Source: Vitellaria paradoxa (taxonomy: Eukaryota; Streptophyta; Magnoliopsida; Ericales; Sapotaceae). From it: a stretch of 64,000 bases of DNA. Made by a program: the position numbers and the translations under genes. The notes beneath the pieces were generated by a model that was given only the letters and a program-made list of their open reading frames with translations, made no database searches and had not been told where the DNA came from. Numbering within the stretch: position 1 is the stretch's first letter; every line of letters starts with the position of its first letter. Shown piece by piece: positions 1-64,000 of this stretch. The stretch is from NCBI GenBank assembly GCA_019916065.1, contig CM034236.1:13903167-13967166 (forward strand), in the 5' to 3' direction.

Positions 1-1051
1 ATTATTATTTTATACCTTTTTTTTTAAATGTGCCTTAAAAAAATACATAAATAAGCACTTTCAAGGCCACTATGTAGCCAAAAAAAATTCAATATTATGC
101 AATTAAAACCAGTAAGAGCAGATATTACCATTAAAACCAAAATATCAAAATTAGGTAACCAGTAAAATTTCACCAAAAAAATAAAAATACTTCATGGTTT
201 TTAAGATATTGCAAATGATATAAAATAAGGACAAAATGTGTAGAATATATATATATATATTTTTAAATAAAAATAAAGATCCTCGGGTTACTAAAATTTC
301 GGTGCTCAGGACCCATGGCCAATTTTTTTTTAATGGCGCTCAAGGAATCAATGGGGGCAAAAAACCTTTTGCAATGCTAATGCCATAAAACAAGAAACTA
401 ATTAAGTAAAAAGATATCATATATACATACATATTATGTATATATAATTATCAGTTGTCTCCAGAGGACTTGGAAAGAATTTTGTAAAGCATATATATAT
501 ATATATATAAAGTGAACACGTGTTTCCGTTTAGGCTATTGGAGATCTTAAACAAGTCACTCTAATTGCTAAAAGACTTATACATATATATATATATATAT
601 TAAAGAAAGTAAAAGCCCCGGTATTATCCACTTTGAAAAGTGATGTAATTCACAGGTTCCTTTTGCCTCACGGATTCCAACCCCAAAAAAGGATTTGTCG
701 GATTGGGATTTATCTGCAGGTTTGATGCAATCAATCTGTATAAGCAATTGAATTGACATGGTAGAGCACAATTGCATAGATTTCAAACCAAAAATTTACG
801 AAATTAAAACCTTGAAGATTCCTTTAAATTAAATCGTGGCGGATTTACTACAAAACTTAAATTTTGATGTTTAAAAAAAATTTATTTCGAGAGGAACAAA
901 AGCCCAAATTGTTAGATTTCAAAAACAACAGATGAATAATTTGCATCCATCAACACAAGATCCGGTTCAGAAGTTCGAAATCAAAGTATTTTTTCTATAA
1001 AAAATATAAAATAAAATTCCAAATTTACATACAATTGGCTCTTATACCAAT
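1..1051. other. AT-rich intergenic and retroelement-internal remnant
   Basis: There is no convincing gene here. The stretch holds several TA microsatellites (about 245-262, 490-509 and 580-600). The part next to 1,051 is the leader side of the minus-strand LTR described at 1,052-1,389. A 69-codon open frame on the minus strand (577-786) has no recognisable domain and ends in a TA microsatellite, so I do not call it a gene. Confidence 0.5.
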
Positions 1052-1389
1052 TGTTGGAAATAAATTTATACAATTGTATGCAAAATTTGGAATATAAATT
1101 ACATAAAAATAAAATATGCAAAAGCGTGCTAGATTGTGATTGTTCCATCTTCAACTCTGAAAGATCAAAATATTAGGACTCGGTCTTTCTCTCTATCACA
1201 ATCAATATAATGGCTATCAATGGGAACAAGCTACCTATATATTGTGAAGAGATGGGGCCTAACAAATATATAGAGGGTGAACCCCAGTCTCACTGGGCCC
1301 TCCCATAAAAGGTTTGCCGTGGGCTTAACAACTGGCCCACACTAACCATTTATCCTTATTATCCCTATTAGGTGCACATAGGCCCAACA
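1052..1389 (-). mobile_element. Copia-type LTR with adjacent primer-binding site (minus strand)
   Basis: Read on the minus strand, this 338-bp segment starts TGTTGGGCC and ends TTTCCAACA, so it has TG...CA LTR ends. The next minus-strand bases are ATTGGTATAAGAGCC, which match the plant initiator-Met tRNA primer-binding site (TGGTATCAGAGC) with one mismatch. That marks it as the 5' LTR of a copia-type element pointing left. I found no gag or pol frame to the left, so the element is a remnant or is cut by the window edge. An imperfect inverted repeat (about 1,018-1,037 against 1,070-1,092) spans the LTR/leader junction. Confidence 0.55.
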
Positions 1390-1512
1390 ATATAAATCAC
1401 AACAAAATGGATCTTATCATGTACATTTTAATCTTTAACTTGGTTCTAACCCGTTTTTGGCAAAATAAAAATTAATTAATGTATGCTCAATATATGGAAA
1501 ATTCTGATACAT

Positions 1513-1733
1513 AACACTACAATTTTCCATCACATCATCGACAGACAAATGTAACCTAGGACTTCCACTGAACCTATTGCTATTAAGTGTCCGATCTCCA
1601 ATATCCCTAGCCTCCGAAACAGTCTCATCTTCAAGGTCATCATCTTCAAGAGGGGGGCAGCATTTGAGAAACTCAAAGAATGCCTTCTTAAAGAAGAACT
1701 CAAAGAATGCCTTCTCAAATGTGACGATGGCAT
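1513..1733 (-). pseudogene. FEX: FEX exon 1 fragment (leftmost unit of the array)
   Basis: This is a degraded copy of exon 1 of the fluoride exporter found complete at 16,940-22,117. The minus-strand start codon is at 1731-1733. The shared reading includes an acidic stretch (PLEDDDLEDE) and the segment DIGDR. Two changes break it against the better copy. A 27-bp direct duplication repeats a basic-serine motif (LRRHSLS twice). One base is missing in the C run near 1,655, so the frame from the ATG shifts before the acidic stretch. Homology stops at about 1,513, inside the exon, and unrelated AT-rich DNA follows. No other FEX exons lie to its left. It marks the edge of a third array unit. Confidence 0.8.
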
Positions 1734-2939
1734 TGTACAAAGATAGAGTCTACCATCGTGAATTTAACTTTGTATTCTACAGGGCCCGCTAGGACAGGAT
1801 TGATAACTTTGGCCAGAGGCCAAATCAAGGCATAGTTAAATCCTATCAGTGGACACTTTGCTGGTTCAAGAGTGCGTTGTAAAACAGTGGGGCCCATCCA
1901 AAGTAATTTTGCGTATATTAGATCAACGTCGAGCACTTTTATATCACGGTCGATGAAATACCACGTGTTTCATGTCAAAGTGTTCGGCAAGAAGCCACAT
2001 TCCCCAAATTCATTTTGTAAGAGCATATATAATATACATTAGTGCATCTCCCACTAATGCAACGCAAAGTTACTGGTTTGGGTCCGGATGAACTTTCTTC
2101 TCCTTAATATATGTGTAATATTGGGCCGGGTTTAGTTTACTCTTTAGTGAGGAAAATTTTAGCCAAATAAAAGTGTCACGTACTTAATGGTGGGTACTCT
2201 ATTAGTTTTAACTAATGAAAATGAGCCTGAATGGAACTTGGACATATGGTGGTCATCAAATTGCACTCTTCCCAAGAATTATTTGTGGGAGAAACAATAG
2301 AAAACGATAAGTGTGCTAGGGTTAGTGCTGCATTTCCTGATGAAGTGCGTTAGACGGAGTTGCATATTTGTATTAATCTATTCATATATTGGATATATAT
2401 ATATATATATATACACTTTTTAAGATGCAAACATTTGATCTAATTGTCAAACTCTCCTCAACATGACATAATTAATGAAGAAATTAAACAAACTCATTTG
2501 GAAAAGGGCTTATTTTGTCAGTAAACATGTCAAAAATCTAACAATATTTTGGCTTTGAGTAAAAGTAATATAAAAGGTTGGTTATCATTATCAGCTTGTG
2601 CTGACAAATGCTTCAAGCTCAATTCCAAGATTAGTTTAAGGTTGAGCTTTTCGAGCAATAGCCAATTGGCTTAGCAAGACGCTCCAAGCCTCCAATTTAT
2701 GAAATAATATAATCGGTTGTACTTTTATTACAAGAGTATTTGGGGGCTTGAAGCAATTTTTTTTTTGGCTGCAAAATATGCTTGCGTCAATAAATCAAAT
2801 TAAGAAATCTAAGCTCATTAGTCCATTACCTGACTGAACTACTCAATTGAATTAAGGCACCTACATCACCTCTTAAGAGATTCCTTAAAATAAAGTGTAA
2901 AAATGTAAAAAATCTGAAATCTAATTAACTATATGTGAA

Positions 2940-3108
2940 TTTTGAAAGTAGTTCAACTGGTAAATTTTGAATTTACTCTTTAGTGGTTCCTAGTTCAATT
3001 CTCCTCAGAGTTACTGGAGCCTTATCCGATTGTTAACTTCAGGGCTCCTAGGGATTAGTTGAGGTGCATGTAAGGTGGCCTAGATATCTGGAGTTTCCAA
3101 AAAAAAAA
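2940..3108 (+). mobile_element. tRNA-derived SINE (Au-like), copy 1
   Basis: A 5' pol III A-box-like stretch (AGTTCAACTGGTAAA) is followed by a B-box-like stretch (TAGTTCAATTCTC). The 3' body reads GGGATTAGTTGAGGTGCATG and then GGCCTAGATATCTGGAGT, ending in an A tract. This is the layout of plant Au-type SINEs. The flanks share an imperfect duplication (AACTATATGTG on the left, AACTATGT after the A tract). The second copy is at 23,330-23,543. Confidence 0.6.
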
Positions 3109-3559
3109 CTATGTCACTCGACTATATAGATTCTCTAAAAAATATCGCTTAAAAAAATAAAAGTTAATTGAATCTTTATTAAAAAAATAATAATATTTCA
3201 ATCTAATATAAAATTTACTTTTTATCAATTTATTTTCGTGACAATCATTTTACCTTAATTAATTTTAACTTGTGAGACACAATTCTAGTTAAATTTAATA
3301 GATTTAGTCAATTTAATACTTTAATTCAAATCACAGGAGACTATTCATTAACTTTTAAGTTTTAAAGTAGAAGAGGGTCGTACATTTTTGGGTTGAATCT
3401 CAAAGAGATAAACTGTAATTACCTATCTTTAATTCTATGTATTCTCCACTAAACATAACTCTACATCAACCTCTCTGATTATTATCTATAATACAAAAAT
3501 GCTACCAGGCCTCTCTATCTTTAGAGTGTCATTTTATATATGTTTTTTACTTTGAGATG

Positions 3560-3900
3560 TCAGAAGTAAAATGGAACGACAGTTGGTTCGTCGATGATCA
3601 TGTTGTCAGATTCTAACTATACATTATGGAAGCCGAGAATGGAAGATGCATTGTACTATAAGGACTTATTTGACCCCTTGAAAAATGAAGGAATCAAATA
3701 AGCCAATACAAAAGAAGACAAGAAAAAAGAAAAATAGAAAGACTCTGGGGTTAATCAGACAATGGGTCGGGTCTCAAATGTTTCAGTCCATAGCCCAGGA
3801 GATAAGCATCTATAAACTATGGAAGACACTGGAATAGACGTATCAGTAAAAAAATCATCTCAGAACAAGGCACTTTTTATGAGCAGAACATACTAATTAG
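3560..3900 (+). pseudogene. Decayed copia gag fragment, copy 1
   Basis: In translation a broken stretch resembles the N-terminal Gag domain of plant copia elements (SNYTLWKPRMED...LY, then GLIRQW, then IYKLWKTLE). It carries several stops and frameshifts. The same fragment occurs at 12,960-13,330 and 24,000-24,330. No LTR or pol accompanies it, and it runs directly into the CACTA-type terminus. Confidence 0.5.
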
Positions 3901-4095
3901 CTCCAAATGTAGTAGGTAGGATCAACTGTCGGGTGTTGGGCTTAATTATGATGATAAGTCGCATGCACTACTTCTGAGTTCTTTGCTGAACAACCGAGAA
4001 ATATTAGGTATTTTCCATACTTAGTGCCAGAAGGTAAAATGTCAAGGGCCATGGTGAATGACGCACTATTCAGCGATGTGACAAGGAGGAAATTT

Positions 4096-4690
4096 CACTA
4101 CAACAAAATAGTTTATTTTCAACATTTAAAATCATGAACAAAATTGTTAAAAAATATATTTTTCACAGTCAAAGTCACCGCCTAAAGGCGTTGAAATTAA
4201 ACCCATAAGAAAAAAAAAAAAAAGATAATCTTTCATGATCATCGGGTATTGAAAATAATATATCTATTTTCTACAATTATGGCCATTGAAAATATTATCT
4301 ATTTTCAATAATTATGACTGTCAATACTAACCTTTATTTGTAGATTTTTTTTTTCGATTATTAGTTTTTACTGTAAATTTTGTTATTTGTTCACGAGTAA
4401 GGCATTAAAAAAGATGCCTATTTTCAACTGTTACGATCGTCAATACTAATCCTTATTTGTTGACTTTTTTCATTTGATGGCCAATTTTTACTATAGATTT
4501 TTTTTTTCACGAGTAAAGCCATTAATAATATTTCTTTTTTCTATAGTAATCGTTTGAAATTTTGTTTCCTTTTTCAAAATATTATAATTATAATATAAAA
4601 AATCATCATTAATTTTAAAATATTCTAATTATAATATAAAAATTTTATTTTTTTTAACTGATCGATTGCAATATTTTACCACAAACAAGT
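4096..4690 (+). mobile_element. CACTA-type transposon terminus, copy 1
   Basis: The segment starts CACTACAACAAAATAG, the form of an En/Spm (CACTA) terminal inverted repeat. Inward it has repeated subterminal motifs of the type TTGAAAATA...TATTTTCAA with TCAATACTAACC spacers, at about 4,220-4,530. Matching copies start at 13,505 and 24,529. I found no matching opposite terminus with a 3-bp duplication, so only one end is supported. Confidence 0.5.
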
Positions 4691-6860
4691 TAATAAATTT
4701 AAATATTTCAAACTTTTGAAACAGATATTGAGCTTACAAACTTAGCTAGCTAAGAAAAAAAATGTAACAAACACACTGATATGAAATTTAAGTTAAAATT
4801 ATGTAGTCAATGTTTATATCATTTGTAAATTTATTCTAAAATAACATTCTACTGAGCAACTTTACCAAAACATTAAAAAAGAAACCAATAAAATAAAATA
4901 AAATCAAAAGAGCTCCAAACTAATCCATTATACCATTTTAAACTTGTTTCAAAATAACATTCTACTAAGTAAGTTAATCAAAAAAGACATACCAACTAAA
5001 TTATCATGACTACTAGTCTTCACTTCCCAAATTTGCAATTCATTTATCTCTACCATGCAAATAAATAAAAACATATCAACCAAACTTAAAAATACAATTA
5101 ATAAAATATATTCTAAACTTTTCATTCATACATATAATTATGACCATTTACATTGGTGCAAAAACTACATTCCAAGTTAATGGTTTTGGATATAACAAGC
5201 AAAAAACTGACTAGCTAGTATATGAATTAAAATTTGTCATGAACTTACCAAACTTGATTCATTCATAGAGGTTAAATTATTACTTTTAGTTTGAAAGATA
5301 TGTGGTCTTGACATTATCAGTTGCGCTAACATCTCTTCAAACCTTTCCGTTTTGTCTTCTAATGTCTTTTTTTCTGCTTTCTCTTCTTAAAGTTGAGCTT
5401 AAAGATCACTAAAAAGGGATTGAAAATGACGCATCACAAGCCCTTGTTACAGAAGGAAAAAGATGTGTCATACGAAACAAAAAAATGAATAGAGGAAAGT
5501 CAAAGTCGAGACAACCCATAGATCGCAGGTTTACTATCTACTACTGCAATCAGGAGAGGTGCTTAAAATGAGACTTCCCAAAATACAAGGCAACAAAAGG
5601 TAAAGGAAAGCAAAAATTCAATTGCATGAAACATTAGTGTTGTTTGGGTCCAACAAGGACGTCGCATAGCTATAGTGGCAGATTATTACTATATAAATCA
5701 AAGTAAGGAGAATTGCTTTTAGACTTGAGTTTGGTGATACAGTGAGACAAAGTAAATAGATGATGTAGTATTGCACTAACACACATAAAACAAGGGTCGG
5801 AATTGTACAGAGGGATCGTCCCAAATGCAATACGGATGTATCGGAATGGAGTCGAAGGTGTGTGGGAACGAGGTGCCTACTTGAATTTGATGACAATTAT
5901 GCAATTTAGAAAAAAGAGACAAAGCAAGTGATAACAGTGGTGCTAGATCAAATTATTTTTTTTGCACTTAAAATAATAAGTGACAGATTCATCTCTATGA
6001 AAGTGCACAAATTTTGGAAAGATAGGTTACAAGACATTGTAGTGAAGTGATATAGGAAATCCTGGATAGATAATGCGGAATTCTTAAAAGAAACTGCAGA
6101 TAGAATTTCAATTATTTGGGTGGAAGTCATGATTTTTAATAACCTCCCAAATTGAACGGAATAGCCAAAGGGATTCTTAATTTTCTTTTTCGGCTTGCAT
6201 CGTTATGGGTTTCTACCTCTTTTTATTGAATATCCCCAATTGGAGTAAAAATTGAGAGACATAATTAAGAGGGGACACGGATGTGAAAAACGAGCTGAGG
6301 GGTTTGGGATGTGTGTTTTATATTTGGGAAATGGCTGAGATAAAGAAATGTCACAGTAACTTTTCTTTGATATAAATTATAGTGGAGGATTAAGGTAGAC
6401 ATAGGTTAATTAGTCAAATTGCTCTGAAATTTATGTTGTTTCTATTCTTTTGCATCGTTTTAATTCTGAAATACCAACAATTATTAATATCGATGTTGGA
6501 TGCCCGAGAGATGCTGATAGGCAATGAGAGTGATGCTAATGATAATCTAGCACAAAGATTAAGCGAAGAATGAAAACAATAGGATATGTAAAACTAGTAA
6601 AAGAAACACTCAAATTACCAAAATTGTACGTTTGCTTTTACAATTTTACTTTATTTTCTACATATTAATGCAATAAAGTATATAAGTATATAATTTTACT
6701 TTATTTTCTACATATTAATGCAATAAAGTACGTTTGCTTTTACAATTTACCTAACTTACGCACATTGAAAGCATACATGAAGTGCTTTTTTAGGAAAATG
6801 ACGCTTAGTTTAAAAAAATTAAAAAATTAAATTAAGCAATAGATGGAATGTAGGTAATGT
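4691..6860. other. Non-coding duplicated DNA
   Basis: The sequence to about 6,690 is shared by the array units and holds no credible gene. From about 6,630 to 6,740 a short stretch around the motif TACATATTAATGCAATAAAG is tandemly doubled, and the doubling is absent from the copy at 34,380-34,431. The rest is AT-rich with nothing recognised. Confidence 0.5.
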
Positions 6861-6866
6861 TGGTTA

Positions 6867-7078
6867 AGCCCTGTTTGGAGTGCCAATAAAAACAAAAAAT
6901 TATCAAATTATGAATTGTTGGGTGCTTGGTATATTTCTTAAATAGTTGGAGAAATTTGAAAAAAAAATAGTAAAAGTTAGAGAAAGTTGCAAAAAATTGA
7001 AAATTTTTGTGTGGAAATAGTAAAAAAAAATTAAAACGAATTTAAGATTTTTAGTCAAATTTACACTCCAAACATTTA
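6867..7078. mobile_element. MITE-like inverted-repeat element
   Basis: TGTTTGGAGTG at 6872-6882 is matched by its exact inverse CACTCCAAACA at 7064-7074. About 180 bp of AT-rich non-coding DNA lies between them. TTA occurs on both outer sides (6864-6866 and 7076-7078), as for Tourist/PIF-type elements, but the outermost bases of the two arms do not pair, so the ends are uncertain. Confidence 0.45.
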
Positions 7079-7544
7079 CCAAATAATTTGGTTGGAAAAT
7101 ATGTACATGTTTGTAAGCATTAAGGGTAAGAAAGGTGGGGAAAAAAGGGGTTAATTGATTTTTCCTTGTCAAATAATTGGATGAGCTAACAATTTGAATA
7201 ATTTTGCACAAAAATAATTTTCATCAAATGCACTTTTAGGTTATTTTGGAACATAAATTTGTGGAAGGAAAGAAAAAATGAAAGAAAATAGTAAGTATAT
7301 ATATAAAATAAAATGAAAAAGTTAATTTATTTTTATTAAATTAAAAATAAGACAAAAACAAATAAAAATTTATCAATAAAATTTAATTTTTACTTGATTA
7401 AATATACAAAAATTAAAAAAATTATAAATTTTATTTTTCTTTCGTTTTTATCTTCTTTTTATAAATTCAAGCACCAAATACAATATTAACTATTTTCACC
7501 GATTAGTCATCCATCAATTCCAACAATTTCCCCGTCTTTCGTTG

Positions 7545-7816
7545 GGGTTCCAGGGGCTGCAGTGGAAGAATATATTGTAGGGGCTGCAGTAGATCAATCA
7601 ACAGTTAGGATGTAATTATATTTTAATGTGACGTGTCTTTTCATATTCTTCATTAATGATCTTCCAATCAGATTTTGTTTAACTTTTATTTTTATTTTAA
7701 ATTTAATTTTATTACATTGAATTAAGACCACTAGATTTGATGCAATTACATCATGACCGTTGATTGACTCACTGCAGCTCTTACAGTGGATTCTCCCAAT
7801 ACAGCCCCTGGAACCC
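7545..7816. mobile_element. Mutator-type MITE with long inverted repeats
   Basis: The 272-bp element begins GGGTTCCAGGGGCTGCAGTG and ends with the inverted counterpart CAGCCCCTGGAACCC. The two arms pair imperfectly over roughly 75 bp and share motifs such as GGGGCTGCAGT and GATGTAATT. A 9-bp duplication flanks it (CTTTCGTTG at 7536-7544, CCTTCGTTG at 7817-7825, one mismatch). Long arms plus a 9-bp duplication point to a non-autonomous Mutator-like element. Confidence 0.75.
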
Positions 7817-7825
7817 CCTTCGTTG

Positions 7826-8802
7826 TCATTTCCACAATTCCCTAGTAGAGATTAAAATCGATCGGGTCAGTCCATCCATCCCGACCTACCCGTTCGTAAT
7901 TTCATACAGACCACCCCCACCTCTTTTTTTTTTTTTTTTAAACTTAATGTAGATTTAGAGCGACAAAAAATAATGAAAAATATAATTTGGATAATTTTTC
8001 TCATTTAGCGCACAGCCACTAAACCATGTTTTTTAGAGATGAAAGCTAAAACTTTTTAATTTTTGTGTCAGTTTTTTTAAAAAGAAAAACCGTTTGAACT
8101 ACTTTTTTGGAACTGTCAAAATAATTTTATGTCAGAATTTATTGAAAATCATTGAAAAGTTTTTGGGATTCGTAAAAAATTTATTAAGGTTTGTAAAAAA
8201 TTTTGGGATATGTAGATATATATAAATTTATAAAAATTTCATGAAGTACAAAGAGTGCAAAATGTGTTAAGAAATTTTAAAGATTTTCCTAGATTTTTAA
8301 AGTTTTTCAGTGATTTTCATCGCACCAAACACCCCCTTAGAGTATTCGGCCCAATTTGCCTGTAACTCATCTAATTCTTAAAATTTTAGAATTAACAACA
8401 AAATAACCCCTCTAATAACCTAAGAAAACTCGAATTAATGACTATTAAAAAATAAATTTAAAGATTTACTTACCAATTGAGCAATAATATATTGGATAGT
8501 TAAATTTGATTTATTGTTTTTTGGGATAGTAATTTACACTTATCTCAAAAATTACATTTGCAACCCATACTTCAAATTGTAGATAGTGAATAAAATTTTC
8601 CTATTTTCTCCCCTCCCAATTCCCAGAATTCTCTCGTTTGTTTTTCTTTCTACCAAATCTTGTGTTGCGCAAAACTTTTAAGCTCGCAGGGGATGTTTGG
8701 ATGATAAAAAAATAATAATAAAAAAAAATTGGTATAAAAGCAAACGTGACGAATTTTGAAATATTACAAAATGTTTAAAAAAATTGATAAATTACCTCCT
8801 CT
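7826..8802. other. AT-rich spacer
   Basis: No gene was seen. The stretch contains a T-run at about 7,926-7,940 and AT-rich text. It is absent from the 16,407 junction, where block E joins block B directly. Confidence 0.5.
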
Positions 8803-10489
8803 ATATATTTCTTAAAAAATAATTTGCATTATATAATAAAAGTATTTATCACATTATAATTATATCTTGAATTAAATTTTTATATAAAAACTTTCATAGC
8901 ATTATTAAGTATGCAAAAGATATATGAAAAGAGATATGAACCGTTGTATAATTTTAATTAATAAAAAAAGAAAATGGAGTATAAAATGTTATTTGTAAAG
9001 TGCAAATAAACTCATCTAATAATTAATATATTTAATGTATAAAGAAGTATAACAAAGACAATGGTTGCTGGTTATTCATTCAAAAAATAAAAAGAGTTGC
9101 TAGAATTGGAATATAACCAAGCTGGTAATTAAGCACATGAAATACGTAGATTTCGATTTACATGAAAATTGAAGTCCCTCTAAAAATTGATGTAAGCCTG
9201 TGAAAGAAAATGTAACAAACACAATGTACTTTCATTCACTCTAAACATTAAGCAGAATCTTAAAAGTACAAATTAAGCCAAAAACTAAATAAAAAAAATA
9301 AAACAAAAATGAGAGAGGAAACAAAGAACTGGACTCAGCATCTATTAATTGTAACCCTTCACCCAAACGGGTGCAGGGTAAATCAGTGTTCCGAGGGTGA
9401 ACGACATTACAATAGCAATCAAGGCATACTTATATGCCCTTAAAGGGTGTTTGCTCTGCCTCATCGCGTGGAACTCAGCCATGAAAGTGGAAACAGTGCT
9501 TAGACAACCCATCTGCCCAAACTGCAAACCATTTGCAACAGTATCCCAGTTCTTCGTTTTCACCTGAATTCAGCAAAATAACTAGTTTCAGTAAGAATTT
9601 GTGTAGGGTACAAAAATTGGTTAAGCCAATGCAATTATGTGAATTATCAAATGCCGTATTGCTCAGAGATCACAGGATGTGTCTATAAACATATAAAATG
9701 TGGACTTTTGTTTGGAACTTTACCGCTTTCTTTAGTGTTGCGAGTGCTGCCCAGACGCAAGCTGCAGAAACATTGACTATCAGAGTCCCAAAGGGAACCC
9801 ATTCGAATGAGCCTGCTTTTCCTATGCCACGGCCGTTGAATCGGGCTAAGAACCACCTGATCCAAACACCAATTGGTCCAACAATGCAAGCCAACCACAG
9901 CTGGGCTCCGCTGCTGCCACTGTTAAACTCTTTCTTCACCAAAGCCCCCCTGATGCCCCAAAACAAGCCTAGCATCAGCAGCAGCACCATGATGGCTGCA
10001 AATTGACACCAGCGATTGTCCATCTTCCAATTGCTTCTAGAGTTAGAAGAATCATCGCAAGTATGTTTAACATTAGGGGATGTGATCTCAAGCTCTGAGC
10101 AGTCTAAACCCAAAAATAATGCAATATGCTGCAAGAAAGAAGCCTGCAATTCAAAGCTATGGTTTATAAGCCTCAAAAGAGACAGGAATGAAAGGAATAA
10201 TGGGGCAGTTCATATGCTGTACTCGTATATTCATGTAAAATCAGCACCACCTATGACAAAACCAAGCACAGCAAAAACCCATCTGCCCTGAACACTGAGG
10301 TCAAGCATTTTCTGATTCCAACCACTGAAAGTTGTAAGGCTTCCCAAGTAACCAGTTGTCAGTCCAATGGCTAAATGATCTGAAACTCTGGATATATCTC
10401 CTTTGAAAACAACGCCCCACCATCCCATTAAGAATGAGCCAACCGTGGAGAATGTTTAGTAAAATTTGTGTGAGAACAGAAGGCAAATT

Positions 10490-10650
10490 TAGAGTATATT
10501 TTGAGTGACAAAAAGTGAGATAAAATAGGATAAAGTGAGATAAGTTGTGGGTTCGTAATTTACGTAGTGAGATAAAAAGTGAATAACTTTTAAAATTTTA
10601 CAATATTTTTCACCATTTTCAGAGTTTTTTATCACCTCAAATATAGCCTT
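10490..10650. mobile_element. TTA-type MITE in FEX intron (copy in truncated unit)
   Basis: This is the counterpart of the 150-bp element at 18,093-18,242. It contains GAGTGACAAAAAGTGAGATA near the left end and an inverse-like TTTTTTATCACCTCA near the right. It was inserted before the FEX units duplicated, since both copies hold it at the same intron position. Confidence 0.55.
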
Positions 10651-11297
10651 AACTGCCAGGTGAGACTAAAACTATAAAGTGACAGGTGAAGGCAAATTGC
10701 ACTAATGCCCACCATAGAACTTACAACCAAGACCTCCGAGGATGAAACTTCTAAAAGAAAAAAACAACACAAAATGACCATCAAAATGAACTGCTAATTT
10801 CTTAACTACAAGCCTACCAGGATGGGGGCAATCACCATGAGTTGGAACACTTCCTATCATCTACTATCACAAAAACACCCAAGATGTTCTGGACTCACCC
10901 CACCCAAAAAAGAAAAAAAAATGGGGGGCAAAGAGATGTAACAACAACCAGATCCTTCACATAATCTAAGCCCCAGCACATGTACCCCCTCTAACCGTTG
11001 TGTTTATTAAACATTGAAGATCAATTCTCATACAAATTATGATATCAAAAAATTACTGAACCTCTAAGCTTGGATGGAGTGATGAACTTGATCCCTCAAC
11101 AAAATCAAGATCCTAAAATTAGATGGAGATGCCAAATCAAAAGCATGAGGTGAAATTTCATATGGACCAAGCAAAAAGTTGCCTCTCATCAGACCCTTAA
11201 AAAAACACTCAGAAATAGAACCACATTGAAGAAATGTTTGCTAATATAAATACTGCATTTTCTTTTTTTTTTTTCGTGCTAATATGCGCATGCGCGC

Positions 11298-11299
<2 letters not shown>

Positions 11300-11331
<32 letters not shown>
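11300..11331. repeat. GA microsatellite abutting a former splice donor
   Basis: About 16 GA units lie immediately beyond the exon 3 ATG at 11333-11335. On the gene's strand the intron thus starts GTCTCTCT. The same place in the complete unit (18,893-18,914) has a shorter, interrupted tract. Confidence 0.85.
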
Positions 11332-11333
<2 letters not shown>

Positions 11334-11362
11334 ATATTAAAAGGGAGATCAAGGTACATATT

Positions 11363-12876
11363 ATGATGCGCAGATGTTTCAATAAGTCCAGCAAAAATAG
11401 AAGAGTATTTTATAGAATTTATAAAAATAGACGACACCACTGGAAATGGTCTTTTTGACACAATTATAAATGTTATAAAAATTTTAGGACTTGATATTAA
11501 TGATGTACGAGGACAAGGATATGATGATGGATCTAATATGAAAAGAAAACACCAAAGAGTGTAGAAAAGACTACTTGATATATATCCTAAAGCATTTTAC
11601 ATGTCATGTGCTTGCCATAATTTGAACCTTAGACTTTGCGATATGGTGAATTCTTGTTCTAAAGCTGTGTCTTTTTTTGGAGTAGTACAACACATATATT
11701 CATTATTTTCTTCTTCTACAAAGCATTGAAAAATTTTACAAGATAACATACCAAATTTAACTGTCAAGTCATTGTCACAAACACATTAGGAAAGTCACAT
11801 TGAAAGTGTTAAAGTAATAAGATTTCAAGCTCCACAAATAAGAGATGCCTTACTACAATTAGCTAAAACTAGTGAAGATCCTAAAACAAGAAGTGAAGCT
11901 AGTTATTTAGCAACTTATGAAATTTAAAATTTTGAGTTCTTATTGGGAATGACTATTTGGTATGATATACTATTTGCTATAAACTTTGTTAGTAAATATT
12001 TACAATCAAAAGACATGCATTTTGACGTTGCAATAAATCAATTGAATGGTCTCATTTCTTTTTCTAAAAAATATAGAGAAAATGGATTTAAATCTGTAAT
12101 GATTTCCTCTAAGGAGATTGCAACTGAAATGGAAATAGAACTTATATTTCGTGAAAAACGTATAATTCATAGAAAGAAATAGTTTGATGAAAATGCCAAT
12201 GACGAGATAACCCAATCTGCTGAAGAATCTTTTAGAATAAATTATTTCTTATGTCTAATAAATCAAGCAATTTCTTCATTTGAAAATAGGTTTGAACAAT
12301 TTCAAATATACGACAATATTTTTGATTTTCTATTTAATTTTAACAAATTAAAATCATTAGACGATGATACTTTAAAGAAATATTATATTAATCTCAAGTG
12401 TAATTTGAAGCACGATACGTTTTCTGACATTAATGGTTTGGATTTATTTTTAGAACTAAAAATTTTAAAAGAAATATTACAAATAGAAGAAAATACTCCA
12501 ATAAACATATTAAATTATATAAAAAGATTAAATTCTTTTCTAAATGCATATATTGCTTATAGAATATTATTGACAATACCTGTAATAGTAGCTTCTGCAG
12601 AAAGAAGTTTTTCAAAATTGAAATTAATAAAATGTTATTTAAGATCATCCACGTCACAAGAAAGATTAAATGGATTAACTATACTATCAATTGAAAAGAA
12701 TTTGCTAGATAAACTTGAATATAAAGATTTAATTAATAATTTTGCATCTCAAAAAGAAAGAAAAATAAATTTTAATTAATATCTTTACCATAACTAAAAA
12801 TGTAGAAAGTTACAATTTTTTTTAAATGTAAATGCCTCATTTGTGGTTGTCGCTTTAGGTCTCAAAGCACCTTGAA
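11363..12876 (+). pseudogene. Degenerate hAT transposase (5'-truncated)
   Basis: Broken plus-strand frames read as a plant hAT transposase of the kind annotated as zinc-finger MYM/DUF4371 proteins. I see GYDDGSNMK, then CHNLNLRLCDMV, and at 12,405-12,779 a C-terminal dimerisation block (VASAERSFSKLKLIK followed by LRSSTSQERLNGLTILSIE). Several in-frame stops (for example near 11,571, 11,728, 11,925 and 12,181) kill it. The N-terminal zinc finger and left terminus are missing. A decayed right terminus may lie at about 12,840-12,876 (CTTTAGGTCTCAAAGCACCT then GAACCGG). The fragment starts exactly where FEX exon 3 homology ends, so it fills the gap of the missing 5' half of that FEX unit. Confidence 0.75.
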
Positions 12877-12959
12877 CCGGCTGTAATTATCTATTATACA
12901 AAATGCTACATTGCCTCTCTATATTTAGAGTATCATTTTATATATGTTTTTTACTTTGA

Positions 12960-13330
12960 GATGTGAGAAGTAAAATGGAACGACAGTGGGTTCGTCGATG
13001 ATCATGTTGTCCGATTCTAACTATACATTATGGAAGCCAAGAATGGAGGATGCATTGTACTCTAAGGAATTGTATAACCCCTTGAAAATGAAGGAATCAA
13101 ATAAGCCAATACGAAAGAAGACTAGAAAAAGGAAAAATAGAAAGACTTTGGGGTTAATCAGAAAATGGATCGGGGTCTCAAATGTTTGAAAACATAGCCC
13201 ACGAGACAAGCATCTATAAACTATGGAAGACACTGGAATAGATGTATCAGTAAAAAAAAAGAAAAAAATCAGAACAAGGCACTTGTTATGAGCAGAACAT
13301 ACTAATGAGTTCGAAATATAGTAAGTAGCA
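12960..13330 (+). pseudogene. Decayed copia gag fragment, copy 2 (best preserved)
   Basis: A 67-codon open stretch (12,986-13,189) includes SNYTLWKPRMEDALYSKELY and a later GLIRKW, matching the start of plant copia Gag. After it the frame breaks, although recognisable text continues (IYKLWKTLE). It has no LTR and no pol. Confidence 0.55.
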
Positions 13331-13504
13331 TCAACTGTCGAGTGTTGGGCTTAATTATGACGATAAGTCGCATGCACTACTTCTAAGTTATTTGCTGAAC
13401 AACTGAGAAACATTGGGTATTTTCCATACTTAGTGCCGGAAGGTAAAGTGCCAATGGCCATCGGTAATGACGCACTATTCAGCGTTGTGACAAAGAGGAA
13501 ATTT

Positions 13505-14110
13505 CACTACAACAAAATAGTTTATTTTCAACCATTAGAATCATGAAAAAAAAATTGTTAAAAAATATATTTTTCACAATTAAGCAACTACAGATAGGCG
13601 TTGAAATTAAACCCGTAAGAAGAAAAAAAAAAAAAAAAAAAAACAATCTTTCACGATCATTAGGCATTGAAAATAATATAACTGCTTTCAACGATTATAG
13701 CTATTGAAAATAGTATCTATTTTCAACAATCATGACTATTAATACTAACCTTTATTTGTTGATTTTTTTTTTTTTTTTTGATTGTTAGTTTTTACTACGA
13801 ATTATGTTATTTATTTACGAATAAAGCATTGAAAAAGATGCCTATTTTCAACTATTATAACCGTTAATACTAACTTTTATTTGCTAACTTTTTTCATTTG
13901 ACAACCAGTTTTTACTATATGTTTTGTTATTTTTTTTTTTACGAGTAAAGCCATTAATAATATTTCCTTTTTCTATTATAGTAATCGTTGAAAATTTTAT
14001 TTCATTTTTCAAAATATTATAATTATAATATAAAAAAATCATCCTTAATTTTAAAATATTTTAATTATAATATAAAAATTTTATTTTTTTGAATTGACCG
14101 ATTGCGATAT
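13505..14110 (+). mobile_element. CACTA-type transposon terminus, copy 2
   Basis: It begins CACTACAACAAAATAG, with subterminal TTGAAAATA/TATTTTCAA motifs inward to about 14,000. It is the same terminus as at 4,096 and 24,529, at the same distance from the gag remnant. Confidence 0.5.
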
Positions 14111-15040
14111 TTCACCACATACAAGTTAATAAATTTAAATATTCCAAACTTTTGAAACAAATATTATGCTTACAAACCTAGCTAGTTAAGAAAAAAAAAA
14201 TGTGACAAGTACTTTGATATGAAATTTAAGTTAAAATTACATAGTCAACGTTTGTACCATTTGTAAATTTATTCTAAAATAACATTCTACTAAGCAACTT
14301 TGCCAAAACATAAAAAACATTAATAATAATAATAATAATAAAATCAAAAGAGCTCCAAACTAGTCCATTGTACCATCTTAAACTTTTTTTAAAATAATAT
14401 TCTATTAAGTTCACCAAAAAAAACATATCAACTAAACTATCATGACTACTCGTCTTCACTTCCCAAATTTGCAATTGATTTATCTCTGCTCCACAAATAA
14501 ATAAAAACATATTAACCAAACTTAAAAATACAATTAATAAAGTATATTCTAAACGTTTCATTCATACATATAATTATGACCATTTACATTGTTGCAAAAA
14601 CTACATTCTAAGTTAATGGTTTTAGACGTAACAAACAAAAACTAACTAACACGAAATTAACTAGCTAGTATAAGAATTAAAATTTGTTCATGAACTTATC
14701 AAATTTGATTCATTCATAGAGGCCAAATTAGTACTTTCAATTTAAAAGGTATGTGGTCTTGACATTATCAGCGCTAACATCTCTTCAAACCTTTCTATTT
14801 TGTCTTCTAATGTCTTTCTTTTTGCATTCTCTTCTTGAAGTTAAGCTTAAAGATTACTAAAAAAAATTGAAAATAGCGCATCACAAGCTTTTGTTACTGA
14901 AGGAAAAAGATGTGTCATGCGAAACAAACAAATAAATAAAGGAAAGTCAAAGTCGAGACAACCCGATCACAGGTTTACTGTCTACTATTGCAATTAGGAA
15001 AGGCGCTTAAAATGAGACTCCCTAAAATACAAGGCAACAA

Positions 15041-15692
15041 CAATCCGTTGAGTTCTCTTTGTCCTCCATTTGCTTGAACTAGACTTTTCCGAAAACTTTG
15101 CACTATATGCTGGCTCACCCAGTCAAGCTCTTAGCTAAAAAAGATTCGAAGACACTCCTCAAGCTATTGAACTTCACTTTCAATAGCATTTGCGTGAGCT
15201 ATCGCTTACTCAACTTGCACAAAGCTACTGGCCTTCACTACAATTTCTTATGAAACTTGACTGACCTGTTAGGGCCTTTTAGAAATCTTGCTTTTCTACC
15301 TTCCCTATTTACTCTATGAATTAGCATCGACCTATTTTTTCAGCGTAGAAACTTGCAGGATCGAGAGCTGAATCATCGTAGAAAATGGAATCAATGCTCA
15401 TGATTTGCTTGGGAAGAATGGGTTTGTCAAAACCAGATGGAAAAGGAAGGGACCAAGCTCAAAGTCAGAGGCGAGTTGACAGATAAAAAACTTGGATGTT
15501 GTGATTCCGCTTTTTCATTAGCGAGTGAAACTTCGTGAATGAGCAGAAAGGGTGCTCCAACCGAGTGTTGAGGAAACCTTCATTAGGAGGTTTCTCTTTG
15601 AGGAATCGCCGTTCTTCGCTCAAAATTCTTCAGAAGACTTCTGCTCCGCTTTTTGCCTTTTTAATAGCTTGAGCTGAGTACAATGAGGATTA
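15041..15692. other. About 650-bp insert of organelle-like composition (possible NUMT)
   Basis: The two other copies of this block run straight from AAGGCAAC/AAGGCAAT to a stretch reading AAAAATTCAAT. Here about 650 bp intervene. The insert is visibly richer in G+C than its surroundings, lacks long A/T runs, and has the mixed CTTC/GAAG texture common in plant mitochondrial DNA. There is no inverted repeat, poly(A) tail or clear target-site duplication. I recognise no gene. Nuclear integration of mitochondrial DNA is my inference; a transposon fragment is the alternative. Confidence 0.4.
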
Positions 15693-16406
15693 GCAAAAAT
15701 TCAATCGCATGAAACATTAGTGTTGTTAGGGTCCAACAAGGACGTTGCCTAGCTATAACGGTTGGTTGTTACTATATAGATCGAAGGAGAATGCTATTAA
15801 GGAGAATTGCTTTTAGACTTGAGTTTGGTGATATAATGAGACAAAGTAAATAAATGATGTAGTATTGCACTAACGCACATAAAACAAGGGTAGGAATTGT
15901 ACAGAGGGATCATCCCAAATGTAATACGGATGTATCATAATGGAGTTGAAGGTGTGTGGGAATGAGGTGCCCACTTGAATTGTGATGATCACTGGAAGTA
16001 ACAATTATGCAGTTTAGAAAAAAGAGACAAAGCAAGTGATAACAGTGGTGGTAGATCAAATTATTTCTTTTAAACTTAAAAGAATAAGTGACAAATTCAT
16101 CTCTCTAAAAGTGTACAATTTTCGGAAAGATAGGTTACAAGACATTGTAGTGAAGTGATATCAGAAATCCTAGATAGATAATACGGATTTCTTAAAAGAA
16201 AGTGGAGATATTGGATTTCAATTATTTGGGCAGAAGGTTTGATTTTCAATAACCTCCTAAATTGAACGGGATAGCCAAAGGGATTATTATTATTATTTTT
16301 TGGCTTGCATCATTATGGGTTTCTGCCTCTTTTCATTGAACATCCTTAATTCGAGTAAAAATTGAGGGTTATAATTAAGAGGAGGCAAGGATGTGAAAAA
16401 CGAGCT

Positions 16407-18945
16407 ATATTTCTTAAAAAATAATTTTTTTCATAAAATAAAAGTATTTATCACATTGTAATTATATCTTGAATTAAATTTTTATATAAAAACTTTTATA
16501 ACATTATTAAGTATGCTAAATATACATGAAAAGAAATATGAACAGTTGTGAAAAAAACAAAATGAAGTATAAAAAACTATTTATAAAGTACAAATAAACT
16601 CACCCAATAATTAATATATTTAATGCATAAAGAAGTATAACAAACACAATGGTTGTTGGTTATTCATTCAAAAAAAAAAAAAAAAAAGAGTTACTAGAAT
16701 TGGAATATAACCAAGCTAGTAATTAAGCAAATGAAGTCCGTAGATTTCGATTTACATGAAAATTGAAGTCCCTTTAAAAATTGATTTAAGCCTGTGAAAG
16801 AAAATGTAACAAACACAATGTACATTCATTCACTCTAAACATTAAGCAGAATCTTAAAATTACAAATTAAGCCAAAAACTAGATAGAAAAAAATAAAACA
16901 AAAATGAGAGAGGAAACAAAGAACTGGACTCAGCGTGTATTAATTGTAACCCTTCACCCAGACGGGTACAGAGTAAATCAGTGTTCCGAGGGTGAAAGAC
17001 ATTACAATAGTAATCAAGGCATACTTATATGCCCTTAAAGGGTGTTTGCTCTGCCTCATCGCGTAGAACTCAGCCATGAAAGTGGAAACAGTGCTTAGAC
17101 AACCCATCAGCCCAAACTGCAAACCATTTGCAACAGTATCACAGTTCTTCGTTTTCACCTGAATTCAGCAAAATAACTTGTTTCAGTAAGAACTTGTGTA
17201 GGGTACAAAAATTGGTTAAGCCAATGCAATTATGTGAATTATCAAATGCCGTATTGCTCAGAGATCACAGGATGTGTCTATAAACATATAAAATGTGGAC
17301 TTTTGCTTGGAACTTTACCGCTTTCTTTAGTGTTGCGAGTGCTGCCGTGAGGCAAGCTGCAGAAACATTGGCTATCAGAGTCCCAAAGGGAACCCATTCG
17401 AATGAGCCTGCTTTTCCTATGCCACGGCCGTTGAGTCGGGCTAAGAACCACCTGATCCAAACACCAATTGGTCCAACAATGCAAGCCAACCACAACTGGG
17501 CTCCGCTGCTGCCACTGTGAAACTCTTTCTTCACCAAAGCCCCACTGATGCCCCAAAACAAGCCCAGCATCAACAGCAGCACCATGATAACTGTAAATTG
17601 ACACCAGCGATTGTCCATCTTCCAATTGCTTCTAGAGCTAGAAGAATCATCTAATGCAAGTATGTTTAACATTAGGGGATGTGATCTCAAGCTCTGAGCA
17701 GTCTCAACCCCAAAAATAATGGAATATGCTGCAAGAAACAGACCTGCAATTCAAAGCTATTGTTTATAAGCCTCAAAAAAGACAAGAATGACAGGAATAA
17801 TAGGGCCAGTTCATATGCTGTACTCATAAATTCATGTAAAATCAACACTACCTATGACAAAACCAAGCACAGCAAAAACCCATCTGCCTTGAACACTGAG
17901 GTCAAGCATTTTCTGATTCCAACCACTGAAAGTTGTAAGGCTTCCCAAGTAACCAGTTGTCAGTCCAATGGCTAAATGATCTGAAACTCTGGATATATCT
18001 CCTTTGAAAACAACGCTCCACCATCCCATTAAGAATGAGCCAACCTTGCAGGATGTTTAGTAAATTTTGTGTGAGAATAGAAGGCAAATTTAGGGTGTGT
18101 ATGGAGTGACAAAAAATGAGTTAAAATTAGATAAAGTGAAATAAATTGTGGGTTCATAATTTATGTAATGAGATAAAAAGTAAATAATTTTTAGAGTTTT
18201 TTAGTATTATTCACTATTTTTAGAATTTTTTGTCACCCCAAATTAAGCCGTAAGTGCCAGGTGAAACTAAAACTATAAAGTGACAAGTGAAGGCAAATTG
18301 CACTAATGCCCACCACACAACTTACAACCAAGACCTCCAAGGATGAAACTTCCAGAAGAAAAACCAACACAAAATGACCATCAAAATAAGCTACTAATTT
18401 CTTAACTGCAAGCCTACCAGGATGGGGCCAATCACCATGAGTTGGAACACTTCCTATCATCTGCTACCACAAAAACACCTAAGATGTTCTGGAACCCCCC
18501 CTCGCCAAAAAAAAAAAAAAACAGGCAAAGAGATGTAACAATAACCAGATCCTTCACATAATCTAAGCCCCAGCACTTGTACCCCCTCTAACCATTGTAT
18601 TTATTAAACTTTGAAGATCATTTCTCATATAAATTATGATATCAAAAAATTACTGAACCTCTAAGCTCAGATGGAGTGATGAACCTAATCCCTCAACAAA
18701 ATCAAGATCCTAAAATTAGATGGAGGTGCAAAATCCAAAGCATGAGGTGACATTTCATAAGGACTAAGCAAAAAGTTGCCTCTCATCAGACCCTTAAAAA
18801 AACACTTAGAAATGGAACCACATTGAAGAAATGTTTGTTAATATAAATACTGTATTTTCTTTTTCTCCGTGCTCAGATACGCACGCACGCGTGAGAGAGA
18901 GGGAGAGAGAGAGACCATATTAGAAGGAAGATCAAGGTACATATA
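16407..18945. repeat. Segmental duplication, block B copy 2
   Basis: This is the partner of 8,803-11,362. It carries exons 6-4 and part of exon 3 of the complete FEX gene. Differences from copy 1 are mostly single bases and small indels. Confidence 0.85.
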
Positions 18946-21900
18946 ATATTGATCCCTCGTGGCATCAACTACTCCGGGGCCAAACAATTTTTGCAGTAAA
19001 TACCTTGTTAAAACCTACAAACATCAAATAAAAAGGTCAAAATTTTCCACACTAATGCTACCTTAGCCTCCATTCCGTACTTCAGAGAGAGTATTTGATA
19101 TAATATAATTCTGTGAGGGCAGTCTCCATCCACTACAATATAACAACAAAAGCAGTAGGAATAACAATGACAGCAGCAACAATAAATTCAAAATAGGATA
19201 GGCCAGTAGTACCTGTTTGTTGATTATTATAATTTTCCCATACCAACAAATAAAAATGAGATCCAAATAGTTAAATCAGTGCATAAGATCTTAGATAATT
19301 GTGTAGGAAGATTCAGAAATTTAATAAGAAACATCAAAAGCTAGTAAAAAATAACTTCAAAACATTTATGCAAAATGGAATGTGGATTGAATTTTCATCA
19401 TTTGTTGGAAAGTAGGAGGAAGTGACATATTATTTTATGTTGGCTATCAACCTTACCGCAATCCCCCTTTGTCCAAACTTGGGACCGACTGTGTTAAAAT
19501 ATATTAAGCACGTAGAGGCAAATTTAATGCGTGCCGAGCTAATAATTATAATTAAAATAACATCAATTTTTCTTCACCTTTCTCGGCTGCATGGCCAACC
19601 AAACTAAGGGAGGATAACCTTTTGTATCCTACCTTCCCTTAAGCTTAATTTTCTATTCCTTAGCCTAAATGCAGCATTAACCTCATTAAACACGATGAAA
19701 TATAGAGTATTGACCAACAGTGGAGTTACGAAGGGATGAGTGGGGGCACGTATCCACATTGATTGCAAAATCTTCTCATAGGATACAATTATTTTATTAA
19801 TTTTCATACATTATAAGTTTAACCCCACTGAAATTCAAAATTCATCCCTAATCAAGTGAAAAGTTTCTCTCTTCCATGTGAATTTATCTCGCAACTTAGT
19901 ACTCCACTTCTTTTTTTACCTATATATATATATCTCTTTAAACCCAGCCAAGCCACTTCAACTTTTCATTTTTATCACTCTCCCTCTCTTCTCATAAGGG
20001 ATCTCTCAACTTTTCATCATTCCTTATTTTTTTCTCTCACTAATAAACCTGGCAGAGCCCATCTTCCTCTTACCATTTCTTTCTTTATTCTCAATGCTTC
20101 TCTCTTCCTTTTTAAAGCCTAGTGGGCAGATGCTCATCTTTCAAATAAGATCTTGAATTTCTCTCTTCAATTTACAACAAAACCCAATGAGCAGAATATC
20201 GAGATAAAGGCCTAGACAACTTAGTTGAATGCAAATGCTTGGGTGTGAAAAGCTTGACCAAGGATGTAGGAGGCCATGAGGGCAACTCTGGAGGAGCAAC
20301 TGTAGTACACCATTATTGGCAATAGCACCCAAATATAATTTTGAAATATGACGATATGAGTTTATGATGCAAAGATACAAAAAGGAGAAAAGTTTTATAC
20401 TATCTACAACAATCTAATGAACATACCAGATATTATTTGAACACGCACACCCACACAAAACAAACAAACGAACAAACTCTAACATTATAATTTTAAAATA
20501 CTGAAAACTACGAAACAATAATACTCAAGTCTGACTTCTAAAATAGTACAGGCATTTCTTAATTGTAACCACTATACATGCCCATAATGGCTTATCAAAC
20601 TGTATACTGATGAGACCGGAGATATTATCAGAAGAGATGACACTTTTTGGGTTCAAACCTTCATATCTTCATATAAACAATGCTTTTAAAGATATTTTTG
20701 TTATTTATGCTTACATTATGTTCTACATATTTAAGAAGACAGTTATTATCTCATTTCAACTTCTTTATTCAAGGATTCAAGAAACCATCTTCCATATTGC
20801 TTGGCAACTAAAATATGAACTGCATATTTAATTCATAAAGCTACTCACATCTTCCACAACATTTGCCTAGCTTAACAATTTTTAATCAGATTTGGGCGAG
20901 GAAGGAAAAAAATGAGGTTTAATGGGTTTGAAATTAAATTATATAAAAATATCCGAGAGCTTTGTAGTATAGTTAGATTAGGAAACTAGAAGAGAAGATA
21001 AACTAGAGAGAGGAGAATTAGTTTATTCAGATACCCATACAGCAACATTCCTTACTATGAAAGATTACAAATAACTACTTCTACGTTGTTATTTCAAATA
21101 TATTAATCAAATATACTAAAACTCTCAAATTCGAGTCCACATCTGAACTACCAAATCAAATTTTTATTTTTATTTTTCTCCTTCAATAATTAGTGTCAAA
21201 TCTTCTCATTCAAATCCATGAATATAAACAAAACCCAAAGATCAGATGTAGAAATAATATTTACATGTGTATTGCGTCAATGGTAGTATCACATATTTCA
21301 CTAAGAGAATGTAAAGGGTACAATACACATACAACTTAATTATTTTGATAATTGTTTGGATTTAATAATGCACATTTACAATCAAAACAATTATTATCAA
21401 TTGCTATCTGGTGGAAAATTAAAATTATGGGTGAAGAAAAAATAAGTAAAGGTTTGCATGATACTCAAGGATTTGAAAAATGAAAAAGAAAGTAACAAGT
21501 AAAAGTTTTGCCATGTTACCCCAAGAATTCCAAAGACAGCCAGATGGATTAGGCATGAAATGTAACCCAATAACCATGGTAGCTCTTTCTTGTTCTCCTG
21601 CAAAATGGAAACAAAAAAAGACTCATAATCACCAAGATGGATCACCCACGCATAATTGCTTATAGAATAAATAAATTTATACATTATATGAATAAAGTTG
21701 AGAACAAAAGTCGTCTCTGTAAGTCTACAATAAAACTATTAAAAAGGAAAAGGGATCGAAAAAACTCACTTGCTTTTTGTTATCAGAATCTAAGGTCACA
21801 CTGGTGGAAGGAAGGGGGACATTTTCCAGTGTTGATGGCAAAACAGGAGTGGTAGTTGTTTCTGCCATGGGATCTCGAGACCAATATTCGTATGACTGTG

Positions 21901-22117
21901 AAGCATCCTCCTAAGTGGGCATAACCCTACAATTTTCCATCACATCATCGATAGACAAATGTAACCTACGACTTTCGCTGAACCTATTGCTATTAAGTGC
22001 CCGATCTCCAATATCCCCAGCCTCTGAAACAATCTCATCTTCAAGGTCATCATCTTCAAGAGGGGGGACAACATTTGAGAAACTCAAAGAATGCCTTCTC
22101 AAATGTAACGATGGCAT
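16940..22117 (-). CDS. FEX: Fluoride exporter FEX (double CrcB-domain channel), six exons, in-frame TAG in exon 1
   Basis: Eukaryotic FEX proteins are plasma-membrane fluoride channels that let F- leave the cell; each is two fused antiparallel CrcB/Fluc domains. Exons on the minus strand: 22117-21770, 21597-21520, 19014-18916, 18044-17852, 17743-17319, 17158-16940. All introns are GT-AG and all phases agree, giving 453 codons, close to the length I expect for plant FEX. Residues 1-116 are a charged, serine-rich N-terminus. Domain I follows (HLAVFGILG about 131-142, pore Asn174 in SNMVGS, TTFS at 212-215), then a linker helix (about 290-310) and domain II (Asn365 in GTLIANVS, STVSTF 403-408, C-terminus VKGYN). 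Codon 69 is TAG (21911-21913) between MPT and EDASQ. Either it is a nonsense mutation, an unseen intron removes it, or translation starts at the ATG at 21868 (about 370 residues, both domains intact). The exon 3 donor is ATG|GTCTCT next to a GA tract. Confidence 0.88.
18093..18242. mobile_element. TTA-flanked MITE in FEX intron 3
   Basis: The 150-bp element runs from GGGTGTGTATGGAGTGAC to GTCACCCCAAA, with TTA on both sides (18090-18092, 18243-18245). The arms pair over GTGACAAAAAAT. The interior (GATAAAGTGAAATAA, then TAATGAGATAAAAAGT) recurs at 10,490-10,650, at 37,376-37,513 (inverted) and at about 42,751-42,890 (inverted). It is non-coding. TTA duplications suggest a Tourist/PIF-Harbinger type. 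Confidence 0.65.
19017..21519. other. Long FEX intron 2
   Basis: This is the 2.5-kb intron between exons 2 and 3, with donor GGG|GTAACA and acceptor TTTGTAG|GTT. It contains the MITE at 19,716-19,850 and AT-rich text. The short open frames on both strands show no recognisable domain. This part is unique to the complete unit. Confidence 0.75.
19716..19850. mobile_element. Possible hAT-type MITE in FEX intron 2
   Basis: CAGTGGAGTTACGAAGGGAT at the left and ATTCATCCCTA at the right resemble the ends of the better supported 144-bp hAT MITE at 42,984-43,127 (GGGACGAGTGGGGG and similar interior). No clear 8-bp duplication is seen here, so the ends are approximate. Confidence 0.35.
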
Positions 22118-22480
22118 TGTACGGAGATGGAGAGTTCACCACTGTGAATTCGACTTCGGATTCTACAGGGCTAGCTCGAACGGGAATGATAACTCTGCTC
22201 AGAGGCCAAACTGGGGCAGAGTTAAATCCTATCAGTAGGCACTCTGCTAGTTCAAGGGTGCGCTATAAAATAGTGGGGTGCATCCAAAGCGATTTCAAGT
22301 ATATTAGACTAACACCAAGCACTTTTATACCACGCTCAGCGAAATGCCACGTGTCCCATGTCAAAATACTCTATAAGGAGCCACATGCCCCAAATCCATT
22401 TTATAACAACATATATAATATACATTAGTGCAGCCCCCACTAATGCAACACAAGGTTACTGATGATGTGGTTTCGTATCA
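22118..22480 (-). promoter_or_regulatory. FEX 5' flank with ACGTG core
   Basis: This is the region upstream of the FEX start codon. It is conserved in the partner copy at about 1,734-2,060, including a GCCACGTGTCCCATGTC stretch (near 22,347) with a G-box/ABRE core CACGTG; the partner reads ACCACGTGTTTCATGTC. No unambiguous TATA box could be placed. A regulatory role is inference from the motif and the shared flank. Confidence 0.35.
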
Positions 22481-23329
22481 GCTTTCTTCTCCTTATTATA
22501 TATGTATTATTGGGCCAGGTTTAATTTACTCTTAAGTGAGGAATATTTTAGCAAAAAAAATGTGTCACGTACTTAATGGTGGGTATTCCATTAGTTTTAA
22601 CTAATGAAAACGAGCATGAATGGAATTTGGATATATGGTGGTCATCAAATTGCTTTCTTCCCAAGAATTATTTGTGGGAGAAACAATAAAAAATCATAAT
22701 CGTGCTACGGTTAGTGCTGCATTTCCTGATGAAGGGCGTTAGACAGAGTTGCATATTTGTATTAATCTATTCTTATATTATATATATATATATATATACT
22801 TTTTAAGATGCAAACGTTTGATCTAATTGTCAAACTCTCCTTAACATGACATAACTAATGAAGAAATTAAACAAACTCATTTGGAAAAGGGCTTATTTTG
22901 TCAGTAAACATGTTAAAATTTTAACAATATTTTGGCTTTGACTAAAATTAACATAAAAGGCTGGTCATCATAATCAGCTTGTGCTGACAAATGCTTCAAG
23001 CTCAATTCCAAGATTAATTTAAGGTTGAGCTCTTCGAGCAATACCTAATTGGCTTAGCAAGACGCCCCAAGCCTCCAATTTATGAAATAATATGATCGGC
23101 TGTACTTTTATTACAAGAGTATTTGGGGGCTTGAAGCAAGTGTTTTTTTTTTTTTTTGGTTGCAGAATATGCATGCGTCAATAAATCAAATTAAGAAATC
23201 TAAGCTCATTAGCCCATTACCTGACTGAACTACTCAATTGAATTAAGGCACCTACATCACCTCTTAAGAGATTCATTAAAATAAAGTGTAAAAATGTAAA
23301 AAAATCCAAAATCTAATTAACCATATGTA

Positions 23330-23543
23330 AATTCTAAAAGTAGTTTAACTGATAAAATTTTAGATTTACTCTCCAATGACTCTAAGAGTAATCACTAATT
23401 CAAATCTTCTCAGGGTCACTGAAGACTTACCTAGTTATTAATTTCAGGGTTCCCAATGATTAGTTGAGGTACACGTAAAGTGGTGGATTAGTTGAGGTAC
23501 ACTTAAGGTGGTATAGATATTCGGAGCTGCCAAAAAAAAAAAA
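23330..23543 (+). mobile_element. tRNA-derived SINE (Au-like), copy 2
   Basis: This is the same SINE as at 2,940-3,108, but with an extra internal direct duplication. GATTAGTTGAGGTACAC followed by AAGGTGGT-type text appears twice around 23,459-23,512. It ends in an A tract followed by ACTATGTG. Confidence 0.55.
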
Positions 23544-23999
23544 CTATGTGTCACTCAACTATATAATTTCTCTAAAAAATATTGTTTAAAAAAATAAAAG
23601 TTAATTGAATCTCTGTTAAAAAAATAGAAATTTCAATTTAATATAAAATTTACTTTTTTATCTATATATTTTGTTAAAATCATTTTATCCTAATTAATTT
23701 TGACTTGTGAGACACAATTCTGGTTAAGTTTAATAGATTCAATCAATTTAATACTTTAATTCAAATCACGAGGGACTATTTGTTAACTTTTAAAGTAGGA
23801 GAAGGTAATGTATTTTTGGGTCGAATCTCAAAGAGATATAGTGTAATTACCCATCTTTAATTCTATGTATTCTCCACTAAACATCACTCTACATCAACCT
23901 CTCTGAATATTATCCATAATACAAAATGATACCATGCCTCTCTATATTTAGAGTATCATTTTATATATGTTTTTTACTTAGAGATGTGAGAAGTAAAAT

Positions 24000-24330
24000 G
24001 GAACGACAGTGGATTCGTGGTTGATCATGTTGTCAGATTGTAACTTTACATTATGGAAGCCAAGAATGGAGGATGCATTGTACTATAAGGACTTATATAA
24101 CCCCTTGAAAATGAAGGAATCAAAGAAGCCAGTACGAAAGAAGACTAGAAAAAAGAAAAATAGAAAGACTATGGGGTTAATCAGATAATGGATTGGGTCT
24201 CAGATGTTTCAAAACATAGCCCAGGAGACAAGCATCTATAAACTATGGAAGACACTGGAATAGATGTATCAATAAAAAAAAAAAAAATCTCAGAGCAAGG
24301 CACTTGTTATGAGCAGAACATACTAATGAG
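24000..24330 (+). pseudogene. Decayed copia gag fragment, copy 3
   Basis: This matches the remnants at 3,560 and 12,960 (start of a copia Gag domain, broken by stops and a poly(A) expansion near 24,275). There is no LTR and no pol. Confidence 0.5.
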
Positions 24331-24528
24331 TTCCAAATGTAGTAAGTAGCATCAACTGCCGAGTGTTGGGCTTAATTATGTCGACAAGTCGCATGCACCA
24401 CTTCTGAGTTCTTTGCTGAACAACCGAGAAACATTAGGTATTTTCCATATTTAGTGCCAGAAGGTAAAGTGTCAATGGCCATGGGGAATGACGCACTATT
24501 CAGTGTTGTGACAGCAAAGAGGAAATTT

Positions 24529-25100
24529 CACTACAACAAAATAGTTTATTTTCAACAATTAGAATCATGAAAGAAAAAATTGTTAAAAAATATATTTTCA
24601 CAATCAAACCACTACCGATAGGCGTTGAAATTAAACAGGTAATAAAAAAAAGATAATTTTTCACGATCACTGAGCATTGAAAATAATACATCTATTTTCT
24701 ACGATTATGGTCATTGAAAATAGTATCTATTTTCAACAATTATTGCTGTCAATACTAACCTTTATTTGTTGATTTTTTTTTTATTATTAGTTTTTATTAC
24801 GAATTTTGTTGTTTGTTCACAAGTAAAGCATTGAAAAAGATACCTATTTTCAACTACTATGACCGTCAATATTAACATTTATTTGCTGACTTTTTTCGTT
24901 TGACGACCAGTTTTTACTATAAATTTTGTTATTTTTTTCACAAGTAAAGCCATTGATAATATTTTTTTTCTATGACAGTAATCGTTGAAAATTTTATTTC
25001 ATTTTTTAAAATATTATAATTATAACATAAAAAATCATCCTTATTTTAAAAATATTCTAATTATGACATAAAAATTTTATTTTTTTTTAATTGGTCGATT
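24529..25100 (+). mobile_element. CACTA-type transposon terminus, copy 3
   Basis: CACTACAACAAAATAG is followed by the same subterminal TTGAAAATA/TATTTTCAA motifs as at 4,096 and 13,505. Confidence 0.5.
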
Positions 25101-27002
25101 GCAATATTTCACCACATACAATTTAATAAATTTAAGTATTTCAAACTTTTGAAACAAATATTAAGTTTACAAACCTGGTTAGCTAAGAAAAAAATGTAAC
25201 AAACACATTGATATGAAATTTAAGTTAAAATTACATAGTCAACGTTTGTACCATTTGTAACTTTGTTCTAAAATAACATTCTACTAAGCAACTTTGCCAA
25301 AACATAAAAAAAATAAAATAAAATCGAAAGAACTCCAAACTAGTCCATTGTACCATCTTAAACTTGCTTTAAAATAATATTCTACTAAGTTCACCAAAAA
25401 AGACATATCAATTAAACTATCATGACTATTCGTCTTCATGCAATTCATTTATCTCTGCCCTACAAATAATAAAAACATATTAACCAAACTTAAAAATACA
25501 ATTAATAAAGTATATTCTAAACTTTTCATTCATACATATAATCATGACCATTTGCATTGTTGCAAAAACTACATTCTAAGTTAATGGTTTTGGACATAAC
25601 AAGCAAAAACTAACTAGCAAAAAATTAACTAGCTAGTATATGAATTTAAATTTGTCATGAGCTTACCAAATTTGATTCATTCATAGAGGCCAAATTATTA
25701 CTTTCAGTTTGAAAGGTATGTGGGCCTGACATTATCAATTGTAGTAACATCTCTTCAAACCTATCCATTTTGTCTTCTAATGTCTTTCTTTTTGCTTTCT
25801 CTTCTTGAAGTTAAGCTTAAAGATCACTAAAAAGGGATTGAAAATGGCACATCACAAGTCCTTGTTACAGAAGGAAAAAACGGTGTCATACAAAACAGAC
25901 AAATGAATAGAGGAAAGTCAAAGTCGAGACAACCCATAGATCGCCGCTTTACTAACTACAACTGCAATTAGGAAAGGCGCTTAAAATGAGACTTCCCAAA
26001 ATACAAGGCAATAACAGTTAAAGGAATGTAAAAATTCAATCACGTGAAACATTAGTGTTGTTAGGGTCCAACAAGGATGTCGCCTAGCTATAGTGGTGGA
26101 TTGTTACTATATAGATCAAAGGAGAATGCTAGCAAGGAGAATTGCTTTTAGACTTGAGTTTGGTGATATAGTGAGACAAAGTAAGTAGATAATGTAGTAT
26201 TGCACTAATGCACATAAAACAAGGGTAGGAATTGTACAGAGGGATCATCCCAAATCTAATACGGATGTATCAAAATGGAGTCGAAGGTGTGTGGGAACGA
26301 GGTGCCTACTTAGATTGTCATATCACAGGATGTAACAATTATGCAATTTAGAAAAAAAGAGACAAAGCAAGTGACAACAGTAGTGGTAGATCAAATTATT
26401 TCTTTTGCTCTTAAAAGAATAAATGATAGATTCATCTCTATGAAAGTGTACAATTTTTTGGAAAGAAGGTTACAAGACATTGTAGTGAAGTGATATAGGA
26501 AATCCTAGATGGATAATGCGGATTTCCTAAAAGAACCTGTAGATATAGAATTTCAATTATTTGGCGGAAGATGTGATTTTTAATAACCTCCCAAATTGAA
26601 CGTGATAGCTAAAGGGATTATTAATTTTTTTTTTTTTTTGGGGCTTGCATCATCATGGGTTTCTGCCTCTTTTCATTGAATATCCCTAATTAAAGTAAAA
26701 ATTGAGGGTTATAATTAAGAGAGGGGACAAGGATGTGAAAAATGAACTGAGCGGTTAGGGATGTGTGTTTTGTATTTGGGAAAAGGTTAAGATGAAGAAA
26801 TTTCATAGTAACTTTTTTTTTATATAAATTATAGTTGAGGATTAAAGTAGACATAGGTTAATTAGCCGAACCACTCTAAAATTTACGTTGTTCCTACTCT
26901 TTTGTATCGTTTTAATTCTAAAATACCAACAATTAATTGTGACTATTAATATCGATCTTGGATGCCCGAGAGATGCCGATATGTAATGAGAGTGATGCTA
27001 AT
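25101..27002. other. Non-coding duplicated DNA upstream of FEX
   Basis: This part is shared with 4,690-6,530 and in part with 14,110-16,400. No gene is recognised. Comparison with the uninterrupted copy at 6,520-6,540 gives the empty site for the copia insertion. Confidence 0.6.
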
Positions 27003-27386
27003 TGTTGGGACTTGTGGCTTATACGGAGAGGAACCAAGTTCTAAGAATCCGCACTCATCTTGGATTCAACATGTAGTGGGCTAAGCCATAGGCCCAAAGG
27101 TTTACGGGGAACGGGGGGCAACGCCCCTGCGGTACGGTACATGTAATTAAGGGTGTTTTGGGAATCAAACCATGTAATCCTATTAAGGTTGGGAATCAGA
27201 CCATGTAATCCTATTAGGGTTAAGAATAGAGTTGGTTGTAAATATTCTCTATGTGATAAATAAGAAATAACTCTCGCTCAGTGCTCCCATGGATGTACCC
27301 AAATTTTGAGGAACCACGTATATCTATGTGTTGATCTTTTACTATTTTCTTCCATATATCATGAGTGTGTGTGAATCGATCCAACA
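27003..27386 (+). repeat. 5' LTR of the copia element
   Basis: The 384-bp LTR has TG...CA ends. It has lost about 30 bp present in the 3' LTR near 27,050. In the first 43 bases it differs from the 3' LTR at 8 sites, all transitions. A TATA-like promoter inside the LTR could not be placed with certainty. Confidence 0.9.
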
Positions 27387-27389
27387 AAG

Positions 27390-27407
27390 TAGTATCAGAG
27401 CTGGGTT
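27390..27407 (+). other. Primer-binding site (initiator Met tRNA)
   Basis: TAGTATCAGAGCTGGGTT follows the 5' LTR after three bases. It differs from the plant tRNA-iMet complement TGGTATCAGAGC at one base. It is the priming site for minus-strand cDNA synthesis. Confidence 0.8.
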
Positions 27408-27424
27408 GAATCACACGAAGAACG

Positions 27425-29066
27425 ATGGTGGGAAGTTTGTCGTTTACGAAGTTCAATGCAGAAAAGTTTGACGGGACTGAAAATTTCAAACTATGGCAAT
27501 AGTGGGTAAAAGATCTGTTAATACAGCAGGGTTTGGCGAAGGCGTTGAACGGGACTAAGAAGAAACCAAAGGCAATGTCGAACGATGACTGGGAAGAACT
27601 ACAAATGAAGGCAGTGAGCACGATTCGCCCATATCTTGCAGATGAAGTTATGTATCATGTGATTGGTGATGACTCATCTACCAGTGTTTTGGCTAAACTG
27701 GAGAGCAGGTATATGTCAAAGTCTCTGACAAATAAACTGTTTTTAAAGCAGAAGTTATTAGGACTAAAGATGGCCAAGGGTTCCGATCAATGTTATTAAA
27801 ATCCCGATTTAAATCGTAAAGTCTTACAATTTTACGATATTAAAGTGGGAAAACTTGTTCGATTTTATATAAAAATCTTAATAAGGGCAAAATAGGTAAA
27901 ATCTTGACTTTGGAATGTAAAATCTCGATTTTATAAGCGATTTTACTGATTTTACAAATTAAGCGATTTTTGTATAATGTTGTCAATAAAATAAATTTTT
28001 ATGATTTTTTTCAAGTAATATGCAAAATCTATTTCACTTGTTGCCTTTTTTTTTTAAAGATTTTTTTTATTCTATAACACTATCATTTACCATACTATAC
28101 TAGTTGAGGACCATGTGCATTGTTGCACCAAATTAACTACCATAAATTAAATACAGTAGTTAGGATAGAAACCAAAAAACCTATGATAAAACATTACAAA
28201 TACATCTCAACTCAAACAAAAAATTAGGATAAAATAAAGTTAGTATGTTAACATCAATTGTATAGATCACACAAATCATTTTAATGGTCCCAATTGTGTA
28301 GTTGTTTAAAAGGAGTACAGAACCAGATATTGAATCTTTTGTAAACTTTGTTGAGAATTCATTTTATTAATATGAGTAAGTTTTTGTGTATGCTATTTTT
28401 TTTTATATATGTCTGTTTTCTCTTTTCTTATTAATAAAATTATTAACTTATCAAAAAAATAGAAGCTCTAAATGAAAAATTGTAACATAATAGACTATAT
28501 TTTCATTTTATTGACATTTGATAAAATCTTAGGATTCTACGATTCGATTTTACAATTCAATTTTTGGACTCTCTACCGATTTTAAGTAAAATCTCAATTT
28601 TAACAACCTTGGTTCCGATCTAATTCAACATATTAATACGTTCAGTCAGCTTGTTAGCGATCTACTAAGGATTGATGTGAAATTCGAGGAAGAAGACCAA
28701 CCTTTGATGTTGCTGTCCTCATTATCATCTTCTCTCGGCATGCTCATTACAACTCTACTTTGGGGGAAAGAAACTCTGGAACTAAAGGAGGTCACTGCAG
28801 CCCTTCTGGCATATAACCAATGCAAGCAACAGGCTGATTTATCTCAAGGTGAATGACTAGTGGCAAAGAGGTACGAGAATCATGGAAGAAAGAATGAGAG
28901 GGGTAAAGCAGGTGGAGGCTGTGGGAGATCTAAGTTGATGGGGCAGTCCAGCGAAGGGTTTATATACAAGTATTACAAGTGCCATGAATTGGGATACATG
29001 AAGAAAGACTGCCCTAAAAAGGGGCACAAACTAGAAGAAGAAACAGGGAAAGGCAGAGGAAAATAA
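27425..29066 (+). pseudogene. Copia gag remnant
   Basis: The frame opens at ATG 27425 and reads a copia Gag start (SFTKFNAEKFDGTENFKLW). An in-frame TAG follows near 27,500, and the longest open piece is 27,533-27,799. It is interrupted at 27,789 by the 822-bp Mutator-type element and resumes after 28,620. At about 28,970-29,020 the zinc knuckle is degenerate: the first Cys and the His positions of the expected C-x2-C-x4-H-x4-C are both Tyr (YYKCHELGYMKKDC). A stop precedes the 28,860-29,066 segment. Confidence 0.85.
27789..28610. mobile_element. Non-autonomous Mutator-like element inside gag
   Basis: The 822-bp insertion is flanked by a perfect 10-bp duplication, GGTTCCGATC (27779-27788 and 28611-28620). 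The left end AATGTTATTAAAATCCCGAT pairs with the inverse of the right end (AAGGTTGTTAAAATTGAGAT on the minus strand). The ends are rich in AAATC/GATTTT motifs. There is no transposase frame. A 10-bp duplication with imperfect inverted ends suggests a Mutator-type non-autonomous element. It inserted after the copia element. Confidence 0.85.
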
Positions 29067-29124
29067 AGATAGACTGTCAAATTCTGCAAATGTCGCACAG
29101 CAAGATTCGGAAGAAGATGGTGAT

Positions 29125-32100
29125 ATGCTTTCGGTTTCAGTCCATGTGGATCATCTGTCAGACTCATGGATTCTAAATTCAGCATGCTCTTTTCACATGT
29201 CTTCTAATAGAGAATGGTTTGACACCTACAGGTCAGTGAATTATGGTACTGTTCTTACAGGTAATAATGCATCTTACAAAGTCGTAGGATTAGGGACAAT
29301 TAAAATCAGAATGTTTGATGTTGTTGTGAGAACTTTAGGTGATGTTAGGCATGTTCCAGATTTGAGGAAAAACTTAATTTCGATGGGAACCTTAGACTCT
29401 ACAGGCTATGGGTACAAAATAGAAGGTGGAGTAATGAAGGTAACGAAAGCTGCTATGGTGATCTTGAAGGGTTTGAAAGGTCTTGAAAATATTTATAAGC
29501 TGATAAGGAGTACAGTTGTAGGTGGAGCTGCTGCCACTATAACTGATAATGCTGATGATACTATTATTTAGCATATGCGTTTGGGGCATATGGGGGAACG
29601 TGGGATGTTGGAGCTACATAAGAAAAATTTGCTGAAAGGAGTAAAATCGTGCAAGGTTAGATTCTGCAAGTTCTGTGTTCTAGGGAAACAGTATAAGGTG
29701 CAGTTTAGAGGTGCTACTTATAGAACGAAAGGAATTCTTGACTATATACATTTAGATGTTTGGGGGTCAGTGACTGTAACTTTGAAAGGAGGATCTCTGT
29801 ATTTTGTGACCTTTATCGATGATTTTTCGAGGAAAATTTGAGTGCACTTCATGAAACACAAATTTGAAGTTTTTGATAAATTCAAGGTGTGGAAAACTGA
29901 AGTGAAAAACCAGATAGGGAAGCGAATTAAGTGCCTTAGGACAGATAATGGAACAGAGTACAAGAATGGGCATTTTTCTGAAGTTTTGTGAGAAGCATGG
30001 GATTCAGCAACACTTTACTTCATTAGACATATTAGCAGAATGGGGTGGCAGAAAGGATGAACAGAATTATAACAGAGAAAACATGATGTATCAGATTGAA
30101 TGCAGGACTTTCTAAAGTTTTTTGGGCAGAAACAGTGAATATGTCATGTTTTATTATAAATAGGTCACCGAGTATTGTTCTGGAAGAAAAGGTAGCAGAA
30201 GAGGTGTGGATAGGGAGAAATGTAGATTATTCAGTTCTACGAGTTTTTGGATGTCCAGCCTATGTTCATGTTCCCGAGGATGAGCAATCAAAGCTTGATG
30301 CGAAAGCCAAACAATGTATCTTTATTAGGTATGAAAAAGGGGTTAAAGGGTACAAGTTTTAGGATCCAGAAACAAAGAAGGTAGTGATCAGCAGAGATGT
30401 GATATTTGATGAAACTTCTATGGTCAAGACACATCAGAAATTTGAGTCAGTGAAAGGTAACAAGCAGCAGGGTATACAGGTTGAGCTGAATGGTTCTGAC
30501 ACACGTAGTTCTGAGTCAGAAGAACAGCAAAAACAACAGCAGCAAGAAAGCATAGCTATAGGGAGACTCAGACGTACTATCAAAGCACCTGAGAGGTATG
30601 GGTTTAAGGATATGGTTTCTTTTGCTCTAACTACTACCAGTGGGGATCCGTCTACGTTTCAGGAGGCTATCACTAGTTCTAAAAAGGACAGATGGATGGA
30701 AGCCATGATGGAGAAAATGGAGTCATTACATAAGAATCAGACTTGGGAGTTAACAGAATTGCCCGAAGAAAAGAAGACAGGGATTGCAAATGGGTGTATA
30801 AAAGGAAAGAAGCTGTGTCAGAAAAGGAAAAGGAGAAGTTCAAGGCTCGATTAGTAGCAAAAGGATAGTCACAGAGAAAGGGAATTGATTATGATGAGGT
30901 ATTTTCTCTAGTTGTGAGGCATACTTCGATCAGAATTATCTTGGTATTAGTGGCTAGCTATGATCTGGAGTTAGAGCAGCTAGATGTGAAAACGACTTTT
31001 CTTCATGGTGATTTGGAGAAAGTTATTTACATGGAGCAGCCTGAGGGGTTCAAGCAGCTAGGGACTGAGCACCTTGTATGTAGGTTGAGGAAGTCGCTCT
31101 ATAGGCTTAAGCAGTCTCTGAGACAATGGTACAAGAAGTTTGATTCATACATGATTCAGATCGGGTTCACATGCTGTGAGTATGATTGTTGCATTTATGT
31201 TAAGAGTCTCGATGATGCTTCCTATATTTTCTGACTACTTTATGGGGATGATATGCTTATTGTTGCGAAGAGTTTAGTTGAGGTAAACAGGTTGAAGTCT
31301 TTGTTGAGGAAGGAATTTGATACGAAGGATTTGGGCGCTACAAAGAAAATATTTGGAATGGAGATTCACAGAGATAGGTCAGCTAGGAAGCTGTGGTTAT
31401 CTCAGAAGGATTATGTCATGAAAGTGTTGGAAAGATTTAGCATAAATAATACAAAGTCGGTGAGCACTCCTTTGGTGAATCATTTCATATTGTCTTCAGC
31501 ACAGTGTCCAAAATTAGCTGAAGGAATTTTAGGACATGTCAAAAGTGCCTTATGCCAACGCAGTTGGTTGCTTGATGTATGCAATAGTGTGTACAAGACC
31601 CGATTTGGCACATGCAGTTAACATAGTCAGTAAGTACATGGCCAATCTAGGCAGAGAGCATTGGGCAGCAATCAAATGGATTTTCAGATACTTGAGAGGT
31701 ACAATAGACCGTCGGATTATGTTTGCTAGGCAACAAGATCAGATTTCAGTTATAGGGTTTGTTGATGCTGATTATGCTAAAGGTGTGGATGATAAAAGGT
31801 CTATGATAGGGTATGTGTTTACTCTTGCAGGTCGTCCTGTTTGTTGGAGATCCATGGTACAACCTCTAGTGGCTCTATTTACTACTGAGTCTGAATATAT
31901 AGTGGTGACTAAAGCTGCTAAGGAAGCATTGTAGATAAAAGGGTTTGTAAAAGAACTGGGCATAGATCAAGGTGGAGTGCAGCTGTTCTGTGACAGTCAG
32001 AGTGCCATTTATTTGGCAAAGCATCAGGTGTATCATGCGCGGACCAAGCATATCAATGGGAGGTTTCACAAAGTGAGGGAGTTGGTTGCTATGGGTGACT

Positions 32101-32213
32101 TGATACTTGAGAAGGTGCACACTTCAAAGAATGCAGTTGACATATTGATAAAGACGGTTACCAAGGATAAGTTCGAGCACTTCTTGGACTTGGTTAATGT
32201 CTCTCGGTGCTAG
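29125..32213 (+). pseudogene. Copia pol remnant (protease, integrase, RT, RNase H)
   Basis: Domains in order: protease-like 29,125-29,571, with catalytic DSG replaced by NSA (WILNSACSFHM). Then integrase 29,575-30,362 with an HHCC-like finger (LGHMGERG...CKFC) and LDVWG, broken by a TGA near 29,839, frame shifts near 29,980 and a TAG near 30,361. Then RT from about 30,600, with LDVKTTFLHGDLEK and LLYGDDML, where the usual second-position Val is Gly and a stop lies just upstream at 31,232. RNase H is at 31,536-32,213 (FVDADYAKG, TESEYI, CDSQSAIYLAK), with a TAG near 31,932. Lesions occur throughout, so it is dead. Confidence 0.9.
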
Positions 32214-32278
32214 AGAGAAGACATTCCCCCCCAAACTAGTTGAACGAGGCTATTTGACTCCTGAAAGGGCAAGCATTC

Positions 32279-32292
32279 GCCAAGGTGGAGAT
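32279..32292 (+). other. Polypurine tract
   Basis: CCAAGGTGGAGAT lies immediately before the 3' LTR start TGTTAGGAC, the usual plus-strand primer site of plant copia elements. Confidence 0.75.
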
Positions 32293-34277
32293 TGTTAGGA
32301 CTTGTGGCCCATATGGAGGGGAATTAAGTTCTAGGAAAGAGAGGCGAATGTGAAGTGGAGCAGAGTATTCGCTCTCATCTCGGATTCAACATGTAGTGGG
32401 TTTGGCTATAGGCCCGAAGGTTTGGGGGTGTGGGGGCCAACACCCCCCATGGTCCAGTACGGTGTAATTAAGGGTGTTTGGGGAGTCAGATCATATAATC
32501 CTATTAGAGTTGGGAATCAAACAATGTAATCCTATTAGAGTTAGGAATAGAGTTGGCTATAAATATTCTCTATGTAACCCTGCGATAAACAAGAAATAAC
32601 TCTCGCTCATACTCTCGTGGACGTTGATTACACTAATAAAGTGTAATCATTTAAATATAATTATCCTTATTTAATATAGTTTTATTCTTAATAATACAAA
32701 TTTATCAATATGTAAGATTAATGTTCTTTTTGGCAAATGTTATAGGAGTATTACACGGGAACAAAGTGCAGTCCTAACCACTCAAGGTGCTGTCCCAACG
32801 ACAACCCATGCAGTCCTAACCATCCAAGGGGTGGTCCAGACCGCTCTTTCAGATCTCCAACGTATCTATTTGGTGATAGTGCAATTTACTCCGGTCCGAA
32901 CACCCCCCACTCCTAGGTCCGAACCATTACCATACGCAAACCTAGAATTAGAGGTCGTGATTGGCAGTTTCGATTTGGAAAAGAAAGAAAGATTTCTTTT
33001 GGTTTTGGCAACAGTGTGCCATTCCATACAAAAAAAATTCGGATTGAATTTTTTTTTGTAGGAAATATATATTTTTTTTAAAAGGGAGGTCTCGATTTTG
33101 TTTTAAAGGGAGGAGGGACGATCTGGAGAAAGAGTCTTTTTTAGTCTTCAATTTTTAGTTCTGGCGAATATTGTTAGTTCTGTTTTTGAGAGTTCTGAGA
33201 GGAGAATTAGAGCCGAAAGCTTGTCAAATATTTTGTTCCAAATTTCAATCTAACACCAGGTATTTTTATTTTGCTTGCATGAAGATGTCGATGGTTTGTG
33301 TTATGAACAACATGTCTGGCTAAATCTTATTTTCTTGATTCAATAACTTAATGAAGGGTGGAAGTATATTTCTAAATTAATGTTTATATGGTTATATTCG
33401 AGGTATGAATACCTTCAAGTATAAATCGTTAATTATTCTCAATTCAAGTTATTTAGATCAAATATATTCGAACACAAAAATTCTTGATCATATTTTCTAT
33501 AATCACTAATAAGAATTTTTGGGCCTATAAAAATTCCTATTAAACATTTGAAATAAAGAAATTGAATTGGACTCACGGATATTTTAAAATGATTATTTTC
33601 CGATCTTGTAATCCTAAACGTGAATACAAGATTGTGACCGTAGGATTTTATGAATGTTCACGAAGATACTTTTTTGATTTATTATTTCCTTTACGTGAAA
33701 TATAAATCGTTGTAAAAACAAACCAAAACAAATTTACTAGATTAATTTATGAAATATGCCTTCCACCTAGAATTAGTTGTTGAATCGAGAACTTTCTTTC
33801 TGTTATTGATATTTGCTGTTTTTAGTTGCTATTACTTAGGATCTAGATTCAATTGTCATTCTAGTTTATTGAGAAAGCTTGTTGATTGTTTGTTTAATTT
33901 TAGTGATTTTATTTTGTTGTTTTTATTGTTCAGTAGTTAAAATAGTTCTGGTTAATTCATTTATTTTATTTCAAGTTCTTAATTTATAAATTAAAAAATT
34001 TTTCCTCAAAAAAAAAATTGCTCAAATATAATTTAATCTTTTTTAATTTAACTTCAATAACTTAGAAAAATAGTCAATATTAGGTTCCCTGTGGGTTCGA
34101 CCTCAGGACTCACCGACTTTAAAACTACACCGCACACGCTTGCACTTGGAGGTTATTTTAGACGAAATATTTAGAGGCAGTCAGACGTACCCGGATTTCG
34201 GAGAATTACGTATATTGTGTATTGATCTTTTATTATTTTTTTCCATATATCGTGAGTGTATGTGAATTGATCCAACA
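32293..34277 (+). repeat. 3' LTR of the copia element, interrupted
   Basis: It starts TGTTAGGACTTGTGG and ends GATCCAACA. Without the nested solo LTR and one copy of its GACGT duplication it would be about 421 bp, some 37 bp longer than the 5' LTR because of indels. Confidence 0.9.
32625..34183. mobile_element. Solo LTR nested in the copia 3' LTR
   Basis: This 1,559-bp segment begins TGATTACACT, ends GGCAGTCA and is flanked by GACGT on both sides (32620-32624, 34184-34188). The first 25 bp form a perfect hairpin (TGATTACACT, AATAA, AGTGTAATCA). Near its right end the text CCCTGTGGGTTCGACCTC with CACACGCTTGCACTTGGAGG resembles LTR ends of the Athila/Tat lineages of Ty3/gypsy. There is no internal region, so it is a product of LTR-LTR recombination. 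The family assignment is inferred from memory of the motif. Confidence 0.8.
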
Positions 34278-34431
34278 CTAATGATAATCCAACACAAAGA
34301 TTAAGCGAAGAATGGAAACAATAGGATATATAAAACTAGTAAAAGTAACACTCAGATTACCAAAATTGTACGTTTGCTTTTACAATTTTACTTTACTGTC
34401 TACATATTAATGCAATAAAGTATATAAGGTG
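34278..34431. repeat. Block A copy 2, right part
   Basis: This continues the duplication interrupted at 27,002. It matches 6,530-6,686 (AAAGATTAAGCGAAGAATG and onwards) and then diverges after TATATAAG. Confidence 0.85.
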
Positions 34432-36690
34432 TAGATCAAGAAAAGTACTTATGGATCCGTCTTATTTAGTGGGAATATCTATGGCCACAATCAAGTCGAT
34501 CCCTTACGAGATCATGGATGCCAAATCAGTGAAGGTGAGAATTAAGAACAACTATTGAGTAGAATTCACAATGAATGAAATTTTGATTTGTTGACTAGAA
34601 GATTTGTTCCGGAGGTTTTCACTCCTATTGACAAATCTTTTCAAAAATCAAATCCCACTAAGATTAGCAGGAATTATCATAATGGGTATGTCGGTTTACC
34701 AAGCTTGTCTGGGTGTGTGCGCCGGATGTATAATATTTTATCTATATTTATGTTTAGATATTTAAAATTTAATAAATATATTTAATAATTAATTTATTTG
34801 CGTTATATTATATTCGTATTATTTTTAATAATTTCTGATTATATTTCATCGGGTGGTGCTATCTTTTCAAGAGCAATATTGCCTATCCTTCCCATCCTAG
34901 CTGAAGCCTTGATATTGATAGTTTGAAACTATATTGTTTTGCTACTAATCTTCTTCCACGAATCTACGTTTTGAGTCTTGACCTTCTTTCTTTATGTATC
35001 AACGCATTGAAAATGAAAATCATAATTTAATAATGAACTGAATCAATCATAAACTTATTTTATAGTTAGAATTTAACCAGACTTCAACTTATTGAAGACA
35101 GAACCAATTTGGCTTGGTCTAGGACGTAATATGCTCGGGATAGCCAATTTGACTTTGTTGGGGACGTAATATGCCCGGGGTAGCTGCCAAGTATTCTCCG
35201 GAGAAACGCCACGTGTCCAAATATTTATTTTTATACCAATATTATCTTTTATTTAACTCAAGATACAACAAAATAGTATTAAATTGATAGTTAAAATTTT
35301 AAAATAATAAAATTGAAATTAATTGAAGTACTAAATTAAAAAAAAAAAAAAACTTAAAATCTCATACTCTAATTATTTATTATTGAAGTTAGATATTAAT
35401 GATACTCATTTAATTTTAATGTGTAATCAGTCCATATATAAATCTCTTCATCAAAATATACAAATAAAAAAAATTATTTTTTAGACATTAGTGCGCTATT
35501 TTTAATTTTTTATATTTCACTTTTGTCACGATATATAAGATTACTCACACACAAATAAAATATAAGAAACCTAAAATAAACTATAAATTATCTTCTAAAT
35601 TTTTGAAAAAAATTTCTTAATTCAAATAGAAAAATAAAATATTATATAGTTACTTACAAAATTCATATTTCATTTTATAAGTTTTAAAAATGGTCTAAAA
35701 TTTCAATTTGAATTTAAAAATTATCCGTAAAATTTAAAAATAATTAGTAATTCTTTTAAATATGCGAGATATCATTGACATCTATTCATTAAAAAAAATT
35801 GAAGATAAATTTGTGAGATTTTAAGAAAGAATTTTGTTACTACACTTCTCCTTGACTTATCTCCCACCAAAATAAATAAGTAAATAAATAAATCACAATT
35901 AACATGTGAATCATTAATGGATATGAAAATGGGTGGTTATTCCCGATATTCACTTGGTTTGCCAACCAACCTCCACAAGCCAATGGGCGCCCGCCAATAA
36001 AATAAGAATATTAATGGGTGGTTCACTTGTGTGTTGTGTAACTTTTCCTTTTCAATTAAAAACGTTGCATAGTGAAAAGGGGGAGAAGAAAAACGATTTA
36101 CGCGCGTTGTGTAACTTTCCACATTGAAATAGCAGCCGCTCAAGGCGGCCGTTCGCCCATGTTTTGCTTTTGTGAATGCGCCCCCCCCCCTTCCCTTTTT
36201 CCTTCTTTTAGTAGTGACTCATACCGCATTCTAATATGGGAAAAGTAGTCTACCTAACCCTTACATGAAATAATTATTTCTATTATTGAAATATACTAGT
36301 TTTGAGGTATTTAAATTATCATAATTGTCATTTTTCAATCATAATGACATAAAAATTTTTTTTTCTTTTTTTTTTAATATTGCTCCATGAATGGAAGTTA
36401 GTGAGAAAACTAATGATGCAATGTGGGTTTTAGGTGGCAAAAAATGGGTTCCTATGTACGATCACTATTGTCACCTTAAGAATTGAGGACCTCTTTCATA
36501 TGCTGGTGCTCATATGCATTCTCTAAAAATAAGGTAAATTACATTTTGGACTTAAGTTTTTTTTTTTTAATATCAAATTTTATTATATGGTCTTATCTTT
36601 TTGTTAGATTTCAACTTTATAAATTAGCAATTTGTGAACAAGATAATGAAGTTATTATTGTACTTTTTAGACATTCAGCTAAAATCTCGT
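34432..36690. other. Intergenic DNA with a short direct repeat
   Basis: No gene was recognised. At 35,101-35,185 a unit of about 45 bp is present twice (CCAATTTG...GGACGTAATATGC.CGGG.TAGC), followed by GCCACGTGTCC. A run of ten C lies at 36,181-36,190. The rest is AT-rich. Confidence 0.5.
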
Positions 36691-36786
36691 AAAGGTCTCG
36701 TTTGGGCTAAGAAAAAATAAGATGAATTGAGATAAAATGTGATTTGGGGTGAATTTTGACGCTCTTTTTTTCTGAAAAATAGCAAA

Positions 36787-36820
36787 CCGTGGGAACGGTT
36801 TTTCAAATCCGTTCCCACGG
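36787..36820. repeat. Perfect GC-rich hairpin
   Basis: CCGTGGGAACGG (36787-36798) and its exact inverse CCGTTCCCACGG (36809-36820) are separated by ten A/T-rich bases. It stands out in AT-rich DNA, just downstream of what looks like the truncated start of the TTA-type MITE family (CTCGTTTGGGCTAAG at 36,697). There is no T-run terminator or gene beside it. Confidence 0.8.
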
Positions 36821-37375
36821 ATTCAAAAAAATTCACAAAAAAAATAGCAACAATGGTACTCATTTGAAAGCTTTTGACACGAAGAATATGATTGTATAAA
36901 AAATTTACACATTCGGCAAACCTACTTTCAGATTTTTTATTTTTTTAGCGAAATATTGAAATTTTTTGAAATTAATGATGGCGGGAAAAATTAAAGGTAG
37001 ATGGGTTGTTAGAGATTTATAGTGATTTTTAGAAGGTTTATAGTGAGGCCAAACCGGGCCAGAATATAAGTTTAATGCGAATTTTTAGCCGAGACAATGT
37101 AGAACTATATTTTATATAGAAGTAGTGGGAGTGCGAGAAATGAAGTAGAACTAGAGTTACGTGAAACCGAGCTAGTTGTGTGCCTCGCTGGCAATCATCC
37201 AAAGTCAGTTTTGTTAGTTTACAGCTCTAGTAATTGATTCGAGAATCATACTAGATAGCTTGATGAACTCGTTAGAAAGTCTAAAATTCTAGTTTTGTAG
37301 AGTAGACTGAAATTTGGGTACGTGTGGAGGTCATTTGATTGGGTGCTCATTGTAAACTCTAGTATACTTGTTTTA

Positions 37376-37513
37376 CACTTCGTTTGGTTTGTAATTTTTC
37401 TCTGAAAAATTCTATAAATCTCTGTTAACTTTATATCACATCAACTTTTTTCTTTCACTGTACGTATTACGAACTTTCAATTTATCTCACTTTTTCTTAC
37501 TCCAAACGAAGTC
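37376..37513. mobile_element. TTA-flanked MITE
   Basis: The 138-bp element has ends CACTTCGTTTGG and CCAAACGAAGTC (11 of 12 pair) and is flanked by TTA (37373-37375, 37514-37516). Read inverted, its interior (AAAAAGTGAGATAAA, then TTCGTAATACGTA) matches the MITE in the FEX introns. The TTA duplication fits Tourist/PIF-Harbinger. Confidence 0.8.
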
Positions 37514-37516
37514 TTA

Positions 37517-39440
37517 GAGAGCAGGTTAAAATTTGACTAAGGTTTTGACTTTTTGAATATTTAGTTGGAAAATTCGCTTAAGTTAGTGGCGGACCCAAAA
37601 AAAAAAAAAAAAAATCCCTATTGTTAGAAGTCTTGTTTCGCAATGTCAAAAAGAATGCCTTAACGTGCATGAACTTTAGCCATATATGTTTAGATTATAC
37701 ATTGGATGCCAGCAATTAATTGTACGATCGTGATTTAATCATCATGGTGGAACTTTGGTATCCCATATCAACATCAAATAAATATGATATTTTCAGGAGT
37801 CTGTTTGGTCTCTTATGACTCTTTCTTTCTTTAATTTCAGTGGTACTTTTAAGGAGGAAGAAAAGAATCACTTACCCCTCTCAGTCTACGACACCTCAAA
37901 CGTCACGTGTTGGTAGTTATCAACATTGTTAAAAGGTGTATTCATCGTATGTTCTTTTGCAAATATATATATATATATATATTGCTAAATATGAAGTTGA
38001 TAAAATATAATTTTTTTATTTTTTACTTAATGTTTAACTAAATATGGTATAATTATCCAATATCATATAATTGCACGAAACCCAACAAATATGTACTACC
38101 TAACGTTAGAACTTTCGCGTGCAATGTCTAGCTGATATTATTTTTTTAATTTTAACAAAACTATATAAACAACTATAAAATCTATTATTAATTTAAATAA
38201 AATGAATTAAAATAAAATAATAAAATAAAACAATATGTATTTATATTTAATTATTCTTTCCAATTTTAAGGGTTTCATTGTAGTGAGTCTAAAATTTCCT
38301 TTTTTTTTTCCTGAAAAATTTATTGATAGAATATGAAAAATGATTTCTTCTCATTTGATTGATCATTGAAATATAAATATATCTATACCTATAAAAATAT
38401 TTTTATTAATTGTTAAGTCAGCCTTGTTTCAATATTGTTTCTTGAAAAACTATGGTTTCAGCATCTCCTAGCACTTCCAAAAAGGAACACTCACATATAT
38501 ATATATATATATACCAGTAGGGTCAGAATTAACCCATCTGATCTGCCTCTATTTGCCAATAGAACTCTTTTATATATGTTCTGTGTTAAATCCAAAATCA
38601 ATTTAAGAAAAGGAATAACATTACTTATTTATTTATTTTATTTATTTATTTGGTGGGTATATAAGGTGATATATTATAATGTAAAATGATAATAATACAA
38701 CATATTGTATAAGGGGAATATCGAAGACATTAAAATTAATGAATAAGATATATATTACAATACAATATTTGAAAGTTGACTATAACAATAAGCAGAGACA
38801 ATTGAAGGGTAAATTACAGCTCTCTCTTCTAAATATTTGAAAAATTATACATACCTTTTCTAAATATTTAAAATTTATACTTATTTTTTTATTTTAAAAA
38901 TGTGTTAGCATTGATTCTCCTTTGTTAGTTTGCGCAATGACTCCGCTAATATATTTTAAAATGATAAATTTATCCCTAACTTATTATACCAAAAGAAGCC
39001 CCCGGACAAAATTCTCATCGGGTGTTGTCTCTAGATCATAAATGGAATAGCGTTTTCGTAGGAATCCCTCCCATCTTCTCATTTCATACGTTGTTCTCCT
39101 TATAAACTCTAACGATCACCTTTTCCACTTCACGTGTAAGATTGACAATTGCGTCATTATCGAAGTTTCGCTTATCTCTCTTCCTCTTCTGCCCTTCAGC
39201 TCTTCTCTTCTCCTCACACATCTCTTTAAATTTTTTTTTTTTTTTTCTAACTTAATAATCTACTATCAATCGGGAATTGTTAGGTTCGAAATAAGTTCTG
39301 ATGGGGAGTTGTTAGACATATTTGAATTACGCGAGACTATTTCCTTGTATCGGTTTTCCTAACTTTATAAATAGGTCTCTCTATTTATTATGGTACAATT
39401 TGGTGGATTAATAATTAGTATAAATGGACCAAGTTTTGAC
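37517..39440. other. AT-rich intergenic DNA
   Basis: It contains poly(A)/TA tracts (about 37,598, 37,963-37,982, 38,494-38,512) and a TTTA microsatellite near 38,625-38,650. No gene or element end was recognised. Confidence 0.5.
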
Positions 39441-39445
39441 AAATG

Positions 39446-39628
39446 AGTGTTTGGTAAAATACTATAAATTTTACCATTTGATAGTCAAATATAATAACTT
39501 ACTCAACTCAAAATTTACCAAAATATTTACCAAACACAAAAAAAAAAAAAAAAAAAAAAAATTATCAAAAGTTATTAAAAGCAGTTAAAAATTACCAAAA
39601 ATTGTCAAAATTTTTACCAAACAAAAGA
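39446..39628. mobile_element. MITE-like inverted repeat
   Basis: GTGTTTGGTAAAATA at 39,449 has inverse partners at TATTTACCAAACAC (near 39,522-39,538) and again TTTTTACCAAACA (near 39,612-39,625). Either a short element of about 90 bp lies inside a longer one, or the right end was duplicated. A poly(A) tract separates the two right ends. No target-site duplication was assigned. Confidence 0.45.
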
Positions 39629-39647
39629 GTTATTATAATATGCTAAG

Positions 39648-40668
39648 AACATGTTTTAGGGTAAAAGATTATGGAGTAATTATTACCTTACTAATGGTTA
39701 TTGGGATAACAAGTTTATAATTCTTATAGTTGGAATAAAAGAGTAAATATTATTCCGTAATATAATTATTATATTTGGATTACTAAAAGTTTTGAAGCGG
39801 TAAAAGTTAATTGTATTTGGAATGAGAGTGAATTTACCAATGAGTAAAAGCTAATATCTAATTTTTGTAAACTATTATGATAAAATAAATAATCATAATA
39901 ATTTTTATTTAATAATAATTAATTTTAATAAAATATATATTATTAAAACACATAATTTTAAATAAAAATATTAATTATAAAAATCATTGTATCATAGATT
40001 AATAATTCAATATTAATTTATTTTAATTATAAATTATTATTTGTTAAAAATTACTTTTATATTAATAAAATAATTTAATAAAACAACTAATTTTAGTTTA
40101 TTTAAATAAATTATTAATTTTAATAACATATATTAATACAATACGTAATCTAGTAAATTATTATTTATGAGATAAAATTTTTATTTACTAAAGTATTTTA
40201 ATAAATAAATCATTTTAGTAAGTAATTATTGTATATTAGAAATTATTTTAATTTGAGAAAGTAAATAATTTAGCCATAAATTAATATTTTAATAGTATTA
40301 ATTTAATAAAATAAAATAAATAATTTTATAATAAATTATTATTTATTAAATATTATTTTGATAAAATAATTTAATAATAATTAATTTCATTTGATTAAAT
40401 AAATCATTTTATAATATTTATTATAATTATTTGTATCAGAACGTTGTATAGAATTTTACAGGGGTGTAAAGAAATATTTTAAGGGAGTAAAGAGAAAAGG
40501 GTAAATTTTTCCAATTACCGACCCTCCTCCCTAGGTAACTATTTACCCTCATATCGGGATAATCATTACCCCCAAGTAATTTTTATCCCCTCTTCCAAAG
40601 TAATGTAAAGAAGGGTAAAAATTACCATAATAAATTTTACCCTCCGTTGCTCCTAAAACAAACATATC
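39648..40668. mobile_element. About 1-kb AT-rich element with inverted ends
   Basis: The left end ACATGTTTTAGGGTAAAAGATTATGG pairs imperfectly with the inverse of the right end (CCATAATAAATTTTACCCTC then CTCCTAAAACAAACATAT). The interior is almost pure A/T with repeated ATTAATTT/AATAAATTATT text and no coding capacity. The ends look like a non-autonomous DNA element; the boundaries are approximate and no duplication is certain. Confidence 0.45.
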
Positions 40669-42017
40669 TTAAAAGTTATTAAAAATTACAATTTATTTTA
40701 CAAAATACACACAATATTTCAATCTGCCAACTTTAAGCCAAAAAATATAAAAGAGTTACCGAAATTTGCACTTCTCAACAGAACCTATATTGAATTCATT
40801 TTATTCTATGTGCACACATATAATATTAATATACAGAAGTTTGCACCATTCCACACGTACGCTACAAAACTACCTCACAGTTGCTTGATGCAATTGATAT
40901 AAAATGTTGATTAGTCGCATTTATAATGTGAAGTTAGTACTTTACGTAACAAGTAATTTCATCTGGTCAGTAATTCATGTCATTGACAGAATGATATGCG
41001 TGTTAATCGTTTTTAAAATAATAATATATTAATATATAATATTTTTATTATTTCAATTAAATTTTATTAGCACACTATTACAATAAATTATTGTAAAAAA
41101 AAATTGGGGCAATCTATCATTTTCCTCCGCAAAACTTCGTACTAGAATCATCTCATTTGAAACATTTCTTTTATGATGCCACGGAGCTAAATAATTATTT
41201 TGTGCAGCCTGAATGTACGTTACTAATAATATAAACACAAGGGACTCAAACTAGGAAAATTAACCATGGAAGTTAATTCATGATTCAAAAAGCATATTCG
41301 ACCAAACAAAATCTTGAACAACAGGAAAAGAAATCATTTCCTCTCATACACATAGTAGTTAACTTCATGCAGCAGAAGAACTCGCCGGAATATGACAATA
41401 TTCCGACACTTCCGGCTAGTTACTAGGTTCTAAACCCACAACATACATATAAGCGATGATTGATTACGGGATAAAGAATGGGAGATTGGATTATTAAGTC
41501 AGTGGGACCCAATATCTTTTAGATTACGAGATAAAAAAATAAAAGGGAGAATTGGATAATATATCCTAAAATGAGAGGTAAATAATATCATGTGGAATAT
41601 GATATTATTTATTTCATATCTCTGGATTTGTTTTCCGTCAAAATTTAAAGATTCAAAATTATTTTTTGTCATATCTCATGTGAAATCACATTTTTTATTT
41701 CACTTTACATCTCACCAATCAAATACAAAAAAAAATAATCTTACATAAAAATTTAATTTTATATTATATCCGATTTCATATATTATTTTATAATATTATT
41801 TATACTCCGTCTACCCATCCCTAAAAACAAACGTAGCCATGTAGAGAAATAGAGAGAGAGAGAGAGATGCGCCACCTTCAGGTTGATAAGGGTCTAACCG
41901 ACTCACCACCGCCTGTCAATGGGATATCAATAAGTCGGCTTACTGAGGCCTTCCACGTGGAGCATTAGGAAAAGCAACCAAATCAAAGCTTGCCACGCAA
42001 GCACCCCGCAATAAAGG
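40669..42017. other. Intergenic DNA left of the 136-residue gene
   Basis: No gene was recognised. An AG microsatellite lies at about 41,850-41,868. From 41,869 to 42,017 the base composition becomes more G+C-rich (for example GCCACCTTCAGGTTGATAAG), which may be the 3' untranslated part of the minus-strand gene at 42,018-42,428. Confidence 0.45.
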
Positions 42018-42428
42018 TCACATCTGAATCCACCGCGCCAGTTGCGTGGGGTTCAAAATCTCGGGAATGTGGGCTCCATGATCTCCTTTCAACAAGCTTG
42101 CCACCTCAACGTAGCGCTGTTGCTTGACCCTCCTGCTCGGCTCGGCTTCTAAGCTCCGGCTCCGGCTCAGCCCCGGCTTCAGCTCTCCCAAATCGCTCGA
42201 TGCCGGCATAGCCTCTCCTGGATCAGGGTCCCATCTCTGGCCTAAGAGCGTACCCTCTGTCAGAAATTCACAAGCCATGTAGCCAGCTAGGAGTCGATTC
42301 GAAGCGACAGGCTCGTCTGCTTCGGACGGCGTCATAGTTGTGGCTGCCGCCGTAGAAGGCGGTGCCGAGGGTTCCGCGGTGCAGAGGGCTTCCCCTTCCT
42401 TGCGCTTTCTCGACGCGCCGGTCATCAA
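42018..42428 (-). CDS. Plant-specific 136-residue protein (possibly EDA6-like)
   Basis: This is a single-exon frame on the minus strand with ATG at 42428 (a second Met follows directly) and TGA at 42018. The N-terminus is basic then Ala/Pro/Ser-rich and low in complexity (residues 1-40). A conserved-looking core follows (LLAGYMACEFLTEGTLLGQ, about 46-64), then a basic/serine linker. The C-terminal block has YVEVASLLKGD and ends HIPEILNPTQLARWIQM. It has no signal peptide, membrane segment or known catalytic motif. The core and the final QLARW(I/L)QM ending remind me of a family of small land-plant proteins annotated as embryo sac development arrest 6-like; I hold that name loosely. The frame is far richer in G+C than its surroundings, which supports a real gene. 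Confidence 0.7.
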   Translation of the reverse strand: MMTGASRKRKEGEALCTAEPSAPPSTAAATTMTPSEADEPVASNRLLAGYMACEFLTEGTLLGQRWDPDPGEAMPASSDLGELKPGLSRSRSLEAEPSRRVKQQRYVEVASLLKGDHGAHIPEILNPTQLARWIQM

Positions 42429-42750
42429 GATTTGCCGCAGGTGGTGGCTTATATTAGGTTTTCACAATCTATTAACAATAAGCAGCTCCGGTTATGTTCT
42501 GAAGATATCGAGGGGAAAGTCGTCAAATGACATCAGAAAAGGACAAAAGCAGGTAAATAGGTAAAAAGGGCAGACAGCTGGCTTGGATAAAGGGGAAGTT
42601 TAAAACCGTAAAATGAGATATATGAGACATATGAAAAAACCAACGGTGAGTCTCGATGCCGTCGGAGTTATTTGTCAATAACGAAGAAAGTGGAGGTTTG
42701 AAAGGTAAAATAACTGAAATATGTTTGAATTAAAACAAGAAATTAGGTAA

Positions 42751-42890
42751 TACCTCCGTTTGATTGGTTATAAATTCTCTAAAATATCAAAAAATTTTAA
42801 AATTTTAAAAATTATTTATTTTTTATCTCATTATGCAAATTACGAATTTATAACTTATTTCACTTTATCTTAACTTTTACCAATATCTAA
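42751..42890. mobile_element. Diverged TTA-type MITE copy
   Basis: Read inverted, the segment (GATAAAGTGAAATAAGTTAT, then AATTCGTAATTTG and AATGAGATAAAAAATAAA) matches the interior of the MITE at 18,093-18,242. The outer end reads CCGTTTGATTGG. The ends are not sharp. Confidence 0.5.
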
Positions 42891-42983
42891 AAAAATAAGA
42901 ATGAGAAAAAGAATCCAAAGAATAAGGTCGTCAGGTAGGATTATTAAAATAGCCGAGAGGGGGCTTCACCGGCTAATTACAAG

Positions 42984-43127
42984 CAGGGCCGGATTTATGT
43001 AGGGACGAGTGGGGGTAGTTGTCTCCACTGATTACTAAAAATTTATATATTTTATATAATTTTTTTATTTTTTAATATATAAATATATAAATTACCCCTA
43101 CTCAACGAAATTTTTGGATCCACCCTA
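42984..43127. mobile_element. hAT-type MITE
   Basis: This 144-bp element starts CAGGGCCGGATTT and ends GGATCCACCCTA, flanked by an 8-bp duplication with one mismatch (ATTACAAG 42976-42983, ACTACAAG 43128-43135). The ends plus an 8-bp duplication fit non-autonomous hAT elements. The interior is AT-rich and non-coding. Confidence 0.75.
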
Positions 43128-43135
43128 ACTACAAG

Positions 43136-43900
43136 GCGGTGAATTTAAGATTAAGAAACGATAACTGTGGTTACGCCTCTGCTGGAATATGGATTTGATC
43201 ATTAATTAAAGAGAGAAAGTAGAGACGATGAGGAGTCGAAGAGTCTGAACCCTGCAATGATTCGATGATGAGCGATAGAACTTGGTAAGTTTATTTTGTT
43301 TACGTAAATAATTAATCTATCCTTCATTCTGAGGATAATTAACGAATATGCCATCACCATCATTAAGAGAACTGAGAATTCAAATTACAATAGAAAACTC
43401 TTCAGAGATTTCCCTGGTTGTTGCTCTGACGAGTGACAGATTTGTCATTTTAAGACGTAGTATCGACGTGTCGTGAGACATTGAAAGCCCGGAATGGTCG
43501 TATATTATTAGAATTGGGATCGCAATGGATCAGGCCGGGGTCGGATATTATCTTACCTCATTTTCAGATTCGTCGGGTATTCGAATTGAACGAATATCTG
43601 ACGATCATTTTTAAAGAATTATCATCCTCTAACTAATCTAATAATCGGATACTTATCAGATAATTAAATACTCTTTTACATATGAAATAATTAAATCATG
43701 AATAATGATGAAAAATTTTTTGATTTCAATAATTTTATAAATAATTTTACATTTTAATAGATTAAAAAAAATTATCTTTTAGTAAAGTATTTTAATAATT
43801 TTTTACTTAGTAAAATTTATTATATTACTTTTATACAAATAAAATTAAAAAAGAAATTCATATTTGACCTCATCTTGCCCTTTTCTATAATTAAGTGAAA
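43136..43900. other. Intergenic DNA, no gene assigned
   Basis: A moderately G+C-rich stretch (43,140-43,300) ends with AACTTGGTAAGTTT, a good splice-donor-like sequence (near 43,283), but no coding exon could be joined to it. 43,480-43,640 has the GGATCAGGCCGGGGTCGGAT type of text common in plant repeats. Confidence 0.35.
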
Positions 43901-46900
43901 AAAAAATTATGTCCATTCATTACATTGAGAAAATCCTAAGTTTAAAATAAATTATTTCGTATCAAAATTTTAAATTATTTGGTATTAATTAAATATATTT
44001 CGTTCTTTGAACACAATATATAATTTAGCATCCGAATTAATGATATTTAGGGAAAAAATATAAATTTATTGAAGTTGTATTTACAATAAAAAAAATTAAT
44101 GGGAGAAGAAAATGATAAAAAATACAAAAATACAAAATTAAAGAAAATATAAAGTCTCAAATTTAAATATTTATTCGAATGAATATAAAAATATAATAAA
44201 ATAAAAGATATTCATTAATTTATTAATTTTTTTAATTTAATCAATTAATTGTTTATATTTTCTGTCACAATTTAAATGAGAGAGAAATTTAAAATTTATA
44301 TCCCATCATTTTTTTCATGACAAATTATTGAGTCAAAGACAGTCTAAGTAGGCACGAGAGTAAAAAAATCTGCAAACATTGAATCAAATAATAGAAGAAT
44401 ATAACAAAAATAATTATAAAAAAATATTTTATCCTTATCTAAATGAATTAAAAACTATAATAAAATAAAAGGCATCATCAATAATTAGTTTTTTAATTTA
44501 GTTAATTTTAATTTACTAACTTTTTTTTTTAGTAAGTATTAATTTACTAACTTCCTATCATTTTTTTTTTTTTACTTTTAATCATAATCCAAAAAAGTGA
44601 ATGAATTATGAATTTGTGAATTTGGTGTAAAAATAAAATAAGGAAATAAATAAAAGATAGGAAAAAAATATAAAACCCTAAATGTATACCTTTATCTAAA
44701 TAGATTTAAAAAATTAAACTAAAAAAGGTATTAATTGATATATTAAATTTTTTAATTTAATTAATTTAATATTTTGCATTTCATTCATTTTTCTTTACTT
44801 TTTGCATCAATCTTAAACCAAAAAGGAATTTTAAATTCTTACCTTCTTTTCTCTTGTGACAAATTCTTGAAATTTTGAATCCTATTCCCCCTCTCTATGT
44901 TTACTTGGAGAGAGATACAAAGATGCGAGAGAAAGAAAAATTTTTGAATAAAATATAAAATAATATAATAAAAAATAAAAAAATAATTAATAAAATAATA
45001 TTTGAATTTATCAAAAAAATAAAATAAAATACACTTCAAAGATTAAAAGTTTATTTTCACGTACAAAACAAATGAAAAAAGTGACAAAAACACGTATCTT
45101 GAAGTGGTATTGTGACTTATTATATAAAATAAAAAAAATCATAACTCTTAAAAAAAATCAAGCATAGACTGATATTACGAAAAAAATTAAATTTAATAAA
45201 GTTGTATTTGGTAAAAAAAAAAAAAAGGTAAGAGAAGAGAAAATGAAAGGATAGTAAATAAAAAAATACAAGAAAATAGAACAAAATAAAAAATTTTAAA
45301 ATTTATCTTTATTTTAATGGATTTAAATATAAGAAAGTAAAAATATTCATCAATGTATTAGTTTTTTAATTTAATTAATTAATTGCTTACATTTTCTATC
45401 ACAATTTAAAGAAGAGAGGCAAATTATTGAGCCAAACATAGACTAAGTAAACACTAGAAAAAAAAAAATTGTCAAACATTGAATAAAATAAGAAAAGAAC
45501 ATGAAGAAAATAATTAAAAAATATTTTATTCTTATTTGAATGTATTAAAAATTATGATAAAATAAAAAACATTCATTAGTATATTAGTTTTTTAATTTCC
45601 TAACTTCCATTATTTGTTTTTTCCATCATAACTAAAACAAAAGAATGAATTTTAAATTAGTGTCCCTTCACATTTCTCTAAGAATAGAGAGTGATATATA
45701 CCTGTGAAAGAGAAAAAAAATTGAATAATATGAAATAAAGTAATAAAAAAAGCAGAAAAAATATTTGAGCTTCTCAAAAAATCTAAAACCCTAAAAGAAA
45801 AAAAAAAGTATGTTTGGGGAAAAAAATTAGTGAAAAAAATGAAAAATGAAGTGAAAAGAAAAAGAAAAAGATAGGGAAAATCAAAAAAAAAATATATAAT
45901 CCTAAATATATAATCTGATCTAAATGAACTTGAAAAACTTAAAATAAAATGTATTAATTAATATATTAAGTTTTTTAATTTAATTAATTTAATTTTTGTT
46001 AGTTCATACATTTGTCCTTGTACTTTGTATCATAATCTAAAGAAAATAAGAAATTTTAAATTCCTAATTACATTTTCTTTTTTCCATGACAAAATTTTGA
46101 TCTAGACACCGCTTAAAGAATATGAATTCCTATCATTTTTTCCTTTTGTTTTTGCTTTTTATTTTTTGTTTTTTTACATGGAGATGGAAATGCAAGGGCA
46201 TGGGTGAAAGAGAAAACAATTAAATAAATATAAAATAACATAATAAAAATAAAAGTAATTAATAAAATAATAGTTGATTTCACGAAAGAACAAACTATAA
46301 CTCTAGAAAAATAAAAACAACAACACTTGAAAGACCAAAAAAATAAATCAAGAGTAAAAATTAAAAAAAATTAGTAAAATTATATGCATTGGGCGTGCAT
46401 TGCGACTTATTATGAAAAACTCGCAACAACACCTAAAGGATAACAAATATAAAATAAGGGTAAAATAAAAAAATAGTAAAAATATGAACGTTAGAAATGT
46501 ATTACGACTTGTTATATAGAATAGAAAAAAAAACCAATCCCTAGAAAAAAAAAAAAGAAAAAAAAATAACAGCATTGGAAGGACAAATTGGAACAATATA
46601 AAATAAGAGTAAAAATGAAAACAATTGATAAAAATATCTGCATTGAAAATATATTACAACTTATTATAAAAAAAAAAAAAGAGTATAAATCAAGGGTAAA
46701 AACAATAAAATTTTACAAATCAAGAGTAAAAATAGTAAAATTGATAAAAATATGTACATTGAAAGTATATTGCTGGTTATTATATAGAATAGATGCATAG
46801 GATATAGAATAGAAATAGAAAAAAATTCTTGAACTCTAAAAAAAAATGTAACTCTTACAAAAATCTAAAGAAGACACACAAAAGGATAAATTTCATTATT
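43901..46900. repeat. Degenerate AT-rich repeat field
   Basis: Several motif sets recur with variation. AAGTTGTATTT(A/G)... followed by GAGAAGA...AAAATGA occurs at about 44,075 and 45,200. AT(C/T)CATTA(A)T.TATTAGTTTTTTAATTT occurs near 44,210, 44,475, 45,340 and 45,575. TATTRCRACTTRTTATATAGAATAG-type text occurs near 45,105, 46,400, 46,500, 46,650 and 46,770. There is no coding sequence. The order of the sets suggests an old, disrupted tandem or nested array. Confidence 0.5.
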
Positions 46901-48675
46901 TTAAATTTATAAATACAAATGCAGTTCATGTATATGTCAAAAAATATATCTAATACCTGTGTGTGTAAAATTACCGTTATTTTATGATTGATCAAATTAC
47001 AAATTTGGTTCAAACAAATATCGCACATTGTTCACAAATCTAAAATTAAACATGCTCATTTTAGATCTCTTTAAATTGGGGAATATAGCTTAAATCAGTA
47101 AGTTTCCAAGTAATTGTGGACAAAAGTATTCAACGTGACAAGGGTTTATCAAACTTTTTGCACTTTAGGGATTGATGTGCTTAAATTAATGGTCCTAGTT
47201 TAATTAAAATTTATTAATTCAGTTCAATTTATTTTGAATTAAATCAAGACCATTAATTTAAATATATCAGCCCATGAAGTGCCAAAAAATATATATATAT
47301 ATTTTAGCAAACAGCATCTCATCTCATAATGACAACTTAATCTTTCTTATTCATTTATATGGATCATGCATTCTATATACGCATTAACAGTCATGAAAGA
47401 TACATTAACACACACTGTTTGAAAATTTAAAATTTAAAATATATAAAATATTAATAATAATATTTATCAATGAAATAATAATAATATTTATTTATCTATA
47501 TCTGTTATGATATTTATTTATCTACATTATAATCTATTTAAGAAAAATGATGAGTATTAATTTGGTGAAACTCAATTTTTAGTGAGATTTTTTATTTTTA
47601 TTTTTTATAACTACTTTTAAAACTACTCGAATTTATAATTATTATTTAAATTTAATAAATAAAATGATAAACATATTCAAAAATAGAAAATGAAACTAAT
47701 TACCAACTTACAATTCTAACTTTGTACCTCCCACAAAAAACTAGCTTTATTTACAATGAACATTTACCAATTATTTTCAAATTCTACCATAGAAGGGCAA
47801 CGAACAAAAAACAGGAAAAAAAATTTAAATCTGGGCAAATCCCCAATCTAAGCAATGATAAGTTTTCCCATAAAGATGACTCATAACTCTCACAATTTCC
47901 TGATAAATAGGCAATGAATTTTTCTTTTTTTAATGTAACCTAAAAGTACAACCATTGTTCCACCATCACAATAAACACAATAAGCAAAAGTATATAACAT
48001 AATATACAAAGTCATTAACTAATTATAAACCTATGAAAATAGACAAAATGTGTATAAAAAAGTCTTAACTTTTTTTGAAATCAAAGTAGTACTTCTCTCA
48101 TCTTCACCTGCGTGAGCGTAGTGCCAATATCATAATCATCCATTTGCTTCATTCCTTCTTCCACCACTCCAGAACGACGACTCCATCGGTAAGGACGCAA
48201 AACTTTTTATGAAACATCATTAGTTGATGGTAAGTTTGACCGATATGTAAGCAAATGATGTAATTGGTGGCCTGCCGACGAGCCTCAGTGCAAGGTTTGT
48301 AACGTGCTCCGACAATAGTTCTAGTATATATCCAGAAAGATGATTACAAGGAATTGTAAATATAATTTTAAATTTGAAAGTTAATACTCAAGAGGCTTCA
48401 AGAGCCTAAGTTTAGGGTATCAACGAGACAGGTATGAAGAGGGATCAAATTACTCGTCTTAATTCTCGTCCCTATTTCAAAGTTGAAAATCTCTCCCATA
48501 CCTGTTCCCCGTTACGTAGTGGAGTTCCTATTCCCATTTATTCATTTACCCATTAAATATGATGACTATTTTTTTTTAACTACAAGAAAAAAATAAAGTA
48601 TAAATTTATAACTCTTCATCAAACCTGTGCACAGCTTTATGCAGCACCATAAAATCAATTAAATACTATAATAAC
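46901..48675. other. AT-rich intergenic DNA
   Basis: No gene was recognised. A short more mixed-composition patch lies at 48,100-48,320 without a coding frame or a matching repeat in the window. Confidence 0.45.
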
Positions 48676-51081
48676 CTGAATTTTCTTTCTCTTAATTAAT
48701 TTTTACTTAAGTGTGGTGATGATATTTATTATATAAAAATCTAGAAATTGAGGATTTGAAAATTTTTGGAATGATAAAATTAGTTAGAAAGATTTTCGGA
48801 TTTAATTTCACCCTGTGTGAGAGTTAATGTAGAATTTTTAAATTTTTATCCAAACAATTCCTAACCCAATTACCTATTTTGTTCAAGCCAAGCCCATTAA
48901 CCCATGGGTCAACCCTTTCTTTGACTCACTTCAACTCATTTCAACTCACTTTATCACTCACTGAGTTGACTCGTGAATAGAAACTCTAAATCATTTCCCG
49001 GCAAATTTCATTATCCATCTATCTTTTCTTCCATACATCTCTCACAATCTCTCAAATTATTTAGTTTATTAGTCAAAAAGAAGACCTTATATTGATGACT
49101 TTAAAGCATTTTTTTCAAATTATTTAGCAAGCATGATTGAAAGACTTAGCAAGCATGATTTAAAGACTTAAAGCATCTTTTAAATAATTTGTTTAATTAA
49201 TCAAAAAGCTAGCATGATTCCCAGATCATGCCACCTCCATACACCTCCCCCAATACCTCTTTTAAATTATTTGATTTATTAGTCAATAAAGCAAAGCATG
49301 ATTCTCGGATCATGCCACCCATCTCTACCCCATTCTCCAATACCTCTCTTAAATTATGTGATTGGATAGTCAAAAAGGTAAAATAAGATTATTGGATTAT
49401 GCTACCTATTGTATATGCATAATTGCATAATCCTACTTTAGTGGCTTTCAAGTTTAGGAAGTAGAGGTTGTTTTTCTCTACCGACACTTTCTTTACACTC
49501 CCATAACTTCTTATAAATTTGTGCGCCTTCAAAGAGAAAAAAATAAGAGAGAAAAAAAATTTATTATCTAGTGTGATTGGAGATTCGGTGTTGCTTGGAG
49601 GAAGAAGAAAGGCTTGAACTTTCCAATTGGATGGTGTTCAAAGCTCAATTCCTTTTTCCTTCTCAGACTTGGTCACCAATATCTTCATTGAGGTAGGATG
49701 ACGAACCTCCTAAAATGTATTTGATGTCTTCAATTCGAAGCTGAAGCATTTTTTTTGGGTTTGAAGTATGAAACTTGATTATGATTAAAAAATACCCGCA
49801 TATTGGGGGTAGGGAAGCCGAAACATTGACTGATGTAGCTCAGCATACTGACAACTCTCTATTTGTAAATTTTGATATACTTTTGACTGTGCTTTTGACA
49901 CCTAAAACGGTGGAATTAGGCTTCGGCTAAAACATAAAAGTTGTAGCCCTTTAAGTTTTCTTTCTAACCCAAAACGATTTGCATCAATCCGATTTGTGAG
50001 TTAAAAATTATGCCCAAAATACTGAACACGTGTAAAACTGTATCTTCTAAACAAACTGAATTCAAGGCTATTTTTGCACCTTTAGACCTTAGAATTTTAA
50101 AAAGTGTAAAACATGAAAGTTGTAAGTCTTAAAGTCTAGTTTCTACAGATATAAAGTTTATAGATATTAGAGTTCTGCTCTATTTTGTATGAATTTTCTT
50201 TTAAGCTGCTATTTCTGCTTAGCCTTTCATTGATGCTTGTTTGGATTTTTTTAGAATTTTATGTTTAAATATTTATTTAAATTCCCAATTACCCTCGGTT
50301 AGTTATAGTTATGTTAATAATTTATTTATGGGTGATTTTGTTCACAAGGCCTAATATAATAAAACACTTATACTATTTGATGAACTACCGAAGTGGACTG
50401 TTAAGTTGATGCTACTTAATTATTTTTAATTGATATGAAATTATTTTAAATTGGATATTATATATTATTTGACACTCTAATATTTGTGAGAAATGACTTA
50501 GACAATCAGTTTCATCATAAATAGTTTGATGACTTATTCAAACTAAAATGGCTAAGTAGAACTAAGTATTTGATAAAAATATCCAAATGAAACAATGAAC
50601 TTATTTTTTCCTCATTTGGTCTTCCTTAAATGAATTTGATTTATTCTAATTGATTTTTAGGCATTGTTTTGTCAACCTAGCAAGTTATATAACTATATTA
50701 TTATGATTAAGTGAATTAAATGAAACTTATTTAAACCTTTCTAAACATTGGAATGATTCTATGGACATTTGTCGATATCATGAAGCCAAAAACCTATGAT
50801 AAGGGTTTGGTTATAAATAAGATGATGATTGAAAATTTATTTAAATTATTTTAATTAATATTATTCTCCTACCAAATAAGAGGGTTATAATGAATTAGCT
50901 TTGTAATCTCACATTGGCTTAATTATTCAGGTGATATACTATACTATTCAGTTAGAATAAAATAAAACTTATCAATTTTTCTAAAATTAAATATTAGTCA
51001 AAAGAGTTATTTATTATCTTTATATTCCATAAAATAATAAAATAAAAAGGTAAAAGAGACAAAAACCGAGATCGCAATTAA

Positions 51082-51147
51082 TGAGGTTCGAACTCGCGAC
51101 TTCAAATCACAATTAGGGTCACCCACCCACTAAGCTGCGAACCTCGA
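51082..51147 (-). repeat. tRNA-like pol III box pair (SINE remnant)
   Basis: On the minus strand an A-box-like GCAGCTTAGTGGGTGG is followed by a B-box-like GAGTTCGAACCTC. It lacks a foldable acceptor stem, so it is not a tRNA gene. It is probably a tRNA-derived repeat in the LTR-like block. Confidence 0.45.
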
Positions 51148-51898
51148 CTTAATTAATATACTATTAGAAGTAATTTTATTCCTATTAAGGGTAGTACGGC
51201 AAACTTGTCAAAGAATTAACTAAAATACTAACTCGAATTCTAAATTATTCTAGTTACTTGCTACTTATTAATTTATATGTAATACCTACCTTTGTGATAA
51301 TAATATTGGTGATTATGTTTAATCTTTAATTTATTGTGAATTATTATTAAATTGAGATAAAATATTTAAAGTATACCGTATGTGACTGAATAGTCCCACT
51401 TAGGATTTATCACTCAGAAACATTGCCGGTTGTTGTTAAAAATGTCTAATTGACTACCAGGTACCCTTGGAATGTCAAAGGGTAAAAATAAATTAAGGCA
51501 CTTGGTGTTAAAGTTATTTTTGACAAGGGGTTGATGGGTGGATAGAAATGGCCTTTGAGATGGAGATGGGAACATATGCATTTTATTTGGGAGATGCTCC
51601 CTTCTAACCTGGCTAGTCAGGTAGCTAGTCGCGACGACTAGGTTTTTGGTGGGTGACACTATCGGAATGCATTGAATGCTAAGCCCGTAAAGTCACTGGG
51701 TCCCAAGGCTGGGGGTAGAGGAGGATAGGAGTATGATTATCCTAGAAGGATTTAGATTAAACTCTTTTACCAAATTTTACTATGACTGGCAACCTCTCTT
51801 GTTTATGTATGAATGATGTGTTAGAATTATTTAATTATATTTAATTCATTTTGATAAATATTTTATAAAAAAATAATATATGAAACCTGTATCGCTAC

Positions 51899-51957
51899 GG
51901 GGTTTGATCCCGAGACCTTAAAGATCTGAATCTAAGATCCTTACCACTGCGACACCG
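51899..51957 (-). repeat. Second tRNA-like box pair (SINE remnant)
   Basis: On the minus strand an A-box-like GTGTCGCAGTGGTAAGGA is followed by a B-box-like GGGATCAAACCCC. It has the same orientation as the pair at 51,082 and, as there, no tRNA can be folded. Confidence 0.45.
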
Positions 51958-52729
51958 ATTTCATTGTGGTCCAAATCACAACATTATACTATTTGATGCG
52001 TAAGTAAAATAGTAGTTGCAGTGACGGTCTCATCGAACCGTTGTAACTATAATTTACATTATTCAGTTGGGATCTATTGAATTAATTGTTACATGAATAG
52101 TATGCCACCTAATCATATTTACTGTATTGGGTCATCTAATACAGTGTAGTATTACAACCACTGCATATAAGCACCTAAGAGATTCTGATTACTGAGTTTT
52201 AGTAGCTCACCCCTTTGTGGGAATATTTTTTCAAGATATTAAGCACAGGGATACTGAAGATGAGCTGGAAAGAGATTAATTTCTCTTAAATATTCCATCA
52301 GAAGAGTTATCCATTTTTTTTTCTTACACAGTACTGGAAGACTTTATTTATTATTGTGGTCTGTAATAATAATTGTTGGATGATTGTAATCATTAAGTTT
52401 AGACCTAGTTACTTTTATTTGATATGTAATGTTAATCACATAGTTGGGACGCTTAGATGGCTCTGTAATACTATTCTCTATCTTTATTTTGTGCCCTGTA
52501 GTTGAATCCCATCAAATGATTCAGCCTAATGACTTATAAATATTGGTTGGGATAAATTAGGAATTTTGAATATCTTAAATTTTTATTGCAAGTTAACCCC
52601 GGTTTGAAAGAAAATTTGGGGTGTGACGGGTGTTGTTATTATCTTATTTTTATACCCAAATAAATAATCCCAAGTCACCCTCGGGTATTCGGGTTATGAA
52701 AATCTGGGGCGTGACAAATACATTCACAT

Positions 52730-53056
52730 AAAATAGACAAAAAGTATTATAAAAGCCAATTTATCACTATTTCTAATTATATGTCCTACTAATTATACTA
52801 TTTAATCCATTCAATCTATTAATTTTGTTTGAGAAAAAGTAATGGGTGGAAGAGATAAAGGAATTGAGACCTAGAAAGGCCCATTGTTCCTCCGACCTAA
52901 AGCTTATGCCTAGAAGCAGTGAACACAGAGATGGTGTGAGAGTCTGAGAGAAGTTAGATCGGCGCCGATTGTGAGTGGAGAGGAATGAGAGACACTAAGA
53001 GGGTTTTATGCATGTGGTAGCCATTAGAATTAGAACACTAAAGGGATTTTTTATAT
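52730..53056. other. Mixed-composition patch before the tandem duplication
   Basis: About 52,840-53,020 is less AT-rich (GATCGGCGCCGATT palindrome-like core near 52,959) but has no supported frame. Confidence 0.35.
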
Positions 53057-53806
53057 ATATTTTATATATTAAATAAATATTAAAATAAATATTAATAAAT
53101 TTATATTTAAACAGATATGGAGCGAGGTGAAGACTGTCATACCTGTCTCCATTCTATTCAGGTAACACTTCAAAACCTTCATATTCGTTTTCGTTCCCAT
53201 CCCTATTATTAGTATCTTCATACTTTCCCAAACGAGACAGATAAAGCGGATATCTAACGAGTACAGATAATTTTGACATTCCTACCTAAGTTTGTGAATC
53301 TTATATTTATTGAGATTGTGTTCTATAGTTGATTGATGTCAAGTGTGGGTCGACCTTAGAGTTTTGAAGATGAATGAATTTGATGTAGTTTTGGGAATGC
53401 CCAATTGGTCATCCGCTTAACATGTGTGATGGGTTGTTATTGCAAATAATGACAATTGTTCTATTTGACGACACTGTACGTAGTTCAACTTCGGGATGAG
53501 CTTAGAGCAATATCGTCTTCTTCATTACTTGATATCAAGTGTGTTGGGAGAATTTTGTGATTTAGCACACGTGGGGGATATTTAAACAATTCAATATTAC
53601 GTATAACATTACTTCTACATTCTAGAGATTCACTCTCTAGGAGTTTGGTCTTGGGAGTGAATTTCTCGAGATCAATTTTTTTTTTTTTTTACATTCACAA
53701 TTATCCTACTTTTCATTCATATATGAGTAATATTAATCATCAATTAAAATTTTTTAATCTTTATATTTTACTTTTTCTGATTACAATATGATAGCTCTCA
53801 TGATTA

Positions 53807-53851
<45 letters not shown>

Positions 53852-54025
53852 GTTATTTTTTTAATATAATTACCTAAACTTGTATACACCTGTTGAGATA
53901 TGTTTATTTTCATAAGACATATCTTATAAGATTTAATCCAAGTTAATGAGGTTGTGAACAAACAACTAAAGTTTAAATAGAGTGAGGCACTTAACTCAAT
54001 GGTTGAGTTCCATTTTTCACTCCAT
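53057..54025. repeat. Tandem duplication, unit 1 (about 970 bp)
   Basis: This matches 54,026-54,980 throughout with a period of about 971 bp (TATGGAGCGAGG at 53,116 against TATGGAGCAAGG at 54,087). Both units hold an ATT microsatellite (53,803-53,850 here, shorter at 54,776-54,800). The right end of the unit stops inside a SINE. Confidence 0.9.
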
Positions 54026-54980
54026 ATAAATTTTATATATTGAATAAATATTAAAATAAATATATATAAATTTATATTTAAACGGATATGGAGCAAGGTG
54101 GAGACTGTCATACCTGTCTCCATTCCATTCGGGTAACACTTCAAAACCTTCATATTCGCTTTCATTCCCATCCCTGTTATTAGTATCTCCATACCTCCCC
54201 GAACAGGACGGATAAAGCAGGTATCTGACGAGTACAGACAATTTTGACATTCCTACCTAAGTTTGTGAATCTTATATTTATCGAGAATGTGTTCTATAGT
54301 TGAGTGATGTCAAGTGTGGGTTGACCTTAGAGTTTTGAAGATGAATGAATTTGATGTAGTTTTGAGAATGGCCAATTGGTCATCCACTTAACATGTGTGA
54401 TGGGTTGTTACTACAGATTAATGATAATTGTTCTATTTGACGACACTGTACGTAGTTCAACTTTGGGATGAGCTCAGAGCAGTATCATCTTCTTCATTAC
54501 TTGATATCAAATGTGTTGGGAGAATTTTATGATTTAGTACACGCGGGGGATATTTAAACAATTCAATATTACGTATAACATTACTTCTACATTCTCGAGA
54601 TTCACTCTCTAGGAGTTTGGTCTTGGAGTGAATCTCTTGAGGTCAATTTTTTTTTTTTTTTTTTACATTAACATTTATCCTACTTTTCATTCATATGTGA
54701 GTAATATTAATCAACAATTAACATTTTTAATCTTTATTTACTTTTTCTGTTTACAATATGATAGCTCTCATGATTAATTATTATTATTATTATTACTACT
54801 ATTGTTATTTTTTTAATATAATTACCTAAACTTGTATACAACTGTTGAGATATATTTATTTTCATGAGACGTATCTTATAAGATTTAATCTAAGTTAATG
54901 AGGTTGTGAACATACAACGAAAGTTTAAATAGATTGAGTGAGGCGCTTAACTTGGTGGTTGAATTCTATTTTTTGCTCAT
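54026..54980. repeat. Tandem duplication, unit 2
   Basis: This is the second unit; it continues into the complete SINE. Minus-strand open frames in both units (for example 54,017-54,250) have no recognised domain and are not called as genes. Confidence 0.9.
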
Positions 54981-55050
54981 TCACCACCTCGGTTCGAACT
55001 CGGAGCACTCCTCCCCTCCCCCGACTTACCTATCAAAAAAAAAAAAAAAG
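54936..55050 (+). mobile_element. Complete short SINE with 13-bp target-site duplication
   Basis: It begins GAGTGAGGCGCTTAACTTGG (A-box region), has a canonical B box GGTTCGAACTC at 54,991 and CCCGACTTACCTATC before a tail of about 15 A. GTTTAAATAGATT flanks it on both sides (54923-54935, 55051-55063). At about 115 bp it is a short tRNA-derived SINE. A half copy ends unit 1 at about 53,975-54,025. Confidence 0.85.
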
Positions 55051-55139
55051 GTTTAAATAGATTTGTGTAGTGCTTGACTCTCTCGGTCCACCATCGAATT
55101 GAAGTTTTGCCCACGGACACCAACTGGATAAACAGATTT

Positions 55140-55246
55140 TTAAATTTTATATATGTATATATATTGAGGTGGTAATGATTATCTAAACTCATTAATGCGT
55201 CTAATTAAATTCAAATTAAATAGCTTGACAATAGAACTAATTTTAC

Positions 55247-55286
<40 letters not shown>

Positions 55287-55380
55287 GATGTGGCAATAAT
55301 TACTTAAACTCATTAATGCGTCTAATTAAATTCAGATTAAATAGGTTGATGATAGAAATCATTAAACACCATTTTTTTTA
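55140..55380. repeat. Direct repeat around an AT microsatellite
   Basis: The motif AAACTCATTAATGCGTCTAA followed by TTAAATTCA.ATTAAATAG occurs at about 55,184 and 55,306. Between the copies lies an AT tract (about 55,248-55,280). Confidence 0.8.
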
Positions 55381-57940
55381 AAAGAAAACACCAATTATTT
55401 TTTCACTAGTTAAAACAAACATTCAATTTCAAATTTAATCAAATACACAAATACTTTTCAACAAATATTTTTCCAAAAAAATTAGATTAATTTTTTATTT
55501 CGAGGTAATAATTTTTTTTAAATAAGAATAATCTAAATGAAAATTTCATTAAAGTACATGTCAATTACGGGACTGACATATTATTTTGATAGAATATTAT
55601 ATGCAATATCTATTACAAGACTAACGCCTTAATTAATTTAAGAATAATTAAAATTTTATTTAATTAATAATTTATCTTAATAATTTTTTAAAATAAAATA
55701 TTAAAATTTTAATTCAAAACATTCAAATATCAAGAAATTCTCATATAACCTGTGCATCCACAATAAAACCAAAAACTGAAACTAGATTTAGAAATGCAAT
55801 TTAATAAATAATTTTATTTTAATAAAATATTTAATTTTATTAATTTTTAAAATTTAATAAAATATATTTCATATTAATTTAATAATTTAATTAATTAATT
55901 AATTAATTTAATAAAATATATTAAATTATTTTAATTATATTATTCATTAGAAATAATTTAATTCAATAAAACTGAGCTAAAATTTATTAAATATAATTTA
56001 ATTATATTATTTATTAAAAATAATTTAATCAATTATATTTCATACTAATTTAACTGATTAAATCAAATAATTATTATTCTTAAAATTGATTGTTGCCAAT
56101 TTGAGTCATGTCAGTTTGTGTTTTTATGTAATTCCGTTAAGATTCAGTTTGCCTAAGCCACCTCATGATATTTTCTTATGCTGATTTAATTATTTAATTT
56201 AATTATATTATTTTTTCTAATTAATTAAATTTATTATTTATTAAAAATAATTTAATAAAATATATTTCATATTAATTTAATTAAACTAATTAATATAATT
56301 TAATATAATTTAAGTAATTTAATTATATTATTTATTTTTAAATTAAACTAAGTTAATTTAAATTATTTTAATGTGATGCAAAAAAAAATATTTCAATAAA
56401 ATAATAATTTTAGTTTAATAAAATATTTGAATAAAATAATTCATTCCAATGTGATGCAATAAAAATGAACAAAATGTTAAAATTGACAAAATATTTATAA
56501 CCAAAAGAATAAAGTAAAAATACTTTTTTTATTTACATTTTTTTGCTTAAGCAATTATTTTTTTGAAAACAAAAAATAAAAATAGATTTAATAAACACAT
56601 TTTTGTTACCTATTTTCAAAAATTTTTAAACATAAAAAAAGAGTAAACATAAACATTACTAAACAAGACTTAATGTCTTAAAAATTTTAAATCAACTAAA
56701 TTTCTTATTATGAAATTAAATATTAATTAAAAAATATAGCATTGTTAAATAAGAATAACTGAATTCAACTTGCCATTTATAACCCGGCCCAAATCAGACC
56801 TGCCCATTTTCCAACCGTATATATTTCTAACTTTATACTTTTGCTTTGTGTTGGAATATCACAATGTACCCCTTCTTTGGGTAAGGGTTGATTTCTCAAA
56901 TGGATCATGGTCAACTTAGATTGTCGGATCCCTTCTTTCCTCCCTTTGATATGGTCGACTTAACCCTTGAAATATTTTGTAAGCATTAATTGGGTCTACA
57001 AAAGGTGTTTGATTGGTTAAAATTAACGAAAATATATCAATTTTTACTAATTTCTTATATTTTTTTCAATTAAATTTTATTACTTATCATTTTATATTAA
57101 TTTTTATATTTTTATTATACTTTTTAATTAATCAAACACCCCCCAAAAGTCAGTTGACAACTAAGCACCGAACACCGCCCTGAAACAAACCCTCATGCTT
57201 GTGCCGGTGAGCCTGCCTTCTATAATAAAATGACAACTTGTAGGCACCATTTTTATGTCGCGTTTGTATTTATATGTTTAAAATTAAGAAATTAAATTTT
57301 AATTATTTAAAAAAATTACTTAAATATAACGTTATTGGTTCTGATATTGATTTCATTATAAATTTAAATTGTTTAATATGATAGATTTAAAATTATTACA
57401 AAAAATAGTTATTTAAAAATTTTCAAAATAGTAATTTTATCATTTTAGAAATCAGTGACACTACTATTTTGATAATAATTATTAAAAAACTTCTGCGTAT
57501 TGTTACACAAATCAACTCTTTTAATTATATTTTAATAAAATTTTAATCTCTCTCTCTCTCTTTTTTCCGGATAAACAACAATAATTTTATTAATCATAGA
57601 ATAAGTACCTATCAAGTGAATAAGACATCTAGCATAACATAATTAAGAGGAAAACATTCTCAGCAAAAATAAGCAAAGGGTAAATCACATTAGAGTGTCC
57701 ACCCATCCCTTCCGTTAGTAAACAAAATCATCAGCGTTAATGACATAACTCCCTCCAATTATGCTGAATAAGATAAGGGAATCCTTTACAAAGTAGGGGT
57801 TAAGTAAACACAAAATATAAAAAATTTGCATCTATCCCATAAATTATTTTCATTTAAATTTTTACTTTAAAAAATCCTCTTATTCTTTTCCATCCATATA
57901 TATAACTTAATTTCAAATTTATTGAATTGAAAATTTTAGA
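55381..57940. other. AT-rich intergenic DNA
   Basis: It is dominated by AATTTAATTAATT-type text (55,620-56,480). No gene was recognised. A CT tract lies at 57,548-57,562. 57,000-57,140 has the outline of a small inverted element (GGTGTTTGATTGGTTAA on the left, TTAATCAAACACCCCC on the right). Confidence 0.45.
57004..57142. mobile_element. MITE-like inverted repeat
   Basis: GGTGTTTGATTGGTTAA (57,004) pairs with TTAATCAAACACC (near 57,128-57,141) inverted, with about 110 bp of AT-rich DNA between. No duplication was assigned. Confidence 0.5.
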
Positions 57941-57942
57941 TG

Positions 57943-58273
57943 TCATTTGGTTTATTTTTCTTTTTTTGTTTTCTATTTTTGTTTCTACTTTCTATTTTGA
58001 ATCCATTTTTCATTTTATACTTTTAAAAATAAGGAAAATAGCTTAAAACTTATTTCGGTTGCTTGTATTTTCAAAATTTACTTTCGAAAATAGAAAATGA
58101 ATTTCACATGAAATGAAAAAATGATCAAAAGTTATTTTTAGAATTTTTAACAAGAAATAAGGAAAATCTCAAAATAAAGAAAATAAAATATTTTTCTATT
58201 TTCTCGTTTTGACATTTTTAACGCATAAAATAAAAATAGATAATAGAAAATAAAAAAATAAACCAAATGCCAC
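57943..58273. mobile_element. MITE-like inverted repeat
   Basis: TCATTTGGTTTATTTTTCTT at the left pairs with the inverse of AAAAAAATAAACCAAATGCC at the right. The interior also folds back (TTTTCTATTTTTG against AAAATAGATAATAG-type text). It is about 330 bp and non-coding; target-site duplication is uncertain. Confidence 0.55.
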
Positions 58274-59738
58274 TTTAATTATTCAAATGTAGCTTTGCAT
58301 TGCTTGTTTATTTGTTGAGATTTGTATAAATGCTAATCAAGTGAACTTTTATGAACAAAGCACTAAATTCTTCATCTACCTAGCACATGCAAGGGTATGA
58401 CAAACAAATCTAGCTAGGTCTTATTTATGTACTTTCCATTGGATCTGTATTTGCTTTGAATTTACTTAACGGGGGCAGGGTTGGTGAATCCATGTGCATT
58501 CAACCATACCTTTGCTCATCAACAGTGAAATATATTATACCATGGAGAAAATGCAGAAAATGATGGAGACCCATGTCTTGGTTTACCACTACATATTACC
58601 ATGGCTGCAAGAAGAAACCAGAATTTCTTCACCTCTGACAATAATATTTCTTTTTTAACATCAACTTGGGTTCAACATAAGTTTTTATTTTTTTTTTATT
58701 TTTTTGGGGGGTTCAACGGAAGTTACAATTTTAAAATTGTTATATTAATGAATTTAACTAGAGTTTGACTCGTTAAATATAATATAAAAATATAAAATTA
58801 TTTGAGTTAACTCAAGATTGAGTTTATCAGACGTCCACTCCAATTCGACTCAAAAAAATAAATAAATCGAACTTGACCTAAATTTTTTAAGCTCTTTAAA
58901 TTTAACAAACCTAATTCAAAAATCTTGATTCTGGACTGGCTTCAATTTATTTATACTCCTAATATATCATTACTTTTAATTTAACAGGCACTATCATGTA
59001 TCATATCATAATTTAATTAAGGGTTTGATAGCTATATAGTTTTGGTGTGTAAACCTAATGAACACTAAGCATATTCCAGAGTATATAGGATGGCTTTGAT
59101 TAGCGATAGTGACTACTGCCTAACTATGTCAAAGTTATAAGAGCCTCGATGTACCTAAAAATATAAAAATATAATTTAACGTGTAAATAATTTAAATTTA
59201 AATTTATAAAGAAAATTACATATATTAAAAAATTATAAAAATAATCTATAAAAATAAAAATCACTAATTAGAAGAGATTAAGGTATCCATACAATATTTA
59301 GTAAAAGTATAAAATTTTATTATTTATTATAAATATTATCACAATTTTTAGAATATTAATTAAAAAACTTTTATAGATAAAAAGTATTCAAAAAATATAT
59401 AAGAAAAAGTAAAGGGTTATATTTTTAATGTGAAGTGACGGAAAAGATAATTAAGTAGAGAAGAAAAAAAATAATTCTGACCATTAAATAAATTTAACGT
59501 TTAAAAGTATATAAATATTAAATCAATGAATTAAATTATTATATAAATATATATACACAATAATACATTAATTCTATTTTATATTTATTTTTTCACCGTC
59601 CTTGATCATGCATGTATTTATGATTGTGATATACCTAATAGGTTAACAAGTTCTGCAAATATTTAATCTGGATCTGTCTTGGAGTTCCATAATTGTCATT
59701 GTACCGAACGAGTATAGCTGGCACAATCTCAAACTTTG
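58274..59738. other. Intergenic DNA, no gene assigned
   Basis: A less AT-rich patch at 58,370-58,640 has no supported frame. The remainder is AT-rich and no element ends were recognised. Confidence 0.4.
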
Positions 59739-59746
59739 GATGCAGC

Positions 59747-60312
59747 CAGAGCCAGAGCCAGAGCTAGAATTTTTGCCTGGGGGTATTAGGCGCTGAGGAT
59801 GGCAACGGCCACCAAGAAAGACATCAAGTACTCAAGAAAAAATAATAATTAATTTATTTTTTGATTAAAAGTAAAAGAAAAATAATGTTATTTTTAGAGA
59901 GAAAATAAAGTATTCTTGATTATTAACTAGTGAATATATTTCTCACAATTAAAGGTTCAAGCATACGAAGTTTACTAGACATATCTCTCGTTACAAAAAA
60001 TATAATTATTATTAAATTTTATTATTTATAGAATTTATTGTGTTATATGCTAAATTTACTGATATTATAAATAAATATATGTAATAATGTATTAAAAAGA
60101 TCCACTTTATTTCACAAAAAATATCAAGTTTGATTCTTTTAAATTTTTTTAATATTAAAAAATTTTAAGTTAACTTCAAATTTTTTATAAAATTAAAATA
60201 TCTTAATTTTTAATTAATTTAATTTTTAAATAAAATTAAAATAACAAGAAAAATATTTTAATAATTTTATCTTAGGTCACTTGTCTCCCTTCCCCACATA
60301 GCTCTGCCCGTG
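59747..60312. mobile_element. Non-autonomous hAT-type element
   Basis: This 566-bp segment starts CAGAGCCAGAGCCAGAGCTA and ends ATAGCTCTGCCCGTG. The inverse of the right end (CACGGGCAGAGCTAT) resembles the left. The flanks share 6 of 8 bases (GATGCAGC 59739-59746, ATTGCAGC 60313-60320), as for a decayed 8-bp hAT duplication. The interior is AT-rich and non-coding. Confidence 0.55.
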
Positions 60313-60599
60313 ATTGCAGCATTGCGTCACGGTGCGTGTTACTTGACGGAAGCTTCGGTGCTTTAAATGAAACATTGCCGTTGTTTCACTGTCTCTTGAG
60401 CATCATAACATCAAACCATAAAAATAGTGTCTCTGCATCCAAGAGAAAAATTGTATATATTCTATTTCAAAGTTACTTGAATTTTAATTAATTGCAAGGA
60501 ACACAAATCTCTAGAAATAGTACTATTGTTCAAAAAAAGGGTAATGTGAAATGCTCTAATTTTGACTTAGGACTTACTTAAATTTTAGTTGCGCTCCAC

Positions 60600-60614
60600 T
60601 TCATTATATTCATA

Positions 60615-60653
<39 letters not shown>

Positions 60654-60900
60654 TCTACAAAATGATAACCCAACAAAATGGACAATAGGACTTATTTGAA
60701 TTTTTTCATTTTTTATTAAAAAAATAATAAATACACTTTATTTTTTTAATTTCTCACAATTCACCCCTTTTTGAATTGTACGTACGCTTATTTGAATTTT
60801 ACCGGTGTCTATTATTTATGATTAAAATAATAAATGTACTTTATTTTTTAATTTCTTACAATTCAATCCTTATTGAATAATGCTTTTTGGAACGTAAAAA
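60600..60900. repeat. AT microsatellite and a direct repeat
   Basis: An AT tract runs from about 60,617 to 60,651. After it, two related stretches (about 60,690-60,780 and 60,790-60,880) share CTTATTTGAATTTT, then AAAATAATAAAT.(C/T)ACTTTATTTTTTAATTTC and ACAATTCA. Confidence 0.65.
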
Positions 60901-61193
60901 TTAACACTGGAGTGCATTTATTTATTTTTTCTTTATATTATTCTAAACGTGGCAAAAATGCAACTCAAACTATCATCTAACAAATATATAAATATTGTGA
61001 ATATGCGCGGCCCGTTTGATGGACACCAAAAATTAGTATTTTTTTAATTGATTTTTTTTATTAAAATTAAGTTGCTAACTATTACAATTCAATATATATA
61101 TATTTTGTAAAAGTTCAATTTCTTACAATTACCACACACACCATATATATATATATAGCTAAAGTTTGTCTTGTTTAGTAAATTCCTTAATTA

Positions 61194-61657
61194 GGCTCTG
61201 TTTGGCATTGGTAGCCGTTAGTCAAGTTAATGGCTATTTTAACAGTACTTAGTCAAATTTATCCTCTTACATTTTAAGCTTGATTTGAAAAAATTAGCAT
61301 GTGCTAATTAGCACATGCTAATGTAGCACTTGCTAATTTCTTGGGAAGGTAAAATTTTTAATATATTGACATTTATACTCTCATGTGCTAATAGTTTACT
61401 ACTAGCTTGAGAAAATTAGTAAGGGTAATCTGGTACTTTTTGTATTTGTCAGTAGCTTGCTACAAATTAGCACGTGTTAATTTTGGGTTCCCAAACGAAC
61501 TCTTAACCTTCTTTTAAACTTTCAAAGGTAAAAATATCAAATTAACCAAAATAAGTTAGTCATCTAAAAAAAAGTCACTTTTTTTTTTCCTTCCCAAACA
61601 CAAATTTAGTTAAACTAGCTAAAAAAAAGCTAGTTAAATCTGTTCCCAAACCAAGCC
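61194..61657. mobile_element. TTA-flanked MITE (possibly nested) with perfect palindrome
   Basis: The left end GGCTCTGTTTGG pairs with CCAAACCAAGCC at 61646-61657 (10 of 12) and TTA flanks both (61191-61193, 61658-61660). A second possible right end, CCAAACGAACTC at 61491-61502, is also followed by TTA. Inside, TTAGCATGTGCTAA is followed directly by its own inverse TTAGCACATGCTAA (about 61,290-61,318). It is non-coding. Confidence 0.65.
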
Positions 61658-61660
61658 TTA

Positions 61661-62438
61661 TAACTAGTTTTTTTTGTCTCGTAAACTCTATCTACTAGAT
61701 TTAATTTTCTTGTTATTATTATTATTATTATTATTTTGGGACAGATTTTAGGCATGCTATTCATATTTTAAAAAGAATTATAATAAAAAAATCACGTACA
61801 GATGATGTAACCTAGCCTTTTTGAAATAAACTGATTTTTTCACTTGCAGTTGAGTTCTCTTGTTTTAATTTTTTTATTTTTAAAAATGTAAATAACATGT
61901 TTAAAAGCTATCAAAATAAAAAAAAAATAATTTGTTAAAAAATCATATAAAATAAAAAAACGTAGTAAAAAATAAGCCTGTGTTAGTACTTCAGTTTGCA
62001 ACCAAAAGAAGCTAGGCTGATTATAACCATTTTTTTTTGGGTGGGGGGGGGGGTGTTTGGCTAGGCTATAACTTTATTACTATCCAAATAATAAGAACTT
62101 GTCCTAAAGGCATCAAACTATGGAACATTGCTTACCTATATATCATGGAATAAATTCTACCTGCAGGCAACCTAACATCAAATATACATACATATGAACC
62201 ATGAAATTATCATATTCTTCTGGCCATGTGAGAAAGTTAACTGCGTCTCAGAAGCACGGCCATTAATTAAAGACCCATCACCAAACGCGTGTTAATAATT
62301 GAAAGCATTGAATCTGAATGTGGCGAGCAGTTAGTTGTTGAGATCATTCATTGCAAATTACAATCAAAATGAGCTAGAGTGGAAGATAGGTACTGTGAGA
62401 GACCCAACTTGCTTGAGTACGTGTTCAGTGTGTGTGTG
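61661..62438. other. Upstream region of the glycine-rich protein gene
   Basis: AT-rich DNA with an ATT tract (about 61,712-61,736) and a G-run (about 62,040-62,052). From 62,160 the composition is more mixed and probably holds promoter sequence, but only the TATA box could be identified. Confidence 0.4.
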
Positions 62439-62447
62439 TATATATAT
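62439..62447 (+). promoter_or_regulatory. TATA box of the glycine-rich protein gene
   Basis: TATATATAT lies 76 bases before the ATG at 62515. A start site about 30 bases downstream would fall near 62,470, so the ATG at 62470 would be at or before the transcript's 5' end. This favours 62515 as the start codon. Confidence 0.55.
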
Positions 62448-62514
62448 GTAAGACTCGAGCTGTAATTGCATGCTCAGAGAGACAAATTCAGAGAGTCCTA
62501 AACATTCCTGGAAG

Positions 62515-63676
62515 ATGAGAGTTGCTGTGGTGTCGTTGCTTTGTTTTCATGTTCTTTTCGCTAGTTTGGTGGTTGCCAGAGATGTGGTGACTGTGAGGGA
62601 TAAGGAGGAAAAGTTCTTGAGTTCTGGTAAGGGAGGTGGATTTGGTGTTGGCTTTGGGGGCGGAGGCGGTGGTGGATTTGGAATTGGAGGTGGGATTGGG
62701 GGTGGAGCTGGAGGTGGTGCTGGGTTTGGGGGCGGTGCTGGTGGTGGTGGTGGTGGGCTTGGAGGGGGAGCTGGTGTTGGGCACGGCATTGGGGGTGGAT
62801 TTGGAAAGGGTGGCGGAATTGGAGGAGGTGCTGGTGGGGGCATTGGAAAAGGTGGAGGAATAGGGGGTGGCATTGGAAAGGGTGGTGGAGCTGGTGGTGG
62901 ATTTGGTAAAGGTGGAGGCATAGGCATTGGCATTGGTAAGGGTAGTGGTGGTGGATTTGGAAAAGGAGGTGGAGTCGGTGGTGGTGTTGGAGGAGGATTT
63001 GGAAAAGGAGGTGGAATTGGTGGAGGTCATGGAAAGGGCGGAGGAGTTGGAGGTGGTTTTGGAAAAGGAGGCGGAGTGGGTGGTGGTGTTGGGGGAGGCC
63101 ATGGAAAGGGTGGAGTCGGAGCTGGTGGTGGTTTTGGAAAAGGAGGCGGAGTTGGTGGTGGTGTTGGAGGAGGATATGGAAAAGGTGGTGGAGTTGGGGG
63201 AGGCCACGGAAAGGGTGGAGGAGTCGGAGGTGGTGTAGGTGGAGGGGCCGGTGGTGGTTTTGGAAAAGGAGGTGGAATTGGTGGTGGTGTTGGAGGAGGA
63301 ATTGGAAAAGGTGGCGGAATTGGTGGAGGGTATGGAAAAGGTGGAGGACTCGGTGGTGGTATAGGTGGAGGAGCTAGGTGGTGTAGGAGGAGTTGGGGGT
63401 GGGTTTGGAAAAGGTGGTGGAATCGGTGGAGGGTTTGGCAAGGGTGGCGGCATTGGTGGTGGCATTGGCAAAGGTGGAGGAATTGGTGGGGGTGGAGGAT
63501 TTGGTAAAGGTGGTGGAATTGGAGGAGGATTTGGAAAGGGTGGTGGTATTGGTGGGGCTATTGGTAAAGGTGGTGGAATTGGAGGAGGGGTAGGAGGAGG
63601 TGCTGGAGGTGGGTTTGGTGGGGGATTTGGTGGGGGAGCAGGAGGAGGCGGAGGCTCAGGGGGTGGATTTGGCGGC

Positions 63677-63708
<32 letters not shown>

Positions 63709-63724
63709 AATTGGACATCACTAG
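62515..63724 (+). CDS. Secreted glycine-rich (cell-wall-type) protein, frame split by one extra base
   Basis: The protein begins MRVAVVSLLCFHVLFASLVVARD, a clear signal peptide with probable cleavage near ARD/VVT. A charged stretch (RDKEEKFLSSGK) follows. The rest is glycine-rich with the repeating unit GGGFGKGGGIGGG and variants (I, V, F, H, Y at the variable site; Lys about every 8-10 residues), ending in a pure glycine run and GIGHH. Such proteins are structural components of plant cell walls or the extracellular matrix. The first frame is open to 63375 (287 codons); an extra A at 63376 then shifts reading into an Arg/Trp-rich tail ending at 63507. The matching glycine-rich frame resumes at 63377 and runs to the TAG at 63722-63724 (115 more residues). 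The extra base is either a true frameshift or an assembly error in a repetitive region. No intron is evident. Confidence 0.88.
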
Positions 63725-64000
63725 TTTGCACATTTTATGAAGAAGGCAATATATTTTACCAGTATTCTAAGATCAGAGGAGTACGTGCATGAGCCAAAAT
63801 ATTGTATCTTGCATTATTTCTATCTAGAGTTGTTTCCATGTATGATTTGGTCAAATTTATTACTAATCAGTAATATTCTCTTTCTATCTCCGTAAATTAA
63901 AAGGTGCGTCATCAGTGTATGCATATCGATTTAATTAATAACAGGAAAAAAAAAAAAAAAAAAAAACTTAGGGCATGTTTAGTACGGAATAAAAAATTTA
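63725..64000 (+). other. 3' flank of the glycine-rich protein gene
   Basis: This is mostly ordinary AT-rich 3' sequence. No exact AATAAA was seen close to the stop; AATATT-type near-matches occur around 63,798. A long A run lies at 63,946-63,966, followed by the start of what may be another repeat (GGGCATGTTTAGTACGGAAT). Confidence 0.4.

Follow-up and report, generated by a model that had tools for sequence, protein, structure and literature searches.

Organization of the FEX array

The window, meaning the whole 64,000-nucleotide stretch analysed here, carries exons of FEX, a CrcB-like fluoride exporter gene, on the minus strand throughout, and forms part of an array on contig C4 that extends over more than 100 kb (Table 1). 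Self-BLAST of the window recovered long collinear same-strand blocks far above chance: positions 1510-6540 matched 21920-27002 (85.7% over 5171), 8804-11364 matched 16406-18947 (91.5%), and 12886-15042 together with 15692-16406 were common to both other units. These head-to-tail repeats on a single chromosome, with broken copies among them, bear out the initial annotation of a decayed tandem FEX array, and the exons lie where it had placed them. Its view of three units in the same orientation also holds. Unit I is not confined to exon 1, as had been supposed, but is a whole gene with eight in-frame stops and insertions; its remainder, found in the flanking assembly, reaches 30 kb to the left of the window, where exon 6 ends at -30449 (negative positions lie left of the window). 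Three units carry FEX, and a fourth copy of the upstream flank F (unit 0; -68813 to ~-45280) extends the array further; no FEX exon was found in unit 0 by whole-genome or locus searches. Exons 4-6 occurred at only four loci in the whole-genome searches, the second of which scored 40 of 399 candidates: the three C4 units and an intact gene on contig C7.

Table 1. Positions of array features; a minus sign before a coordinate denotes sequence left of the window.
Feature	Position	Strand	Remarks
Unit I, part of LTR element inserted in exon 1	1..1509	-	LTR 1052-1505 pairs with -5566..-5112
Unit I, exon 1, 5' part, truncated FEX	1510..1733	-	one-base frameshift; continues at -5567 past LTR-element insertion
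Unit I, upstream flank F	1734..6686	-	absent from C7
Unit II, 3' flank of FEX	6752..8803	-	C7-derived, gapped; missing at unit II/III junction
Unit II, FEX segment	8804..11364	-	self-BLAST, exon matches
Unit II, exon 6	9563-9345	-
Unit II, exon 5	10143-9724	-	1-nt and 4-nt deletions
Unit II, exon 4	10443-10251	-
Unit II, exon 3, last 32 nt	11364-11333	-
Sequence in place of unit II exons 1, 2, most of 3 and proximal flank	11365..12885	+
hAT transposase remnant (PF05699)	12405-12776		within 11365..12885
Unit II, upstream flank F	12886..16406	-	insertion ~15043-15691; ends abruptly at unit II/III junction 16406
Unit III, 3' flank	16406..16939	-	C7-derived, cut at junction
Unit III, exon 6	16940..17158	-
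Unit III, exon 5	17319..17743	-
Unit III, exon 4	17852..18044	-
Unit III, exon 3	18916..19014	-
Unit III, exon 2	21520..21597	-
Unit III, exon 1, chimeric	21770..22117	-
Unit III, ATG specific to this unit	21866..21868	-	ATT in C7 and unit I
Unit III, in-frame TAG, codon 69 of local frame	21911..21913	-	CAG in C7, CAA in unit I
Unit III, upstream flank F	22104..27002	-
Decayed LTR retrotransposon with further insert, in unit III flank F	27003..34277	.	CTAAT target duplication
Unit III, flank F, remainder	34278..42650	-	gapped homology to unit 0 (-64348 to -45280)

An assembly artefact of two haplotypes or collapsed repeats was considered and is extremely unlikely, no observation speaking for it. 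The units diverge from one another by 9 to 13% in introns 2 and 3 and carry different insertions; one of these, the retrotransposon in the flank of unit III, is bounded by a clean target duplication, and the corresponding site is cleanly empty in units I and 0. All array units lie on one 59.65-Mb contig, and no N was counted within 144 kb. Together these features largely answer the concern over haplotypes raised earlier.

An intact FEX gene on C7 and the probable truncated origin of the array

The C7 gene has a 491-aa open frame whose product matches P0001 from residue 4 at its N-terminus, and two CRCB stretches fall within this single frame (PF02537, 116 bits). Its motifs PFGTLIAN, STVSTFMAE, and YALIT conform to those described for FEX, namely PxGTxxxN, ooXooF followed by E, and YxxxS/T (PMC5417652). 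Of the four copies, it is the likeliest to work as a fluoride exporter. The plant FEX organization, a CrcB/Fluc-like channel with two CRCB domains (PF02537) and the sites PxGTxxxN, STxSTFxxE, and YxxxT, is found both in C7 and in exons 2-6 of unit III. Array copies differ from plant FEX in lacking the native N-terminus and upstream region, and in addition units I and II are broken and unit III carries a TAG.

Homology between C4 and C7 begins within exon 1 and extends with gaps to C7 22431. Introns 2-5 are alignable between C7 and the array copies, and a retrocopy (processed pseudogene) is ruled out by this retention of introns. Of the array copies, the two with a preserved 5' end, units I and III, start within exon 1, fused to an unrelated flank, and flank F has no counterpart at the C7 locus except short repeats. 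In unit III, the first 14 nt of exon 1 (ATGCCATCGTTACA) are unmatched at C7 and adjoin flank F, after which FEX runs from about C7 codon 43; in unit I homology to C7 starts near codon 34, internal repeats blurring the exact point in both. Unit III is hence not the complete six-exon gene first described, since its homology to C7 begins within exon 1 and an in-frame TAG follows.

We consider it very probable, leaving aside any present function of unit III, that a truncated FEX duplicate dispersed from C7, was amplified in tandem, and then decayed. The array anatomy, the truncated 5' ends, the stops, and the one intact copy are plain in the assembly; the direction from C7 to C4, the order of events, and the capture of a promoter are what we infer. 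C7 would be the ancestral locus on grounds of its completeness, not of synteny with other plants. About 17 kb of the C7 gene, from inside exon 1 to exon 6 with introns and ~11 kb of 3' flank, would have been copied to C4 beside F, losing the native upstream region and the first codons, and an in-frame ATG at the junction with F would have produced a chimeric gene. The segment together with F would then have been duplicated in tandem to give at least three gene units; unit 0, which has F and no FEX, leaves the first duplication step ambiguous. Subsequently, insertions, stops, and frameshifts would have disrupted unit I, and unit II would have been deprived of exons 1 and 2 and the greater part of exon 3. 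The channel-coding exons 2-6 of unit III appear to have been under purifying selection for part of their history, and the unit now bears a stop in its N-terminal region, which is variable.

Arrays of duplicated (unprocessed) pseudogenes and chimeric genes formed by partial duplication are known kinds. Like these, the FEX array retains introns, has a partial 5' end and foreign upstream sequence, and has decayed through stops and transposable elements; unlike duplicated pseudogene arrays, one unit here shows residual constraint. In the portions of the literature retrieved, no relevant report on plant FEX arrays, duplicates, or pseudogenes was found. A likely tandem FEX pair occurs in Rubus argutus (M0R45_001072 and M0R45_001076), where neighbouring gene numbers suggest local duplication and both genes are assigned to a contig of 452,580 bases. 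The Rubus pair comprises 463-aa predicted proteins, whereas no array copy can be read without interruption from its first ATG onward.

Probable differences in constraint among the units

Neither unit I nor unit II shows signs of constraint, and both evolve neutrally. Unit I has frameshifts and the changes N212D and E449K, and unit II, besides its missing exons, has two frameshifts and T469A, so that neither retains an open frame with the conserved channel residues. On their own branches (exons 2-6), omega was 0.85 for unit I and 1.8 for unit II, neither differing from 1, and unit-specific substitutions in exons 4-6 relative to introns were 48/830 v 171/3430 (p 0.34) and 16/830 v 30/1123 (p 0.30), respectively. 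The corresponding figures for unit III were 9/830 v 161/3590 (p 3e-7), its exons 2-6 are free of frameshifts and stops, and it equals C7 at 7/7 of the FEX motif sites inspected, including the channel core. The codon test gave an omega of 0.26 (p 0.017) for exons 2-6 of unit III, a subset emphasised after the counts had been seen, and p 0.10 for all exons; a single omega across branches was not rejected (p 0.060 and 0.19). For unit III, the tally over exons 2-6 was 6 non-synonymous against 9 synonymous changes (binomial p 0.005); the first branch counts had omitted 7 'complex' sites, and the recount covered unit III only. Constraint on exons 2-6 of unit III is supported, with the caveat that the codon test is moderate. 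One of the 6, at codon 199, is a third-position difference within codons that specify threonine in both array copies, and should rather be taken as synonymous.

Gene conversion by C7 was rejected as the main cause of the few exon changes in unit III, whose synonymous rate is near the intron rate: 9 to 10 unit-specific synonymous changes over ~260 synonymous sites in exons 2-6 (derived from a non-synonymous fraction of 0.744) compare with the 161/3590 in introns. Within exons 4-6, one site was common to C7 and unit III alone. Low differences in intron 5 between units II and III (3/160) and in intron 4 between C7 and unit III (4/108) make short conversion tracts possible.

Could unit III still function?

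A rather doubtful variant of the same history holds that unit III still works: translation would begin at the ATG at 21868, yielding a FEX shortened at its N-terminus, and captured F sequence would drive its expression. In line with this, its branch has fewer non-synonymous and exon changes, and exons 2-6 carry neither frameshift nor stop. The ATG specific to this unit, 15 codons past the TAG, begins a reading frame of 370 aa in which two CRCB stretches are recognized (117 bits). In flank F, a TATA word (TATAAAA) and a G-box-like word (ACGTG) stand upstream, at distances from the ATG of 212 and 235 nt in unit III and of 210 and 233 nt in unit I, and a Camellia sinensis protein model, P0117, is likewise late-starting (357 aa). 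Against it, the frame from the N-terminus is interrupted, with the native start missing and the TAG in place, and an upstream ATG comes first, opening a 68-codon frame before the TAG. The usual intron donor has a GTAAGT-like form, unlike the GTCTCT at intron 3 of unit III, which all three array copies share where C7 has GTTGGT. Two near-invariant residues are changed, G223S and M410T, glycine being present at residue 223 in 131/131 aligned homologues. It seems unlikely that unit III is a living second FEX, one deprived of the native promoter and N-terminal region, working from captured upstream sequence, and able to survive the premature stop through a new start codon immediately after it. The preferred history of dispersal, amplification, and decay holds with or without such activity, and the array reflects ordinary duplication and decay, save for one copy seemingly under selection for a while.

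The four near-coeval channel copies form a natural experiment: one is intact, one is truncated yet constrained, and two are decaying freely. Comparing them offers a way to ask whether plant FEX depends on its long, variable N-terminal region.

Fluoride tolerance, relatives, and timing

Phylogenetic comparison with other plant FEX, as proposed in the initial annotation, placed C7 and the array copies in a clade of their own (100/100), while Camellia grouped with Actinidia, Sarracenia, and Rhododendron (97/91) to the exclusion of that clade. The best identities to a Camellia-named protein were 71% over 79% of the query for unit III and 73% over 73% for C7; to an Actinidia eriantha protein they were 73% and 74%. 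Tea, a fluoride accumulator earlier put forward as a candidate species, or its close kin, was therefore rejected as the source plant, which falls outside the Camellia grouping.

It had also been proposed that local amplification reflects selection for fluoride tolerance. That such selection kept the array and was later relaxed would fit three fluoride exporter gene units, one of them constrained, and raised fluoride tolerance under FEX overexpression in plants, as reported in PMC10859346. However, units I and II are unconstrained on their own branches, the copy that was amplified was 5'-truncated without the native upstream region, and the plant lies outside the tea grouping, which together render this explanation very unlikely. 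Nothing in the FEX array demonstrates that fluoride tolerance was selected for, and the array cannot serve as evidence of adaptation to fluoride, what was amplified being a truncated, dispersed copy that has mostly been lost.

Informative sites among the copies were distributed in a near-star pattern (17/13/11), suggesting that little time passed between dispersal and tandem growth. The LTR pair in unit I (1052-1505 vs -5566..-5112) shares 86% identity (K2P 0.150). LTR distances (0.150 and 0.202) exceed those among the three FEX-bearing units (0.096-0.119). Under the proposed history the insertions are expected to be the younger events, so this mismatch counts against it and indicates that clocks differ at the array.

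Structure of the FEX array

The FEX locus is a partial dispersed duplication followed by tandem growth and then decay, real but ordinary. Self-comparison of the window bore out the decayed tandem array of fluoride exporter (FEX) genes proposed in the initial annotation, with long same-strand blocks pairing 1510-6540 with 21920-27002 (85.7%) and 8804-11364 with 16406-18947 (91.5%), while 12886-16406 matched both other units as two pieces. FEX is on the minus strand of the window, which spans 13903167-13967166 of contig C4. Further left on the same contig (C4), unit 0 carries flank F, the array sequence upstream of FEX; FEX exons were looked for along this unit and none were found.

Features of the FEX array on contig C4 (window coordinates; negative values lie left of the window)
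Feature	Position	Strand
Unit 0 flank F	-68813 to about -45280	
Unit I FEX segment	-42358 to 1719	
Unit I exon 1 remainder	-5567	
Unit I exon 2	-20291	
Unit I exon 3	-22866	
Unit I exon 4	-23854	
Unit I exon 5	-24156	
Unit I exon 6	-30232 to -30449	
Unit I flank F	ends at 6686	
Unit II FEX segment	6752-11364	
Unit II flank F	12886-16406	
Unit III FEX segment	16406-22103	
Unit III exon 1	22117-21770	minus
Unit III exon 2	21597-21520	minus
Unit III exon 3	19014-18916	minus
Unit III exon 4	18044-17852	minus
Unit III exon 5	17743-17319	minus
Unit III exon 6	17158-16940	minus
Unit III flank F	to about 42650 (27003-34277 a later insertion)	

Unit III, initially annotated as a complete six-exon gene, does have six exons, with GT and AG at its intron ends, but not an intact frame, being interrupted by TAG at codon 69 and truncated in exon 1. 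Within the window, unit II keeps exons 4-6 and, of exon 3, just its final 32 nt; the place of exons 1 and 2 and the bulk of exon 3 is taken by 1.5 kb of sequence that includes a hAT transposase remnant. Unit I had been taken for exon 1 alone, of which the window holds the 5' portion; extending the sequence 60 kb leftward revealed the remainder through exon 6, exon 1 being split by an LTR element some 7 kb long (LTRs pairing 1052-1505 and -5566 to -5112). The exon 3 donor (18910-18916 in unit III) reads ATG/GTCTCT in all three array copies versus ATG/GTTGGT in the gene on contig C7, a common 4-base difference that could weaken splicing.

Flank is kept at the I/II junction and missing from the II/III junction, the two differing because ends were trimmed. 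At the latter, the unit III 3' flank contains a dispersed repeat (16406-16630) with 72-85% identity on many contigs, which could have aided deletion. An LTR element in unit III flank F is bordered by a CTAAT target duplication, and units I and 0 show the corresponding empty site.

An intact FEX gene on contig C7

Searching the assembly (667 Mb, 71 contigs) for further FEX exons, as initially proposed, recovered the rest of unit I and the C7 gene. PF02537 gave 10 exon matches: three each in unit III, unit II, and C7, and one 24 kb left of the window. With window 16406-18100 (unit III exons 4-6 plus 3' flank) as DNA query and 40 of 399 first-look candidates scored, exon matches occurred only in units III, II, and I and C7; other rows matched just the last ~220 bases, the dispersed repeat of the 3' flank. 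The six C7 exons give a 491-aa frame without internal stop, and exon 1 aligns from residue 4 of P0001 (Actinidia) by tblastn. Residue 199 is F, versus T in 130/130 aligned homologues, so full activity of the C7 protein is itself presumptive. PDB matches by sequence were bacterial CrcB/Fluc chains only (3 sequences, weak).

Homology between C7 and the array starts within C7 exon 1, at C7 39315 (unit III) or 39342 (unit I), internal repeats blurring the point, and extends, gapped, far beyond the gene to C7 22431. Apart from short repeats, no counterpart of flank F was found in 70 kb of C7, and long genome-wide matches to 3.2 kb of it were confined to C4. Given this start inside exon 1 and the absence of F at C7, units I and III therefore carry a truncated exon 1 fused to F. 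In these two units, the array copies whose 5' end survives, an ATG (ATGCCATCG) lies at the junction, and TATAAAA and ACGTG words at nearly equal distances from it in units I and III may, judging by sequence, form a promoter.

Best protein matches included Actinidia, Davidia, Nyssa, Sarracenia, and Diospyros (Ericales and Cornales). The phylogeny of the units with other plant FEX genes, also proposed initially, placed the array copies in one clade (98/93) within a C7-plus-array clade (100/100) in a 28-row tree with weak deeper forks; placement of the plant in Ericales is accordingly tentative. Kinship with tea (Theaceae) was not upheld, with Camellia joining Actinidia, Sarracenia, and Rhododendron (97/91) to the exclusion of C7 and the array. 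For tea, the portion of PMC9317437 available describes one cloned gene, CsFEX; FEX arrays are not discussed in the available portions of PMC10859346, PMC9317437, or PMC5417652.

Decay and constraint

Eight in-frame stops (C7 register) and frameshifts disrupt unit I, which has also lost conserved residues (N212D, E449K); unit II carries two frameshifts, one stop, and T469A, and unit III the TAG, G223S, and M410T. Near-invariant core columns (residue in at least 97% of homologues, n at least 100) were broken at 3/112 in C7, 4/112 in III, 7/99 in II, and 11/111 in I, breaks 340 and 460 being common to all copies. In branch codon models (p against omega 1), omega over exons 2-6 (337 codons) was 0.26 for III (p 0.017), 0.54 for C7 plus stem (p 0.09), 0.85 for I (p 0.59), and 1.8 for II (p 0.27); over all 491 codons, values were 0.51 (p 0.10), 0.53 (p 0.047), 0.71 (p 0.19), and 1.8 (p 0.27), respectively. 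A single omega was rejected on neither set (p 0.060 and 0.19), and the exon 2-6 subset was emphasised only after exon 1 had been seen changing freely; 14/19 unit III exon 1 changes are non-synonymous, and exon 1 is variable in other plants too. Comparing exon with intron change per branch agreed more strongly (III p 3e-7, II 0.30, I 0.34).

These data are evidence, not proof of present function, that unit III was under constraint for part of its history, and lend one copy of an otherwise ordinary case some interest. Unit III could even be a gene still able to work, as an ATT to ATG change past the TAG, specific to this unit, opens a 370-aa frame with both CRCB stretches; however, a 68-codon frame precedes it, and the intron 3 donor is the GTCTCT of all array copies.

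Order and age of the copies

Copy relationships are near-star: intron 2 distances were 224/2479 (C7-III), 226/2473 (C7-I), and 256/2489 (I-III), all six intron 3 pairs fell between 0.103 and 0.133, and informative sites joined II+III (17), C7+II (13), and C7+III (11). The low-distance exceptions, intron 4 of C7-III (4/108) and intron 5 of II-III (3/160), make local homogenisation between copies possible. In flank F, units I to III are 0.096-0.119 apart; unit 0 stands at 0.12-0.14 from them, one block reaching 0.21-0.22. LTR pair distances of 0.150 and 0.202 speak against a simple clock, as the insertions ought to be younger than the units; faster change of methylated elements would be a likely reason.

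Other features of the region

A minus-strand segment duplicated with flank F (41845-42650) holds a 136-aa open frame (42018-42428) without a Pfam match, possibly a plant gene fragment; its second copy, in unit 0 (-46081 to -45280), shifts frame part-way. A long glycine-rich repeat protein with internal repeats in self-BLAST and no Pfam match is encoded at 62470-63507 (plus). Satellite-like tandem repeats (period ~146 bases) in the unit 0 flank (-54344 to -52462) and just right of the window (65373-67359) are about 90% alike. Self-comparison of the window also showed two ~970-base direct repeats, head to tail and 90% identical, at 53053-54973.
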